In this document: piece after piece, positions 1 to 64,000 of the stretch | Layout of the letters: the number at the start of each line of letters is the position of its first letter | Position numbering within the stretch: position 1 is the first letter of the stretch | NCBI GenBank assembly: GCA_015179125.1 | Contig: WHVA01000377.1 | Coordinates: 50,620 to 114,619 of the forward strand | Direction of reading: 5' to 3' | Length of the DNA: 64,000 nucleotides | Origin: Gautieria morchelliformis | Lineage: Eukaryota; Basidiomycota; Agaricomycetes; Gomphales; Gomphaceae | Program-made: the position numbers and the translations under genes | The notes under the pieces: model-generated | What the model saw: the letters and a program-made list of their open reading frames with translations, nothing else | Databases searched by the model: none | Told to the model about the DNA's origin: nothing

Positions 1-1697
1 CCTTGCCTTCTATGCTTACACGAGTAGTGTGAGGCGTCGAGAAAGACTTACACAATATAATACCCTTGCGGATGTTGCCAACCTTTTGCAGAAATCACAG
101 CGTATCATGGTGCTTTCCGGGGCTGGAATATGTACGTCCTGGAATTGGAGATTCCCTGAAGTTAAACTGAGTCATTCTGGCCATGAACTTAGCGGTCTCT
201 TCGGGTATTCCTGACTTCAGGTCAAAGAACGGCTTGTACCAGATGCTCAAGTCTTCATTTGAATTCGACCTAGACGACCCTCAACAAATGTTTGACCTTG
301 AATTCTTCAGAGAAAACCCGCGAGTCTTTTAGTGCGTGATCCTCCACATAACTAAATTCCTCATATTTAAAGCCTTTGCTTTGTAGCTCTTTTGCGAAGT
401 ACGTCTACGTTGGTTTGGCCTTTGTATCAAAATAATTGACCTGCATAAATACCTAAACAGGGAAATCTACCCATCCAACCATGAACCATCACTTTCTCAT
501 CATTTTATCAAGCGATTAGAAACCCAGCAGAAGGTGACCATTATATTCACATGCATTACTTCTCTCATGAAGCATTGCATAGCTTCTTCGTAATTACACG
601 CAAAATATCGACGACCTGGAAAGCTCCGCAGGCATTCAGACTGTTTTGCAGTGCCATGGTTCATTTTCTAAGGTGCCTTTATGTGTCTTCGATGTCACGC
701 TTGTTTCCTAAACGTCCCTCAGGCGACTTGCCTGCAGTGTGGGACTCAGTTTCCCGGAAAAATCCTCGAGCATGATGTCTTATTACAACGCGTCCCTATC
801 TGTCCAACATGTCCGCCGCCGGCATCAAAGCCACCGAAGAAAATCAAGAAGCTTGCTAATCCCTGGGACGGCGGGGACGAATCTGAGTCAGATGTGGATG
901 ATTCGCCGAAGGCCATCTTAAAGGTATATTGTGGTTATCAGGGTAAACAAATGGGCGTTAACCCCACTGCACCAGCCAAACATAACATTTTTCGGCGAGA
1001 AATTGACCGACAGATTCGACAAGTTGCTGCGGTTGGATAGGGAGACTGTCGATCTACTTATTGTTATGGGGACTTCTTTGAAGGTAGTGTGTGGATATGA
1101 TTCATCTGATTTCGACTCATTGTGGTTTGGAAGGTTACACCAGTGTCAGAGATATTGAGCCACATACCGCACTCTGTTCCACAAGTACGGAGGATCATAT
1201 TCGGGCTAATCTTGCGTTGATCAAACATCCAGATACTGATCAACAAGACGCCAATCAAACACATGAATGCCGATGTAGGTATTAAGAGGCCACCAAAAGC
1301 TAATGGCATTGACCTGGTGATTCCAGGTTGTCCTCCTTGGTAACGCGGACTCGATTGTACGCTATCTGTGCGCAGAGGCGTTGGGTCCTGGCTGGGAACT
1401 ACCGTCCACCAGTCTCAGCGCCCAGCGCCCTGTAAGTAGAAAGCGAAGCTCATCGCAGTCTCTTGAAGGAAAACCCCAATCCGTGCCAAGGCGTGTTGGA
1501 GACAGGTAAGATTACTCTCTTTGCTTCCTCCACACTCGGTCAACTCCACGTGTTATTATAGCCATGTATGGCTGTTTGAAGGCGCCGAGGGCGGAGATTT
1601 CGTAGCAAATTTGGAACAGGCTCAGACAGCATCCAACCCAAGTATTGGGAACGAATCGTACGAAATCCGTCAATCCAAGAGAGCTCGAGCCTCATAA
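1..1697 (+). CDS. Sir2-family NAD-dependent protein deacetylase (sirtuin), 5' partial
   Basis: The product would use NAD+ to remove acetyl groups from histone or other lysines in the nucleus, as class I sirtuins (yeast Sir2/Hst1) do. The reading frame is open to the left edge, so the start is missing. I place introns at about 132-192, 332-386, 399-460, 534-582, 673-722, 924-975, 1084-1133, 1185-1232, 1275-1326 and 1506-1561, all GT-AG. Splicing restores GAGIS, PDFRS, TQNID and the catalytic His in QCHGSF. It also restores two Cys pairs of the zinc ribbon (CLQC, CPTC), then FFGEKL, MGTSLK and a C-terminal SHVWLFEG. The stop is TAA at 1695-1697. The exon at 387-398 is only 12 nt. Family membership is very secure; the exact substrate is not predictable. 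Confidence 0.93.
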
Positions 1698-2184
1698 GCC
1701 GATATCTGCTGCCATGTACCCGTGATGAGTTCATGTTTGGAGCATTCCACATCATGATACCCACTGCGCCATTTGTTCTCAAACATATCTTCCTCGCTTT
1801 CCTTACTTTCCTTACAGCGTTCAATAGATGTATTCAAAGCATGTATTATTTAATAATGATAGTGAAGCTGGCCAGCCGTGTTGAAGTCATCAGTCGTTTC
1901 ACGTGAACGTCTTCAAGTCTTTCGCGCGCTCGCCAGCAACTTGAGGCACACGTACCAGGTGATCGCCTTTTTTTTCTGCCGTGCAGACTTAGTAACAAAG
2001 TACTCACACCCGTCTCACCTGGCTTTAATGCTTTGGTAATTTGGTTGCTTTTGGAGTATGAACTCTCGCTTTTTCGGGCCGAGTTGCCTGAACGGACCGT
2101 GAGTCACGTCGTCTTGAGGATTCAACCTGGGTATAATAAGTATGACTGTGAAATAGAGCATGCTAGTTCTCCCAATTTCAGCTG
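1698..2184. other. intergenic, sirtuin 3' to dehydratase 5'
   Basis: About 490 bases between two co-oriented host genes. No convincing coding exon was seen. It should hold the sirtuin 3' UTR and the promoter of the downstream gene. No clear TATA box was identified. Confidence 0.5.
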
Positions 2185-4384
2185 ATGATGGCAGACAAAG
2201 TCAGCCGCTTTGAAATTCATGGTCAGCATGTTCTACTGTACTACTATCATGCGTACACTGACCTCGAACTTGGGGGCCACTGGCAGATGTTCGATTTCCT
2301 ACCTCACTCACAGGTGATGGTACCGATGCCATGTCAGACCGCTATATTTCACACGCAGAGCTTATGCTCAGGCCGCTGACACGTCCATAGGAACACTGAG
2401 TGCGATTACTCCTCTGCGTATGTCACTCTGTACACCGCCAATGGTCTCGTCGGCAATGGGATGACATTCACAATTGGTCGGGGAAATGACATCGTGCGTA
2501 CAGTTTCATAGGTTTTTGTTTTGTTCTTAGAATCAACTGCAGGTATGTATAGCTATTAGAGAAGTTGCCAATCGCCTAGTAGGGAAAGAGATCGAATCCT
2601 TGTTTGCAGACATGGGTAAAGCATGGGACTTTATGCTTGCTGATCCTCAACTTCGTTGGTTAGCTATTTTACCATATCCCATTACTCAGTCGTGTGTGTT
2701 AATGAAGCTCGCGTAAGGATTGGCCCCGAGAAAGGTGTCATCCACATCGCTTCAGGTGCCGTGAATAACGCGCTTTGGGATCTTTTCGCCAAGTCGCGAA
2801 AGAAGCCATTATGGAAACTTATCGTCGATTTTACACCGGTCCGTAAATATTTCTCTCACAGCTATAGCAGCCCGACTGGTCACTAAACCTATCTCTAGGA
2901 GGAGCTGGTCAGCGCGACCGCCTTTCGATACATCACGGATGCCATTACACGTGATGAAGCCTTGCAGATGCTTAAGACGAAGGAGGCCGGGAAGTCAGAA
3001 CGCGAGGCGAGAGCGCGTGAATTTGGGTGAAGCCTCACGTTATGGTGGCAGCTCATCTAACTCAGACTGACTCATCAGCTATCCTGCGTATGTGACGTCC
3101 GCCGGGTGGTTGGGTGTGTTTCCTCCTGAAAGAAATGTTTATTTATACTCATTCTGAGCTGTTCTGCCTACGGCAGGCTACGATGACGAGAAGGTGCGGA
3201 GGCTCACTAAAGAAGCTCTAGCAGCCGGATTCAACCACTTCAAGGCATGTCCTGCATTATCAGACTATGTGCACGAACTTTGATGGAATCACAATTCTCA
3301 GATGAAAGTCGGCTCCGATCCCGCTTCCGATTTGCGTCGTGGAATGATCATTCGCTCTGTGATTGATGATCCTGCCAACTTACCAGAAGGACACGAACCA
3401 CGGGATCCCAAGACATTACTTGGGAAAAACGCTGGGCCAACGGGGAATGTGTTAATGATAGACGCAAACCAAGCAAGTAACGGCTTTGGTCTATCTAGGA
3501 TTCTGTACTGACACTCCCGTATTAGGTTTGGGATGTTCCTCAGGCGATTGAATACGTGAAAGGTTTGCAAGCAATCAAGCCTTGGTAGATAAATAGATAA
3601 AACGATGCTACTCATGTGACTTACTTGTTCACTTCCAGGTTCATCGAAGAGCCCACTGCCCCCGATGATATTTTGGTATGTTCTGAAATATATCCGATCG
3701 TTGGTTATGGACTGCTTCTCAGGGTCACGCCGCGATTCGAAAGGCGTTGAAGCCTCACGGCATTGGTGTTGCCACGGGGGAACACGCCCACAATCGAATG
3801 GTGTTCAAACAATTACTGCAAGCAGAAGCAATTGATGTTGTGCAGATCGATTCGTGTAGATTAGCTGGTGTAAGCGAAGTCCTGGCCGTATTATTGATGG
3901 CTGCCAAGCAAGTCTGGATGACAAAAACTCATCAGTTATACTGACACAATGTTGCAGATTTGGAGTACCTGTGTGTCCCCACGCGGGTGGAGTTGGCTTG
4001 TGCGAGTATGTTATTCATTTGAGGTTCGTGCAATGTCATCGCCATTGCGTAAAGACTGATGAGACCTCCCAAAGCTTGATAGACTACATCGCTGTATCAG
4101 GAAGTATCGATCGGAATGTGCTGGAGTTTGTTGACCATCTTCATGAACATTTCATTTACCCCTGCTCCATCAACTCGAAAGGAAGATATAATGTTCCGTC
4201 AGATCCAGATGAAGGCTATAGGTTCGTATGTTCCTTGCCCATCCTCAAAGTTTTATCACCAAACCTCGTATTTCACTGCCACAGCATCGAAATGCACAAA
4301 TCCAGTATATCGGCGTATGAGTGGCCCAGTGGGACTTACTGGCAAAGCCCGGGAGCTCGGAAAGCGCATGGTTTGGATAAATGA
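2185..4384 (+). CDS. L-fuconate dehydratase (enolase superfamily, ENOSF1-like)
   Basis: Family members dehydrate L-fuconate and related acid sugars to a 2-keto-3-deoxy acid with Mg2+, in the fucose/rhamnose-type sugar-acid route. The start is one of two adjacent ATGs (2185 or 2188). The first exons encode VSRFEIHDVRFPTS and GDGTDAM after removal of introns 2222-2286 and 2333-2390. Later exons read IGPEKG, FRYITD, then the catalytic KxK (FKMKVG). These are followed by the metal ligands in [15 protein letters not shown] and ATGEH, then QIDSCR and the base His in CPHAGG. A fungal-type insert precedes the first metal ligand (about 3370-3455). The stop is at 4382-4384. Three introns (3245-3301, 3473-3525, 3908-3957) have GC-AG ends. 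All active-site residues are present, so it looks intact; the substrate is inferred from the family. Confidence 0.92.
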
Positions 4385-4927
4385 CCTGATCTCTAGGGAG
4401 AACAGCACAATTCGATGTACACTGTTGATGTATACACATCCTTATACATCACTGCGTGAAAACAGCGCCAGATCCATTGTCTTGATTAAATGTGTGAGCT
4501 CATACATCACGGCTGTAAATGTAAGACCTGGAGTTCTTAGTCGTCAATACGGCTCCTTCAACGATCTAGTGGTGGTGATATGGGACTCGTGATATCATAA
4601 GGCATCGTGCAGACGCAACTACCCATAGGAGGGTCGGTGCAATAATCGGAACCATGACTCGTTATAGCTGAAAGCTGGGACCTGGTATAGTTATCCCACG
4701 CCAATAGACGTTTCGCCGAAAGTTTACTATGTGCTCACTGGTAACTGAGCATAGTGACTGTTTGTGAACTATGAACGGAACACTACTGTAACATGAAGGC
4801 ATATCATTCAACATAAGAGGTCATTTAGGAAACATTGATAGGCGATGCAGAAATAGACGCCGCGCACCTTTTTGCGAAGTACTAGGATACTTGATGCGGA
4901 CGAGGAATCAACACATCTTTGGAGTTT
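4385..4927. other. convergent intergenic spacer
   Basis: About 540 bases between the 3' ends of the dehydratase (plus) and the acetyltransferase (minus). Short ORFs here do not resemble known proteins. It probably carries both 3' UTRs; no RNA gene was recognised. Confidence 0.5.
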
Positions 4928-6463
4928 TCAACGTCGAAGCCGTAGCCTGAAGGCGTTCTTGCAGGCTTTTGACTCTTTTGAAAGGTAGTCCTCGTAGAAA
5001 CCCACAACGAACTCTTCTGCTTTGAAACCGAACTTATTGTAGAGAAGCTGCCTTCCGGGTGAATTACAGGACCTCACGGTAGCATATCGAAATAATACAT
5101 ACCATAGCAGGGTTGCTGGCGGACACATGGAGAGTGATGTCCTTCCTAGGATTTGCGGTAATCAGATGGTACAGCATGACGCTATTGTCAATGTTAAACC
5201 TTCAACAGTCAAGGTGAGGGCATATGATCCGACCTTGCAATATTAACGTCTTCCCAGCCAGGTCGAACGACGAGATATGTCAGGTATGTCTCTTCAGGAG
5301 AGCTTAACAACGCGGCGCCAACGACAAGTCGTTTGTAAGTGGCGACAATGGTACATCGTGTAGGTGAGTACCGCAACGAATCTGATACTAGAAAGGTAAC
5401 ATGGCTCGACCTCCTGTATGGTAACGGGTTGATAAATGCTCACCGTCGATACCCGGCCAGAATATTCGTGAGAGAAGATCATGTATTTGAGGGAGATGGG
5501 TGCGGTGGAGAAAGCTGTAATCGATGGGAGCGCTTGCCGTGACTGGCTTCGTCTCATTTGGACTGTGGCAATGAGGTATAGTGATGCATAGCAGAGGGTG
5601 TATCGGGCTCACTGTCGCAGACAATAGTGTAATCTGATATCAGACAACAGATCCATCCATGGTGCCTGGGTTTCCCAGTCTCTGTGTATCGGGCGTTGAT
5701 GTTCCTCGTTAGTCCTATGCCCCCCTAGCAAACGAGATGCGAAAGATGAGACGTATGGAGTTCTCCGGATGGAGTACAGGGCACTTAAAGTCTCTTCATT
5801 GGGAGCAGAATGTAAAGGCAGTCGGGTTGGCAGTCTCGACAATTCATGTTGAGAGCTTGGTTGCCGTAACGCGTCGTACGAGAAAGCGAACTTATCCAAC
5901 TTGCCAATCTGGTGGAATGTTAGACCCAAGATATATATGAAACATAGCTTCTACCTTTCGTAACTTAAGTCTGCGTGTAAGAATAGCTTCGCCAATAGTC
6001 CAATTCTTTCTTCCAGCAGCAGCGGAGCTCTCAAGCCAACCTCGAAGATCGTTGATTTCCGATAAAGTCAACGGACGTAATTTGTTTTTCTGAGCATGGA
6101 TCGTCCGTCTGGGAGTGGATTGATGAAAAAAAGCCGAAGCTCTTACATATGGGTCAAGCTCTGAGTTGTCGCTCAGAAGCTGTAATCGTGCAGCTACATA
6201 ATTCTCTTTCGGAAGAACCTCTTCAAAGTCATGAATTGGGACAGGGTTATCCAGAAGAGAGTCCAAGGATATGCCACCAGTGCCACCAGGAACCTTGGAC
6301 GGTTTAGTAGAAGGTCGAAGAGCTCTCCCTGAATTTGTCTTGACTCGTTTACTTCGTCTTCCCGACTTGATCCGTCAGTGACTATGTATGTAGTTCGAGT
6401 TGAAATGTAACCTACAGGCTCCCATCCGTCCTCGTCTTCGATTGTACCAAGGCTGAAGTTCAT
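4928..6463 (-). CDS. KAT14/CSRP2BP-like GNAT acetyltransferase
   Basis: Spliced on the minus strand, the C-terminal half matches the GNAT domain of KAT14/CSRP2BP, an acetyltransferase subunit of the ATAC complex in animals. Motifs are PIDYSFL, FWPGIDVSDSL, YKRLVVGAALLSS, TYLVVRPGWEDVNIA, MLYHLI, TLHVSASNPAM and LLYNKFGFKAEEFV, ending FRLRLRR and a stop at 4928-4930. The N-terminal half starts at an ATG at 6463 and is poorly conserved. A 50-nt intron joins GWEP to a basic stretch, SGRRSKRVK, that could be a nuclear localisation signal. A 52-nt intron near 5670-5725 contains an ACTAAC branch site. The intron just before the GNAT exon (about 5540-5640) could not be fixed. Another 5' exon is possible. 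The domain call is secure; the complex and substrate are inference. Confidence 0.85.
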
Positions 6464-7205
6464 TGCAGTTGCGCGCAGTTAGTAACCCAAGCAGGTGTGT
6501 GAAATCGTCCGCTCCTTTTTAGTACAGGCAGGCTGCAAAGCTCGGACAAGATTCTTGGTCAGCGGCTTGACTGCCGATTCAGTACCTTACACATTGTCGG
6601 CGCGAGAGCCTCCGTACTTTTACATAAGCCTTGCATAGACCTAACGATGAGAAATTTTGAAAAGCCAGAAAAAAAAAAGGGTAAGACAAAACTGGTATTT
6701 GAACGTTGAACGTTGAACGTTTGAACCCTTGCATTCCCAGAGCCAATTCATTATCACCTGAACCACCACAGAGCTTGGTTGCCAATTCGCACGTTTCATG
6801 TTTTATAATCGGCACAGAATAGTTGACACAATAGAGTAGAACTTTCGGCTTGCCAAATCTGGCACATCCAGAAATGCCATATATGGGAGGCTGTGTTGGC
6901 GTTGTACAGCGCGCGGCGCTTCAGCTCCTACACAGTTACACTCCCACTGCATCCTGGGCGGCCGGCTGTGCTCTGTACTAACGTTCCAAAAACCGGGATC
7001 GTGACGGTGGAGTGCGTTTGGCGAGTGTTGGTACATTTGTCTCAGGCCTGTCATCACGGGGAGGCTAGCGCTAACTTCTGAACTTTGAAGTACCGAGAGA
7101 GTTGAAGGAGAAAGGTCTGTATGTATATTTTCTGCTTTATTTGAAACTCCATGGAGCACAGACATCAAGTGGCACAGCATTCCCTATCATTTTCTCCTTC
7201 ATCCA
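6464..7205. promoter_or_regulatory. divergent promoter region, acetyltransferase / caspase-like gene
   Basis: About 740 bases between two divergently transcribed host genes, so both promoters should lie here. The tract at about 6698-6725 holds three tandem 7-base units of TTGAACG, giving repeated AACGTT palindromes. An A-rich run lies at about 6668-6680. No reliable protein-coding exon was seen. Confidence 0.45.
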
Positions 7206-9338
7206 ATGTTTACGAAGAGGTAGGCTCTTTAAGCACAGAGAAGAACAGCGGAATAATCGCTTCAACTGCAGGAACGCTCGTGTTTTCGCTCTATTAATCG
7301 GCATAGATGTTTATGGTCACGTAAAACCTCATTTGGAGGGCTGTAAACATGATGTCGATTTGATCGAGCAGTTTTTGAAGGACACATTCAAGGACTATAG
7401 CATCAAGCGCCTCGTTGACGGTGAGGCTACCTGTGAGATGATACTTACCACGTTCAAGGAGCATTTCACCATGAACCCGAAAATCGGCGAAGAGGATGTC
7501 ATGCTGTTTTATTACTCTGGGCATGGTAGCCGCATCAAAGCTCCCGACGGCTGGGTGACACAGGACGGTCAAATAGAGATTATTTGTCCCTACGACCAGG
7601 ACAAGGAGGTTCAAATGGGGAAGGAACTCAAGCGCATTTGTGGCATTTCCGATCACAAACTCAATGAAATGCTGCGCGAACTGTCTTCGATTAAAAAGAA
7701 CAATAATATTGTTCGTCTCCCTCCCACTGGAGCGCCTGAGATACCTGACCGTATAGTCTATCCTCATAGGTCGCAATTATTGATTCCTGTTATTCTGGTG
7801 GTATTGGGCGTGACGGCGAAATAAAGGGGCAGCCAGAAAACGTCCGCTCTGTCCAGGCACAACCTCCCCTACCAGGAGACTTTGAGCAGGAGGCATGGAC
7901 TGTAGACAAGGGTCGCGATTTGGAAGTATCACATATGGGGTTCAATTATCCGTTCATGTCATCACACGTCCTCCTTGCCGCATGTCGACCGCTGGAGAAA
8001 GCTAAAGAGAAGCTTTTGCATTACCAAGAAGGAAATGATGCCGAGGAACTCAAGATGCGAGGCGTCTTCACCACCCACCTCGTCAGAATGTTGTACATGG
8101 CAATAACTATGGAACAGGTCACATATGCGACACTGCTAGACGAGCTGTTAAGGGACTGGCACGAACAACAGCGTCCAATGTGCGAAGGATCAAATAAAGG
8201 CAGACTTTTATTCTCCAAGAAGCATGGAGAGGATCCTCACGGGACGTTCAGATTGGTCCCAGCCTCGGATGGGACGATGTATAAGGCAGCTGCCGGTTGG
8301 ATTCATGGTGTTGTCAATGGCACTGAGTTTGTGGTTCATCCGAATCGTGGTACCTTCATCGCCAGAGAGGTTCGCAGCGATTCGTGCGATTTAGTATGCA
8401 AAGGTGGACAGCCCAAGTGCCAAATCTCCGCGGAGGCGCGAGCCCTAATGTTCATCGGGAAAAGCCTCGCCCTTTATCTTCAACCAGGCCTTAGCGATTC
8501 GGATGTCAGCGGTGTATCTGATAGCTGTACGATTGTTTCCCAATCCGCAGCGGCACACGTCGTTGTCCACTCTAGGGACAGGGCATATTTGTATTTGGAA
8601 GGAGCGGATAAACGTGTCCCGGACAACTGCAAACCGAGGTCAGGACCTCTCTTGCCAAGGGACATGCCATCAGTCCTTGACAAAATGGCTTACTTCAATT
8701 TTCACCTTCACCGAGGGAACGGTGATCGCCCGCTGCACGATTACATCAAGCTGGAGCTGGTTCCTCTGAAGACGATTCCAGGCGGGTACCGTATACCTAT
8801 CCATGATGACTCTGTGACCCTCGATGACAATGACAACAAGGACAACTGTGTGACTAACCTGGCCCCCTTCTATGGGCTGACCCTGAAGAATTATACCAAC
8901 CGCAGTATCTTCCCATATCTCTTCTACTTCAGGCCATCTGACTGTACCATCTTGGTAAGTGACCTTGTATCTTGTGCTTGAGAGATAGGCTAAATATGGG
9001 ATCAGTCATATTATGTTCCGACATCACGTGAAACGCTACCGCTGGGCCCTGGAAGTCCTGGTCAGCCCTCAAAACTTGGGGTGGTGGGTTACGGCGCCGA
9101 GGGTGGCGATCCTGTGAGGTTTACTCTGCCGCAAGGAAAGAGCACAGATACTGTATTCCTCAAACTTTTCGTTTCGACTACTTATGTCGACTTCAATATC
9201 GTCGAACAGCGTATTGACCAATTACGGGACATCGACAGGCCGTCGGTGCCAGACCCCTACATTTGGGATGCTTGGAAGTTTCAAATCACTTGCCAGGCGG
9301 GACCCAGTGTGCCAGCCGTGCCACACCAGACATCCTAA
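7206..9338 (+). CDS. caspase-like cysteine protease (C14 / metacaspase family)
   Basis: Metacaspase-type proteases cleave after Arg/Lys and act in stress responses and cell death. I choose ATG 7206 (MFTKR) because a 52-nt intron (7220-7271) then joins in frame to NARVFALLIGID, the usual start of the p20 fold. A longer frame from 7102 reads through this intron and lacks homology. The catalytic His is in FYYSGHGS. After intron 7711-7769 the catalytic Cys is in IIDSCYSGG, and SSHVLLAACRP follows. Intron 8955-9005 precedes the last exon, which reads GYGAEGGDPVRF and stops at 9336-9338. The roughly 300 residues after the peptidase domain are not recognised. His and Cys are both present, so activity is plausible. 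Paralogues are common in basidiomycetes. Confidence 0.85.
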
Positions 9339-10020
9339 TGGTCAGATCGCTCCCCTTTTCGAATTCGTCTGGATCCTGGTACAGCAGAGTTCAACCCCTG
9401 CTGTTTGATTGTGTTCGGATACCTTCCGCATATGACTCTACCAAGATGATTTGCTCTTTTACTTAGTGGGGTATTTGTATTATATTGAGCCAACCCTGAT
9501 GGGAGAGCAACCGGCCCCACAAAAAAACAGAATCATTTGGCTCGTAGAAACCATGGCATAGAGCCCTCTGAACAAGCGCTTCAAAAAATTCTTTTGATGT
9601 GTTCCGCCGCGCCGAATGTTGTAGGATCGACCGGCAGTCTGGATGACGTGGCAACCATAAGCGCCGTCGAGTGACCATATATGGCCGGATATTCCCATAT
9701 ATAGTCATTCGTGAGAACCGAGGAATTGTCGGTAATTTCCGAAACCCGTATCTGGATATCAATGCTTCAGGCCTGCATGAGCTGAGCATCGTTTTCACGG
9801 GCACCTTACAGCACGATGCAGTCGTGCTGGCGTTGCGTGGTCTACCTTTCCACTAGCCGTGTGAGGTTCTATATTGGCCGCCGCTTCGTACAGCTTCTGA
9901 CCACATAGCCACTAATAGACAATGCATCGGTTCTATTAACATAGTCTGAGTTGATGAATATTTCGAGCTCGAGACCGGTGTCTTGGCTGAAAGTTATTCC
10001 GTCATCATGTGATCCCTTGA
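9339..10020. other. intergenic, no gene recognised
   Basis: About 680 bases. ORFs on both strands (for example 9463-9804 minus) show no recognisable domain. A short imperfect inverted repeat built on CCATATATGG lies at about 9676-9705. It marks the transition from host genes to transposon-rich DNA. Confidence 0.4.
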
Positions 10021-10200
10021 GGTACGGTTCTGCACAAGCCCCATCTCCGACTCAAAGTTTACGCTCCGCGAGCACCTTCGGGAGAAGGGGCTTGTACCAA
10101 GATGCCACAAAACAGGGGCCGTCTCCCACCGCCTCTACCACCAGCCACACACTCTCTACCGCTCCACTCATTATGACAATCTACTAGACCATATGTCTCT
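10021..10200 (+). mobile_element. Copia-type remnant, inverted relative of 10,925-11,068
   Basis: The plus-strand frame reads RRGLYQDATKQGPSPTAS. The minus-strand scrap at 10,925-11,068 reads RRGLYQDAMLGGLSPHGAAS after a Copia-like MAIKHVLRYL. The two are clearly related and lie in opposite orientation about 800 bases apart. This is an old, degenerate pol fragment. Confidence 0.5.
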
Positions 10201-10924
10201 TGAGCTCCCTAGCTAGTTAGAAATGCTTAATCACTGAGCAACTGTCTTATATCCCATTGGGAATAGTGGGGGTAGGCACAATTGTTCTATCTCACTTGTC
10301 AACACATTACAGACGGCCGCTCACTGATTTTTAAGGACATCTATAGTTGGGAATGTAGGCCAGATATCCTAAATATTTTTAGCAGCAAATGGGACAGCTC
10401 GATCGCTATGATAGTAGTGGTAAGAATAAATTGAGCCATTGACAGGCACGGTTTCAAAGAGAAGAGAAACAAGAATAGCTCAGAATATGAGACTGCCAGA
10501 TAACTGATGAGAGAGAATATGATCCCATGCCTGTCCTCTGGAGCATCTTTGCATGATAACAGCAGGATATCTCCCCAGCATACGTCGATGTCCATTTAAA
10601 ACACGAGCGTGCTTAAAGTCATGTGACGTAACGAACTGTCAACACTGTTGTCTGGAAAAGTGCCTGGTGCTGCTCCCACCGGTCACCGAGCAGCAAAGTA
10701 ATTTATGGGATCACTTTACATAAAACATACTACAGGTCATTGTTATAATTTTTTAAAAATTATTCTTGAGTGACTGGTTCAACTACATGTCTCACAAGCC
10801 ATTTGTCACCCGTCCCAGAAGGCACATACATCACGACATAGTTAAACTGATTCTTAGCTACTCACACCAGACAAGTTGTCAGAATACATCTCTGTTACAA
10901 TAATCTAAAGAATCCTTGACGCGA
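10201..10924. other. AT-rich spacer between two inverted remnants
   Basis: No gene recognised. The minus ORF at 10,341-10,595 is hydrophobic but has no family resemblance and no promoter context. Confidence 0.35.
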
Positions 10925-11068
10925 GAGGTGTTGTGGCCGATGCAGCACCATGAGGAGACAGTCCCCCTAGCATGGCATCTTGGTACAAGCCTCTCCTCTG
11001 GAGATGAAGTCGGAGCTTCAAAGCTTGCGCCGAACCTATGAGGTACCTAAGTACGTGTTTGATTGCCA
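10925..11068 (-). pseudogene. Copia reverse transcriptase / RNase H fragment
   Basis: Minus strand reads MAIKHVLRYLIGS, matching the Copia motif usually written KRVLRYLKGT, and then diverges. It abuts the 3' LTR of the Copia element at 11,069. A matching upstream part (ATGSLMYAALS) lies on the far side of that element at 15,840-15,900, so the younger element appears to be nested in this older copy. Confidence 0.65.
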
Positions 11069-11298
11069 TGTTGTAATTAGCGCAGTGTCTAGAGACGAAG
11101 GAGCTCAGTGAATGGGCAATTCACTGAGCATCTATTGTTACTATGCCTAGAGACGAAGGAGCTACAGTCATAGTGTAAGCTACTGTACGTCTCAGTATAC
11201 ATGAATGGCACGTACCTCAGTGAATGGGCAATTCACTGAGGTACTACTAACAATGGTGCGAGTAATATACTGCCACAGTCGAGTATGACTGTGGCTCC
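11069..11298 (-). repeat. Copia element 3' LTR
   Basis: About 230 bases nearly identical to 15,606-15,836 (only a few substitutions seen). In element orientation it ends in ACAACA. A polypurine tract (AAGGGGGAG, minus strand, about 11,375-11,385) lies some 75 bases further in, so the original LTR may have reached about 11,373 and the other copy may be truncated. Confidence 0.8.
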
Positions 11299-11378
11299 CT
11301 AACTACCTGTCTGTGCATCGGACACGGCCCTGCGTTCTCCGCTTACCCCCGCTCATCCTCTAATCCCAATACTCCCCC

Positions 11379-14053
11379 TTAAGCAGAACGCAGCCCAACC
11401 AGCTGGTTCATATGGAGGACCTTGTGCCATGGGAGCCACTTCATGAACATGTCCACCGCCATGTCTGCGGTGGGTACGTAGTCAATGTTCAGTAGGTTCT
11501 CCTGGACCGAGTGTCGTATGAAATGATACCGAATGTCAATGTGCTTCGTACGGGGGTGATACTTGTCGTTTTTCGTGATAGAAATGGCGGAGATGTTGTC
11601 AAGATGTATGGTGATGGGTTTCCTCAAGGGGCGTGCAATCTCAGCGAGAAACATTCTTATCCATAGTGCCTCCTTTGCCGTGTGAGTTGCCGCGATGTAC
11701 TCGGCCTCAGTAGTCGATAGCGCGACGATCGCTTGTTTCTTTGAGCTCCAGGAGACTGCGCCACCTCCCATCGTGAAGACGTATCCGGATATGGAGTGAC
11801 AGTGTTCTTGCGATGCCCAATCCGCATCCGAGAAGGCCTCAAGTCCTTTCCCCGTTCCCCCAATGACAAGATCCACATCTTTCGTCCCTTTGAGATAACG
11901 GAAAACTCTTTTGACCGCCTCCCAGTGTGGTCTTCCGGGATTTTGCATGAACTGCGAGAGGAACAATACAGCGAAGGAAATATCCGGACGGGTGCCCAGC
12001 GCTGCGTACATGAGGGAGCCAATGGCTTCCCTGTAAGGTACGCCATGCATATCTTCAAATTGGTGCGGGGTGGACGGACATTGTGACAGGGAGAGCTTGT
12101 GGTGAGGTCGAGTGGGGTTCCGAACGGGTTAGCGTCCTGCAAATTGAATCTCTTGAGGATTTTCTGTATGTAGGCACGCTGTGATAGGGAGATCGTGCGT
12201 AACTTGCGATCCCTCTTCACTTCGATTCCCAATAGCCAATGCAAGTCCCCCAGATCCTTGATCTTGAGTGCGGTGCACAGCTCGTCCTTAAACCTGCTTA
12301 TCGCACCTCTGGAATTCACGGCCATGGTAAGATCGTCAACGTTCACAGCGGCGATGAGGGCATCCTGCCCGATATACCTGTAAAAGACCGCGTGCTCGAC
12401 CTCACATCGTGTGAACCCAAAACTGAACATAATCCTGCAGAACATGTTATACCATTCTCTGCCTGACTGCTTCAGGCCGTAAATGGCGCGGTTGAGGTGG
12501 CAGACATGGCGCTCCTTGCCAGGGGTCTCATACCCCTTTGCCTGACACATGTAAACGACCTCGGTGATCGGGGCGTTGAGGTACGCGCCGTCTATATCCG
12601 TCTGCTCGAGCTCCCAATCGTTCCTGATGGCAATAGCGGCGATGATGCGGATGGCGGAGAGTTTGGCGGTAGGGGAGAATGTCTCGTTGTAGTCTATCCC
12701 TTCAGCTTGTGAAAAGCCTTGCGCGACGAGCCTTGTCTTGCGATTCACAATTTTGCCATTGGCGTTGTGTTTGTAGTGGAATACTAGTTTGCTGCCCACT
12801 ATGTTCACACCACCTGGGGGTTCCACTAGGTCCCAGGTTCTCAATTCGGCATGCTGGTTCAACTTGCGCCTTATGGAGGTGTCCCAGGCCGGCCAGTCTT
12901 CGCGTGAACGTGCATCATCCAGGCTGACCGTGTCGGTTCCCACGCTCTGGATAGATGCCGCCATTGAAAACTCTAGGGGGCGACACGTCATCCCCTCATC
13001 CTCCGTGCTGACCTCCAGGACTTCCAAGGCCACATTCCCGGTCGGTATTGGCAGCCCCTTAGGGTACATGGGGCCACTCGCGCGACCGGTGCTGCTGCCT
13101 GCACCGTCGGCGATGTCCCTTATGTAGGCAGAGGGCTTGCGCGCCCTGTGACCCCTGCCTTGAGGCTGCTCCTCTGGGGGGTCCGGCGCCTCAAATCCTT
13201 CAAGAGGATCTATTTGCAGCGCAGGAGGGTCGACGCGCGGTGCAGCTGGGGGCAGGAGTGTGCGTGGCGTGGGCAGGTGGTTGTGAGCGGCGCCTTGACT
13301 GTTCTGGGTGGCTAGCTCCCCCTCAGTCTGCACGTCGCTCGGGACGACCAGGACGGATTCGTCGAATGCAACGTTGCGCTCGACGGTCACTCGACGCTTG
13401 CCGGGCCAGTACACTCTGTGCCCCTTGCTTTCGTCGCTGTATCCAACCCACCTGCCTTCGTCCGCCTTGGCTTCCAGCTTTCCGCGGTCTTCTCTGAGGG
13501 TAAAGACCCTCGCGCCCCATTCCGGTAAGTCTGTGAGATCTGGCTTGACGCGGTGCATGAGCTCATACGGCGTTTTTCCGTGCAGTGCGCGCGTGGATGT
13601 CCGGTTTTTCAACCAGACTGCGTGTTGCACCGACTCCGTCCAGAGAAATTTGGGCAAACCGACTGCCAGGTGCATCGCATGTGCGTGTTCCAGCAGCGTG
13701 CGGTTGAGTCTTTCTGACACACCGTTCTCTTCAGGCGTGTCATGTACGGTCAGACTTCGGACCGTTCCCTTGGATTTAAGGTGAGCGCTGAACTCTTCGG
13801 AGAGATATTCACCGCCGCGATCCGTTTGTAGGCGCTTCAGCTTCGCGCTGTGCTGGGTCTCTACCCATGCCTGGTATTGCCGGTAGCAGCGGAGGGTGTC
13901 ACTCTTCCTTGCCATGGGTACCAGGTACGTCCACCTGCTGTGGTCATCGGTGAAACTAACAAAGTATTCTTTACCGTCATAGCTTTGGGGGTTCGCAGGC
14001 CCCCACATGTCCGAGTGGACTTTTTCGCCAAATTTTGTGGCCCACGGTCCCTC
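11379..14053 (-). pseudogene. Copia integrase core, reverse transcriptase and RNase H
   Basis: Continues the gag frame after the TGA at 14,054. Integrase carries SDMWGP, TDRGGEY and EENGVSERLNRTLLE (D,D,E). RT follows with RLVAQGFSQ, TDIDGAYLNA, YGLKQSGREWY and the catalytic box AVNVDD, where a Tyr usually precedes VDD. A frameshift at about 12,050-12,090 separates this from the last part, which encodes VPYREAIGSLMYAAL, then RNase H with AFSDADWA, LSTTEAEYIAA and TKHIDIRYH, ending QLVGLRSA at 11,379. It would encode the enzymes for reverse transcription and insertion but is disrupted. Confidence 0.9.
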
Positions 14054-14056
14054 TCA

Positions 14057-15601
14057 CGTCTGTGGGACCGGCTTTCTGGTAGGTTTGGCTTGTGCACAGG
14101 CTGTGCAAAAACCAGGCTGACTGGCTGCATCTAGCTCCAGTCCCGTGATAACGCCGTCCTGAACGAGTTTTCGAGCAACCTGTGGGGATATGTGTCCCAT
14201 CCGCCGGTGCAGCTCGTCCAGGGTGAGTACTTTTCGTGCTGCACTCGTCGCTGCTGCTGTGGACTCGTGTTCCACCTTGTACAGCCCATTGGATAGCGGG
14301 ACCTGCCCAAGCAACGTCCCTCGCTTATCCCAAATCAAGCATTTCTGGTCCTTTAATAGGACCGAGTACCCCGCAGCGTCGCAGCGCGTCAGCGAGATCA
14401 GCGTGAATGCTAGATCAGGGCAATACAGCACATCCTTTAAGGTAATGTGCGTCGTCGTCTTCCCGTTCGGGATTCCGACCCTCATGCTGCCTATGCCAAT
14501 AGCTTTGAACACGGTCTTGTCTGCAGCATTGATTGCGCGTGGCGCAATCTCCTTGAAGGTGAGGAAGTGGTGTTTGCTTGGTGACATATGACCTGACGTG
14601 CCCAAGTCATAGACATCGACTTCCCATCCTGTCAATGCACTCGTTCCCAGCGCGAGCGTGGTCCCAGCAAACATTGTGGTGAACGCAAAGTCCTCACTTT
14701 CCACTGCCACGTTCGCTGATCCGCCTCCCTTCTTGTCTTCCTCCTTCTTGTCCTTCTTTTTCGCTTTAGAACGACAGTCTGCTTTCAGGTGTCCCTTCTT
14801 GCTGCATTTCCAGCACTCCACATCGGTTTTCGTGGTGCTGGAGGAGCTGCTGCGTGCATGGGGTTTCCCGCAGCCTTTGGATGCTGCGAGTGCGTTCTCA
14901 CTGGCTTTCAGTTGGCGTTCTTCGATCGCTAACCATTCGAACTCATCAATCAGGGTTCCGACGACCTGATAGGGCTCCAACTTGGCCTTCGCATGCGCCG
15001 CAGACATCGCGATTGCATTTATGAGCGGGCGGTACGACTTAGGGAGTGAGCCGAGGATGACGGTGACTAGGTCATCATTGGTAAGTGCGGTGTTCATCCC
15101 TGCCAGTTGTTCCTGCGTCCTCATGAGTGCCTCCAAGTGTGTACGGACGTTCAACTCGTCCTCGCACTTCATTTCGTACATCCGGCGCCGCATATCCACC
15201 TTGATGGTGAGTGCCTTGGTTTCGTGTTTTGCACACACGGTGTCCCACACCTCCTTGGCTGTAGGGAGGTTTCGGATCTCAATGAGGAGGCTGTCGGGGA
15301 CCATGGTAAATACCTGGGCCATGATCATGGCCTCCTGCTGATTGTAGTCATCCCAGCGCTTTTCCAGTGTGTCCAGGTCCTCCTCCTCCTTCTCCATTAG
15401 CTTGTGACTGCTGGGGTAGGTGGGGATCGGAGGGGGGATCCTGGAGGTCCCGTCCAGGTGACGTTTGGCACCATGGGTCGCCGACAGAGTGGCTAACGTC
15501 TGGCTTTTCCAGGTGACCCAGTTCGTGCCATCCCTGGCCAGCTTCGGGACAATGAACGACTTAGAGGTGGAGGTAGACATTGTGGGCTCTGCGGGGCCCA
15601 T
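14057..15601 (-). pseudogene. Copia Gag, protease and integrase zinc-binding N-terminus
   Basis: Starts at ATG 15,601 (a second ATG follows 7 codons later). The Gag region (UBN2/gag-polypeptide type, DYNQQEAMIMAQVF) is followed by a CCHC knuckle, CWKCSKKGHLKADC, near 14,780-14,825. The protease site reads DLGTSGHM where DSG(A/T)S is usual, so the residue after the catalytic Asp is unusual. A GAG-pre-integrase HHCC module (HRRMGHIS ... CTACAQAK) comes last. The frame stops at TGA 14,054-14,056, directly after KPVPQT. The same frame continues through KFGEKVHSDMWGP into integrase, so this TGA is a premature stop, probably from CGA. Confidence 0.88.
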
Positions 15602-15605
15602 ACCC

Positions 15606-15836
15606 TGTTGTAATTAGCGCAGTGTCTAGAGACGAAGGAGCTCAGTGAATGGGAAATTCACTGAGCATCTATTGTTACTATACCTAGAGACGAAGGAGCT
15701 ACAGTCATAGTGTAAGCTACTGTATGTCTCAGTATACCTGAATGGCACGTACCTCAGTGAATGGGCAATTCACTGAGGTACTACTAACAATGGTGCGAGT
15801 AATATACTGCCACGGTCGAGTATGACCGTGGCTTCA
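15606..15836 (-). repeat. Copia element 5' LTR
   Basis: 231 bases matching 11,069-11,298. Both copies contain the same internal direct repeats (CTAGAGACGAAGGAGCT twice; CTCAGTGAATGGG twice). The outer edge runs directly into another Copia fragment. Confidence 0.82.
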
Positions 15837-16060
15837 AATCGGGTCATATACTGAGTGCCGCATACATCAGTGAGCCGGTTGCTTTGGCATATGGTACTTC
15901 GATAGTTGGACCTGTTGAGTCCATAGGTGCTACAAGTTTGATCATCTTGTGTAGAGGCGTAGATACAGAATGAGCTGTTGCCATGTTGAATTGATCGAGT
16001 ATGATGTCGTGTTATGACCGTTCCGCTCAACCATCTCCGCCACCTCTGGAACACCTCTGC
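15837..16060 (-). pseudogene. older Copia RT fragment flanking the younger element
   Basis: Minus-strand frames read ATGSLMYAALSI, the same position in RT as IGSLMYAALGTRPD of the neighbouring element but clearly diverged and with a stop. It forms the other half of the host copy seen at 10,925-11,068. Confidence 0.6.
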
Positions 16061-16975
16061 AGCACCTCCGACTTTTTAGGAATAATATATCAGATATATC
16101 AGAATGGATATATTTGATGTCTCAGGGAGTGGGAATCCTTCGTGCACCCCTGTGCACGGTATATGTGTGAGCTGACTAAGCTCTGTGGAGCGAGTGCGTC
16201 ACTGATTGATGTAGGTCACGTGACCGAGTCGAGGAAGAAATAGATGATAACAGAGGAAAAAGAGGTGCGAAGCTTTTGCTTTCGGAGCAGTATAGCATAG
16301 CCAGTTATAGTAGACTCTCAACAAAGAATTAGAGAAAACTATCAAGAATTAAGCTCTGTAGCTATCAAACAAGTCTACAGTTACTTCAGGGGGTGAAACA
16401 GCAATTTCTGGATTGTTCTGGATATTTTCTGGATATTTTGTTCGTACATTTGTGGTAGCTACTTATAATATAATAGTAGTGACTACCAGTGTTCAAGATA
16501 GTGAGTGAATGGGTCAGGATAATGTGGAAAATGCTCCACAGGCTGCATACAGCTGTGGGGCAGGAACAATGATGGGGATACTTGTCCTATTGACAAGTAT
16601 CTAAGTTGGGACCTTGGAGCAGTATACAAAGCCCCTTTCAACATGAATTATAGTTCGTAATCAGTGGAGCTGGTCAGGGGAATAGAATAGAAAAGAATCT
16701 TGTGTGTCCTGTGCTGTGTGCCTACAGCAGCCTTGGCAAGGCATTTGCCATCTCTGTACCTCTCTCCTGAGGTAGCTATTCAGTATGTCCATAGATAGGA
16801 CTATATACTGTAGTTTCCATCGTGTCCAATGTCCCTGTATGGGACTATTAGTCCCATAGCAATTATTCCTTCTGACCAGGGCCCAGGTGCCTGCTTTCCA
16901 GGGCAGGCACTGCTACTGGTGCATGGATCATTTCCTCCAGATAGTTAGCTCAGTTAGACATTATTTAGACCTTAG
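16061..16975. other. non-coding, unclassified
   Basis: About 900 bases without a recognisable gene. Short direct repeats occur (TCTGGATATTTT twice near 16,420; ATATCAGATATATCAG near 16,087). It could be a degraded LTR, but no partner copy was found in the window. Confidence 0.35.
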
Positions 16976-16979
16976 AATA

Positions 16980-17647
16980 CTGTGTGATATAACTATCCCA
17001 TTTATTCTAACACGACTCTATTCTGCAACATCCGCAACCCACAACCTCAACCCCTTGTTCTTCAGTACCCCTGGTTGCCTCTACCCACCAGCCCCCGTAC
17101 TTGACCCTGAACACAGCAAGATACCATTTCCGTAATTCCGTTTGTTCCGATGCCCATTGTACTTACGCACCTTTGTTCTTTTGCCATTGTTCTTACTCTA
17201 CCCTGCACCCCCTTGTCATCCCCTTGTTCTGCATTAGTTACTTACCCCGTATGTCTATCCAATTCCCGCTCCCTCAGGAATTTGCTTAGTACTACACTAT
17301 TACTTGTTGCTTCAGCTCTTTGTATAAAACCCCCACATGTATGTCTCTGTTTCTGCAATCAGATGATCGACTTGGATACGTGAATCCCTTCGCACTATCT
17401 CCTGTTCTTAGTACAGCGAGTCTTGCAAGCTCTGTCTCTCTCTGCCTTCGATCCTCTGTCCTCTGCCTCTTCTGACCTCTGTCCTCCGACCTTCGATCCT
17501 TAGTACTCACTTCCCGACTTCCACCTTCTCCGACATCCGGAAGTCAAATCCGAAATACTTAGGACGATAGTTCATCAGGGGCGCAACACATAAGTTGAAG
17601 CCATTGTCCTTTCTAGTTCCGACCTCTGGGATGTCCGATACGTAACA
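16980..17647 (+). repeat. diverged solo LTR of Gypsy family A
   Basis: Resembles the family A LTR in order and wording: the CCATTGTTCT tract, TTTGTATAAAA (TATA box near 17,322), TTCTGCAATCAGAT, GGACGATAGTTCATC, GGGGCGCAAC and the end GATACGTAACA at 17,647. Much more diverged than the other copies. The left edge is uncertain. Confidence 0.7.
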
Positions 17648-17689
17648 TGTTGATATAATGTCCTTGAGACATAGTTAGTGTTCCCTCCT

Positions 17690-17890
17690 CTCTATTCCTC
17701 TCAATCCTAATTCCTAGAATTTTCTTCATTTCTCCTAAATCTGTCATAGGGAATGAAGCTCCCCCTTGAGCTTGACCATCCCTTCCTTGGAATCAGAAAA
17801 TAATCCGAAGTTGTCCACATACACTGATATGACTTCAATTGAATCCTTATCTTGTCTGATATAGACACATTCATTGGCTGTGCTTTGATG
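17690..17890 (-). pseudogene. Copia RT fragment, C-terminal part
   Basis: Minus strand reads NECVYIRQDKDSIEVISV then YVDNFGLFSDSKEGM and, after a frameshift, a TDLGEMKKILGI-like stretch. This is the region around the Copia YVDD box. The N-terminal part of what seems to be the same RT lies at 19,115-19,690, separated by LTR sequence. Confidence 0.65.
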
Positions 17891-17894
17891 AAAG

Positions 17895-18877
17895 CCAAGA
17901 TCGAGTAGTAATCCTAGACGTGAACACAGCGAATTCCCAAATAACTTGTGCGAATAAGTGTGCTGTTCGGCAAATAGGGTGAACCAATAAATGTTCAGAA
18001 GATAAGAGGACTGCCCGATCGGGGCTCGCCCTATCTACAGTCGTAGCGAAATAGCCCATGGCACTTGATGATGTAACATGCAAGGTGTCACGGAAAGGTT
18101 GTTTAAGTAGCAACAATCCTTTCTCCAGTGAAGGTGCTCCTTCGGAGCCCTTCACCGACAGCACAGATAATAGTTTGAAGGCTAAGGTAACGAAGGTGAA
18201 GTATGAAAACTCACCAGTGATGCTTAAGTCTTAGTCTTCCTCTGGTCAAAGATAGAAATCTACAGGAGAGGGCTCAAGATGATAGTCACAGCAAGGTCAA
18301 GTTTTGCACAAGATGGACATATGATAATTGAACTGGGGAATATACATGTGAATAGGAAAGAAGCCGTCTGGAGTCAGGGTTGGATAGGGGTGCACATTCA
18401 GGATACAGAAGAGATGAAACACGCATACCATAGAAAGAAGGAGGAGTGTGAATGTGAAACAACGGGGGGGAAAGACGATGAAGGCACTTATGTAGGAAAG
18501 CATGCCTTGAGACCTGCATATATGTTACCCTGCATGGACTCTTCTTCTGCTGGGCTGATCCCACATGATCTACAGTTAGGGTGTCCCGCGAATGCGTCCC
18601 GGCCATATGAACACCTAAAGGGGTTGCATCGGGAAGCTGATGGTGCCAGTCATGAACCATCATGCCAGGTATAGGATGTCCATCATGTTTGATGGCGTGC
18701 CTGCTGGCGAATGATGCGAGCAGTGAATGGTCGTTCGGCGAACAAGGCGAAGAGTGAATGGAGTGAACATGGAAGAGGAATGGTCGAAGGGTAGGGCAAA
18801 CTCAGGTGAAGCTGCAGGAGGAGCGATGAGGGGGAACATAGAGACAGCGAGGTAAGGGAAATAGACGGGTCGTGACA
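17895..18877 (-). repeat. LTR of family B, inverted copy
   Basis: Reverse complement of the family B LTR seen at 19,826-20,853 and 50,635-51,672. On the minus strand it begins TGTCACGACCCG at 18,877. The distal end is diverged, so the left boundary is approximate. Confidence 0.7.
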
Positions 18878-19114
18878 ATCCGGCCATAGGAACATCCAAA
18901 GGGGGTTGAGCCGAGGAGGTGAGAGGACCAGTGATGAACTATCAAGCCAGCCAAAGGACGTCGATCCTGCTTTGATGGCGTGGCCATGGCGAATGACGCG
19001 AGTAGCCAAGGTTGTTCGGCGAACTCGGCGAAGGGTGTTCGGAGCCAACGTAGAAGTGAAGTGATGAAGGGGAGGACAGACCTACTGGGTATAGGAAGTA
19101 AACACATCATGACA
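18878..19114 (-). repeat. partial family B LTR next to a full one
   Basis: The minus strand begins TGTCATGATGTG at 19,114 and follows the first 240 or so bases of the family B LTR, then meets the start of the next copy at 18,877. Two LTR copies are thus nested or in tandem inside a Copia RT gene. Confidence 0.6.
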
Positions 19115-19690
19115 GCATCCAGATCCGTCATCAAAACTGTTGGGCTGGCACATATATATTTCTTCTTCCATAGTTGAATTGAGATAAGCGCCTTTGACGT
19201 CCATCATCTCGATTTCCCAATTGAGCCTGTTTGCGATGGCTAGTAAGACACATAGAGAGTTGAATTTGACCACAGGTGATGTTATTTCATAGTAATCCAT
19301 TCCTGGTCTTTGTGTGAACCCTTGAGCTACAACCCTTGCTTTGGCTTTGTCAAATTGTCCATACAGCTGCGTTTTAGCAGCATATACCCATTGGCAACCG
19401 ATGGCTACTCGTACGGGTGGCAATTCTGTTAGCTCCCACATTCCAAGTGTTTTATGTTGATTCATTTCAACTTCCATTGCCTTTTCCCAGATCAGCGCTT
19501 TGTGCTGGGAAGCGAGGCGCCACATGGCTCTGAGTCAGCAGGAACACCCGGCATGAACTCAGGAATATGATGATGGAACTTAGCGTGTCGAAAGTATGTC
19601 ATTTTACCGATGTTTTTGCCACCATGGCAGTACTCCTCACAGTTGCAATGGTAAGTTTCTCACTTTGATGAAATTTCCGCTTCAGCCATC
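19115..19690 (-). pseudogene. Copia RT fragment, N-terminal part
   Basis: Minus strand encodes WEKAMEVEMNQHKTLGMWEL, CQWVYAAKTQ, RVVAQGFTQRPGMDY and MDVKGAYLNSTMEEEIYMCQ, i.e. the first third of a Copia RT. It ends in FDDGSG exactly where a family B LTR starts (19,114). Not functional as it stands. Confidence 0.8.
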
Positions 19691-19825
19691 TTAAGAATAG
19701 TGCGGTAAGTCCAATAAATCGTTAGTTGAGCCATAGGTCGACTTACAAATAAAATACGCTCGGGTGTGTGTGGAAGGTGCAGAGAGTGAATGTGGTAGCG
19801 CTGGCCACATATCACATGTCTGTGC

Positions 19826-20853
19826 TGTCATGACCCATATATTTCCCTTACCCCACTGTCCCTGTTCCTCCTCCCATTGTTCCTCTTGCATCTTCGCCTG
19901 AGTTCGCCATACCTCTGACCACTCCCCAACTATGTTCGTTCCACTTGCTCTTCGCCACATTCGCCGAACGACCATTCGCTGCTCGCATCATTCGTCAGCA
20001 GGCATGCCATCAGACATGATCAACACCCTTTACCCGGTGTGATGGTTCATTGCTGGCCCCATCACCTTCTCAATCCATCCCCTTTAGGTGTTCATATGGC
20101 TGGGATACATTTGCGGGACGTCCTACCCATAGGTCGTGTGGGATCAACCCAGCAGACGAAGAGTCCATGCAGGGTGGTGTATATGCAGGTTCCAAGGCGT
20201 GTTTCCGTACATAAGGGCCTTCGCCCTCTTTCCTCTCTGTCGTTTCATGTTCACACCCCCTTTTCACTCTATTGTATGTCTATTTCATCTATTATGTATC
20301 CTGACTGCGGACCCCATCCAACCCTGACTCCAGACGGCCTCTTTCCTATTTTCTAGCATCATATGAGCATTCAATATAAGTAGTCTACATTCACATGTAT
20401 ATTCCCCAGTTCAATTATCATATGTCCATCTTGTGCAAACTTGACCTCGCTGTTACTATCGTCTTGAGCCTTCTCCTGTATATTTCTATCTTTGACCAGA
20501 AGAAGACTTAAGCATCACTGGTGAGTTCTCATACTTCATCTTCGTTACCTTAGCCTTCGAACTATTATCTGTGCTGTCGGCGAAGGGCTCCGAAAGAGCG
20601 CCTTCGCCAGCAAAAGGATTGTCGATACTTAGACAACCTTTCCGAGACACCTTGCATGTTGAATCGTCAAGTGTCATGGGCTATTTCGCTACGACTGTAG
20701 ATAGGGCAAGCTCCATTTGGGCAGCCCTCTTATCTTGTGAACATTTATTGGTTCACCCTCTTCGCCGAACGGCATACTTATTCGCACAAGTTATTCGGGC
20801 ATTCGCTGTGTTCACTAATACACGATATTAATGCCTCAAAACCAATCTTGACA
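19826..20853 (+). repeat. solo LTR, family B, with perfect target duplication
   Basis: 1,028 bases from TGTCATGACCC to CCAATCTTGACA. It is flanked by TGTGC on both sides (19,821-19,825 and 20,854-20,858), a perfect 5-bp target-site duplication. No coding domains lie inside, so it is a solo LTR left by recombination. Confidence 0.9.
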
Positions 20854-20858
20854 TGTGC

Positions 20859-21299
20859 GTGGAAAAATAAAAAGGTTATGTGCATTTGCAGAAACGAAAA
20901 ACTCACACCCGAAGTCACGGAAATGGAAAATCATGCGTTGACATGAACACGCAGCAATGGGAAATCGGGTTAAAATGGCAGGATGCAGATATGAGTGCGC
21001 GCGCAGACATGGGAAATGGAGTGACGACGAGATATATGTGAGTGGGTCCAGAAAAAGTTGAGCGAAGCTGTCAAAGCAGCTGTACCGGTATCGGTTGGTG
21101 GTGGATCTGAATCGGAAGCAACTAGGTTTTGTAAACTAGATTAGAGCTATCTCTTCATGAAAAATACGGCGAAGGCATTCCAGTATCAGTTGGTGGCGGT
21201 GCTGAACCAGAAGCAACTGAGTTTTGTAAAAATAGATTTTCATGCATCAGTGCATCACAGATAGAATTTAAGGCCCACCCAAGTGATTTCCTTTTTGAG
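20859..21299. other. non-coding, unclassified
   Basis: About 440 bases. Two related segments (TACCGGTATCGGTTGGTGGTG near 21,083 and CCAGTATCAGTTGGTGGCGG near 21,180) form an imperfect roughly 100-bp tandem repeat. No gene seen. Confidence 0.35.
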
Positions 21300-21652
21300 T
21301 GTAAATAACCTATGTATCTACATGTACACTAGTTATTACATAACCCCAGTGGGCCCCTTAGGGACCCACTGTATAGTTTATGCATGGGAACCGGCCAGCG
21401 GTCCCTATCGCATCTTACTCTTACCTGTCACTACATAGCATTCAGAATACCACTCATTGGTCAAGTTCTGCAGTGCCCTTGTGATACAAGGTCCTAAGAT
21501 CGACATCCTTTACACCTTTTTGAACTATCCTGCGGTTGATCGCCACGCGACCAACCGATAGTGGATTCGAAGCAATCTTGAAAAAGATCGCTGCGTCGAC
21601 GACTAAACATCATTGAGACCCTCCAGTAGACCTTCTACTGTCGGCTGCGAGC

Positions 21653-22606
21653 ATGATGATTCCACGCAGTCGAAGACGGACACGAGCGACGAGCTCGAGG
21701 TCCACGCCCCAGGCGCAGCCCAGCGACATGATGGCTGATGCTACCCTGGACCAAGAGTCCAGGATGATAGAAGACGGAGAGATCGTAGATCTCACCGCCC
21801 TCGTCCCCCCAGTAGAGGACGAGGAAAACCCTGACCACGTCTCGTCGAGCGTGGCCAAAGAAGAGACGATGCCGGGCAATGAGCCGGCGCCACCCCCCCA
21901 TTCCTCTTTGCCCAGAGACAAAGGAAAGGGCAGAGAAGTCTCGCCGTCATCAGACGGTAGAGCAACAACGTTGAGGCGGGCACAAAGCCACGACTCGAAC
22001 CGACACTCACGAAGTAGAGCGACGACAATAGTCCCTGAAGGGGGACGACAGCAAAAAGGATGAGCCCCAGATGATGGTCAGGGCTCGGAATACTTGAGCT
22101 CCAGTTGCAAGAGCTCGAGGGCTCACGCCATCGACCACGAGACGGCAGAGGCCCTGAACAAACAGGTGCAGGCTGTGCTGCACCGAAGCACGCTGACGCG
22201 CCACAAGCACGATCAGCTAGCATCGTAGCTTGACAACTCCACCGCAGCCCTAATAGCAATCGGCAAGGAACTCCACCAGGCGGAGGAGATCAGGCTGCAA
22301 GACGCAGTTACGCTGGAGGATGTCCAGAAAGCCCTCCGCCCACGTGGGGAACGCGACACAACTCGTTCGAGCTCGTGACAGTCCACAGCCAACAAATGCA
22401 GTCACGACACGGAAGACCCGTGCCAAAAGGAGCGGGACAAGCAGCGAATGCCGCTGCCAGCCGTCCCGGTTGAACAGGACGTAAGGTTCGGGAATGAACC
22501 TCAAGAGAAACCGGCTGCCCCAATGGACAGCCATAAGACGATCCAACAGATCATCAGGGATCAGGTCGCCTCAGAGCCTGACTCTGAAATGACGACCGAG
22601 AGCTTT
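21653..22606 (+). pseudogene. Gypsy C Gag, N-terminal region
   Basis: Opens at ATG 21,653 with an Arg/Ser-rich segment (MMIPRSRRRTRATSSRS), then an acidic and proline-rich part. The frame stops at about 22,061 but related coding continues in other frames to the LINE insertion. The second copy of the element keeps the same start at 52,493. Function inferred from position; this part has no recognisable domain. Confidence 0.55.
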
Positions 22607-22971
22607 TTTTTTTTTTTTTTTTTTTTTCCAGGTTTTACGTCTTTTGGGGCATGGTCCTATGTAAGACGGTATATACAGTTTTCCCTTCGTATGCTTCCCT
22701 TCTCGCCTTTTGATCTCTATTGCTGCTTACGCTCTTAGGGCGAGGCCCCGAGCAGTCCCGTGCCTATGTGGGCGAGGTTTAGCGTCGTCTTGTTCTGCAC
22801 GCGTCTTTGTCCCCCCTCTCTCCGCTTTCCTTTCCTTTGCTTATCCCTGGTGGCGGAGCTAAGTCTCCAAAACTCTCCTTGAACCTCCCTGTGCTGTCTA
22901 TGTACCTGAACAGGTGCTCCATCGTCTTGTGTCCCCCGAGCAGCGTTTTCACTGACTTCGCCCCCCGCCTT
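22606..22971 (-). mobile_element. 5'-truncated LINE insertion with poly(A) and 12-bp target duplication
   Basis: On the minus strand the insert starts inside the last codons of a LINE ORF2 (HKTMEHLFRYIDSTGRFKES ends the conserved part), continues through a 3' UTR and ends in a run of 22 or more A. GACCGAGAGCTT flanks it on both sides (22,594-22,605 and 22,972-22,983). The uninterrupted site is preserved in the second element copy near 53,434. This is a textbook target-primed insertion. Confidence 0.92.
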
Positions 22972-23369
22972 GACCGAGAGCTTAGAGCTCGAAGTTGCAC
23001 ATGGGCAGCGTAAGAAGCCGCAGCCGCGCGCCGCCACACGTGGGCACTTGAGCTACTAGCAAAGAACGCTGAAGAGACAGTGGCCCACAGCCACACCACT
23101 CAGCTGCCCGACGAGCAGCTCACGCGAGCCGTACAGGATGCACGGCAGGCGCACGCAGCCTACAACAGCAGGCTGCAGATCCGCAACGCGGGACTGACCG
23201 GGGACACCAGGCACAAAACGCCCCCGGAACCGAGAGCACAAAATGCTCCCAATCTCGAGCCCGATCTGGGCCCAGGGCCCGTCAGGGAATACAACAGCCT
23301 GCCCCGCGCGAGCAATGCATGGCCCCAATGGAAGGCCAGGGAATCCCTGACTAGGCCGACGTCGTACCA

Positions 23370-24794
23370 ATGGAGCCGTACGACGGGATCACATGGATGA
23401 TCCGCGTGGCGTTAGCAGACCACGCGGACACAGACCCGGAGAAGTCTGTGCTAGCGAAAGCCGGCGTGAAATTGGCTCACCCCGAGCCATATGCCGGGGG
23501 ATCTGACCTTGAAGAGTTCGAAATCTTCGTGGCAGCCATCCTACGATGGCTGAAAATGAATTGCCTCCTAGGGCCAACCAGCATAGACATGCAGGTCGGC
23601 TACGTGGGGACTCGCCTCACCGGCAAAGCCCAGGAGTGGTTCCTTCGAAACGTAGAACACTTCGATCGCCAGGTCCGCAGCTTGACGCTGGAAACTGTGA
23701 TGCAAGGCCTTCAAAAAAGGTTCCTGCACACACTGATGTACCATCACGCATCAAAAAAATTCGACGCGGTCATGCAGGGCATGAAAACCGTTCAGGAAAC
23801 GCTGAACGAGCTCACGAAATACACGGCACGTATGATACAGCCGCCAGACGATTACACGTTCTGGAGACGGTTCGTGTCGGCGCTGCGCGAAACGCTGCGC
23901 AACGAAGTCCTCAAAAAGGGCTATAATGCCGAGAGCAGCTCAATAGAGCAACTCTTCGAGACGGCCCAGATGATCGAGGAGGCATCCCGATACAACATGG
24001 GGATGCGCCGCGCAGAAAGTGCAGCAGCAACGGCAAGCGCTGCCCGGCTCACAGGGAGCAAGCCGTTGACACAAACGGGCCTGACCAGGCCCAGCCTGGT
24101 CTCAAGAAGCGGAACAGGACAATGGCTACCTCCCCCACGCCCAGCACAAGCTGCACGCCCACCTGAAGCTAAACAGCCTCAAGTGTCAGGGTCGTCCCCA
24201 CGACCTGCCCCACCAACGAAAGCGTTGGGCCAGCCTAACGATCGGCCCAGCGGCAGCCAAAGCAGCACCACGTGCTTTGAATGCGGCCAACCTGGCCACA
24301 AGAGGGCAGAATGCCCCCGGCTTAAGTCCAGTATCAGGACAGCGGCCATGAGGCACGAAGAGGAGACTGAAGATCCAGAGACGGATCTCGGTCAAAATTC
24401 TCTCCATCAAATTGATGAAGAGGGGGAGGGTGATCCCCAACCCAACGACACTCTGGACAACAGAGACGCTCCCACTGAAGAGTGGGACCCTGAGCTGTCC
24501 CAATACTATGAATGGGACGAGGAGGTGGAAGACACCACCTACAGGTCCAGCACGATCAGATTTGCGCCGGAAGACGAAACCGCCACGAAAGTCATGGCGG
24601 CACGCACATTGGTCACGCCAGACAAGGAGGCCGAGCCAGTGTATCACCACCGAAGCAAACACAGGACGCGGCCAACGCGCCTGCGCAGTGAGAACCGTAC
24701 CCTATCGGGGTACTGGGAAATAAGCGGCGTAAAAGCCCACTGCCTGATAGATAGCGGCAGTGAAGGGGTACTGCTATCCCCCGAATTCACATGA
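23370..24794 (+). pseudogene. Gypsy C Gag capsid, zinc knuckle and protease start
   Basis: A 474-codon open frame. Residues 30-210 resemble a retrotransposon Gag capsid (FEIFVAAILRW, GKAQEWF, ELTKYTARM). A CCHC knuckle, CFECGQPGHKRAEC, is at about residues 300-313. An acidic stretch follows. The aspartic protease site LIDSGSEGVLLS lies near residue 460, and a TGA ends the frame soon after. The continuation at 24,804-25,127 carries the rest of the protease (ILGTPFLRRFGI). Gag and protease would be joined in an active copy. Confidence 0.85.
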
Positions 24795-25442
24795 GCTACA
24801 GGGATGAAGACATTCTCCCTGGAGCAGCCAATCGCGCTGCAGCTAGCCTGCATAGGCAGCCATTCCACAATCAACTATGGAATGAACACGACCATCAAAT
24901 TTGGTCGTGAGACATACGACGAATATTACGACGCTATCTTAGGGACACCGTTCCTAAGGAGATTTGGCATAACCCTGGACTTCTCGAGCCCAGGGACGAT
25001 CCACAAGGGGAACGAAGTGATCCCCACGGGCAAGGTCTCGTTCGACGACGACCGATCGACGAACGAGGACAAGGGGCCACGGGTGAGCAGGATCACCCAG
25101 GCACTGAAGCCTAACCTGGCTCATTGAAGCCAGGAGGACGAGTCGCGGGACGACTCATCCTCGAACTCACCCTACAACCGTAGGGAGAGGTGCTCTCACC
25201 TAACGGTGAAAGCGATGGGGAAGAGGAAAGCGGTTCCGCGCGCCGCGGGACCTAATAGACGCACACAGTGCCTAATGGCTTCTAAGCCAACCATCACCAT
25301 CATCCTCACAGATGATGACCTTCTTCGCCTCCGCGAGGAATGGATGGAATGAATCACTGACTTAGTCAGTGGAATTCCATTAGAACTCCCGCCACTACGG
25401 GAGCTCAACCGTGAGATCAACCTCATCGATCCCAACAAGCAC

Positions 25443-26755
25443 ATGCGGTATCAACTACCAAAATGCCCCGAACACTTCCGAGAGGAATTGTCGGCTAAGA
25501 TAGAACGATACACCACTGCAAAGTGGTGGATTCCGGCAGTCGCGCAGCAGGCCGTGCCCATGCTGTGTGTGCCGAAGAAGAACGGTACATTGCGAACCGT
25601 CTTCGATTTGCGCCAGCAGAACGAGAACATGGTGAAGGACGTCACGCCCTTCCCGGATCAGGATATCATCCGCAGCGACATGGCTCGCTGTCGGTATCGA
25701 ACAAAACTCGATATGTCAGAAGCATATGAGCAGATCCGGATCCATCCGGATCATGTAGCAAAGATGGCCTTTGCCACGATCCTTGGCACCTTCAGGAGCC
25801 AGGTGATACAGATGGGGGACTGTAACGCCCCATCAACATTCCAACGGCTGATGACAGCCATTTTCCGCGACTGCATAGGTCGCTTCGTCCATGTATACAT
25901 GGACGACATCTTCATATTCTCGCTCTCAATACAAGAGCATGAAGAGCACCTCTACAGCATCTTTGACAGACTGAGGAAGAATCACCTTTTTCTGAGCAAG
26001 AAAAAGGTGGACCTCTATTCCATCCGAATGGAGTGTCTCGGCCACATCATCGATGGCCGAGGGGTACATGCTGACGAGGACAGGATGCAACGCATCCGCG
26101 AGTGGCGTAGGCCGCGGACGTTCAACGACGTCCAGTGTTTCCTCAGGCTAGTACAGTATCTGGCACATTACATGCCAGATGTTAGTGCATACACCACCCC
26201 ACTATCGGGCTGTGCGCGTAATAACTGTCCATTCGAATGGACACCACTACTCGACAAATGCTGGCAAAGCATTAAGGTGTTGGCCTGTAAGTCCCCGATC
26301 CTGCGTCCAGTAGACGCAAGGTGCCCAGAGCCGATCTGTGTGATCACTGACAGATCAAAAGCCGGCGTCGGTGCGGTCTACGGCCAAGGTCCTGACTGGA
26401 AAACTTGTCGACCAGCCGGCTTCTTGTCAAAGCAGTTCAGCGTTGCTCAGCAACACTACCGAACTCACGAGCACGAGACGATCGCAGTGCTCGAGGCTCT
26501 CATGAAATGGGAGGACAAACTGCTAGGGTGAAGGTTCACCCTCGTCACAGACCACAAAGGGCTCAAGTACTTCGAGACCCAGAAGAGCCTATCTGACCGC
26601 CAGGTCAGATGGTGGGAGTTTCTCTCCCGGTTCAATTTCAACACCGTTCATGTTGATGGTATAGAGAACAAGGTAGCGGACTGCCTGTCGCGCTACTACG
26701 AGAACAACACGAGTGATGACAATCACCCGGACCACGTCTTCGTGAACACAGATGC
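25443..26755 (+). pseudogene. Gypsy C reverse transcriptase and RNase H
   Basis: RT motifs in order are WWIPAVAQQAVPMLCVPKK, FDLRQQNEN, TKLDMSEAYEQI, NAPSTFQRLM and the catalytic VYMDDIFIFS (about residue 150). RNase H starts with ICVITDRSKAGVGAV. The frame stops at TGA 26,529-26,531 but continues in the same frame with RFTLVTDHKGL and NKVADCLSRYY. Arg is likely at the TGA. It is cut at 26,755 by the LTR of element D; integrase is not in the window. Confidence 0.88.
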
Positions 26756-27183
26756 TGTAAGGGCAACCCTGGCTGGTTGTGGAGATCACACTACCACACA
26801 ACTGACAAGGGGAAATCCAAAGAGAAAAGTCTAAGGACCCCCAATGTCAGCGAGCCCGTATTATACTACGCTGCGCAGCCAGGGACAACACTTGGCACCC
26901 GCCATCAACCCTGCATCTCCCTGACCACCCTGACCCTTGATCGACCCTTGATGCCACCTATTACGCGAGTCGCTTGATTTCCGACACTGTTCTGAGAGTG
27001 GAAGTCCGGAAATTGGAGTGGAATTGGCAAGGCGAACAGAACTGGTGGAAGTTCTCCCAGAAGCGGAATCATTTCCGAAAGCGGAGGCAGAGATGGAATC
27101 GGAACCGGAAGCAGAGTCGGAAATGGAGTCAGAACTGGGTGTTGTGTTGGAACTGGAAATGGAAAACAGGGTGTCCCCTGACA
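26756..27183 (-). repeat. Gypsy D 3' LTR
   Basis: 428 bases from TGTAAGGGCAACC to GGTGTCCCCTGACA, matching 32,357-32,845. On the minus strand it is preceded by the polypurine tract AGAGGGGGGTGA, which fixes it as the 3' LTR. Lacks 61 bases present in the other LTR. Confidence 0.9.
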
Positions 27184-27201
27184 TCACCCCCCTCTAGCGT
27201 G

Positions 27202-28497
27202 CTACGCCCTCAAAGCATGGGACACGAGGGATTGAAATGCCAGCGAGTGGATTCGGCGAGGGGCACCAGGGTGTGTCCTATAGAACTCACGGAGTTTGTC
27301 TGGAGCGGAAACATCTTGCTCCGGGACCCACAAATTCTCCTCATACCCATACCCTTCCCATTTCACGAGGAATTGGAGTCGTCCTCGCACAAACCGGCTG
27401 TCCAGGATCCGTTCCGCCACATAGTGCTCTTCCCCATCTACAATTTCCGGCGGAGGTGGCGGACGAGCCTTCCGACCTGGAATTGGGTCCTCAAGCATAG
27501 GGAGTAACTTCACCATGTTGAAGACGGGGTGGAGGCGGGACATGGACATTGGAAGTCGGAGGCGGTATGCATTCTGTCCAACCCTCCGCATCACTGTGAA
27601 GGGCCCAAGGTAGCGGTGGGCAAGCTTCTGCGAAGGGCGTGTGGTGCGGATGTCACTTGCATCTAGATACACCTTGTCTCCAACTTGGTACTCCGGGGCA
27701 GGAACCCGGCGTTGGTTGTAGTACCTTGCCATGTCATCCTTGGCCTTCACAAGGGCCGACTTGGCTTCCGAAAGGGTGGAGTCCATGCAGTCTCGGAACT
27801 CATTGACCGTCTTGAGTCGGGACTCAGCCTGGCATGGTTCGAAGCCCATCCGCGGGTGTCGTCCGGAGTCAAGCATGAAGGGAGTCTGTTGTGTGGCGGA
27901 ATGTACATGGTTGTTGTATTGGAATTCCACAAGTGGAAGTAACTCATCCCAGTCATCCTGCCTCTCATTGACAAAGAGGCGGAGATATTGCTCCAACTCC
28001 TGATTGACCTGTTCCGTCTGTCCGTCACCCTGCGGATGGTATGCTGTGGTGGTAGCCAGCTTTATGCCGAGCAGGCGGTAGAGCTCCCGAGTCAGTTCCG
28101 CGACAAATTGCGGACCTCGGTCGGAAACAACCTGCTTCGGGAGCCCATGCAACTTCCAGACATGTGCAAGGAACAGGCGGGCCGCTCCAAGGGCTGTGAT
28201 CGTCGTGTGCGTCGGAATGAAGTGGGACACCTTGCTTACCGAATCCATGACATTCATGATCGTGTCGTAGCCATGAGACTCTGGGAGTTCAACGATGAAG
28301 TCGACACTGATGGTGTCCCAGCGGGATTCAGGAATCGGGAGCGGAACAAGTTCTCCGACGGGCGGATGTTGTTGTGCTTTGGTTTGGAGACAAAGGTCAC
28401 ATGGCCAATCAGCAGGAAAATCTTCACGTACTGTCCAATGTAGCGGGACATCTGAGGCCACCAGTAATTCCGAGCCACTAACTCCAGCATCTTCCAC
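27202..28497 (-). pseudogene. Gypsy D integrase with C-terminal chromodomain
   Basis: Open frame of 431 codons. The zinc-finger Cys pair is CDLCLQTKA. The core has ISVDFIVELP, VSDRGPQFV and a Glu in GDGQTEQVNQELEQYLR, the D,D,E triad. A GPY-type region (YLGPFTVMRRVGQNAYRL) is followed by a chromodomain near residues 360-415 (YVAERILDSR, LQFLVKWEGYG, LWVPEQD). Chromodomains guide insertion into heterochromatin in related elements. The N-terminal His residues of the zinc finger lie in another frame upstream, so there is a frameshift. Confidence 0.9.
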
Positions 28498-30900
28498 CTG
28501 CCAGCATGCCCAGCGACCCGTGTGTCATGGTGCTGGGACATGATGCGGCGGCGGAGGTCCGCCCCACCTGGAACGTAGACCTTGCCTCTGAAGTGGAGCA
28601 GTCCATCACGTTCCGACCATTCCGCTGCCCGTACAGACCGTGAGTGCCCTTTCCGAAGTCCTCCACTGCCTTCACCACCGACTCCTCCTTCTCTCCATTC
28701 TGGTACTGCCTCCGGATATCTTGGAGCATTTCCGCTTCCGCCCCAACTGCAGTCACTCCTTCTAGGGCGCGGATTGCAAAGAGACTTGGGCGGAGCAGTG
28801 TCATATCCACGTTGTCTCCACTTCCGCTTCCATGATCCGCACGGTGGGATAGGGCATCGGGCTTGCCCATGGTGCGGCCGGGCCGGTGGTGGAGCATGAA
28901 GTCGAACCGGGACAGGTGTAGGGACCACCGTGCTTGTCGTCGGTTCAACTTCTTAGACGTGCGGAAATACTCGAGGTTCTTGTGGTCTGTCCAGATCTCA
29001 AATGGGTATAGAGCACCCTCGAGGAAGTGTCGCCACTTCTCCAGTGCTCAGATGATTGCCAGCATCTCCTTGTCATGGATCTCATAGTTCCGCTCGACCA
29101 GACTAAGGCTCTTAGAGAATAAGGCAATCAGATGCCACCCCTCACCCTCTTCCGGCGACTGTTGTGACAAGACCGCTCCGGTAGCTGTGTCGGAAGAATC
29201 CGCCTCGACTTGATAAGGGTGAGAGTCGTCGGGAAAGATCAGGACCGGGGAAGAAGTGATCAGCTCTTTGAGTTTGTCAAAGGAGGCCTGTTCCGGCTCT
29301 CCCCACCGCCATCCAACCTCCTTCTTGGTGAGGTCCAAGAGGGCATGGGCGTGGCAGGAGAAGTCCTTGATGAACGCCGGTAGAAATTGACAAACCCAAT
29401 GAAGGACTGGACCTCCTTCTTGTTCCGCAGCACGGGCCAATCCGACACACCGGAAACTTTGACTGGGTCCATTTCCACCTTTCCTCCGACACAATCACCC
29501 AAGATACTCTATCCACGTCCACTCAAATTCGCACTTTTCCGGCTTGAGACACAGGATGTATTCCCAGAGCCGTTCCAGCACTCTCTGCACGACTTCCCGA
29601 TGTTCCGACATTGTTTTTGTGAAGATGAGGATGTCATCGAGGTAGACGCAGACAACCCCTTCTGCTATCATGTCACGGAAAATGTCATTCATCATCGTCT
29701 GGAATGTGGTGGGACTGTTGGTGAGGCCAAAGAACATGACCTGTGGCTCAAAGAGTCCTCGGTTGGTGCGGAATGCGGCCTTCCACTTGTCTCCTCCCGA
29801 TCCGTACATTATTGAAGCCCCAGCGACATCCAGCTTAGTGAAGTACCTTGCCCCGGAGTTGTGTGATCAGTTCTGAAATGAGTGGAATGGGGTACCGGTT
29901 CTTGATCGTGATCACATTCAAGGCCCGTAATCCTGCACAAGTCTGAGCGAGCCATCCTTCTTCTTGATGAAGAACACTGGAGATGCCATGGGTGACTTGG
30001 AGGGGCGGATCCTCCTGTACGGAGGTTTTCCGCAAGGAATGCATTGAGCTCTACCTGCTCCTTGGGTGACAGCGGGTAGACTTTGCAGTTGGTGGGATTT
30101 GACCCAGGCTCCAACTCGATGGCGTGGTCCACAGCTTCCGTGGAGGCAGGGCATCAAACGACTCCCTGGAAAGACGTCCTCGAACTCCCGCAGGTACTCC
30201 GGAATTTCCGCCTCCCTCTATCATGCTCTTGGAGGCTTCAGCAAGGCATTGCGAAATATTTCTGGTGGCACGGATGTGTTCGCTTCCGGCGGAAGGTTTA
30301 GTACAGCAAGCGCTCCCCTTCTGCCAGAGTGTCTTCCGGGCCAAGTCGGATGACGTCGGAATGGAATCGGAATTGGAAGTGGGATCCGGTTCAAATTCCG
30401 CTTCCGAGTCTTCTTCTGCAAGCAGTGGATGGGGGCCAGAACGACATGTCTGTATGAGCCGTTCAGTCTTCCGCTGCTCCTGGCGCTCCTTCTGCACTTC
30501 CGACCGGCACATGTGACACTTGGCTGGGCATCGACTCATCAGTACCTTCCGAGTCTGCCAATTGATCTCCGGGTTGTGCTCCTGAAGCCAGGTAAACCGA
30601 GGATGATGTCTTGCTTCCCCAGGCTGGTGACTGCAAAGGAAGTGCGTTCTGAGTGCCATCGTAGGGAGAATTGTGTTACTATCTCCGTGATGGACCCTGC
30701 CTCATTGGGGCTTCCATCCACATTGAACACCGGGATTGCACGTTGCAACTTCCGCGTGGTAGTCGGTTCCGTTCCACATAGTCCCGGTCTATAAACTGAC
30801 CAGTGGCCGGCAATCGACAAGGGCGGGTCCGGATTTGACTTCCGCCGTATCTGTTGTCTGGATCTCCACCTTAATGACTAGTGACTTGGGGCCAGGGGTG
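28498..30900 (-). pseudogene. Gypsy D protease, reverse transcriptase and RNase H
   Basis: Read in pieces from right to left. Around 30,540-30,830 is the protease (FVERN-like start lost to an indel; QDIILGLP retained). Around 29,810-30,150 is the start of RT ([17 protein letters not shown]). At 29,495-29,809 come GLTNSPTTFQTMMNDIF and the catalytic VYLDDILIFT. RNase H follows at about 28,900-29,490 ([31 protein letters not shown]). At least five frame changes are needed, so no enzyme can be made. Confidence 0.85.
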
Positions 30901-31026
30901 GCAGCAACAACATAGCGCTTTGGGAGGGTCTCTCCCAAGGGCGGATGCGGGATGGCTGGGGTGTCGGATTTGGTTTTTGTGTGACTTTATCCGGTGGGTC
31001 TGTAGAAGTGAGGGGAGTGGGGGCTT

Positions 31027-32356
31027 TTAATTCTCTACTTCAAGACAGGCAAACCGGTTATGTACAGGCAGCAGGGGCACACATCTCACCCGCTGCACGT
31101 CACAAAATACGACGCATCTTCCGCTTCTGGTGGACCATGTTCCGCATTTTCGGAAATTTCTTCCGCAGTGGGCACTCGCGAGCATAGTGGCCTGGTTGTC
31201 AGCATCGGAAGCAGGTGATAGTTCCGTGGCCTTTTCCACGCATGCGGTCAACATCCATCGGGGCAGGGCCACCCTTTGAGGGAGGGGGCTAGGGTTCCTA
31301 ATAGGAGCAGGCGGAGCAAGCGTCGGAAATATTTTCTGTGTGGGAATGAATGCACTTCCGGGTTTTGGCACAGGTGGAGTAGGACGAGCGGAACTGCGTG
31401 TCATGTTCCGGTTTGTCTCCACGAAGGACTCATTTGCTTCCCTGTTCCGGGACACCCTCTGCGCAGCTTGGTACCACCCTTCCGGGTCAACAAAATCCGG
31501 AGCTCCATCCCCAAGCAGCGCAACTTGGTTCTGGAGTGTTGGATCAAGTCCTTGTTGGAATTTGATGACGATCGTCTTGTTGTCGTCATACTCCGCAAGG
31601 TTGATGAGCTCCTGGAAGCGATCGATGTAGTCATCGACCAGATCCTTGGCCTGGTACCAGCTTGTCCCCTTGAGCGTCGTAAGGGCTGTGAGCTGCTCGT
31701 TTTTCAGGCAGAACTGGTCGGAAAATGTTTTCTCGAAGGCGTCCCAGTCCCGGAAGTAGTTCTCCTTGCCCTTTGCTTCATGTCGGATCACCTTGTTTGC
31801 AAAACAGGCTGTGCGGTCCGACTTGAAAAAGGACAATGCCCAGTGAATCCAAGCCTGGTTGTTCGGAAAGAGGTCTCCAACAATTGCGAAGTAGATGCTG
31901 CACATGTTGAAGAATGCGCGTCCCTTCTCCCGATCTCCATCAAAGTCCGCCGGAGTTGCGGGTTTGACCTTTGCTAACTTCGCGGAGACCCTCTCTTCCG
32001 CTACTTCCGCTTTTCTGAAATCCGGATCGTCCAGCATTTCATTTCCACCACTTTGTGGAATATCTAACTTAGCCAAAATTGCTTGTAAGGCTGTTTCAAT
32101 CGCGTCGGTCTTCATCCGGTTCCGTGTCAATTCCTCCTCCATATTCCGAAGACGATCATCCGGATCCATGTCGGAAGGAGAAATATGGGACGGGATTTCC
32201 GGGGTTGGGAGCTCAACGTAAGAAGAGGGGCTGTCGTACGCTGTGTGTGCGGAAGAGGTTGCGATTTCCGAGTCGCTGTCTCCGATTCCGAACGCACCTA
32301 TGGCGAATGCAGCGCGCAGTACGACCGCCGGTCCTCTAGGGGAGAGACTTTTCTGC
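31027..32356 (-). pseudogene. Gypsy D Gag
   Basis: The likely start is within about 32,150-32,200 (MDPDDRLRNMEEELTRNR, a coiled-coil start). The longer frame reaching into the LTR has no ATG. The capsid region has SIYFAIVGDLFPNNQAW, FEKTFSDQF and YIDRFQELI. After a frameshift near 31,275 the zinc knuckle reads CFRC, TGA, QPGHYAREC; the TGA is at 31,199-31,201 where Arg is expected. The protein would package element RNA. Confidence 0.85.
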
Positions 32357-32845
32357 TGTAAGGGCAACCCTGGCTGGTTGTGGAGATCACCCTACCACAC
32401 AACTGACAAGGGGAAATCCAAAGTATGTATAAATGAACAGAGTATACAAGAGAGGGGATTCTCATCTGACAAGGGGAAATCCAAAGAGAAAGGTCTAAGG
32501 ACCCCCAATGCCAGTGAGCCATATTATACTATGCTGCGCAGCCAGGGACAACACTTGGCACCTGCCATCAACCCTGCATCTCCCTGACCACCCTGACCCT
32601 TGATTGACCCTTGATGCCACCTATTACGCGAGTCGCTTGATTTCCGACACTGTTCCGAGAGTGGAAGTCGGAAATTGGAGTGGAACTGGCAAGGCGAACA
32701 GAACTGGTGGAAGTTCTCCCAGAAGCGGAATCATTTCCGAAAGCGGAGGCGGAGATGGAATCGGAACCGGAAGCGGAGTCGGAAATGGAGTTGGAACTGG
32801 GTGTGGTGTCGGAACTGGAAATGGAAAACAGGGTGTCCCCTGACA
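32357..32845 (-). repeat. Gypsy D 5' LTR, 61 bases longer than its partner
   Basis: 489 bases. The extra segment sits between two copies of CTGACAAGGGGAAATCCAAAG (about 32,400 and 32,466); the partner LTR has one copy. Otherwise the two LTRs differ at few positions. Confidence 0.88.
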
Positions 32846-33660
32846 ATACAGTCCTTCCTCAGCTTTGACAATTTTTTTACTGGCGCTTCATTTACAACTA
32901 TTCTGCTCTCTCTGCTGTACCAAGGCCTCCTCACTGGTCTCTGGTCTACTCCACTACCCCAGGAGCCCCTGCTCCAGGTTCCCACCCTTGAGGAAACACA
33001 CGTCCTCATGCGTCACACATGCCCCTCTCTAGCTCTCCAGCTCTCCACCATCCAGAAGGAGATTTGGTTCATGGTGCTGTGTGGTTGGACATGTGTGCAA
33101 AACTGGTAACTAGTCCAGGAGGTAGTGGTGGGCGCTGGGGTCATGTGTGAGTGTATCTGGGGAGCCACTGGGTGCTGTGGAGTAAAGGGGGGCATTGGTG
33201 TGGGATGTAGATGTGTGGGGTGGTGTCTTCAGTGCCAAAGGCCCTTCCATGTGCTAGAGGTGCCTGACTGAAGGCCTGACAGGTCTTGGGGAGCCGCTGA
33301 TGGTGGCAGCATTCTATCCCCATACTCTTGTTTGACTTCATCTGCCCATGACCACCCCTGCTGCCTTTTCTGTCTTTGTTCCGCACTCGCATATATCCAG
33401 TGCATCTCCCCACATGCCTGCCTTGCTTCATCATTTGTGCGCACCCTAGGCTCACAGGTGCTCATAGTGGGGTCGTGTTGGGGTTCGGGCATACTGTGGG
33501 CTGGCTGTGCGGCTGTTCCATGGTCTTTCCTCGTTTCTGTGCTTGTCGTCTCCTTCCCCCATCCTCCTCGCTTTCCTTTCCTTCTCCTTTGCCTCCCTTT
33601 CCTCTGTTTCCTTTTCTTTCCTCTCCTTTGTCTCGTGGGTCCGCCATTTGACATTGTTTG
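32846..33660. other. unclassified, no supported gene
   Basis: About 800 bases. The minus ORF at 33,229-33,654 is very basic and low in complexity, and resembles no protein I can name. Possibly part of another degraded transposon. Confidence 0.35.
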
Positions 33661-34140
33661 TCTAGGCCGCAGTCTCGCAAGTCAGCATGTTGTCTTCCGT
33701 GGTGAGAGTGATGAGGGTGCATGTGGTTGCATGGGGCTGATGGTGTGTGCATAGGTCGTCGTTTGCGCTATTGCACAGGTCCCGCTGCTCTGCAGCCATT
33801 GTTTGCATCTGCATCTGCATCTGCATTGCCTGTCCTGTCGTGTGCACACATGGGCCCGGCATTGTGATGTGTGAATCCTGTGGTGGTAGGGGTGTTGTCT
33901 CATGTGCCTGTTGCATTGCATCGTCATGTGTGCAGTTGCATGTGTTTTGCTGCTCTGCAGCCACTGGTTGTGCCTGCATCTGCACATGTTGGCCATGGAT
34001 CGTGTCTGATGTGTCACACCATCTCCAGGCCGTTGTCTCATGTGCTCATTGCATGGTGTCATTCACATATGTCACAGGCTCATGGTTCAGTGTTGCTTTG
34101 GCTGTGTGTGTCTGCATTGTTATGCCAAGTATCTTCGTTG
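33661..34140. repeat. imperfect tandem repeat rich in TGCATC/CTGCAG
   Basis: Two diverged units with a period of about 165 bases share GCTGCTCTGCAGCCA (near 33,786 and 33,950) and GTTGTCTCATGTG (near 33,894 and 34,033). A small (GCATCT)n tract lies at about 33,804-33,828. It directly precedes the coding part of LINE ORF1 and may be its 5' UTR or a different element. Confidence 0.5.
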
Positions 34141-34707
34141 TCTCATTGCTTATGGTGGAACCATCTGTCGTATATCTGCCCGCAAGAATACGATACGTGC
34201 GGTAGCTGCGGGGGAAGACACAAGACCTCAACATGCAGCAACGCAAGGCTGTACTGTACATCTTGCAGGACGTACAACCACGTGAGTTGGGACAGGACGT
34301 GTCCCACGTTCCTGGGTAAGTGCGCGGAGATGGATGCTAAGTTACTTGAAAATCAGATGCCGTACTTCCCGACTGAAGAGGCCTGGACCCATGTATCGCA
34401 GCCTCCCAAGCCCCCGCCCCCCGCACCTCTGCCGGCTCCCCAGCCAATTGCACCACAATACAGGCAAGGTTGGGAAACAGTCAGACATGGGAGGGGCGGA
34501 TACAGACAGATGACACTACCTTACCGGCGCAAGTCGCCCGACTCGTGGGGGGGCCGCTCACCACTGCCAGCGCCCGCGCGCACGCCCTCACAACCACGTA
34601 ACAGCCCAGCGACCCTCCCTAACAGCATTGACCTGGGGCCTAGCCCCCAGAGAGGAGGCACAGACGAAACAGGCAGACCACCCCCATCCCCACAACAACA
34701 ACGATGA
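34141..34707 (+). pseudogene. LINE ORF1 (Gag-like), 5'-incomplete
   Basis: Carries two Cys-rich knuckles, CGSCGGRHKTSTC and CTSCRTYNHVSWDRTC, like those in ORF1 of I/Tad-type LINEs, then a proline-rich tail with PPKPPPPAPLPAP. The product would bind element RNA. No start was recognised, because the upstream DNA becomes repetitive near 34,140. The stop TGA (34,705-34,707) overlaps the ATG of ORF2 (34,704) as ATGA. Confidence 0.75.
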
Positions 34708-36515
34708 CTTACATGCTAGAACCATCGCCGAAGAGACTGAGAATATATCAGCAAAATCTTAACAAATCCGACAAGGCCCAGTACGACCTTGTGAACTCTG
34801 CAATACACACGGAACAAGACCTAATACTACTACAAGAGCCGTACATAGATGCGCTAGGAAATACAAAGGCTAACCATAATTGGCGAGTACTATATCCAAC
34901 TTCCCACCTTACTGATTCGTCTACCAAGCATTCGGTCATCCTTGTGAATGCGGCGCTGGACACCAACATGTGGTCACAGGTCTCCTTCGCGGGGACGAAC
35001 GACGTAACGGTCATCCAGTTCAATCACCCCCAGGGCAGGACTACAATATTCAACATCTATAATGACTGTGAGCAGTCGGCTACGCTAAGAGCTATTGACA
35101 GCTTTTTAGATGCGGGGCGGAGCCACATACTCCAGCACGAGTCGGACTCCATGGTATGGTGTGGTGACTTCAACCAGCACCACCCCATGTGGGATGAGGA
35201 GAGAAATCACCACCTATTCACCGCGGAGGCAACCAGAGCAGCGGAAGAGTTGATATCACTCCTGGCCGACTACAACATGATCATGACCCTCCCGAGGCGC
35301 CTCCCGACCCTGCAATCCATGTCCACTAAAAACTGGACAAGGGTCGACAATGTGTTCTGTACAGACAACATTGCCGACACCGTCATCAACTGCGACACTG
35401 CCCCGGGCAGGCGAGGGCCAGGCACCGACCATGTGCCTATCCTCACGACGCTGGATGTTGAGGTGGAGGTAAAGGAGCTGGAGCCTTTCCGCAACTTCCA
35501 AATGGTCAACTGGGCCGACTTCAGAGACCAACTGGTGGAGAATCTAGAGGAGGTTCCGGATCCACAGGAGCTTGACACTATAGATGAGTTTAACGAAATG
35601 GTTAACTCACTGACCGCTGCTATTCAGGACACTATCGATGCAGCGGTGCCGCTCTCGAAGCCAGTGCCCCACTCACCTCACTGGTGGACCAAGGAACTAT
35701 CAGAACTCAAGAAAGTGAAGAATAAGATAAACCATCTATCTTATATACATAGAGCAACGGCTGACCACCCTTCTCATGAAAAGCATAGGGAGATCAGCGA
35801 GAAATATGGCAGGGCGATCAGCGCGGCCAAGGCGCAACACTGGGCCAACTATCTAGAGGGACTCGACGAGGGCCTGCTGTGGACAGCAAACAAGTATCTC
35901 TCCAACCCAGCCACAGATGGCGGGAGATCGAGAGTTCCCTCACTACACACCACTGACGGCAATGGCGACATGTACATGGCAGCGACTAACGAGGAGAAAA
36001 GCCGGGCCCTTGCGGCGGCATTCTTCCCACCCAAACTGCCCGAGTCGCTGGTGCCACTGGCCCACCGCTACCCCAAGCAGGTGAACCACGCCTTCCAACT
36101 ACACGAGGATCAGCTCAGGCGCCAGTTAGACAAGTTGAAATCCTATAAAGCACCGGGCGACGATGGGATCCCCAATATAGTCCTGAAAGAATCGGCAGAC
36201 CTTCTCGCTGAGTACCTGTTATGCATATTTCGCGCAACCTTTGCCCTGAACACTTACAGCAACAATTGGAAGTCGTGGGTTACAGTAGTGATACGGAAAC
36301 CGGGCAAGGCTAGCTATGATGTCCCAAAGGCATATCGACCCATTGCCCTCCTCAACACGATAGGGAAGCTGTTGACAGCGATTGTAGCGGAAGATCTAGT
36401 CTACATGACGGAGAGGTATAATCTAATCCCTGCCAATCACTTCGGTGGCAGACCTGGGAGGACAGCCACGGACTCCATCCACCTCGTGGTCAACAAAATA
36501 AAGGGGGCTTGGTGA
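34704..36515 (+). pseudogene. LINE ORF2, endonuclease and RT N-terminus
   Basis: 603-codon frame. The APE-type endonuclease occupies residues 5-240 (YQQNLNKS, LLQEPYID, VWCGDFNQHHPMW, RVDNVFCTD, GTDHVPILT). These include the catalytic Asn, Glu, Asp and the final Asp-His. A linker leads into RT with YKAPGDDGIPNIVLK, VTVVIRKPGK, YRPIALLNTIGK and NHFGGRPGRTATD. The frame ends in TGA at 36,513-36,515 where Arg is expected, because the same frame then reads RKKVAVMLFLD, RT motif A. Confidence 0.88.
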
Positions 36516-36549
36516 CGAAAGAAGGTCGCGGTCATGCTGTTCCTGGATG

Positions 36550-37108
36550 GCGGATGCTCACAACTTTTTATTACCTGTAGCTTCACCCATTTTATTCTCA
36601 GATTATAGAAAAGAAGAGGACCAAAGTATATGCCAATCTTATTGTTGGTCTATAAATAAATTTTATTTTGTCCCTCCCCGAGCGGCCGCTCCGCCGACGA
36701 GAACGCCTCTGCCGATTTTTATGCCTCTTCTTATTTTTTCTACCCACTTTTAATATACACTATATCATTATAACTATTCATATATATTACAAATATCTAC
36801 ACAACTACTATTACTCCATATGGTAGTCTAATACTCTCTCATTATAACTAGTCATACTAATACTCCTACTCATATCTATTAGAAGTATCTCTCCAAGTAT
36901 CTGTTACTCTATCTTGTAGTCTAATACTCTCTCATATGTATATATATCTTCGAGATGTTTAAATATATACAGAATCATCTAATAACATCTATTATTCTCC
37001 TTATAAATACTACTATATATTCCTATATGTTGTTATTAATACTCTTATAGTATATATTATATACTCATATATGCTGTATTACATAACCATTATGAATATC
37101 CTCCGATA
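36550..37108. mobile_element. AT-rich insertion interrupting LINE RT motif A
   Basis: About 559 bases between FLD (ending GGATG) and EGAFPNA (starting GAAGGGGC). The insert is very AT-rich, with two copies of GTAGTCTAATACTCTCTCAT (near 36,822 and 36,921). No target duplication, terminal inverted repeat or consistent splice sites are obvious. The only coding frame (36,547-36,753) resembles nothing known. Confidence 0.7.
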
Positions 37109-39216
37109 TAGAAGGGGCATTCCCCAATGCAGTCACGGGCCGGCTACTTCACAATATGAGGAAACGAAAGATACCGGAAGCATATGTACTTTTCGTGGAG
37201 CACCTGCTGGATGGCAGATGCACCAGGCTCAAATTCGACGACTACCTATCGGATTGGGTACCAATAGATAACGGCACAGGGCAGGGGGATCCCCTATCAA
37301 TGATACTATACCTCTTTTACAATGCTGATCTTCTGGAAGTTGCCTCAGGAAAGGGTCAAGTGGCGGTGGCTTATGTGGACAATGACAACCACTTCTCAGA
37401 GGGCGACACGTACAAAGAAGCTTACAATGGCCTGTGGGAGATGCTGCTGAAAGATGGAGGCACAAAGGAATGGGCGCAGACTCGCCATTCGCGCTTCGAG
37501 AAGACCAAGTTCGCCATGGTCGGGTTCTTGCGCAGACGGGTCCCGGACCCTACGCAGCCGGGCAAGACCATGCGAGAGCAAAGGCCGGACTTCGTGTATG
37601 AAGATGTGGCGATAGCTCCTTCGACAGCACACAAGTTTTTGGGAGCTTTCCTCGACGAGGAGCTGCAGTGGAAGATTCAAGCAGAGAAAGCCGTGGCGAA
37701 GGCGGCTAAGTGGACACTCTTGGCTCGCAGACTTACTAAACCTTCCACAGGTCTCCGGGCAACGTACATGAGGCAGCTGTACTGCACGGTGGTGATCCCC
37801 AAGTTCGCCTATGCAGCGGACATATGGTTCACGCCGGTTCACAGAGCGCAGGGGGCAAAAAGGGCCACTGGCTCAGTAGGAGTGGTACGTAAGCTAACCT
37901 CGGTGCAGCACCTAGCCACTATCGCCATCACTGGGGCCATGCGTACGACCGCCAGCGACGTCCTTGAGGCTCACGCCAACATGCAACCAATAGAGCTGCT
38001 ACTGGCTGGAGTATGTTTCAGGGCCGCCAGCCGTATGATGACCCTCCCCAAAAAGCACCCTCTCCACCGCCCTGTCCGCGCCTGTGTGCACCGCCTGGTC
38101 AAACGACACCCGTCCCCGATGCACCACCTGCTTCACAGATTCAGCCTGGCCCCAGACACATACGAAGTGATCTTCCCTTTTGTCCACGCGCCTGACACTC
38201 CTAGGCACTACACCACCACAATAGCGGACTCCAAGGAAGACTCCAAGGAAGCCGATGCAGATAGGACAGTGGATGTGAAGGTATATGCTGATGGATCCGG
38301 GGTAGATGGAGGCGCAGGAGCTGCAGCGGTCCTATACAGGCAGGGAAGAAGAGCGGCAGTGCTAAGATGTCAGCTAGGGCCACTCACTGAGCATACCAGG
38401 TACAAAGCTGAGGCGGTAGGTGTTGCCCTGGCCCTCGAGCTGCTGGGACACGAGAGGGGTATGAGGACAGCGGCTATACTCCTCGACAACCAGGGAGTCA
38501 TAAAGGCGGTAAGGAACATCCGGCCCCGGCCGGCACAGTACATACTGGGCCACGTCCACAACCTGGCAAACAAGCTTGCTGCCCCCACCCGAGGGCGCAA
38601 GACGACACTGGAAATAGCATGGATATCAGGTCATGATGACGTGGTCGGCAACGAGGAGGCAGACTTGGAGGCAAGGAAGGCGGCAGCAGGGGAGGGGGAC
38701 CTGATGAGTGCATTCCCGGCCTTCTCAAAGACTGACATTTTGGTGTGCAGCTTGGCCGCGACGCGACAGGAGTTCAAGGTGGAACTGTGGCGCACATGGA
38801 GGGAGCGCTGGACACAATCCCCTCGTTATGCCCGAATGGTGAAGATAGATGACCGCCTCCCCCCACGCACGTACCTAGGCGACACAGCGAAGCTCGCACG
38901 GGCACAGCATAGCCTGATCACGCAACTAAGAACAGGCCACACACCGCTCAACAAACACCTCCATCGAATTAGAAAAGTGCCATCCCCCCTGTGCCCCTTG
39001 TGCCACAAGGCTGACGAGTCCACCCACCACTTCCTCATCGACTGCCATGCCCATGAACATGTGTGCCATGGACTTAGAAGGAAGCTGGGGCGGAAGTCCT
39101 TGTATATGAAGGAGCTACTAGGAAAGCCGGACTCGATGGCGGCGCTGCTCGATTATGTCACAGCGACGGGAAGACTTAAAGGAATATATGGTGACGTCTC
39201 GATGCCACCCCCTTAG
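37109..39216 (+). pseudogene. LINE ORF2, RT C-terminus, RNase H and CCHC finger
   Basis: Resumes RT with EGAFPNAVTGRLLHNM, then NGTGQGDPLSMILY. The box that should read (Y/F)xDD reads AVAYVDNDNHF, so the second catalytic Asp appears to be Asn. RNase H has YADGSGVDGG, RYKAEAVGVA, ILLDNQGVIKA and WISGHDDVVGNEEAD, giving the D,E,D and final H/D residues. A C-terminal finger, CPLCHKADESTHHFLIDC, is typical of LINE ORF2. Stop at 39,214-39,216. Confidence 0.88.
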
Positions 39217-40010
39217 CTTAAGAATGGATCTTTTTGCCTGACAGGTAATACTGGACTGCTGACATGTCGGTGACACGATCTGCCTTATTTCACTTCACCA
39301 CACAATACGACCTACATTCCACACCCCGCAATCTACAACCCATGACCGCATTACCATCCCATACCACACCATACCCCACCTAGCTTGAGCAGCGACATGC
39401 AACGACCCGGTGCAGCAAGACCATGAAGACACTGGATCTTTATCATCTTCGGCTGCGGTGCTCCTTCTCATTGTGCTGGCCCGCTACTGCGGCCGAACAC
39501 TTACTCAGCCAGACCAACACCATCAGCAAATACCCACGGGGAGAGGAGGAGTGCTTATCTCGTGAGAGGGGGGCGGTAAACGGCTCTAGGAGCCGGGCCG
39601 GCGGGGGGAGAAGGACCCGTCGCCGGTGCATCCGCTGTATGGGAACTGCTGTTCAACCAGCATTCAAATGTCTCTTTATTGTAAATTTGTAGTCTGCATC
39701 AAAGGCCTTTAAAAACAACCAATTATCGCCATCATAAAAATGTCTACTGTCCTCATAAGGCCTATTCAAACATCCCTCTAATTATCTATGAATTTTACCT
39801 ATTTTTCCAAGGCTGTCTTCACTCAAACTCACTTATTTCTGTGCAGCAGAGTTGTGGATACACACGACCCCACAACTCTGTTTCAGACTTCCAATTTCAA
39901 ACTCCGGCCAGTCGCTCGCATCACTCACGGCTTGTGCACCCGCGGTCACCCACAAATCCGGTCAGGTGGCTCCTTCAGACTCAGCCTCTGAATTTGAAAA
40001 GCCTAGTCAT
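39217..40010. other. LINE 3' flank and unclassified DNA
   Basis: About 800 bases. The first part is probably LINE 3' UTR. A GC-rich segment near 39,540-39,640 can pair with itself (CGGCTCTAGGAGCCGGGCCGG) but matches no RNA family I know. No gene supported. Confidence 0.35.
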
Positions 40011-40028
40011 TTGCTTGTACAGCCTCAA

Positions 40029-40251
40029 TGACTCAACTGACTCATGCACACCTTGGTGAGTCACATGCTCATGACTCACCCAAGCTGTCATGAATCACAT
40101 GGGCCCAATTAATGACTCATTCCTGACAAATCAAGCCCTGATTGGTGGAAAACCTAGTGGAGTCACCAGTAGGAGTCATTTCTAGTCACTGTGAGTCATT
40201 ATGAGTCAGACAGAACCTTCCCACACATTCTGAAAGCTTCTTCGTGACTCA
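40029..40251. promoter_or_regulatory. cluster of eight TGASTCA (AP-1/Gcn4-type) sites
   Basis: Exact TGA(C/G)TCA heptamers start at 40,029, 40,038, 40,057, 40,072, 40,113, 40,192, 40,202 and 40,245, with further half sites between. This is the consensus bound by fungal bZIP proteins such as Gcn4/CpcA. Two TATA-like boxes follow downstream (CTATAAAG near 40,400; TATAAAA at 40,655). Confidence 0.55.
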
Positions 40252-40379
40252 TTCCTGTAGGAGGTAAACGCATAAGCCAGGGGCAAACCGCGTCACCCCA
40301 TGTCACCCCATTGTGACACAATATGCGCAGTCTCATTGTTCCAGTTGTTTATTGTCCTACATGCCCATTGTAGTTTACA

Positions 40380-40700
40380 TTCCATTGTTCTTCTACACTA
40401 TAAAGTAGGTAGCTAGAACCCCCCATTTTCCTCAGTACTTTGCACTTGAGCGATACTGAGGTAAGACATTCGGAATATTTCTTTTATTCATCTTACTTAA
40501 TACGCTTGTACAGATTCGCATAGGTAAACTTATATTAGTACTTTGCACTCGAGCAAATACTGAGATTCGCATAGCTATAATAATTCTTACAATTCCCCCA
40601 TTCCATTAATAGATAGAAGGTCCTACTGCTTAGTTAAGCGCCTGTACAATACGATATAAAAGGAGGCCCTTTTTGCCTGCCTTTCATCAGCCAATCTACC
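40380..40700 (+). promoter_or_regulatory. promoter-like tract with TATA boxes and direct repeat
   Basis: TATAAAA at 40,655-40,661 follows two copies of AGTACTTTGCACT(T/C)GAGC (40,434 and 40,538), each followed by ATTCGCATAG. It could be a degraded LTR promoter. No gene with coding potential follows within 1.5 kb. Confidence 0.4.
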
Positions 40701-41440
40701 CATCTTCTATCCTACGCGTGACCTTGTGTGACTTGCATCTTACTAAGCTGCTAATCCCAGCTAGGGTTATTCACTTACTTTAGTATCTAATTCCTTGTTA
40801 AGTATTACTTTACTGCTTAGCCACTTGGACTAATCCTCCGGGTGTAATTCTACAGAGTGAGTCTGTCAATTGAAAGTCTTGCCATTCGCACTCCAATACC
40901 CGAGACGATCTAGTCAGTCGATTTTCCTGATTAGAGACTTTCACAAGTCGCTTTGTTCACAAAACTCGTCCCTCGTTTTATTGTTGTGTGCTGGTAGATT
41001 ATCAGGGCAGTCCATTTATAAACTCGCCTGCTAAGTACATTCCTTTATATTTTGGAATACGCTTGGACCCCGATAGTGTCCTTGAACCTACAGTCTTTTA
41101 GTTTATTGTTCAGTGCTGCTAAGAAACGCATTGCCTTCCATCCGTATTAACTTGGACTAGTTCTTACATGGATTGCAACCAAGGTACAAATATTAAATTA
41201 TTTCCGGAGTTGTGCTGCAGCATTGTTTAATATTCTTTGAGTCTCGTAAACGACACGTTCTGATAGATTGAATTGTTAGCAATAACACCAAAGTCTTGAA
41301 GGGTTCCAAAACATCCACCCACTCGAGGATGCAGCAGGTTGGGAGTCCCAGGGAGCGAGGGGAAAGGCACACCCAATTTAAGTACAATGCGTGTAGCGAC
41401 CACCATAGGCTTAGCCTGAGGTCGAATAAATTGATAAAAA
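40701..41440. other. non-coding, unclassified
   Basis: No gene recognised. It may be the downstream part of the same unidentified element as the promoter-like tract. An A-run followed by a T-run lies at about 41,436-41,455. Confidence 0.3.
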
Positions 41441-41449
41441 AAAATTTTT

Positions 41450-41513
41450 TTTTTTGGAAATGGAGTCGGAACTTGGCATGGTGTCGGAACTGGAAAACCG
41501 GGTCTCCCCTGAC
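41450..41513 (-). repeat. end fragment of Gypsy D LTR
   Basis: The plus strand reads GGAAATGGAGTCGGAACTTGG and ends TCTCCCCTGACA, like the terminal 70 bases of the LTRs at 27,183 and 32,845. Small detached LTR piece. Confidence 0.65.
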
Positions 41514-42370
41514 ACCAGGTGCCGCCCAGCATCAACAGCCCCTGACTTTCGGTGGCCAATGGTGGCAACTACCATTTGAAGCACTGGTGTCCACTCCCAC
41601 CAACCCTTGATCAGCACTGCGTGCTGTTGCATGCTGTCACACAATGCGTGGCACCGTCATTCAACACGTCCCATTGAACATCACTTGCACCCAATGCCAA
41701 GTGGCAGCCTATGGTGCACCGTCGAGTTCTGCAAGGAACAACGTCACCACTCAGTCCCCCTCTGAAGTGAGTGCTGGTATTTCACATTCAGCGCTGACAC
41801 TCACCACTGTACTCTGTCCACTCGTGTTCCACACCGCATCCCACCCGGCCACTGTCCCCAGTCATCCACCTGTGTCCAACACCGCGATCCACCAGTCAAC
41901 ATCACTTTTGTGAGTTATCAAATTCTTATGATTGACCTTTCCGCCGTCACCTGTGGCTGCGAACTCATCATGAAATGTCTCTCAAATCCAAAGATGCACT
42001 CGAAGCTCAGCTTTGGAAGCCACTGTTTATCAGTCCTTAATTGCCAGCCACCGAGCATTGTGATCCTTTTTCGCACCCTCTAAGCTAGCTATGTATGCCT
42101 CTTTCTCCTCGAGCAGTCTGTCCCTGATCCTCCACCTTCTTGGAACTGGCATGCGATTGCACTGATGCATGTATCCGGAACCCTAGCCCCTCCCCTCCCT
42201 CCCTGGCCTACCTATCTGCCGCTCATCCTCCCTGCTCCTCCCCCCTGCTCCTCCTCCCTGTACCATCATCTGAGCTGCTATCTCTTGTCCCCAGCTATTT
42301 CCATCTGTTCATTTCCATCTTTGGGCCTGAATATATATTTGATGTTTTTTTCCAACTGGATTGCCTCATT
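41514..42370. other. unclassified DNA left of Gypsy A copy 1
   Basis: No gene recognised; the frame at 41,644-41,913 is Thr/Ser/Pro-rich and has no known domain. Confidence 0.3.
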
Positions 42371-43049
42371 TGTTACAACCGTTCATTTCCGACTTCCGAC
42401 CCTCAGTTCCGCAACACCTTCCGCCCCTATGATATTTCCGCAACACTTTCCGCCCCTCCGATATTTCCGACATTCCGCCCATTGTTCTATTCCCTTGTTC
42501 TTTCGACTCTATTACTCGGACCCACCGGACCCGTTTCATCGTTCATCAAAACCACATATCCGGTCACCCTTATAATTCGTTGTCAGATATGTTTTCCCAA
42601 CCCCTTGTTCTTTGCCATTGTTCTACCTTACCCTGAACCCCCCCTTGTAGTCCCATTGTTCCCAATTAGTTAGTTCCCACGCATTGTCTACTCGACTTCC
42701 ACTTCCCCCGGAATTTGCTTAGTACCATGTCATTACCTGTTGTCTCAGCTCTTTGTATAAAAGCCTGTCATGTATGTCTCTTATTCTGCAATCAGATAAT
42801 CACCTTCGATACTTGATTTCCTTCGCTCCATCTCCTGTTCTTAGCACAGCGAGTCTAGCAAGATCTCAGTCTCTCTCCGCCTTCCACCTCAGTTCCGACC
42901 CAAGTTCCAACCAACCTTTGGTTCAGTACTTTCCAACTTCCAACTCAGTTCCGAAATACTTAGGACGATAGTTCATCGGGGGCGCAACCTATAAGTTGAA
43001 GCCGCCGTCCTTTCCAGTTCCGACTTAGTGGAAATCTCGATACGTAACA
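42371..43049 (+). repeat. Gypsy A copy 1, 5' LTR
   Basis: 679 bases from TGTTACAACCG to CGATACGTAACA. Contains a TATA box (TATAAAA, 42,756-42,762) before TTCTGCAATCAGAT, which should be the promoter and start region for gag-pol. The partner LTR is 49,670-50,362. Confidence 0.92.
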
Positions 43050-43082
43050 GTATTATCTGATTCCCACCCGATAACTATCACT

Positions 43083-44530
43083 ATGCCTCCTCGTACCACA
43101 GCTACTTCAGCTCGAGCAGGAGCTGTCGAAGCTCTCTCTTATTTTGGCAGTCTCAGATCTGCAGCACCAAGGCACGCGGAACCCTCCGGCAGCTCTCGTG
43201 CCGACGATGAGCTCTCCGATGTTATTCTGCAACGATTCGAAGAAGTTCCCGACGCTAATCCCGACGACAATCCTGACTATGACGGGAATTCGATGAGTAG
43301 CAGCGGCGAACAAACAGCAGCGTCATTCCGACACCCAGCTCCACCACCACCACCTCCACCAGGACCACCTCCAGGCGGCCCTCATGGCAGCCCACCCGGC
43401 GGTCCCCCAGGCGGTCCTCCAGGCGGTCCTCCACCGCCAATCCACCTCAGATTCCCGCCAACCCAGTTCCGCCCACGCCAGTTCCGGATCTTGCACAAGC
43501 CATCGCCATGCTAGCCGGACAACTCCAACGCCCGGCCCAAGCACCACCACGCCCCAAGACAAAGGTCCGCGAACCAGATCAGTTCGACGGTTCTGACCCC
43601 AAGAAGCTCCAGCCGTTTCTGGTCCAGCTTCAACTCAATTTCCGTGATCGTCCCGACGCCTTTCCCGACGACGAATGGAAGGTCAATTATGCCCTTTCCT
43701 ATCTCCGAGGCACGGCTCTCGACTACTTCGAACCCGCCCTCATGGATCCATTCGCTCTCATCAACTGGGCCGACGATTACCACAACTTCGTTTCCGAACT
43801 CCACAGCAACTTCGGACCATTTGATATGGAAGCTGATGCGGAAAATGAACTCGATAAGCTTCGTATGAAAGACACTCATAAGATAGCTAAATATATCGTC
43901 ACGTTCCAGCAGCTCGCTCCTCGAGTCCAATGGGGAGAAGCCGCGCTTCGACGCCAGTTTTACATGGGCTTGCCATCCCGCATCAAGGATGAAATTGCCT
44001 GCGTCGGAAAACCCGCCACCCTTACCGACCTCCGCAACCTCGCCCAATCCATCAATTCGCGCTACTGGGAAAGACATCCGAGATCGCTCGCGAAACTTCC
44101 GCCCAGAGCAAGAATGACAAGTCTTCCGACAAGAAGTCTGATAAAGACAAGAAGGAGACCAATTCGGAAACACAACTCCGGAAACAACAACAACAACAAC
44201 AGTTCCGGACCAACTCCGGCAACCGGAACAACAACCCACCCCTCGCAACAACCAGGCCTCTGGTTCCAACACCAATGCCCGAAGAGCACTCCAGACCTTT
44301 CCGACAAACTTGGGAAGGACCGAAAACTAACCCCGTAGAACGCCAGCGTCCATGGACAACAACCTTTGCCTTTTCTGCGGCAAAGGCGGTCACGTCACTC
44401 GCGACTGCACTCGCGCTTCCGCCTCCGCTGCTAAGGCCAAGGCCGCGCAGCAAAGACGGAAGAGAAATCCGAAGCGGCTCCCGCTGCGGATTCAAAAAAA
44501 TAGTCAGCAGTCCTCCGGCCTCCGCACGAG
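43083..44530 (+). pseudogene. Gypsy A copy 1 Gag
   Basis: Starts MPPRTTATSARAGAVEALSY at 43,083 and has a polyproline/glycine block. A frameshift near 43,440 is followed by the capsid (FDGSDPKKLQPF, YALSYLRGTALDYFEP, FRDRPDAF) to about 44,050. A second frameshift follows, and the CCHC knuckle CLFCGKGGHVTRDC lies near 44,365. A Gln/Asn-rich linker precedes the knuckle. The product is inferred to be the RNA-packaging shell. Confidence 0.85.
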
Positions 44531-44639
44531 CTGAGGGCTGTGTTGACCCCATTCGTGCGACAAACGAGGTTAAACTCAATGCATCCGCTCTTTCGTCCTC
44601 CGACTCCCTCTCTGTTCCGCTCACTTCCGACACCATTTC

Positions 44640-46957
44640 CGCACCCCCGTTACAGCACTGGTCGACTCCGGTTCGACTCATTGTTTCCTCGATTCCGACT
44701 TTGTTTTGAAACATAAACTTCCGACCCGCAACATTCCGACATTCCGCTCCGCCTTTTCGACGGGTCTTCCAACACGGGAATTTCCCAAGTTGTGGATCTG
44801 TCTATTCGTTTCGCTACTGGGGACAACCATGAAGTTACGTTTTACGTTACTCCACTAGATGCTAGCTGTTCCGTTGTACTAGGACACAATTGGCTCACCC
44901 GATATAATCCGTCGATTAACTGGGCATTGGGTCAAATACAGTTCCGTACCCCGGATCAACTTCCGTCTATTCCGACGTCGTCTGCAAAGATGGCTCAGGC
45001 CTCTTCTGCAACTCCGCTCGTGGATTCAGTTCCGCACTCCGGTCCGCTTTAGCACCTCCGCCCTCGAAGCCCTCGAATTGCGCTCGTTCCGCCACCGCTT
45101 TCCGCGTATTGCAACGGCAAGAGATACGACCGTTTTCCAGCTTCACCTCTCCGATTCGGCTTCAGTCAAGGCTCGTTCCGCCTCGACTTCCGCTCCGGTC
45201 GACATGAGCTCAGTTCCGGAAGAATATCGTGACTTCCCGGACGTGTTCAATAAGGCCAAAGCCGATAAACCTGCTGAACATCGACCTTACGATTGAAGAT
45301 AGATTTGGAAGAAGGAGCATCTCCGCCCCTTGGACCGATCTACTCCCTTTCGCAAAGTGAACTCCTAACTCTCCGCGAGTTCGTCGATGAACATCTCAAC
45401 ATGGGCTTTATCCGCCCTTCGCTGTCTCCGCACGGCGCTCCGGTCCTTTCGTCAAGAAGAAGGATGGATCTCTCCGCCTCTGCGTCGATTTCCGCGGACT
45501 CAATGCCCTCACTAAAAGGACAAATATCCGCTTCCGCGCATTTCCGACTTACTCGACACCCCCGCAGGGCGAAGATCTACACCAAAATTGACCTCCGCAC
45601 GCTTATCACCTTGTCCGCATCCGGGAAGGTGACGAGTGGAAAACCACCTTCCGCACCCGCTACGGTGCTTTGAGTGGACTGTCATGCCTTTTGGTCTAAC
45701 CAATGCTCCCGCCGCTTTTCAGCGATTCATGAACGACGTATTTTCCGACCTCCTCGACGTATGCGTCCTAGTCTACATTGACGACATCCTCATCTATTCC
45801 GACACACCGGAAAAACATCGGGAACATGTCCGCGAAGTACTCCGCCGTCTACGCAAACACCATCTCTATGCAAAAGCAGAGAAATGCGAATGGCATCGCG
45901 ACACGGTCGAATACCTCGGCTACATCCTCTCTCCAACAGGTCTTACCATGGCAGAGGACAAGGTCAAGGCAATTCAAGAATGGCCGGAACCCCGACGTGT
46001 TAAGGATGTGCAGTCTTCCTTGGCTTCGCCAACTTTTACCGGCGTTTCATTTATAATTTTTCCGACATTACTGTTCCGCTCACGCGTCTCACCAGGAAGG
46101 GTGCCCCATGGAATTTCACACCGGAATGCCGTTCCGCATTTGAAGCTCTCAAATCGGCCTTCACCACGGCTCCCATACTCGGTTTCTGGATTCCTGATGC
46201 CCAACTTGTACTCGAAACCGACGCTTCTGACTACGCGCTAGCCGCCATTCTTTCCATCATTTCACCCGACGACGGAGAAATTCATCCGATCGCCTTTCAT
46301 TCCCGCACCTTTTCCGCCCCGGAACTCAACTACGACGTCCACGATAAGGAACTACTTGCGATTTTCGAAGCCTTCAAAATCTGGAGACATTACCTCGAAG
46401 GTCCAACTTATCCGATCGACGTTGTAACGGATCATAAGAACCTTGAGTATTTTGCAACCACTAAGATTTTGACTCGCCGTCAAGTCCGCTGGTCTGAATA
46501 CCTCTCACAGTTCAACATGGTGATCCGTTTCCGCCCCGGAAAGCTCGGAGCAAAACCCGACGCGCTCACTAGACGTTGGGACGTCTACCCAAAAGAGGGA
46601 AGTAGCGACTATGCCAGCGTTAATCCGCACAATTTCCGCCCAGTATTCTCCACTGAGCAACTGGCATCGTCCCTGCGTGCCACAGCATTGCAGTTTCCGC
46701 TACTCCGCGCCTCAATTATTATGGACACCGAGTCTCTCCATTCCGACATCCGTTCCGCACTCCGTTCCGACCCCACCTCCGCAGCCCACCTCGATGACCC
46801 CACCAGTCCTGGATGGTCCCTCGATTCCGACGGATTTCTCCGGTACAAGTCCCGGATTTACGTTCCGGACACCAACGATCTACGACTTCGCGTGCTCAGC
46901 AAAGCCACGATCATCCGCTCTCAGGACACCAAGGCCAGAACAAAACCCTCGACATAA
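44640..46957 (+). pseudogene. Gypsy A copy 1 protease, RT and RNase H
   Basis: The protease site LVDSGSTHCFLDSDF is at about 44,657-44,700. The frame then moves to VDLSIRFATGDNHEV and VVLGHNWLTRYNPSINW. RT begins near 45,290 with [14 protein letters not shown]. Several indels between 45,430 and 45,660 destroy the A motif region. RT then reads [17 protein letters not shown] and [13 protein letters not shown]. RNase H motifs ([26 protein letters not shown]) lie near 46,210-46,520. Not translatable as one protein. Confidence 0.85.
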
Positions 46958-48192
46958 TCCGACGTACCTATACTTGGCCTCTCCTCCGCACGATGGTCCA
47001 AGACTACTGCAAGTCATGCACCACCTGTATGCGAGCCAAGCCTCAACGTCACAAACCCTATGGCCTCCTGAAGCAACTTCCGATCCCGGAACAACCGTGG
47101 AATTCGATATCCATGGATTTCATTGAGAAACTTCCTAAGTCATCCGGCTATGATACCATTCTAGTGATCGTTGACCGCCTCACAAAGCAGTCCATCTTTA
47201 TTCCGACCTATGACACCATCACTTCCGCCCTGCTCGCACAGCTCTTTGTGCTCCACGTCTTTTCCAAGCACGGAATACCTTCCCATGTCACTTCCGACCG
47301 TGGATCCGAATTCGTGTCATCCTTTTTCCGCACCCTCGGAAAGGCTCTCGACATGAAGCTCCACTTCACTTCCGGATATCATCCCGAAGGAGACGGACAA
47401 ACGGAACGTACTAATCAGACCCTTGAGCAGTATCTCCGCGTCTATTGCAACTACCAACATAGCAATTGGTCCGACCTTCTTCCGCTCGCGGAATTTGCCT
47501 ACAACAACGCGCCTTCCGCTACCACCGGAATTTCACCCTTTTATGCCAACAAGGGCTACCACCCGAATCTCGCCATCCACCCTGAACGCGACCTCGCCTC
47601 TGCAAGAGCCCGAGACTTCGTTGTGGAACTTGACGACCTTCACCAGCACCTCCGAGAGAACATTACAGCTGCCCAGAAGAGATACCAAACTTCCGCCGAT
47701 CGGAAACGCCTCCCGCAACCGGCATTCGAGATAGGCGACAAAGCCTTTGTCAAAGCTGAAAACTTCCGCACCACTCGCCCCTCGAAGAAGCTCTCTGAGA
47801 AATACCTCGGTCCTTACGAGATCATCGCTAAGGCCGGCAGTCGTTCTTTCACCCTCAGACTTCCTGACAATATGCGCGCAGTACATCCGGTATTCCATGT
47901 CTCTATGCTTGAGCCAGCAGTTCCGAATACAATTCCGAATCGAGAACAACCTCCGCCTCCGCCAGTCGTCATCGACGGAGAACCGGAATATGAGATTTCG
48001 GAAATTCTCAACTCCAAGCTCGACAGAAGATACCGCTGCCAACTCCAGTACCTAGTCAAGTGGGCAGGCTATGAAAACACTGACGAAGAGACTTCGTGGA
48101 TTTCCGCCACGGAACTTGACCACGCCTCTGACCTCGTCTCTGACTTTCACAAGTCATATCCTGATAAGCCTGGCCCCGTTTCCGCGCCCTAG
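46813..48192 (+). CDS. Gypsy A copy 1 integrase with chromodomain
   Basis: 459 codons without interruption. Zinc-finger end CKSCTTCMRAK; core SMDFIEKLPKSSGYD, TSDRGSEFVSS and GDGQTERTNQTLEQYLR (D,D,E); GPY module YLGPYEIIAKAGSRSF. The chromodomain at about 47,980-48,130 has YEISEILNSKLD, QYLVKWAGYENTDEETSW. In an active element this is the C-terminal part of Pol; here the upstream part is broken, so it is probably not expressed. It is nearly identical to the copy 2 protein where both can be read. Confidence 0.85.
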   Translation: MVPRFRRISPVQVPDLRSGHQRSTTSRAQQSHDHPLSGHQGQNKTLDIIRRTYTWPLLRTMVQDYCKSCTTCMRAKPQRHKPYGLLKQLPIPEQPWNSISMDFIEKLPKSSGYDTILVIVDRLTKQSIFIPTYDTITSALLAQLFVLHVFSKHGIPSHVTSDRGSEFVSSFFRTLGKALDMKLHFTSGYHPEGDGQTERTNQTLEQYLRVYCNYQHSNWSDLLPLAEFAYNNAPSATTGISPFYANKGYHPNLAIHPERDLASARARDFVVELDDLHQHLRENITAAQKRYQTSADRKRLPQPAFEIGDKAFVKAENFRTTRPSKKLSEKYLGPYEIIAKAGSRSFTLRLPDNMRAVHPVFHVSMLEPAVPNTIPNREQPPPPPVVIDGEPEYEISEILNSKLDRRYRCQLQYLVKWAGYENTDEETSWISATELDHASDLVSDFHKSYPDKPGPVSAP

Positions 48193-48315
48193 TCAATTCC
48201 GACCCCACTTCCGATACCCCCATTTCTTACGGTTCTTAAGTCACACACATTTCCGACTAATTTTCCATTATGATTTCCGACACTTCAAGAAACTATGTTA
48301 CAAGTTATTCGACCC

Positions 48316-49547
48316 CTACTCCTCCCTCATCGTCTCCGCCTCTTCCTTCTCCGCTTCCGCACCCTCTTCCGCATGCCCCATCGGCACACTCACCAACTCT
48401 GTCTCCACACTCGTATCCACCACCTGACTCGGACCCGCTTCCACACCATCCTCCTCCTGCATCCGCCACTCCATTCGTTCCCGGAGCATATTGTTCCGCC
48501 ACTGGAACTCCCGCTTGATCTGCTCCACAACCGTCGACAAAACCGTCATCTGGTTCTGGAAGCTCAACAGCTGTTGCTGTTGAACCGCGGACATCTCCTC
48601 GAGCGTATTCCGAATCCCGCGCTGGGATCTCCGGATACCCCTCAGACACTCTGCAATGTCGAGCAGAGGCGACATGTCAGCCTTCCCGGTCGCCGGAACC
48701 CTTTCCGCCGTCTTTTTCCCGCTCGACCTTGGTTTCGACTTAGGGGTTTCTGGCCCCTCGGTCTCGACTCTCCGCCTTTTCCGCTCCACCCTCGCGGAAC
48801 AGCCGTCCACGACGCACCGCCTCTTCTTGTCGCGGCACCGTTCACAGGCGGTTTCCCGCGGATTTTCTGACCAGACGCATTCTAGTCCTTTTACCTCGCA
48901 GGTGTCACAGGGCGCCTTTTCTTCTTCCCCGTCCCTTGTCTTCCGTTTCCGGGTCGCGGGATTCTCCGGCCCCAACTCCCGGAGGTCAACAATGCGGGCC
49001 ATCTTGTTCTTCCTGGCCTGTTGAAATTCGTCCGCCCTCCTTTTCCGATCCGCCACAAGGTTCACAACAGGAACTACTTCCTGTTGTTTTCCCTTCCCCT
49101 CAGGAGACGGCGTGTTTTCCGCCGTGTCTTCCGACTCCGGTTCGGAATCGGATTCGACGATTATTTTCTACCAAGTTTTTTTCAGTCAGTCTCGGGATGA
49201 GGCTCAGAACCTTTCCGACTCACCCGGGATTGTTCCGTTTTCTCCGCCACGGCCTTGTTTTCCGCAGCCTCTTGGGCCGCATCCCGTTTCCGCTGTTCTT
49301 CGCGGACGCGCGATTCCTCCTCGCGACGTTTGCGGTCACGCTCCTCCTTCTCTTTCCGCTCCTGTTCCAGACGCTCCTGTTCCTCGCGCTCTTTCTCTTT
49401 GTGCTCCTCCTCCAGACGCTCTTTCTCCTTCCGCGCCGCTTCCTCGGCCTCGCGTTTTTCGGCCAACTCCTTTTGCGCGAGCATGTCAGCAAAGTGTGCT
49501 TTCATCTCAGCACTGGTCATTTTGGAGAAGTCGACTGGAGTGCTCAT
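48316..49547 (-). pseudogene. antisense Zn-cluster / coiled-coil gene in Gypsy A copy 1, frameshifted
   Basis: Minus strand, opposite to gag-pol. The first part, from ATG 49,547, is a Glu/Lys/Arg coiled coil (LEEEHKEKEREEQERLEQER) ending at a stop at 49,182. The second part, in another frame from about 49,070, holds the cysteine cluster C-X2-C-X6-C-X10-C-X2-C-X6-C and a helical C-terminus, ending MREE at 48,316. Small deletions between 49,066 and 49,181 separate the halves; copy 2 has the joined form. The stop lies about 120 bases from the pol stop, so the genes converge without overlap. Confidence 0.85.
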
Positions 49548-49669
49548 GATGGACTAAACAGAAGACGCGTCTTGTTTCCCGCCTATATTACAAACTCCGA
49601 CGCGTTTGTTCACAGGTCACGTGATTCCGACTTGTGGTCTCGCGGGGCTCGACCTTAGAAGGGAGATAC
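49548..49669 (-). promoter_or_regulatory. putative promoter of the antisense gene, overlapping polypurine tract
   Basis: About 120 bases between the 3' LTR and the antisense ATG. Read on the minus strand it contains CACGTGAC, an E-box core, near 49,615-49,623, then GTAATATAGGCGGGAAACAA. The matching stretch in copy 2 (54,693-54,812) keeps the same order but has CATGTGAC. The plus-strand polypurine tract is at its LTR end. Confidence 0.5.
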
Positions 49670-50362
49670 TGTTACGACCGTTCATTTCCGATTTCCGACC
49701 CTCAGTTCCGCCATACATTCCGCCTCTCCAATAGTTCCGCCACACGTTCCGCCCCTCCGACATTTCCGACATTTCGCCCCTTGTACATTTCCCTTGTTCT
49801 TTCGACTCTATTACTCGGACCCACCGGACCCACCTCGCCATCCATCAAAACCATATATCCGGTCACCCTTGTAGTTCGTTGTCAGATATGATTTCCCGAC
49901 CCCTTGTTCTTTGCCATTGTTCTACCTTACCCTGAACCCCCCTTGTAGTCCCATTGTTCCCAATTAGTTAGTTCCCACACATTGTACTCGACTTCCGCTT
50001 CCTCCGGAATTTGCTTAGTACAACACCATTACTTGTTGCTCTGCGCTTTGTATAAAAACCCCCTCATGTATGTCTGTTATTCTGCAATCAGATAATCACC
50101 TTCGATACTTGATTTCCTTCGCTCCATCTCCTGTTCTTAGCACAGCGAGTCTAGCAAGATCTCAGTCTCTCTCTCAGCCTTCCGTCTTCCGCCTTCCGCC
50201 TCAGTTCCGACTCAAGTCCCGACCAAACCTCTGGTCCAGTACTTTCCGACTTCCGGCTCATTTCCGAAATACCTAGGACGATAGTTCATTGGGGGCGCAA
50301 CCTATAAGTTGAAGCCGCTGTCCTTTCCAGTTCCGACTTAGTGGAAATCTCGATACGTAACA
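49670..50362 (+). repeat. Gypsy A copy 1, 3' LTR
   Basis: 693 bases, TGTTACGACCG to GATACGTAACA, with the same TATA box (50,051-50,057) as the 5' LTR. Immediately followed by a minisatellite. Confidence 0.92.
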
Positions 50363-50505
50363 CACGTAGCGTGTCCTCGCACGTAGTATGTCCTCACATG
50401 TAGCATGTCCTCGCACGTAGTGTGCCCTCACACATACCCTGTTCTCACACATACCCTGTCCTCACACATAGCATGTCCTCACCCATAGCGTGTCCTTACA
50501 CATAC
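50363..50505. repeat. 17-bp minisatellite
   Basis: About 8 imperfect tandem units of 17 bases, each close to CACACGTAGCRTGTCCT, beginning at the last base of the LTR. Confidence 0.85.
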
Positions 50506-50634
50506 AATTTGCCAAATTGCATGGAGATCTGACCATACTGCAGTGGTGGGATGACAGTGAGCAGTAAATGATGAAGCCAGCAACTTATGTGCCATGTGCA
50601 AAGAGACCATCCTCACCCACATAGGCATGAACAT
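50506..50634. other. short spacer
   Basis: Nothing recognised; it lies between the minisatellite and the next solo LTR. Confidence 0.4.
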
Positions 50635-51672
50635 TGTCATGACCCGTATATTTCCCTTACCCTGCTGTCTCCGTTCCCCCTCTCATCATTCCTCTTGCAT
50701 CTTCGCCTGAGTTCACCATACCCTCTGACCACTCCCGAATTATGTTCGTTCCATTCGCTCTTCGCCACATTCGGCGAACAACCATTCGCTGCTCGCATCA
50801 TTCACCAGCAGGCACACCATCAAACACGATCGACACCCTTTACCCGGCATGATGGTTCATCACTGGCCACTGGCCCCATCATCTTCTCGATCCATCCCCT
50901 TTAGGTGTTCATATGGCCAGGATGCATTCGTGGGATGTCCTAGCCGTAGGTCGTGTGGGATCAACCCAGCAGACGAAGAGTCCATGCAGGGTGGTGTATA
51001 TGCAGGTCCCAAGGTGTGTTTTCATACATAGGGCCTTTGCCCTCTTTCCTCTCCGTCATTTCATGTTCACACCCCTCTTCCATTCTATTGTATGTCTATT
51101 TCATCTATTATGTATCCTGACTGCGTACCCCTATCCGACCCTGACTCATGACGGCCTCTTTCCTGTTCGCTGATACCTTACGAGCATTTGATATAAGTCG
51201 TTTACATTCGCATGTATATTCCCCAGTTCAATTATCATACATCCATCTTGTGAAAAAACTTGACCTCGCTGTGACTATCGTCTTGAGCCTTCTCCTGTAG
51301 ATTTCTATCTTCGACCAGAGGAAGACTTAGGCATCACTGGTGAGTTTCCATACTTCATCTTCGTTACCTTAGCCTTCGAACTATTTTCTGTGCTGTCGGC
51401 AAAGGGCTCTGAAGGAGCGCCTTCGCCGGTGAAAGGATTGTCGCTACTTAGACAACCTTTCCATGGTACCTTGCATGTTACATCGTCAAGTGTCATGAGC
51501 TATTTCGCTATGACTGTAGATAGGGTGAGCCCCGATTGGGTAGCCCTCTTATTTTCTGAGCATTTATCGGTTCACCCTATTTGCCGAACGGCATATCTCT
51601 TCACACAAGTTATTCGGGCATTCGCTGTGTTCACTAATACACAATATTAACGCCTAAAAACCAATCTTGACA
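50635..51672 (+). repeat. solo LTR, family B, second copy
   Basis: 1,038 bases from TGTCATGACCCG to CCAATCTTGACA, collinear with 19,826-20,853. Flanks are AACAT and GACAT, a 5-bp duplication with one mismatch. Confidence 0.88.
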
Positions 51673-51945
51673 GACATGCCCAGGGATTCACCCATGGAGC
51701 ACAAGCAGGGACAGAGCACTAAAGGGTAGATGGAATAACCAATGTTGACAGGGGCCTTGCAGAATGTCTTACATAGGGTTATGCTTATTGTGGGTGCAAC
51801 ACATACATTGAAGCATAAGTGCTTTCTAATTCCAACACCGGGTTGCACAATATATAACAATAGATTGACATGCAGGTAATGAAGCTGGGTCTATATATCA
51901 TTAAACATTAAAAATAGCTAAGCCAGTGTTCTGGGGTGTTGCTCA

Positions 51946-52139
51946 TCAGGTTCTCTTGGATAAGTCCATGGCTTGAATCTCCAACTCTTCAGCATCCTTG
52001 CACTGGCCCGTATTTCGATAGGTTGAGGCAAGGTCTCCCATGGCCTTCAGGGTGTCGGGATGCTCCTCACCAAGGACCCTCTTCATGGCCTCCACGACTT
52101 GCAGCCCCAGCTCTTCAGCATCCTTCCACCGGCCCTGCT
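51946..52139 (-). pseudogene. TPR-repeat gene fragment (kinesin-light-chain-type TPRs)
   Basis: Minus strand encodes RWKDAEELGLQVVEAMKRVL, GEEHPDTLKAMGDLASTYRN and TGQCKDAEELEIQAMDLSKR, then a stop at 51,946-51,948. These are two copies of the 42-residue TPR_10/12 type found in fungal NB-ARC/NACHT proteins and related genes. The upstream part was removed where Gypsy C copy 2 begins (52,140). The parent protein is unknown. Confidence 0.75.
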
Positions 52140-53930
52140 TGTAAATAACCCATGTATCTACATGTACAATAGTTATTACATAATCCCAGTGGGCCCCTTA
52201 GGGACCCACTGTATAGTTTATGCGTGGGAACCGGCCAGCGGTTCCCATCGCATCTTACTCTTACCTGTCACTACGTAGCATTCAGAATACCACTCATTGG
52301 TCAAGTTCTGTAGTGCCCTTGTGATACAAGGTCTTAAGATCGACATCCTTTACACCTTTTTGAACTATCCTGCGGTTGATCGCCATGCGACCAACCAATA
52401 GTGGATTCGAAGCAATCTTGAAAAAGATCGCTGCGTCGACAACTAAACATCGTTGAGACCCTCCAGTAGACCTTTTACTGTCGGCTGCGAGCATGATGAT
52501 TCCACGCAGTCGAAGACGGACACGAGCGACAAGCTCGAGGTCCACGCCCCAGGCGCAGCCCAGCGACACGACAGCTGATGCTACCCTGGACCAAGAGTCC
52601 AGGACGATAGAAGACGGAGAGATCGTAGATCTCATCACCCTCGTCCCCTCAGTAGAGGACAAGGAAAACCCCGACCACGTCTCGTCGAGCGTGGCCGAGG
52701 AAGAGACGATGCTGGGCAACGAGCCGGCGCCGCCCCCCCATCCCTCTCTGCCCAGAGACAAAGGAAAGGGCAGAGAAGTCTCGCCGTCGTCAGACAGTAG
52801 AGCAACAATGTCGAGGTGGGCACAAAGCCATGACTCAAACCGACACTCACGAAGTAGAGCGACGACGATCGTCCCTGAAGGGGGATGATGGCAAAAAAGA
52901 CGAGCCCCAGATGATGGTCAGGACTCGGAATACTCGAGCTCCAGTCGCAAGAGCTCGAGGGCTCATGCCATCGACCACGAGACGGCAGAGGCTCTGAACA
53001 AACAGGTGCAGGCGGCACTGCACTGAAGCACGCTGACACGCCACAAGCACGATCAGCTGGCATCACAGCTTCACAACGCCGCCGCCGCCCTAATGGCAAT
53101 CGGCAAGGAACTCCACCAGGTGGAGGAGGACAGGCTGCAAGACACAGCCACGCTGGAGGGCGTCCAGAAAGCCCTCTGCCCACGCGGGGAACGTGACGCA
53201 ACTCGCCCGAGCTCGCGACAGTCCGCAGCCAACGAACGCAGTCGCGACGTGGAGGACCCATGCCGAAAGGAGGGGGACAAGCAGTGAATGCCGCCGCCAA
53301 CCGTCCTGGTCGGACAGGACGTAAGGTTCGGGAGCGAACCTCAAGAGCAACCGGACGCCCCAACGGACAGCCGTAAAATGATCCAACAGATCGTTAGGGA
53401 TCAGGTCGCCTCTGAGCCTGACTCTGAAATGACGACCGAGAGCTTAGAGCTCGAAGTTGCACACTGGCAGTGTAAAGAAGCCGCAGCCGCATGCCGCCAC
53501 ACACAGGCACTCGAGCTCCTAGCGAAGAACGCTGAAGAGACAGTGGCCCACAGCCGCACCGCTCAGCTGCCGGATGAGCAGCTCACGCAAGCCGTACAAG
53601 ACGCACGGCAGGTGCGCGCAGCCTACAACAGCAGGCTGCAGATCCGCAACGCGGGACTGACCAGGGACACCAGGCAGAAAACGCCCCCGCAACCGAGAGC
53701 ACAAAATGCTCCCGATCCCGAGCCCGATCCGGGCCCGGGGCCCGTCAGGGCATATAACAGCCTGCCCCGTGCGGCGTCACATCCGCGCGAGCGATCCATG
53801 GCCCCAACGGAAGGCCAGGGAAACCCTGACCAGGCCGACGTCGTACCAATGGAGCCGTACAACGGGATCACACGGATGATCCGCGTGGTGTTAGCAGATG
53901 CCGCGGACACAGACCCGGAGAAGTCTGTGC
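52140..53930 (+). mobile_element. Gypsy C copy 2, truncated
   Basis: Collinear with 21,300-23,450 of copy 1 but without the LINE insertion. It covers the short LTR, the leader and the N-terminal Gag frames (52,493-52,888 and 53,288-53,930, including LELEVAHWQCKEAAAACR). It breaks in the Gag region at PEKSVL. The 70 bases from 53,931 to 54,000 are unrelated, then the LTR of Gypsy A copy 2 begins. Confidence 0.85.
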
Positions 53931-54000
53931 TGTTATTTCGTTATTTCATTGCCTTGCCAAAATGGGAAGGACCAGGAGGAGTCTGCGCATTAACTCGAGC

Positions 54001-54692
54001 TGTTACGTATCGAGATTTCTGCTAAGTCGGAACTGGAAAGGACAGCGGCTTCAACTTGTAGGTTGCGCCCCCGATGAACTATCGTCCTAAGTATTTCGGA
54101 ACTGAGTTGGAAGTCGGAAAGTACTGAACCAAAGGTTTGGTCGGAACTTGAGTCGGAACTGAGGCAGAAGGTGGAAGACGGAAGGCGGAGAGAGACTGAG
54201 ATCTTGCTAGACTTGCTGTGCTAAGAACAGGAGATGGAGCGAAGGAAATCTAGTATCAAAGGCGATTATCTGATTGCAGAATAAGAGACATACATGACAG
54301 GCTTTTATACAAAGAGCTGGGGCAACAGGTAATGATATGGTACTAAGCAAAATTCCGAGGGAAGCGGAAGTCGAGTAAACAAAGCGTGGGAACTAACTAT
54401 TGGGAACAATGGGACTACAAGGGGGTTCAGGGTAAGGTAGAACAATGGCAAAGAACAAGGGGTCAGGAAAACATATCTGACAACGAAACACAAGGAGGGT
54501 CGGACATATGGTCTTGATGAACGGTAAGGTGGGTCCGGTGGGTCCGAGTAATAGAGTCGAAAGAACAAGGGAAATGTACAAGGGGCGGAATGTCGGAAAT
54601 ATCAGAGGGGCGGAATGTGTTGTGGAAATATCGTAGGGGCGGAAGGTATTGCGGAACTGAGGGTCGGAAGTCGGAAATGAACGATCGTAACA
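54001..54692 (-). repeat. Gypsy A copy 2, 3' LTR
   Basis: 692 bases, reverse orientation, ending CGATCGTAACA at 54,692, followed by the polypurine tract (minus strand AGAAGGGAGATAC). TATA box on the minus strand at about 54,303-54,309. Confidence 0.92.
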
Positions 54693-54812
54693 GTATCTCC
54701 CTTCTAAGGTCGAGCCCCGCGAGACCACAAGTCGGATCATGTGACCTGTGAACAAACACGTCGGAGTTCGAAAGATAGGCGGGAAACAAACACGTCTTCA
54801 TCCTTATCCATT

Positions 54813-56045
54813 ATGAGCTCCCAACCTGACCTCAGTAAAATGTCCAGCGCTGAAATGGAGAAGTATTTCGACGACCTTCTTGCGCAGAAGAAGCAGGCTG
54901 AAAAACAGGCGGCCGAGGAAGCTGCGCGGAAAGAGAAGGAGCGACTGGAGGAGGAGCGCAAGGAGAAAGAGCGCAAGGACCTGGAGCGTCGGGAACAGGA
55001 GCGGAAGGAGAAGGAGGAGCATGACCGTAAACGTCACGAGGAGGAGTTGCGTGTCCGCGAAGAACAGCGGAAACAGGACGCGGCCAAAAAAGCTGCGGAA
55101 GACAAGGCCGCGGCGGAGAAGGCGGGAAAATCCCGGGTGAGTCGGAAACGTCATGTGCTTAGTTCTGATGCTGACAGAAGAACTTGGCAGAAAATAATTG
55201 TCGAATCCGATTCCGAACCGGAATCGGAAGACACCACGGAAAGCACGCCGTCCCCTGAGGGGAAGGGGAAACAACAGGAAGTAGTTCCTGTGCTGAACCT
55301 TGTGGCGGATCGGAAAAGGAGGGCGGACGGGTTTCAGCAGGCCAGGAAGAACAAAATGGCCCGCATCATCGATCTTCGGGAGTTGGGACTGGAGAATCCC
55401 GCGACCCGGAAACGGAAGACGAGGGACGGGGAAGAAGAAAAGGCTCCCTGTGACACATGTGAGGTGAAGGGGCACGATTGCGTGTGGTCGGAAAATCCGC
55501 GGGAAACCGCCTGCGAACGGTGCCGCGACAAGAAGAGGCGGTGCGTCGTGGACGGCTGTTCCGCGAGGGTGGAGCAGAAAAGGCGGAAGGTCGAGACCGA
55601 GGGGCCAGAAACCCCAAAGTCAAAACCAGGGCCGAGCAGGAAGAAGACGGCAGAAGGGGTTCCGGCGACCGGGAAGTCGAACATGTTGCCTTTGCTTGAC
55701 ATCGCTGAGTCACTGAGGGGTATCCGGAGATCCCAGCGCGGGATCCGGAACACACTCGAGGAGATGTCCGCAGTTCAACAGCAACACCTGTTGACCTTCC
55801 AAAACCAGATGACAGTTTTGTTGGCGGTTGTGGAGCAAATCAAGTGGGAGTTCCAGTGGCGGAAAAACATGCTCCAGGAACGAATGGAGTGGAGGATGCA
55901 GGAGGAGAATGGGGCGGAAGCGGGTCCGAGCCAGGTGGTGGATACGAGGGTGGAGACAGAGTTGGCGAATGTGCCGATAGGGCATGTGGGAGAGGGTGCG
56001 GAAGCGGAGAATGAGGAAGAGGTGGAAATGATGAGGGAGGAGTAG
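54813..56045 (+). CDS. antisense Zn(II)2Cys6-like / coiled-coil protein encoded by Gypsy A
   Basis: 410 codons, uninterrupted, on the strand opposite gag-pol. I use ATG 54,813 (MSSQPDLSKMSSAEME), which matches the ATG of copy 1; the open frame upstream has no ATG. Residues 15-115 are a Glu/Lys/Arg-rich coiled coil. An acidic Ser-rich stretch (about 130-155) and a basic RKRKTRD segment follow. Residues about 213-244 give C-X2-C-X6-C-X10-C-X2-C-X6-C with RCRDKKRRC, the spacing of fungal Zn(II)2Cys6 DNA-binding clusters, here internal rather than N-terminal. Residues 294-366 are helical (LEEMSAVQQQ) and the C-terminus is acidic. It could be a DNA-binding or chromatin-targeting factor of the element; function is inference. 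Confidence 0.82.
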   Translation: MSSQPDLSKMSSAEMEKYFDDLLAQKKQAEKQAAEEAARKEKERLEEERKEKERKDLERREQERKEKEEHDRKRHEEELRVREEQRKQDAAKKAAEDKAAAEKAGKSRVSRKRHVLSSDADRRTWQKIIVESDSEPESEDTTESTPSPEGKGKQQEVVPVLNLVADRKRRADGFQQARKNKMARIIDLRELGLENPATRKRKTRDGEEEKAPCDTCEVKGHDCVWSENPRETACERCRDKKRRCVVDGCSARVEQKRRKVETEGPETPKSKPGPSRKKTAEGVPATGKSNMLPLLDIAESLRGIRRSQRGIRNTLEEMSAVQQQHLLTFQNQMTVLLAVVEQIKWEFQWRKNMLQERMEWRMQEENGAEAGPSQVVDTRVETELANVPIGHVGEGAEAENEEEVEMMREE

Positions 56046-56175
56046 GGTGTCAGGGTGACTTGTAAAATTTTTCTTGAAGTGTCGGAAATTAGCGTAACGG
56101 AAATTTAATCGGATTTTAACAATGACTTGAGAACTGTAAGAAAGCAATGGGTGTCGGAAATGAGGTCGGAAGTGA

Positions 56176-57420
56176 CTAGGGCGCAGAAATGGGGCCAGGC
56201 TTATCAGGATATGACTTGTGGAAATCAGCGACGAGGTCAGAGGCGTGGTCTAGTTCCGTGGCGGAAATCCACGAGGTCTCTTCGTCGGTGTTTTCATAGC
56301 CTGCCCACTTGACTAGGTACTGGAGTTGGCAGCGGTATCGTCTGTCGAGCTTGGAGTTGAGAATTTCTGAGATCTCATATTCCGGTTCTCCGTCGATGAT
56401 CATTGGCGGAGGCGGAGGTTGTTCTCTATTTGGAGTTGTGTTCGGAACTGCTGGCTCAAGCATAGAGACATGGAATACCAGATGTACTGCGTGCATATTG
56501 TCAGGAAGTCTGAGAGTGAAAGAACGACTGCCGGCCTTAGCGATGATCTCGTAAGGGCCAAGGTATTTTTCAGAGAGCTTCTTCGAGGGGTGAGTAGTGC
56601 GGAAGGTTTCCGCTTTGACAAAGACTTTGTCGCCAATCTCGAATGCCGGTTGCGGAAGGCGTTTCTGATCGGCGGAAGTTTGAAATTATTTCTGGGCAGC
56701 GGTAATGTTCTCTCGGAGGTGCTGGTGAAGGTCGTCAAGTTCCACAACGAAATCTCGGGCTCTTGCAGAGGCGAGGTCGCGTTCTGGGTGGATGGCGAGA
56801 TTCGGGTGGTAGCCCTTGTTGGCGTAAAAGGGTGAAATTCCGGTGGTGGCGGAAGGCGCGTTGTTGTAGGCAAATTCCGTGAGTGGAAGAAGGTCGGACC
56901 AATTGCTGTGTTGGTAGTTGCAATAGACGCGGAGATACTGCTCAAGGGTCTGATTAGTACGTTCCGTTTGTCTGTCTCCTTCGGGATGATAACCGGAAGT
57001 GAAGTGGAGCTTCATGTCGAGAGCCTTGCCGAGTGTGCGGAAAAAGGATGACATGAATTCGGAACCACGGTCAGACGCGACATGGGAAGGGATTCCGTGC
57101 TTGGAAAATACGTGGAGCACAAAGAGCTGTGCAAGCTGGGCGGAAGTGATGGTGTCGTATGTCGGAATAAAGATGGACTGCTTTGTAAGGCGCTCAACGA
57201 TTACTAGAATGGTATCATAGCCAGATGACTTAGGAAGTTTCTCAATGAAATCCATGGATATCGAATTCCACGGTTGTTCCGGGATCGGAAGTTGCTTCAG
57301 GAGGCCATAGGGTTTGTGACGTTGAGGCTTGGCTCGCATACAGGTGGTGCATGACTTGCAGTAGTCTTGGACCATCGTGCGGAGGAGAGGCCAAGTATAG
57401 GTACGTCGGATTATGTCGAG
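56176..57420 (-). pseudogene. Gypsy A copy 2 integrase and chromodomain, frameshifted
   Basis: The core is open at 56,686-57,375 (CKSCTTCMRAK, SMDFIEKLPKS, ASDRGSEFMSS, GDRQTERTNQTLEQYLR). A frameshift near 56,690 and another near 56,500 separate it from the end part at 56,176-56,496 (VFHVSMLEPAV, YEISEILNSKLD, LVKWAGYENTDEETSW). GDGQTE has become GDRQTE. The stop lies 130 bases from the antisense gene's stop, so the two converge. Confidence 0.87.
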
Positions 57421-59800
57421 GGTTTTGTTCTGGCCTTGGTGTCCGAGAGCGGATGATCATGGCTTTGCTGGAGCACGCGAAGTCGTAGATCATTGGTATC
57501 CAGAACATAAATCCGGGACTTGTACCGGAGAAATCCGTCGGAATCAAGGGACCATCCAGGACTGGTGGGGTCATCGAGGTGGGCTGCGGAGATGGGGTCG
57601 GAACGAAGTGCGGAACGGATGTCAGAATGGGAGACTCGGTGTCCATAATGATTGAGGTGCGGAGTAGCGGAAACTGCAATGCTGTGGCATGCAGGGACGA
57701 TGCCAGTTGCTCAGTAGAGAATACTGGGCGGAAATTGTGCGGATTAACGCTGGCATAGTCGCTACTTCCCTCTTTTGGGTAGACGTCCCAACGTCTAGTG
57801 AGTGCGTCGGGTTTTGCTCCGAGCTTTCCGGGGCGGAAACGGATCACCATGTTGAACTGTGAGAGATATTCAGACCAGCGGACTTGACGGCAAGTCAAAA
57901 TCTTAGTAGTTGCAAAATACTCAAGGTTTTTATGATCCGTTACAACATTGATCAGATAAGTTGGACCTTGAGGTGTGTCTCCAGATTTTGAAGGCTTCGA
58001 AAATCGCAAGTAGTTCCTTATCGTGGACGTCGCAGTTGAGTTCCGGGGCAGAAAAGGTGCGGGAATGAAAGGCGATCGGATGAATTTCTCCGTGTCGGGG
58101 GAAATGATGGAAAGAATGGCGGCTAGCGCGTAGTCGGAAGCGTCGGTTTCAAGTATGAGTTGGGCATCAGGAATCCAGAAACCGAGTATAGGAGCCGTGG
58201 TGAAGGCCGATTTGAGAGCTTCAAATGCAGAACGGCATTCCGGAGTGAAATTCCATGGGGCACCCTTCCTGGTGAGACGCGTGAGCGGAACAGTAATGTC
58301 GGAAAAGTTATAAATGAAACGCCGGTAAAAGTTGGCGAAGCCAAGGAAAGACTGTACATCCTTAACACGTCGGGGTTCCGGCCATTCTTGAATTGCCTTG
58401 ACTTTGTCCTCTGCCATGGTAAGACCTGTTGGAGAGAGGATGTAGCCGAGGTATTCGACCATGTCGCGATGCCATTCGCATTTCTCTGCTTTTGTGTAGA
58501 GATGGTGTTTGCGGAGACGGCGGAGTACTTCGCGGACATGTTCCGATGTTTTTCCGGTGTGTCGGAATAGATGAGGATGTCGTCAATGTAGACTAGGACG
58601 CATACGTCAAGAAGGTCGGAAAAAATCGTTCATGAATCGCTGAAAAGCGGCGGGAGCATTGGTTAGACCGAAAGGCATGACAACCCACTCAAAAGCACCA
58701 TAACGGGTGCGGAAAGTGGTTTTCCACTCGTCACCTTCCCGGATGCGGACAAGGTGATAAGCATGCCAGAGGTCAATTTTGGTGTAGATCTTCACCCTGC
58801 GGGGAGTGTCGAGTAAGTCGGAAATGCACGGAAGCGGATATTTGTCCTTCTTAGTGAGGGCGTTGAGTCCACGGAAATCGACGCAGAGGCGGAGAGATCC
58901 ATCCTTCTTCTTGACGAAAAGGACCGGAGCGCCGTGCGGAGACAGCGAAGGGAGGATGAAGCCCATGTTGAGATGTTCATCGACGAACTTGTGGAGAGTT
59001 AGGAGTTCACTTTGTGAAAGGGAGTAGATCGGTCCAAGGGGCGGAGATGCTCCTTCTTCCAATCTATCTTCAGATCGTAAGGTCGATGTTCAGCTGGTTT
59101 ATCGGCTTTGGCCTTGTTGAACAAGTCCGGGAAGTCACGATATTCTTCCGGAACTGAGCTCATGTGACCGGAGCGGAAGTCGAGGCGGAACAAGCCTTGA
59201 CTGAAGCCGAATCGGAAAGGTGAAGCTGGAAAACGGTCGTATCATCTTGCCGTTGCAATACGCGGAAAGCGGTGGCAGAAACGAGCGCAATTCGAGGAGC
59301 TTCGAGGGACAGAGGTGCTAAAGCGGGACCGGAGTGAGGAACTGAGTCCACAAGCGGAGTTGCGGAAGAGGCCTGAGCCATCTTTGCGGATGACGTCGGA
59401 ATAGACGGAAGTTGATCCGGGGTACGGAACTGTATTTGACCCAATGCCCAGTTAATCGACGGATTATATCGGGTGAGCCAATTGTGTCCTAGTACAACGG
59501 AACAGCTAGCATCTAGCGGAGTAATGTAAAACGTAACTTCATGGTTGTCCCCAGTAGCAAAACGAATAGACAGATCCACAACTTGGGAAATTCCCGTGTT
59601 GGAAGATCGTCAAAAGGCGGAGTGGAATAGTCGGAATGTTGCGGGTCGGAAGTTTATGTTTCAAAACAAAGTCGGAATCGAGGAAACAATGAGTCGATCC
59701 TGAGTCGACCAATGCTGTGAACGGGGGTGCGGAAATGGTGTCTGAAGTGAGCGGAACAGAGAGGGAGTCGGAGGACGAAAGAGCGGATGCGTTGAGTTTA
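57421..59800 (-). pseudogene. Gypsy A copy 2 protease, RT and RNase H
   Basis: From right to left: protease (LVDSGSTHCFLDSD near 59,690-59,735, then VVLGHNWLTRYNPSINW), then RT at 58,607-59,062 ([50 protein letters not shown]). A frameshift near 58,610 precedes the YIDD part. The stretch 57,242-58,462 continues with [13 protein letters not shown] and RNase H ([14 protein letters not shown]). RT is better preserved here than in copy 1, but still broken. Confidence 0.85.
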
Positions 59801-59867
59801 ACCTCGTTTGTCGCACGAATGGGGTCAACACAGCCCTCAGCTCGTGTGGAGGCTGGAGGACTGCTGA

Positions 59868-61287
59868 CTATTTTTTTGAATCCACAGCGGGAGCCGCTTC
59901 GGATTTCTCTTCCATCTTTGCTGCGCGGCCCTTGGCCTTAGCAGCGGAGGTGGAAGCGCGAGTGCAGTCGTGAGCGACGTGACCGCCTTTGCCACAGAAA
60001 AGGCAAAGGTTGTTGTCCATGCGACGCTGGCGTTCTACAGGGGTTAGTTGTCCGTCCTTCCCAAGTTTGTCGGAAAGGTCCGGAGTGCTCTTTCGGGCGT
60101 TGGTGTTGGAACCAGAGGCCTGGTTGTTGTGAGGGGTGTTGTTGTTGTTCCGGTTGCCGGAGTTGGATCCGGAACTGTTGTTGCTGTTGTTGTTTCTGGA
60201 GTTGTTGTTTCCGGAATTAGTCTTCTTCTTGTCTTTATCAGACTTCTTGTCAGAAGACTTGTCGTTCTTGCTCTGGGCGGAAGTTTCGCGAGCAATCTCG
60301 GAGTGTCTTTCCCAGTAGCACGAATCGATGGATTGGGCGGGGTTGCGGAGGTCGGTAAGGGTGGCGGGTTTTCCGACGCGGGCAATTTCATCCTTGATGC
60401 GGGATGGCAAGCCCATGTAAAACTGGCGTCGGAGTGTGGCTTCCCCCGCATTGGACTCGAGGAGCGAGCTGCTGAAACGTGACGATATATTTAGCTATCT
60501 TATGAATGTCTTTCATACGAAGCTTATCAAGTTCATTTTCCGCATTGGCTTCCATGTCAAATGGTCCGAAGTTGCTGCGGAGTTCGGAAACGAAGTTGTG
60601 GTAATCGTCGGCCCAGTCGACGAGAGTGAACGGGTCCATGAGGGTGGGTTCGAAGTAGTCGAGAGCCATGCCTCGGAGATAGGAAAGGGCGTAATTGACC
60701 TTTCGTTCGTCGTCGGGAAAGGCGTCGGGATGATCACGGAAATTGAGTTGAAGCTGGACCAGAAATGGATGGAGCTTTTTGGGGTCGGAACCGTCAAACT
60801 GATCTGGTTCGCGGACCTTTGTCTTGGGGCATGGCGGTGCTTGGGCCGGGCATTGAAGTTGTCTGGCTAGCATGGCAATGGCTTGTGCAAGATCCGGAAC
60901 TGGCGCGGGCGGAACTGGGTTGGCGAGAATCTGAGGTGGGATTGGCAGTGGAGGACCGCCTGGAGGACCGCCGGGTGGGCCGCCATGAGGGCTGCCTGGA
61001 GGTGGTCCTGGTGGAGGTGGTGGTGGTGGAGCTGGGCGTCGGAATGACGCTGCTGTTTGTTCGCCGCTGTTACTCGTTGAATTCCCGTCATAATCGGGAT
61101 TGTCGTCGGGATTAGCGTCGGGAACTTCTTCGAAACGTTGCGGAAAAGCATCGGAGAGCTCATCGTCGGCACAAGAGCTGCCGGAGGGTTCCGCGTGCCT
61201 TGGTGCTGCGGATCTAAGACTGCCAAAATAAGAGAGAGCTTCGACAGCTCCTGCTCGAGCTGAAGTAGCTGTGGTACGAGGAGGCAT
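59868..61287 (-). pseudogene. Gypsy A copy 2 Gag, one frameshift
   Basis: Starts MPPRTTATSARAGAVEALSY at 61,287; the capsid runs to about 60,440, where a frameshift occurs inside LRRQFYMGLPSR. It continues in another frame at 60,416-59,868 through the Asn-rich linker and the CCHC knuckle CLFCGKGGHVAHDC, ending PAVDSKK. Unlike copy 1, the proline/glycine block is in frame. Confidence 0.88.
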
Positions 61288-61327
61288 AGTGATAGTTATC
61301 GGGTGGGAATCAGATAATACTGTTTAC

Positions 61328-61612
61328 TGTTACGTATCGAGATTTCCGCTAAGTCGGAACTGGAAAGGACAGCGGCTTCAACTTGTAGGTTGCGCCCCCG
61401 ATGAACTATCGTCCTAAGTATTTCGGAACTGAGTCGGAAGTCAGAAAGTACTGAACCAAAGGTTTGGTCCGAACTTGAGTCGGAACTGAGGCAGAAGGCG
61501 GAAGACGGAAGGCGGAGAGAGACTGAGATCTTGCTAGACTCGCTGTGCTAAGAACAGGAGATGGAGCGAAGGAAATCAAGTATCGAAGGCGATTCTCTGA
61601 TTGCAGAATAAG
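61328..61612 (-). repeat. Gypsy A copy 2, 5' LTR, inner part
   Basis: Reverse-orientation LTR from TGTTACGTATCG to GCAGAATAAG. Interrupted at ATAAG (61,608-61,612); the remainder resumes at 62,823. Confidence 0.9.
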
Positions 61613-62822
61613 ATGTAGAGGACAGGAATCATAGGCAGTAGGTATGGACTTGCTGCTCAAAAGACGACTAGAAATCAATTCACTCTCTCAGTGAATTTAG
61701 TTGTCACTATGTTACGTATCGCGATTTCCACTAAGTCGGAACTGGAAAGGACGGCGGCTTCAACTTATAGGTTGCGCCCCCGATGAACTATCGTCCTAAG
61801 TATTTCGGAACTGAGTCGGAAGTCGGAAAGTACTGAGCCAAAGGTTTGGTCGGAACTTGAGTCGGAACTGAGGTGGAAGGCGGAAGACGGAAGGCTGAGA
61901 GAGACTGAGATCTTGCTGGACTCGCTGTGCTAAGAACAGGAGATGGAGCGAAGGAAATCAAGTATCGAAGGTGATTATCTGATTGCAGAATAACAGACAT
62001 ACATGAGGGGGTTTTTATACAAAGCGCAGAGCAACAAGTAATGGTGTTGTACTAAGCAAATTCCGGAGGAAGCGGAAGTCGAGTACAATGTGTGGGAACT
62101 AACTAATTGGGAACAATGGGACTACAAGGGGGTTCAGGGTAAGGTAGAACAATGGCAAAGAACAAGGGGTCGGGAAAAGATATCTGACAACGAACTACAA
62201 GGGTGACCGGATATATGGTTTTGATGGATGGCGAGGTGGGTCCGGTGGGTCCGAGTAATAGAGTCGAAAGAACAAGGGAAATGTACAAGGGGCGGAATGT
62301 CGGAAATGTCGGAGGGGCGGAACGTGTGACGGAACTATCGGAGGGGCGGAAGGAGTGGCGGAACTGAGGGTCGGAAGTCGGAAATGAACGGTCGTAACAC
62401 ACTATAAATATATTATACACTACCTAGAAATCAATTCACTACAGGATTTCTAGGTCAACAAATTGAAAGGAAACAAGACTAATTTACTTGCCTCTCTCAG
62501 TGAATTTAGTTGTCACTGAGAGAGGAGGGGAATGTGTCTCATGCGCATGTACTACTAGCCGGCGCTTTAGCGCCCGTGATACCACCTTGTGCCGTGCTAA
62601 GCGCCCGCAGAACGTACCACGGTGGTGAACAGCCGCAGCTCAAAAAGGAAACTTGTCCACAAGCACCCACAGTAGAAATACAGCTTCGAAAAATCAAAGG
62701 AAAATTTGACAAATCATAGAATGAATGTCAGCATGGTTTCAAGTCAAAATCAAAAGAAATACGAATGGTGGAATCTATTTGGCTTGATTTTGGTGCAGGA
62801 GCATAAATGCACCCAACATAAG
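61613..62822. mobile_element. unclassified insertion X in an LTR, itself holding a solo LTR
   Basis: The LTR reading breaks after ATAAG (61,608-61,612) and resumes after a second ATAAG (62,818-62,822), a 5-bp target duplication. Without the nested solo LTR the insert is about 510 bases. It contains CTAGAAATCAATTCACT twice and CTCTCTCAGTGAATTTAGTTG twice. No coding region, no poly(A) and no obvious terminal inverted repeat were seen. Class unknown. Confidence 0.75.
61710..62399 (-). repeat. solo LTR, Gypsy family A, with perfect target duplication
   Basis: 690 bases, reverse orientation, TGTTACGTATCG to CGGTCGTAACA. CACTA flanks both sides (61,705-61,709 and 62,400-62,404). It lies inside insertion X, so it is the youngest layer here. 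Confidence 0.95.
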
Positions 62823-62984
62823 AGACATACATGACAGGCTTTTATACAAAGAGCTGGGGCAACAGGTAATGATATGGTACTAAGCAAAATTCTGGGGGAA
62901 GCGGAAGTCGAGTAAACAATGCGTGGGAACTAACTATTGGGAACAATGGGACTACAAGGGGGGTTCAGGGTAAGGTAGAACAAT
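62823..62984 (-). repeat. Gypsy A copy 2, 5' LTR, outer part, truncated
   Basis: Continues AGACATACATGACAGGCTTTT and the TATA region of the interrupted LTR. Breaks after GTAGAACAAT where the YR element begins. Confidence 0.9.
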
Positions 62985-63089
62985 TCCAGTTTCGACTCGC
63001 GCTGGCTCGAAGGGCGTGGTGAAGCTTAGAGCGTGGTTGGGCTGACCTGAGTGTTAGCTCAGAGGGTGCGCGGAGAAGGGCTCGCCGCT
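62985..63089 (-). repeat. 105-bp repeat R1 (outer), YR element
   Basis: TCCAGTTTCGACTCGCGCTG to TCGCCGCT. Two substitutions separate it from R2 at 63,488-63,592. It forms the outermost end of the element. Confidence 0.9.
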
Positions 63090-63487
63090 GGGAGGGCGGG
63101 ACTTTCTGCGCGGCTTTCGCTTCACGGCGGTTCGCTTCGAGTGCTGGCTGTTGCTGCTTCCCTTTCTGGTGGGGTTCGCGGCAGCTGGGGGGGGGTTCGA
63201 TACTGGTGTGTTTCTTACGTATGGGTTGCTTTGTTACTCGGCATTGATGTGGTAGGCTACGTTATACTATGGTCTGGGAATACTATTATGGGGCAACCGT
63301 GGCTTGTATTATGGGTGGGCAGGTGGGTGGGCGAGATTAACGAGAGTGCGATGTGAGAGAATAGAGCTACTGGTTTTGGTGATGATGGTGGAGGGAAAGA
63401 GAGAGGGCATGGAACTCCGCCCTGCTTGGCGCTCAACTGGACGCACACTACCGCGCGAGTTCGGATCACGCGGTACCTACAGCTGAA

Positions 63488-63592
63488 TCCAGTTTCGACT
63501 CGCGCTGGCTCGAAGGGCGTGGTGAAGCTTAGAGCGTGGTTGGGCTGACCTGAGCGTTAGCTCAGAGGGTGCGCGGAGAAGGGATCGCCGCT
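63488..63592 (-). repeat. 105-bp repeat R2 (inner), YR element
   Basis: Copy of R1. Its right end overlaps the first base of the recombinase stop codon (63,592-63,594). Confidence 0.9.
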
Positions 63593-64000
63593 TACCCAAG
63601 GCCGCTGACCCGCGGTGAGTCCTCGCCGCTAGCCCTACCAGATGCAGCGGTACTTACGATGGAGTTGTTAGGCAGGTTGCTTAGGTGCCTTGCTGCAACC
63701 TGCTCAAATGCTCGGATGTAGGCTTCATAGGCTAGTGACCGCCAGCGTCCAGCGATACGGATGATCTCCGGGCTGACTTTCTGCGCTAGGTAGAAGGACG
63801 CTCCGCTGATGCGGAAGGAGTGACCGAACACGTTGCCCCAGCCGTGCGTGCTTAGTATTGCGTTGATCCGGCTTATCGCGCGTGCTTTGACCATGGGTCT
63901 GGCCTGGCCTTTATTGTCCCTCCATGAGAACAGGGGGTCTGCCTGTCGGGCTGGTACTACTCGTGCTAGGTTGGTGAGAGCTTCTAAAGGGCATAGGTCC
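63592..64000 (-). CDS. tyrosine recombinase, C-terminal part (5' end outside window)
   Basis: The minus-strand frame is open to the right edge (the first ATG inside the window, 63,894, is unlikely to be the start). It reads FSWRDNKGQARPMVKARAI, then GHSFRISGASFYLAQKVSPE, with the His-X-X-Arg box. Next is IIRIAGRWRSLAYEAYIRAF, whose Tyr is the expected nucleophile. The upstream catalytic Arg is outside the window. This is the typical YR of basidiomycete YR transposons, which inserts a circular DNA intermediate. Confidence 0.88.
   Translation of the reverse strand, partial: DLCPLEALTNLARVVPARQADPLFSWRDNKGQARPMVKARAISRINAILSTHGWGNVFGHSFRISGASFYLAQKVSPEIIRIAGRWRSLAYEAYIRAFEQVAARHLSNLPNNSIVSTAASGRASGEDSPRVSGLG

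Follow-up and report, generated by a model that had tools for sequence, protein, structure and literature searches.

A probable spliced antisense gene, predicted to encode a zinc-cluster protein, in a CGGAA-tiled Ty3/Gypsy chromovirus family of Gautieria morchelliformis

Introduction

Genes lying antisense between pol and the 3' LTR have been described in plant elements, where their function is not known (PMC7264820). The gene described here, found in a 64,000-nucleotide stretch of the basidiomycete Gautieria morchelliformis (the whole of which is called the window), resembles them in its place, its orientation and its retention in most copies, as is the case in some plant families, and also in the predicted or suspected DNA binding of the product, which in plants concerns TRP28 (PMC7264820, PMC11963269). 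It differs from them in that TRP28 is replaced here by a Zn2Cys6-like cluster, in a fungal chromovirus, with a conserved predicted intron and a short DNA word spread over the whole element; the main texts of PMC7264820 and PMC11963269 do not mention the word "intron". About half of the Retand clusters are described as carrying tandem repeats (PMC11963269).

Another antisense gene of this position is HBZ of HTLV-1, whose transcripts start in the 3' LTR (PMC1459196). Like HBZ, the fungal gene is antisense to gag-pol, spliced (by prediction) and adjacent to the 3' LTR, and its product is a putative regulator (PMC1459196). HBZ is a bZIP protein, whereas a zinc cluster is found here, and no homology is claimed; moreover, the fungal ATG lies outside the LTR (120 bases beyond the 3' LTR in element 2, one of the two window copies), and a single predicted intron of 51-58 nt sits inside the coding frame.

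The third system is that of the VANDALs, which are plant DNA transposons, whereas the element described here is an LTR retrotransposon. In Arabidopsis, the sites of the VANDAL-encoded protein VANC21 form dense arrays of a short, element-specific motif in one orientation, and VANC6 acts also on an unrelated element that carries its motif (PMC5735166). The likeness to VANC lies in a protein that is element-encoded and divergent among relatives, together with a dense short motif (PMC5735166, PMC10398659), which in the focal family, not in a second family called D, stands mostly in one orientation and which is common to an unrelated element (PMC5735166). The VANC motif lies largely outside coding sequence and has spread through tandem repeats, whereas the motif found here, a candidate binding site, occupies coding DNA too (PMC5735166).

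The explanation that we consider best, with a probability of roughly 0.5, is that the fungal protein binds CGGAA sites and marks the chromatin of its own family, most likely against silencing.

The element and its antisense gene

Two elements of the family lie in the window in opposite orientations and with the same gene order (Table 1). In element 1, Retrotrans_gag, RT_RNaseH, Integrase_H2C2, rve and Chromo were found above the Pfam cut-offs, and the only match to RVT_1 came from a broken part of element 2 and stayed below the cut-off. Gag, RNaseH and an H2C2-rve integrase followed by a chromodomain, between flanking LTRs, identify a Ty3/Gypsy chromovirus by Pfam and LTR comparison.

Table 1. 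Coordinates of the described features in the window
Feature	Position	Strand	Remarks
Element 2, including the LTR inserted in its 5' LTR	54001..62400	-	
3' LTR of element 2	54001..54692	-	TGTTAC...GTAACA; LTR comparison
Antisense-gene frame, ATG to TAG	54813-56045	+	410 sense codons open
Exon 1, element 2	54813..55136	+	108 codons; open from ATG; aligned in 31 copies
Predicted phase-0 spliceosomal intron, element 2	55137..55190	+	GTGAGT...CTGAC...CAG; 54 nt
Exon 2, element 2	55191..56045	+	284 codons + TAG; charged linker, Cys cluster, basic segment, long coiled coil
Zn2Cys6-like cluster, CX2CX6CX10CX2CX6C, and seventh Cys	55449..55559	+	
Integrase and chromodomain, element 2	56176..57456	-	one frame with one stop; adjoins the antisense gene
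Remaining pol and gag, element 2	57242..61323	-	several frames
Element 1	42371..50362	+	LTRs 42371-43050 and 49670-50362
Exon 1, element 1	49224..49547	-	
Predicted intron, element 1	49168..49223	-	56 nt
Exon 2, element 1	48316..49167	-	283 codons + TAG
Element D, second chromovirus family	26856..32845	-	87 CGGAA/TTCCG sites, 14.5 per kb

An earlier, sequence-only reading of this DNA had described, in element 2, an uninterrupted frame of 410 codons that lies opposite to gag-pol and between pol and the 3' LTR; a counterpart in element 1 had been noted too. The placement of the frame is borne out by the LTR and the minus-strand gag-pol around it, and the counterpart, with its own ATG, was found at 49547..48316. 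The frame is indeed open from ATG to TAG, but the probable protein is spliced: the frame looked uninterrupted because the intron of this copy has 54 nt and is free of stops, whereas the 56-nt intron of element 1 makes the frame there look broken unless it is spliced. The spliced products would have 108 + 284 = 392 amino acids in element 2 and 108 + 283 in element 1.

Several other features of the window were recorded. The gag-pol strand of both elements has less G than C, with a GC skew of about -0.2 to -0.4 (42371-50362 and 54001-62400). The 5' LTR of element 2 is split into two pieces of its own (61327-61613 and 62818-62962), between which lies a full LTR of the same family (61710-62399) with CACTA on each side as a 5-bp duplication, and which looks like a solo LTR inserted there. 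Gypsy-type frames without the CGGAA tiling described below abut element D (26532-26834) and element 2 (53288-54025), the latter frame being similar, by eye, to 23355-24794; D and element 2 may be insertions into copies of such an untiled Gypsy type. The stretches 33868-39216 and 11379-15613 are a LINE and a Copia element; in the LINE, the endonuclease and RNase H scored above the Pfam cut-off and RT and zf-RVT below it, the Copia element has long open frames, and the tested frames of both are untiled. At 7075-8981, two overlapping frames (7075-7824 and 7770-8981) read like what we take to be a caspase-like (metacaspase) host gene; a Pfam search with the frame 7770-8981 gave no match.

A conserved intron on the antisense strand

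When 31 copies were aligned with no motif required, all 31 showed an invariant GTGAGT, a branch region resembling CTGAC/CTCAC and an invariant AG, with a diverging middle. The length of the intron is 51-58 nt in 73 of 74 distinct copies and 82 nt in one. It is not a multiple of three in 31 of the 74, and among the 48 copies left intact by splicing (intact meaning an exon 1 of 95-125 codons and an exon 2 of at least 250) 26 would lose their frame if the intron were retained, by which a single 410-codon exon is ruled out. The pattern used in the length survey itself requires GTGAGT, and the unbiased evidence is the motif-free alignment; its 31 copies had been chosen mostly by continuous match, which favours in-frame introns. 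Only two records were missed by the pattern, L067, which has the same donor and another 3' end, and L071, from which the gene is absent. The 82-nt intron belongs to a single genomic copy recorded twice (L048 and L073), in which the 5' part of the intron is duplicated internally, with a second GTGAGT, and in which the frame of exon 2 is broken too.

An intron on the antisense strand could survive retrotransposition, since the genomic RNA is the other strand. Its conservation is the best sequence evidence, of an indirect kind, for transcription of the antisense strand, and it suggests that the gene is transcribed and spliced in the cell. A real, spliced antisense gene is considered almost certain.

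Recurrence and protein-level selection

A search of the genome gave at least 106 matches to the gene, with 102 of 1051 candidates scored and a few copies split into two pieces. Among the first 30 loci, an integrase was found on the opposite strand in 29 (not at L002) and an LTR upstream of the gene in 29 (not at L011). A sample free of selection for the gene was provided by 30 elements picked by the last 110 amino acids of the integrase-chromodomain frame alone: the antisense gene lies between integrase and 3' LTR in 29 of them, L071 being the sole exception, and 21 of the 30 records are intact after splicing. The gene thus recurs in other copies of the element, a point on which the sequence-only reading had asked for a check. 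Eight of these 30 loci are copies already in the set, and distinct copies were recounted for the totals of 74 and 48; 48 of the 74 are still open after splicing. Relatives of the protein were not found in viral contigs or in contigs of prokaryote genomes, scans that may omit the window's own kin, and sequence searches of the PDB gave chance-level matches only. At the level of titles and abstracts, the literature yielded no fungal gene of such kind and no such tiling, which is weak evidence of absence.

The dN/dS among copies, proposed as a check by the earlier reading, is far below 1. The median pairwise NG86 value among the 48 distinct intact copies is 0.172 (10-90% range 0.127-0.253), and a value of 1 or more was reached in none of the 1086 pairs with dS > 0.05, out of 1128. 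Exon 1 has a median of 0.165 (34 intact copies); of the stretches tested, constraint is strongest in the zinc cluster (0.11) and weakest in the C-terminal tail (0.36). The other reading frames, compared in 300 sampled pairs, gave 1.52, 1.66, 1.22 and 1.99, and the mirror frame, in which third positions are opposed, gave 0.33 and is open in one of 55 records, a frame-comparison set that includes duplicates. The differences by codon position amount to 0.150/0.114/0.321, also in a set with duplicate records. A chance open frame is ruled out by the frame-specific dN/dS and by the recurrence, and constraint imposed by a gene on the gag-pol strand by the three frames there, which are open in 0, 1 and 0 of the 55 records.

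These values bear on the idea that the antisense unit acts as RNA, through antisense or double-stranded RNA control, with the open frame as a by-product. An antisense transcript would indeed overlap the sense RNA, and this possibility has been raised for plant elements (PMC7264820), but a dN/dS of 0.17 as compared with 1.22-1.99 in four of the five other frames, the codon-position pattern, the near-invariant Cys and the number of distinct copies that stay open after splicing make RNA action alone very improbable.

A Zn2Cys6-like cluster

Exon 1 is, by eye, charged and coiled-coil-like, and the cluster lies in exon 2. The C-X2-C-X6-C-X10-C-X2-C-X6-C spacing noticed earlier is exact, and a further Cys follows it (X4-C). 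Zn2Cys6 domains have a spacing range of CX2CX6CX5-12CX2CX6-8C, into which the six Cys fall in 46-48 of the 48 distinct intact copies; the seven Cys, in order, are kept in 48, 48, 47, 48, 48, 46 and 48 of the 48. The Pfam family Zn_clus (PF00172) was matched at E <= 0.1 in 33 of 38 members (best 1.7e-4), with scores below the gathering cut-off of 21 bits in every member for which bits were shown (16.2 for the window copy, 17.8 for copy 1 and 13.5-17.8 for four others).

The model of exon 2 comprises a helix at 34-64, the Cys cluster and a 78-residue helix at 165-242, mostly with pLDDT > 90; its overall confidence is low (mean pLDDT 66, pTM 0.24), and Foldseek returned a single match at chance level, a Zn2Cys6 chain of Hap1 (E 6.7). 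A model of the 72-amino-acid cluster (pLDDT 60) has two short helices, each beginning at a CX2C. It was matched to 22 Foldseek chains from nine proteins, namely Ppr1, Pho7, Put3, Leu3, Gal4, CBF3, Lac9, Hap1 and AlcR, all of them Zn2Cys6 and none individually significant (best E 0.42, probability up to 0.72); the matches include 1cld and 6gys chain B, which we take to be Zn2Cys6 domains.

One half of the cluster, C-X2-C-R-D-K-K-R-R-C, presumably resembles the first half of Gal4, and its second Lys, invariant in 33 of 33 rows, would sit at the spacing of Gal4 Lys18. In Gal4, the basic half C-X2-C-R-x-K-K-x-R-C comes first, whereas it comes second in the element protein. Lys18 of Gal4 contacts guanines of CGG (PMC5559640), and Zn2Cys6 proteins read CGG/CCG triplets (PMC5771398, PMC5559640). 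With the fungal Zn2Cys6 factors (Gal4, Ppr1, Put3, Leu3, Hap1, Pho7, CBF3/Cep3), the element protein has in common the Cys pattern, the two short helices of the model, a coiled coil downstream and a CGG-type DNA word nearby; it differs in its seventh conserved Cys and in staying below the Pfam cut-off. For the earlier assignment to the binuclear zinc clusters, the Cys pattern and a weakly predicted fold thus speak in favour and the Pfam scores against. Judged by sequence and model, the product is very probably a DNA binder of the Zn2Cys6 type.

CGGAA tiling from LTR to LTR

CGGAA/TTCCG occurs 0-3 times per 500 bases outside the three Gypsy elements of the window that carry it and 3-12 times inside them, and the edges of this tiling coincide with the LTR ends at 500-base resolution. 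Element 1 has 136 sites (17.0 per kb) and element 2 has 137 (16.3 per kb). When the genomic loci were pooled, overlapping ones included, the elements had 17.9 sites per kb (4234 in 236,020 bases) and their flanks 1.4 per kb (35 in 24,728 bases), so that the motif is, as for VANC, dense in the element and rare elsewhere. Groups of three closely spaced TCGGAA number 4431 in the genome, and the reversed pattern was counted 132 times; three odd-looking cluster sites that were inspected all belong to the focal family or to family D. Both this tiling and the intron had been missed by the sequence-only reading, which taken as a whole is partly supported.

In shuffles of synonymous codons, CGGAA ranked first among up to 512 5-mers in seven of eight coding pieces, three of which are versions of one gene, the antisense gene. 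The observed and shuffled counts are 24 and 6.7 in the integrase, 15 and 4.5 in RNaseH, 14 and 4.2 in gag, and 20, 25 and 22 against 9.8, 10.8 and 9.6 in the three diverged versions of the antisense gene. Among further pieces of element 2, the end of gag ranks CGGAA first and a short RNaseH/RT piece ranks it 20th. It is also the commonest 5-mer in 942 non-coding bases (19 against 2.5 expected, with a maximum of 7 in 200 shuffles), and the LTR has seven GTCGGAA sites in 700 bases. An origin from codon usage or base skew is ruled out by the synonymous-codon and dinucleotide shuffles and by eight other frames, which rank CGGAA 25-456; these are one host-like frame and seven from Copia, LINE and other Gypsy elements. 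A general transposon mark is ruled out likewise, the tested Copia, LINE and other Gypsy frames of the window being free of it.

On the gag-pol strand, TTCCG and CGGAA stand at 108:28 in element 1 and 111:26 in element 2, an orientation bias that is due in part to the base skew of the element. Pairs of TTCCG in one orientation, 12 bases apart, were counted 12 times in element 1, where 1.5 are expected, and nine times in element 2, with the two LTRs counted twice. Some copies have short TCGGAA arrays, for instance at C14:211171-211224 in L048.

The sites are not fixed in place. Ten versions of the antisense gene have 12-26 sites each at shifting positions, and the versions L001 and L063 share 10 of 32 (the set includes duplicates). 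In the changed codons of this gene, the creation of CGGAA falls in the top 5% of shuffles in nine of 12 directed comparisons, which are not independent, and not in the other three. In the integrase, no extra conservation of CGGAA sites was found: synonymous diversity is 0.133 inside and 0.139 outside them, and the synonymous differences of the integrase may mostly postdate insertion. A corresponding value for 10 sites of the antisense gene (0.107 vs 0.330) is biased, since sites kept by most copies had been chosen, and was not used.

The antisense protein is the simplest candidate reader of these sites because its class recognises CGG/CCG, CGG being the usual half-site of Zn2Cys6 proteins, and because the element that encodes it is itself full of CGGAA. 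On the sequence, we judge the chances that it is the reader to be slightly better than even. The earlier reading had supposed that the element encodes its own regulator, for example of LTR transcription, silencing or integration targeting; since coding DNA is tiled too, the protein would seem to act on chromatin along the entire element and not just at the LTR, and integration targeting found no support.

A regulator comparable to HBZ, targeting only LTR transcription so as to repress or time gag-pol, with the sites inside genes being incidental, would agree with the density of GTCGGAA in the LTR and with a spliced antisense gene that adjoins the 3' LTR and encodes a coiled coil and basic segments, as in HTLV-1 (PMC1459196). 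Nevertheless, the excess of CGGAA in gag and pol arises by synonymous codon choice, which action on the LTR alone leaves unexplained, and such a role is regarded as unlikely.

A second family with the same word

Family D is abundant, with at least 150 matches in the genome (150 of 3617 candidates scored) that are 92-100% identical. CGGAA is again enriched in its gag (24 against 8.2, rank 1) and integrase (13 against 6.1, rank 4), yet the antisense gene is missing: the LTR follows directly after the integrase in the window copy and in three of three further copies. A strict tie between tiling and carriers of the gene is thereby ruled out. The integrases of D and of the focal family are identical at 173 of 423 aligned positions, and of the 13 sites in the D integrase only three share their position with one of the 26 in the focal integrase. 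With 52 CGGAA and 35 TTCCG on the gag-pol strand, D is not strongly biased in orientation as the focal elements are. A is rare before CGGAA in both families (11 of 136 and 6 of 87 sites), and in view of this shared avoidance both may be served by a single reader, whether from the host or encoded by an element.

Family D lends weight to a host factor, such as a host Zn2Cys6 or chromatin protein, as the reader of CGGAA, with the antisense protein binding something else. D is tiled without the gene, and its few shared integrase sites indicate that the tiling arose or was kept separately in two families. Against this, eight frames of the window, one host-like and seven from other transposable elements, are untiled, the element encodes a protein of a CGG-reading class whose cluster is its most conserved part, and the common flank preference would also agree with one reader that the focal family provides in trans. 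A host reader is accordingly thought rather unlikely.

The protein could instead tether integration complexes to CGGAA-rich chromatin, that is, to older copies. The family LTR nested in the 5' LTR of element 2, with its 5-bp duplication, and the chromodomain of the integrase would fit such targeting, but this is the one case of nesting in tiled DNA, and it would be unusual for a particle component to be expressed from the antisense strand. The odds are further lowered by D and element 2, which abut untiled Gypsy fragments (frames ending at 26834 and 54025), and targeting of this kind appears improbable.

A divergent cassette

Among 31 distinct copies (465 pairs), from which L030 was left out because its integrase end did not align, the median dS is 0.95 in the antisense gene and 0.16 in the integrase. 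The two are uncorrelated (Pearson r 0.02, Spearman 0.06), and in 14 of the 22 pairs with an integrase dS below 0.05 that of the antisense gene exceeds 0.5. The mean pairwise identity in 12 copies (66 pairs) is 0.92-0.97 in the integrase, 0.75-0.89 in the antisense gene, 0.83-0.88 in the outer LTR and 0.92-0.93 in the inner LTR. The contrast in dS, with no correlation, points to a history of the gene that is decoupled from that of pol, most simply through template switching between co-packaged RNAs together with old, maintained variants of the gene.

Conclusion

In the explanation preferred here, binding of CGGAA and marking of the family's chromatin, a chromodomain Ty3/Gypsy family would bear, opposite to gag-pol, a host-type, intron-bearing gene for a zinc-cluster protein that dimerises or multimerises through its coiled coils. 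The protein would bind CGGAA (BCGGAA) sites from LTR to LTR and so mark or coat the chromatin of the family; once bound, it may protect the copies against silencing, as VANDAL elements are protected by VANC proteins, and family D, which shares the sites, would benefit in trans. A role like that of VANC is favoured, with less confidence than the binding itself, and anti-silencing as the purpose, being drawn from analogy, is a tentative proposal.

Several findings count against this explanation. Family D is tiled without the gene, which would allow for a reader of host origin; D does not show the orientation bias either, and the integrase sites are not conserved beyond their surroundings. Three of the 12 directed comparisons show no excess of CGGAA, and one piece ranks it 20th. 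The Pfam scores below cut-off, the low model confidence and the lack of a significant Foldseek match weigh on the protein side, and the VANC motifs are mainly non-coding, whereas the coding regions of the focal elements are tiled.

A fuller picture, one of self-recognition, is put forward as doubtful but worth stating. The five-base word would be spelled out in the genes through the choice among synonymous codons and would stand in the non-coding parts of the element as well; the spliced antisense protein would read it across the whole element and keep the chromatin open, D would exploit the word without having the gene, and the gene would be swapped among copies as an old and diverse cassette.

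In comparison with the plant antisense genes, the new aspects are a recognisable domain of a DNA-binding type, a candidate binding site and a conserved predicted intron that would mark antisense expression. Should CGGAA prove to be read by the protein, the case would show how a retrotransposon can label its own DNA along its full length, coding sequence included, and how the label can be shared by an unrelated family. If true, this family would represent a retrotransposon counterpart of the VANC systems of plants.
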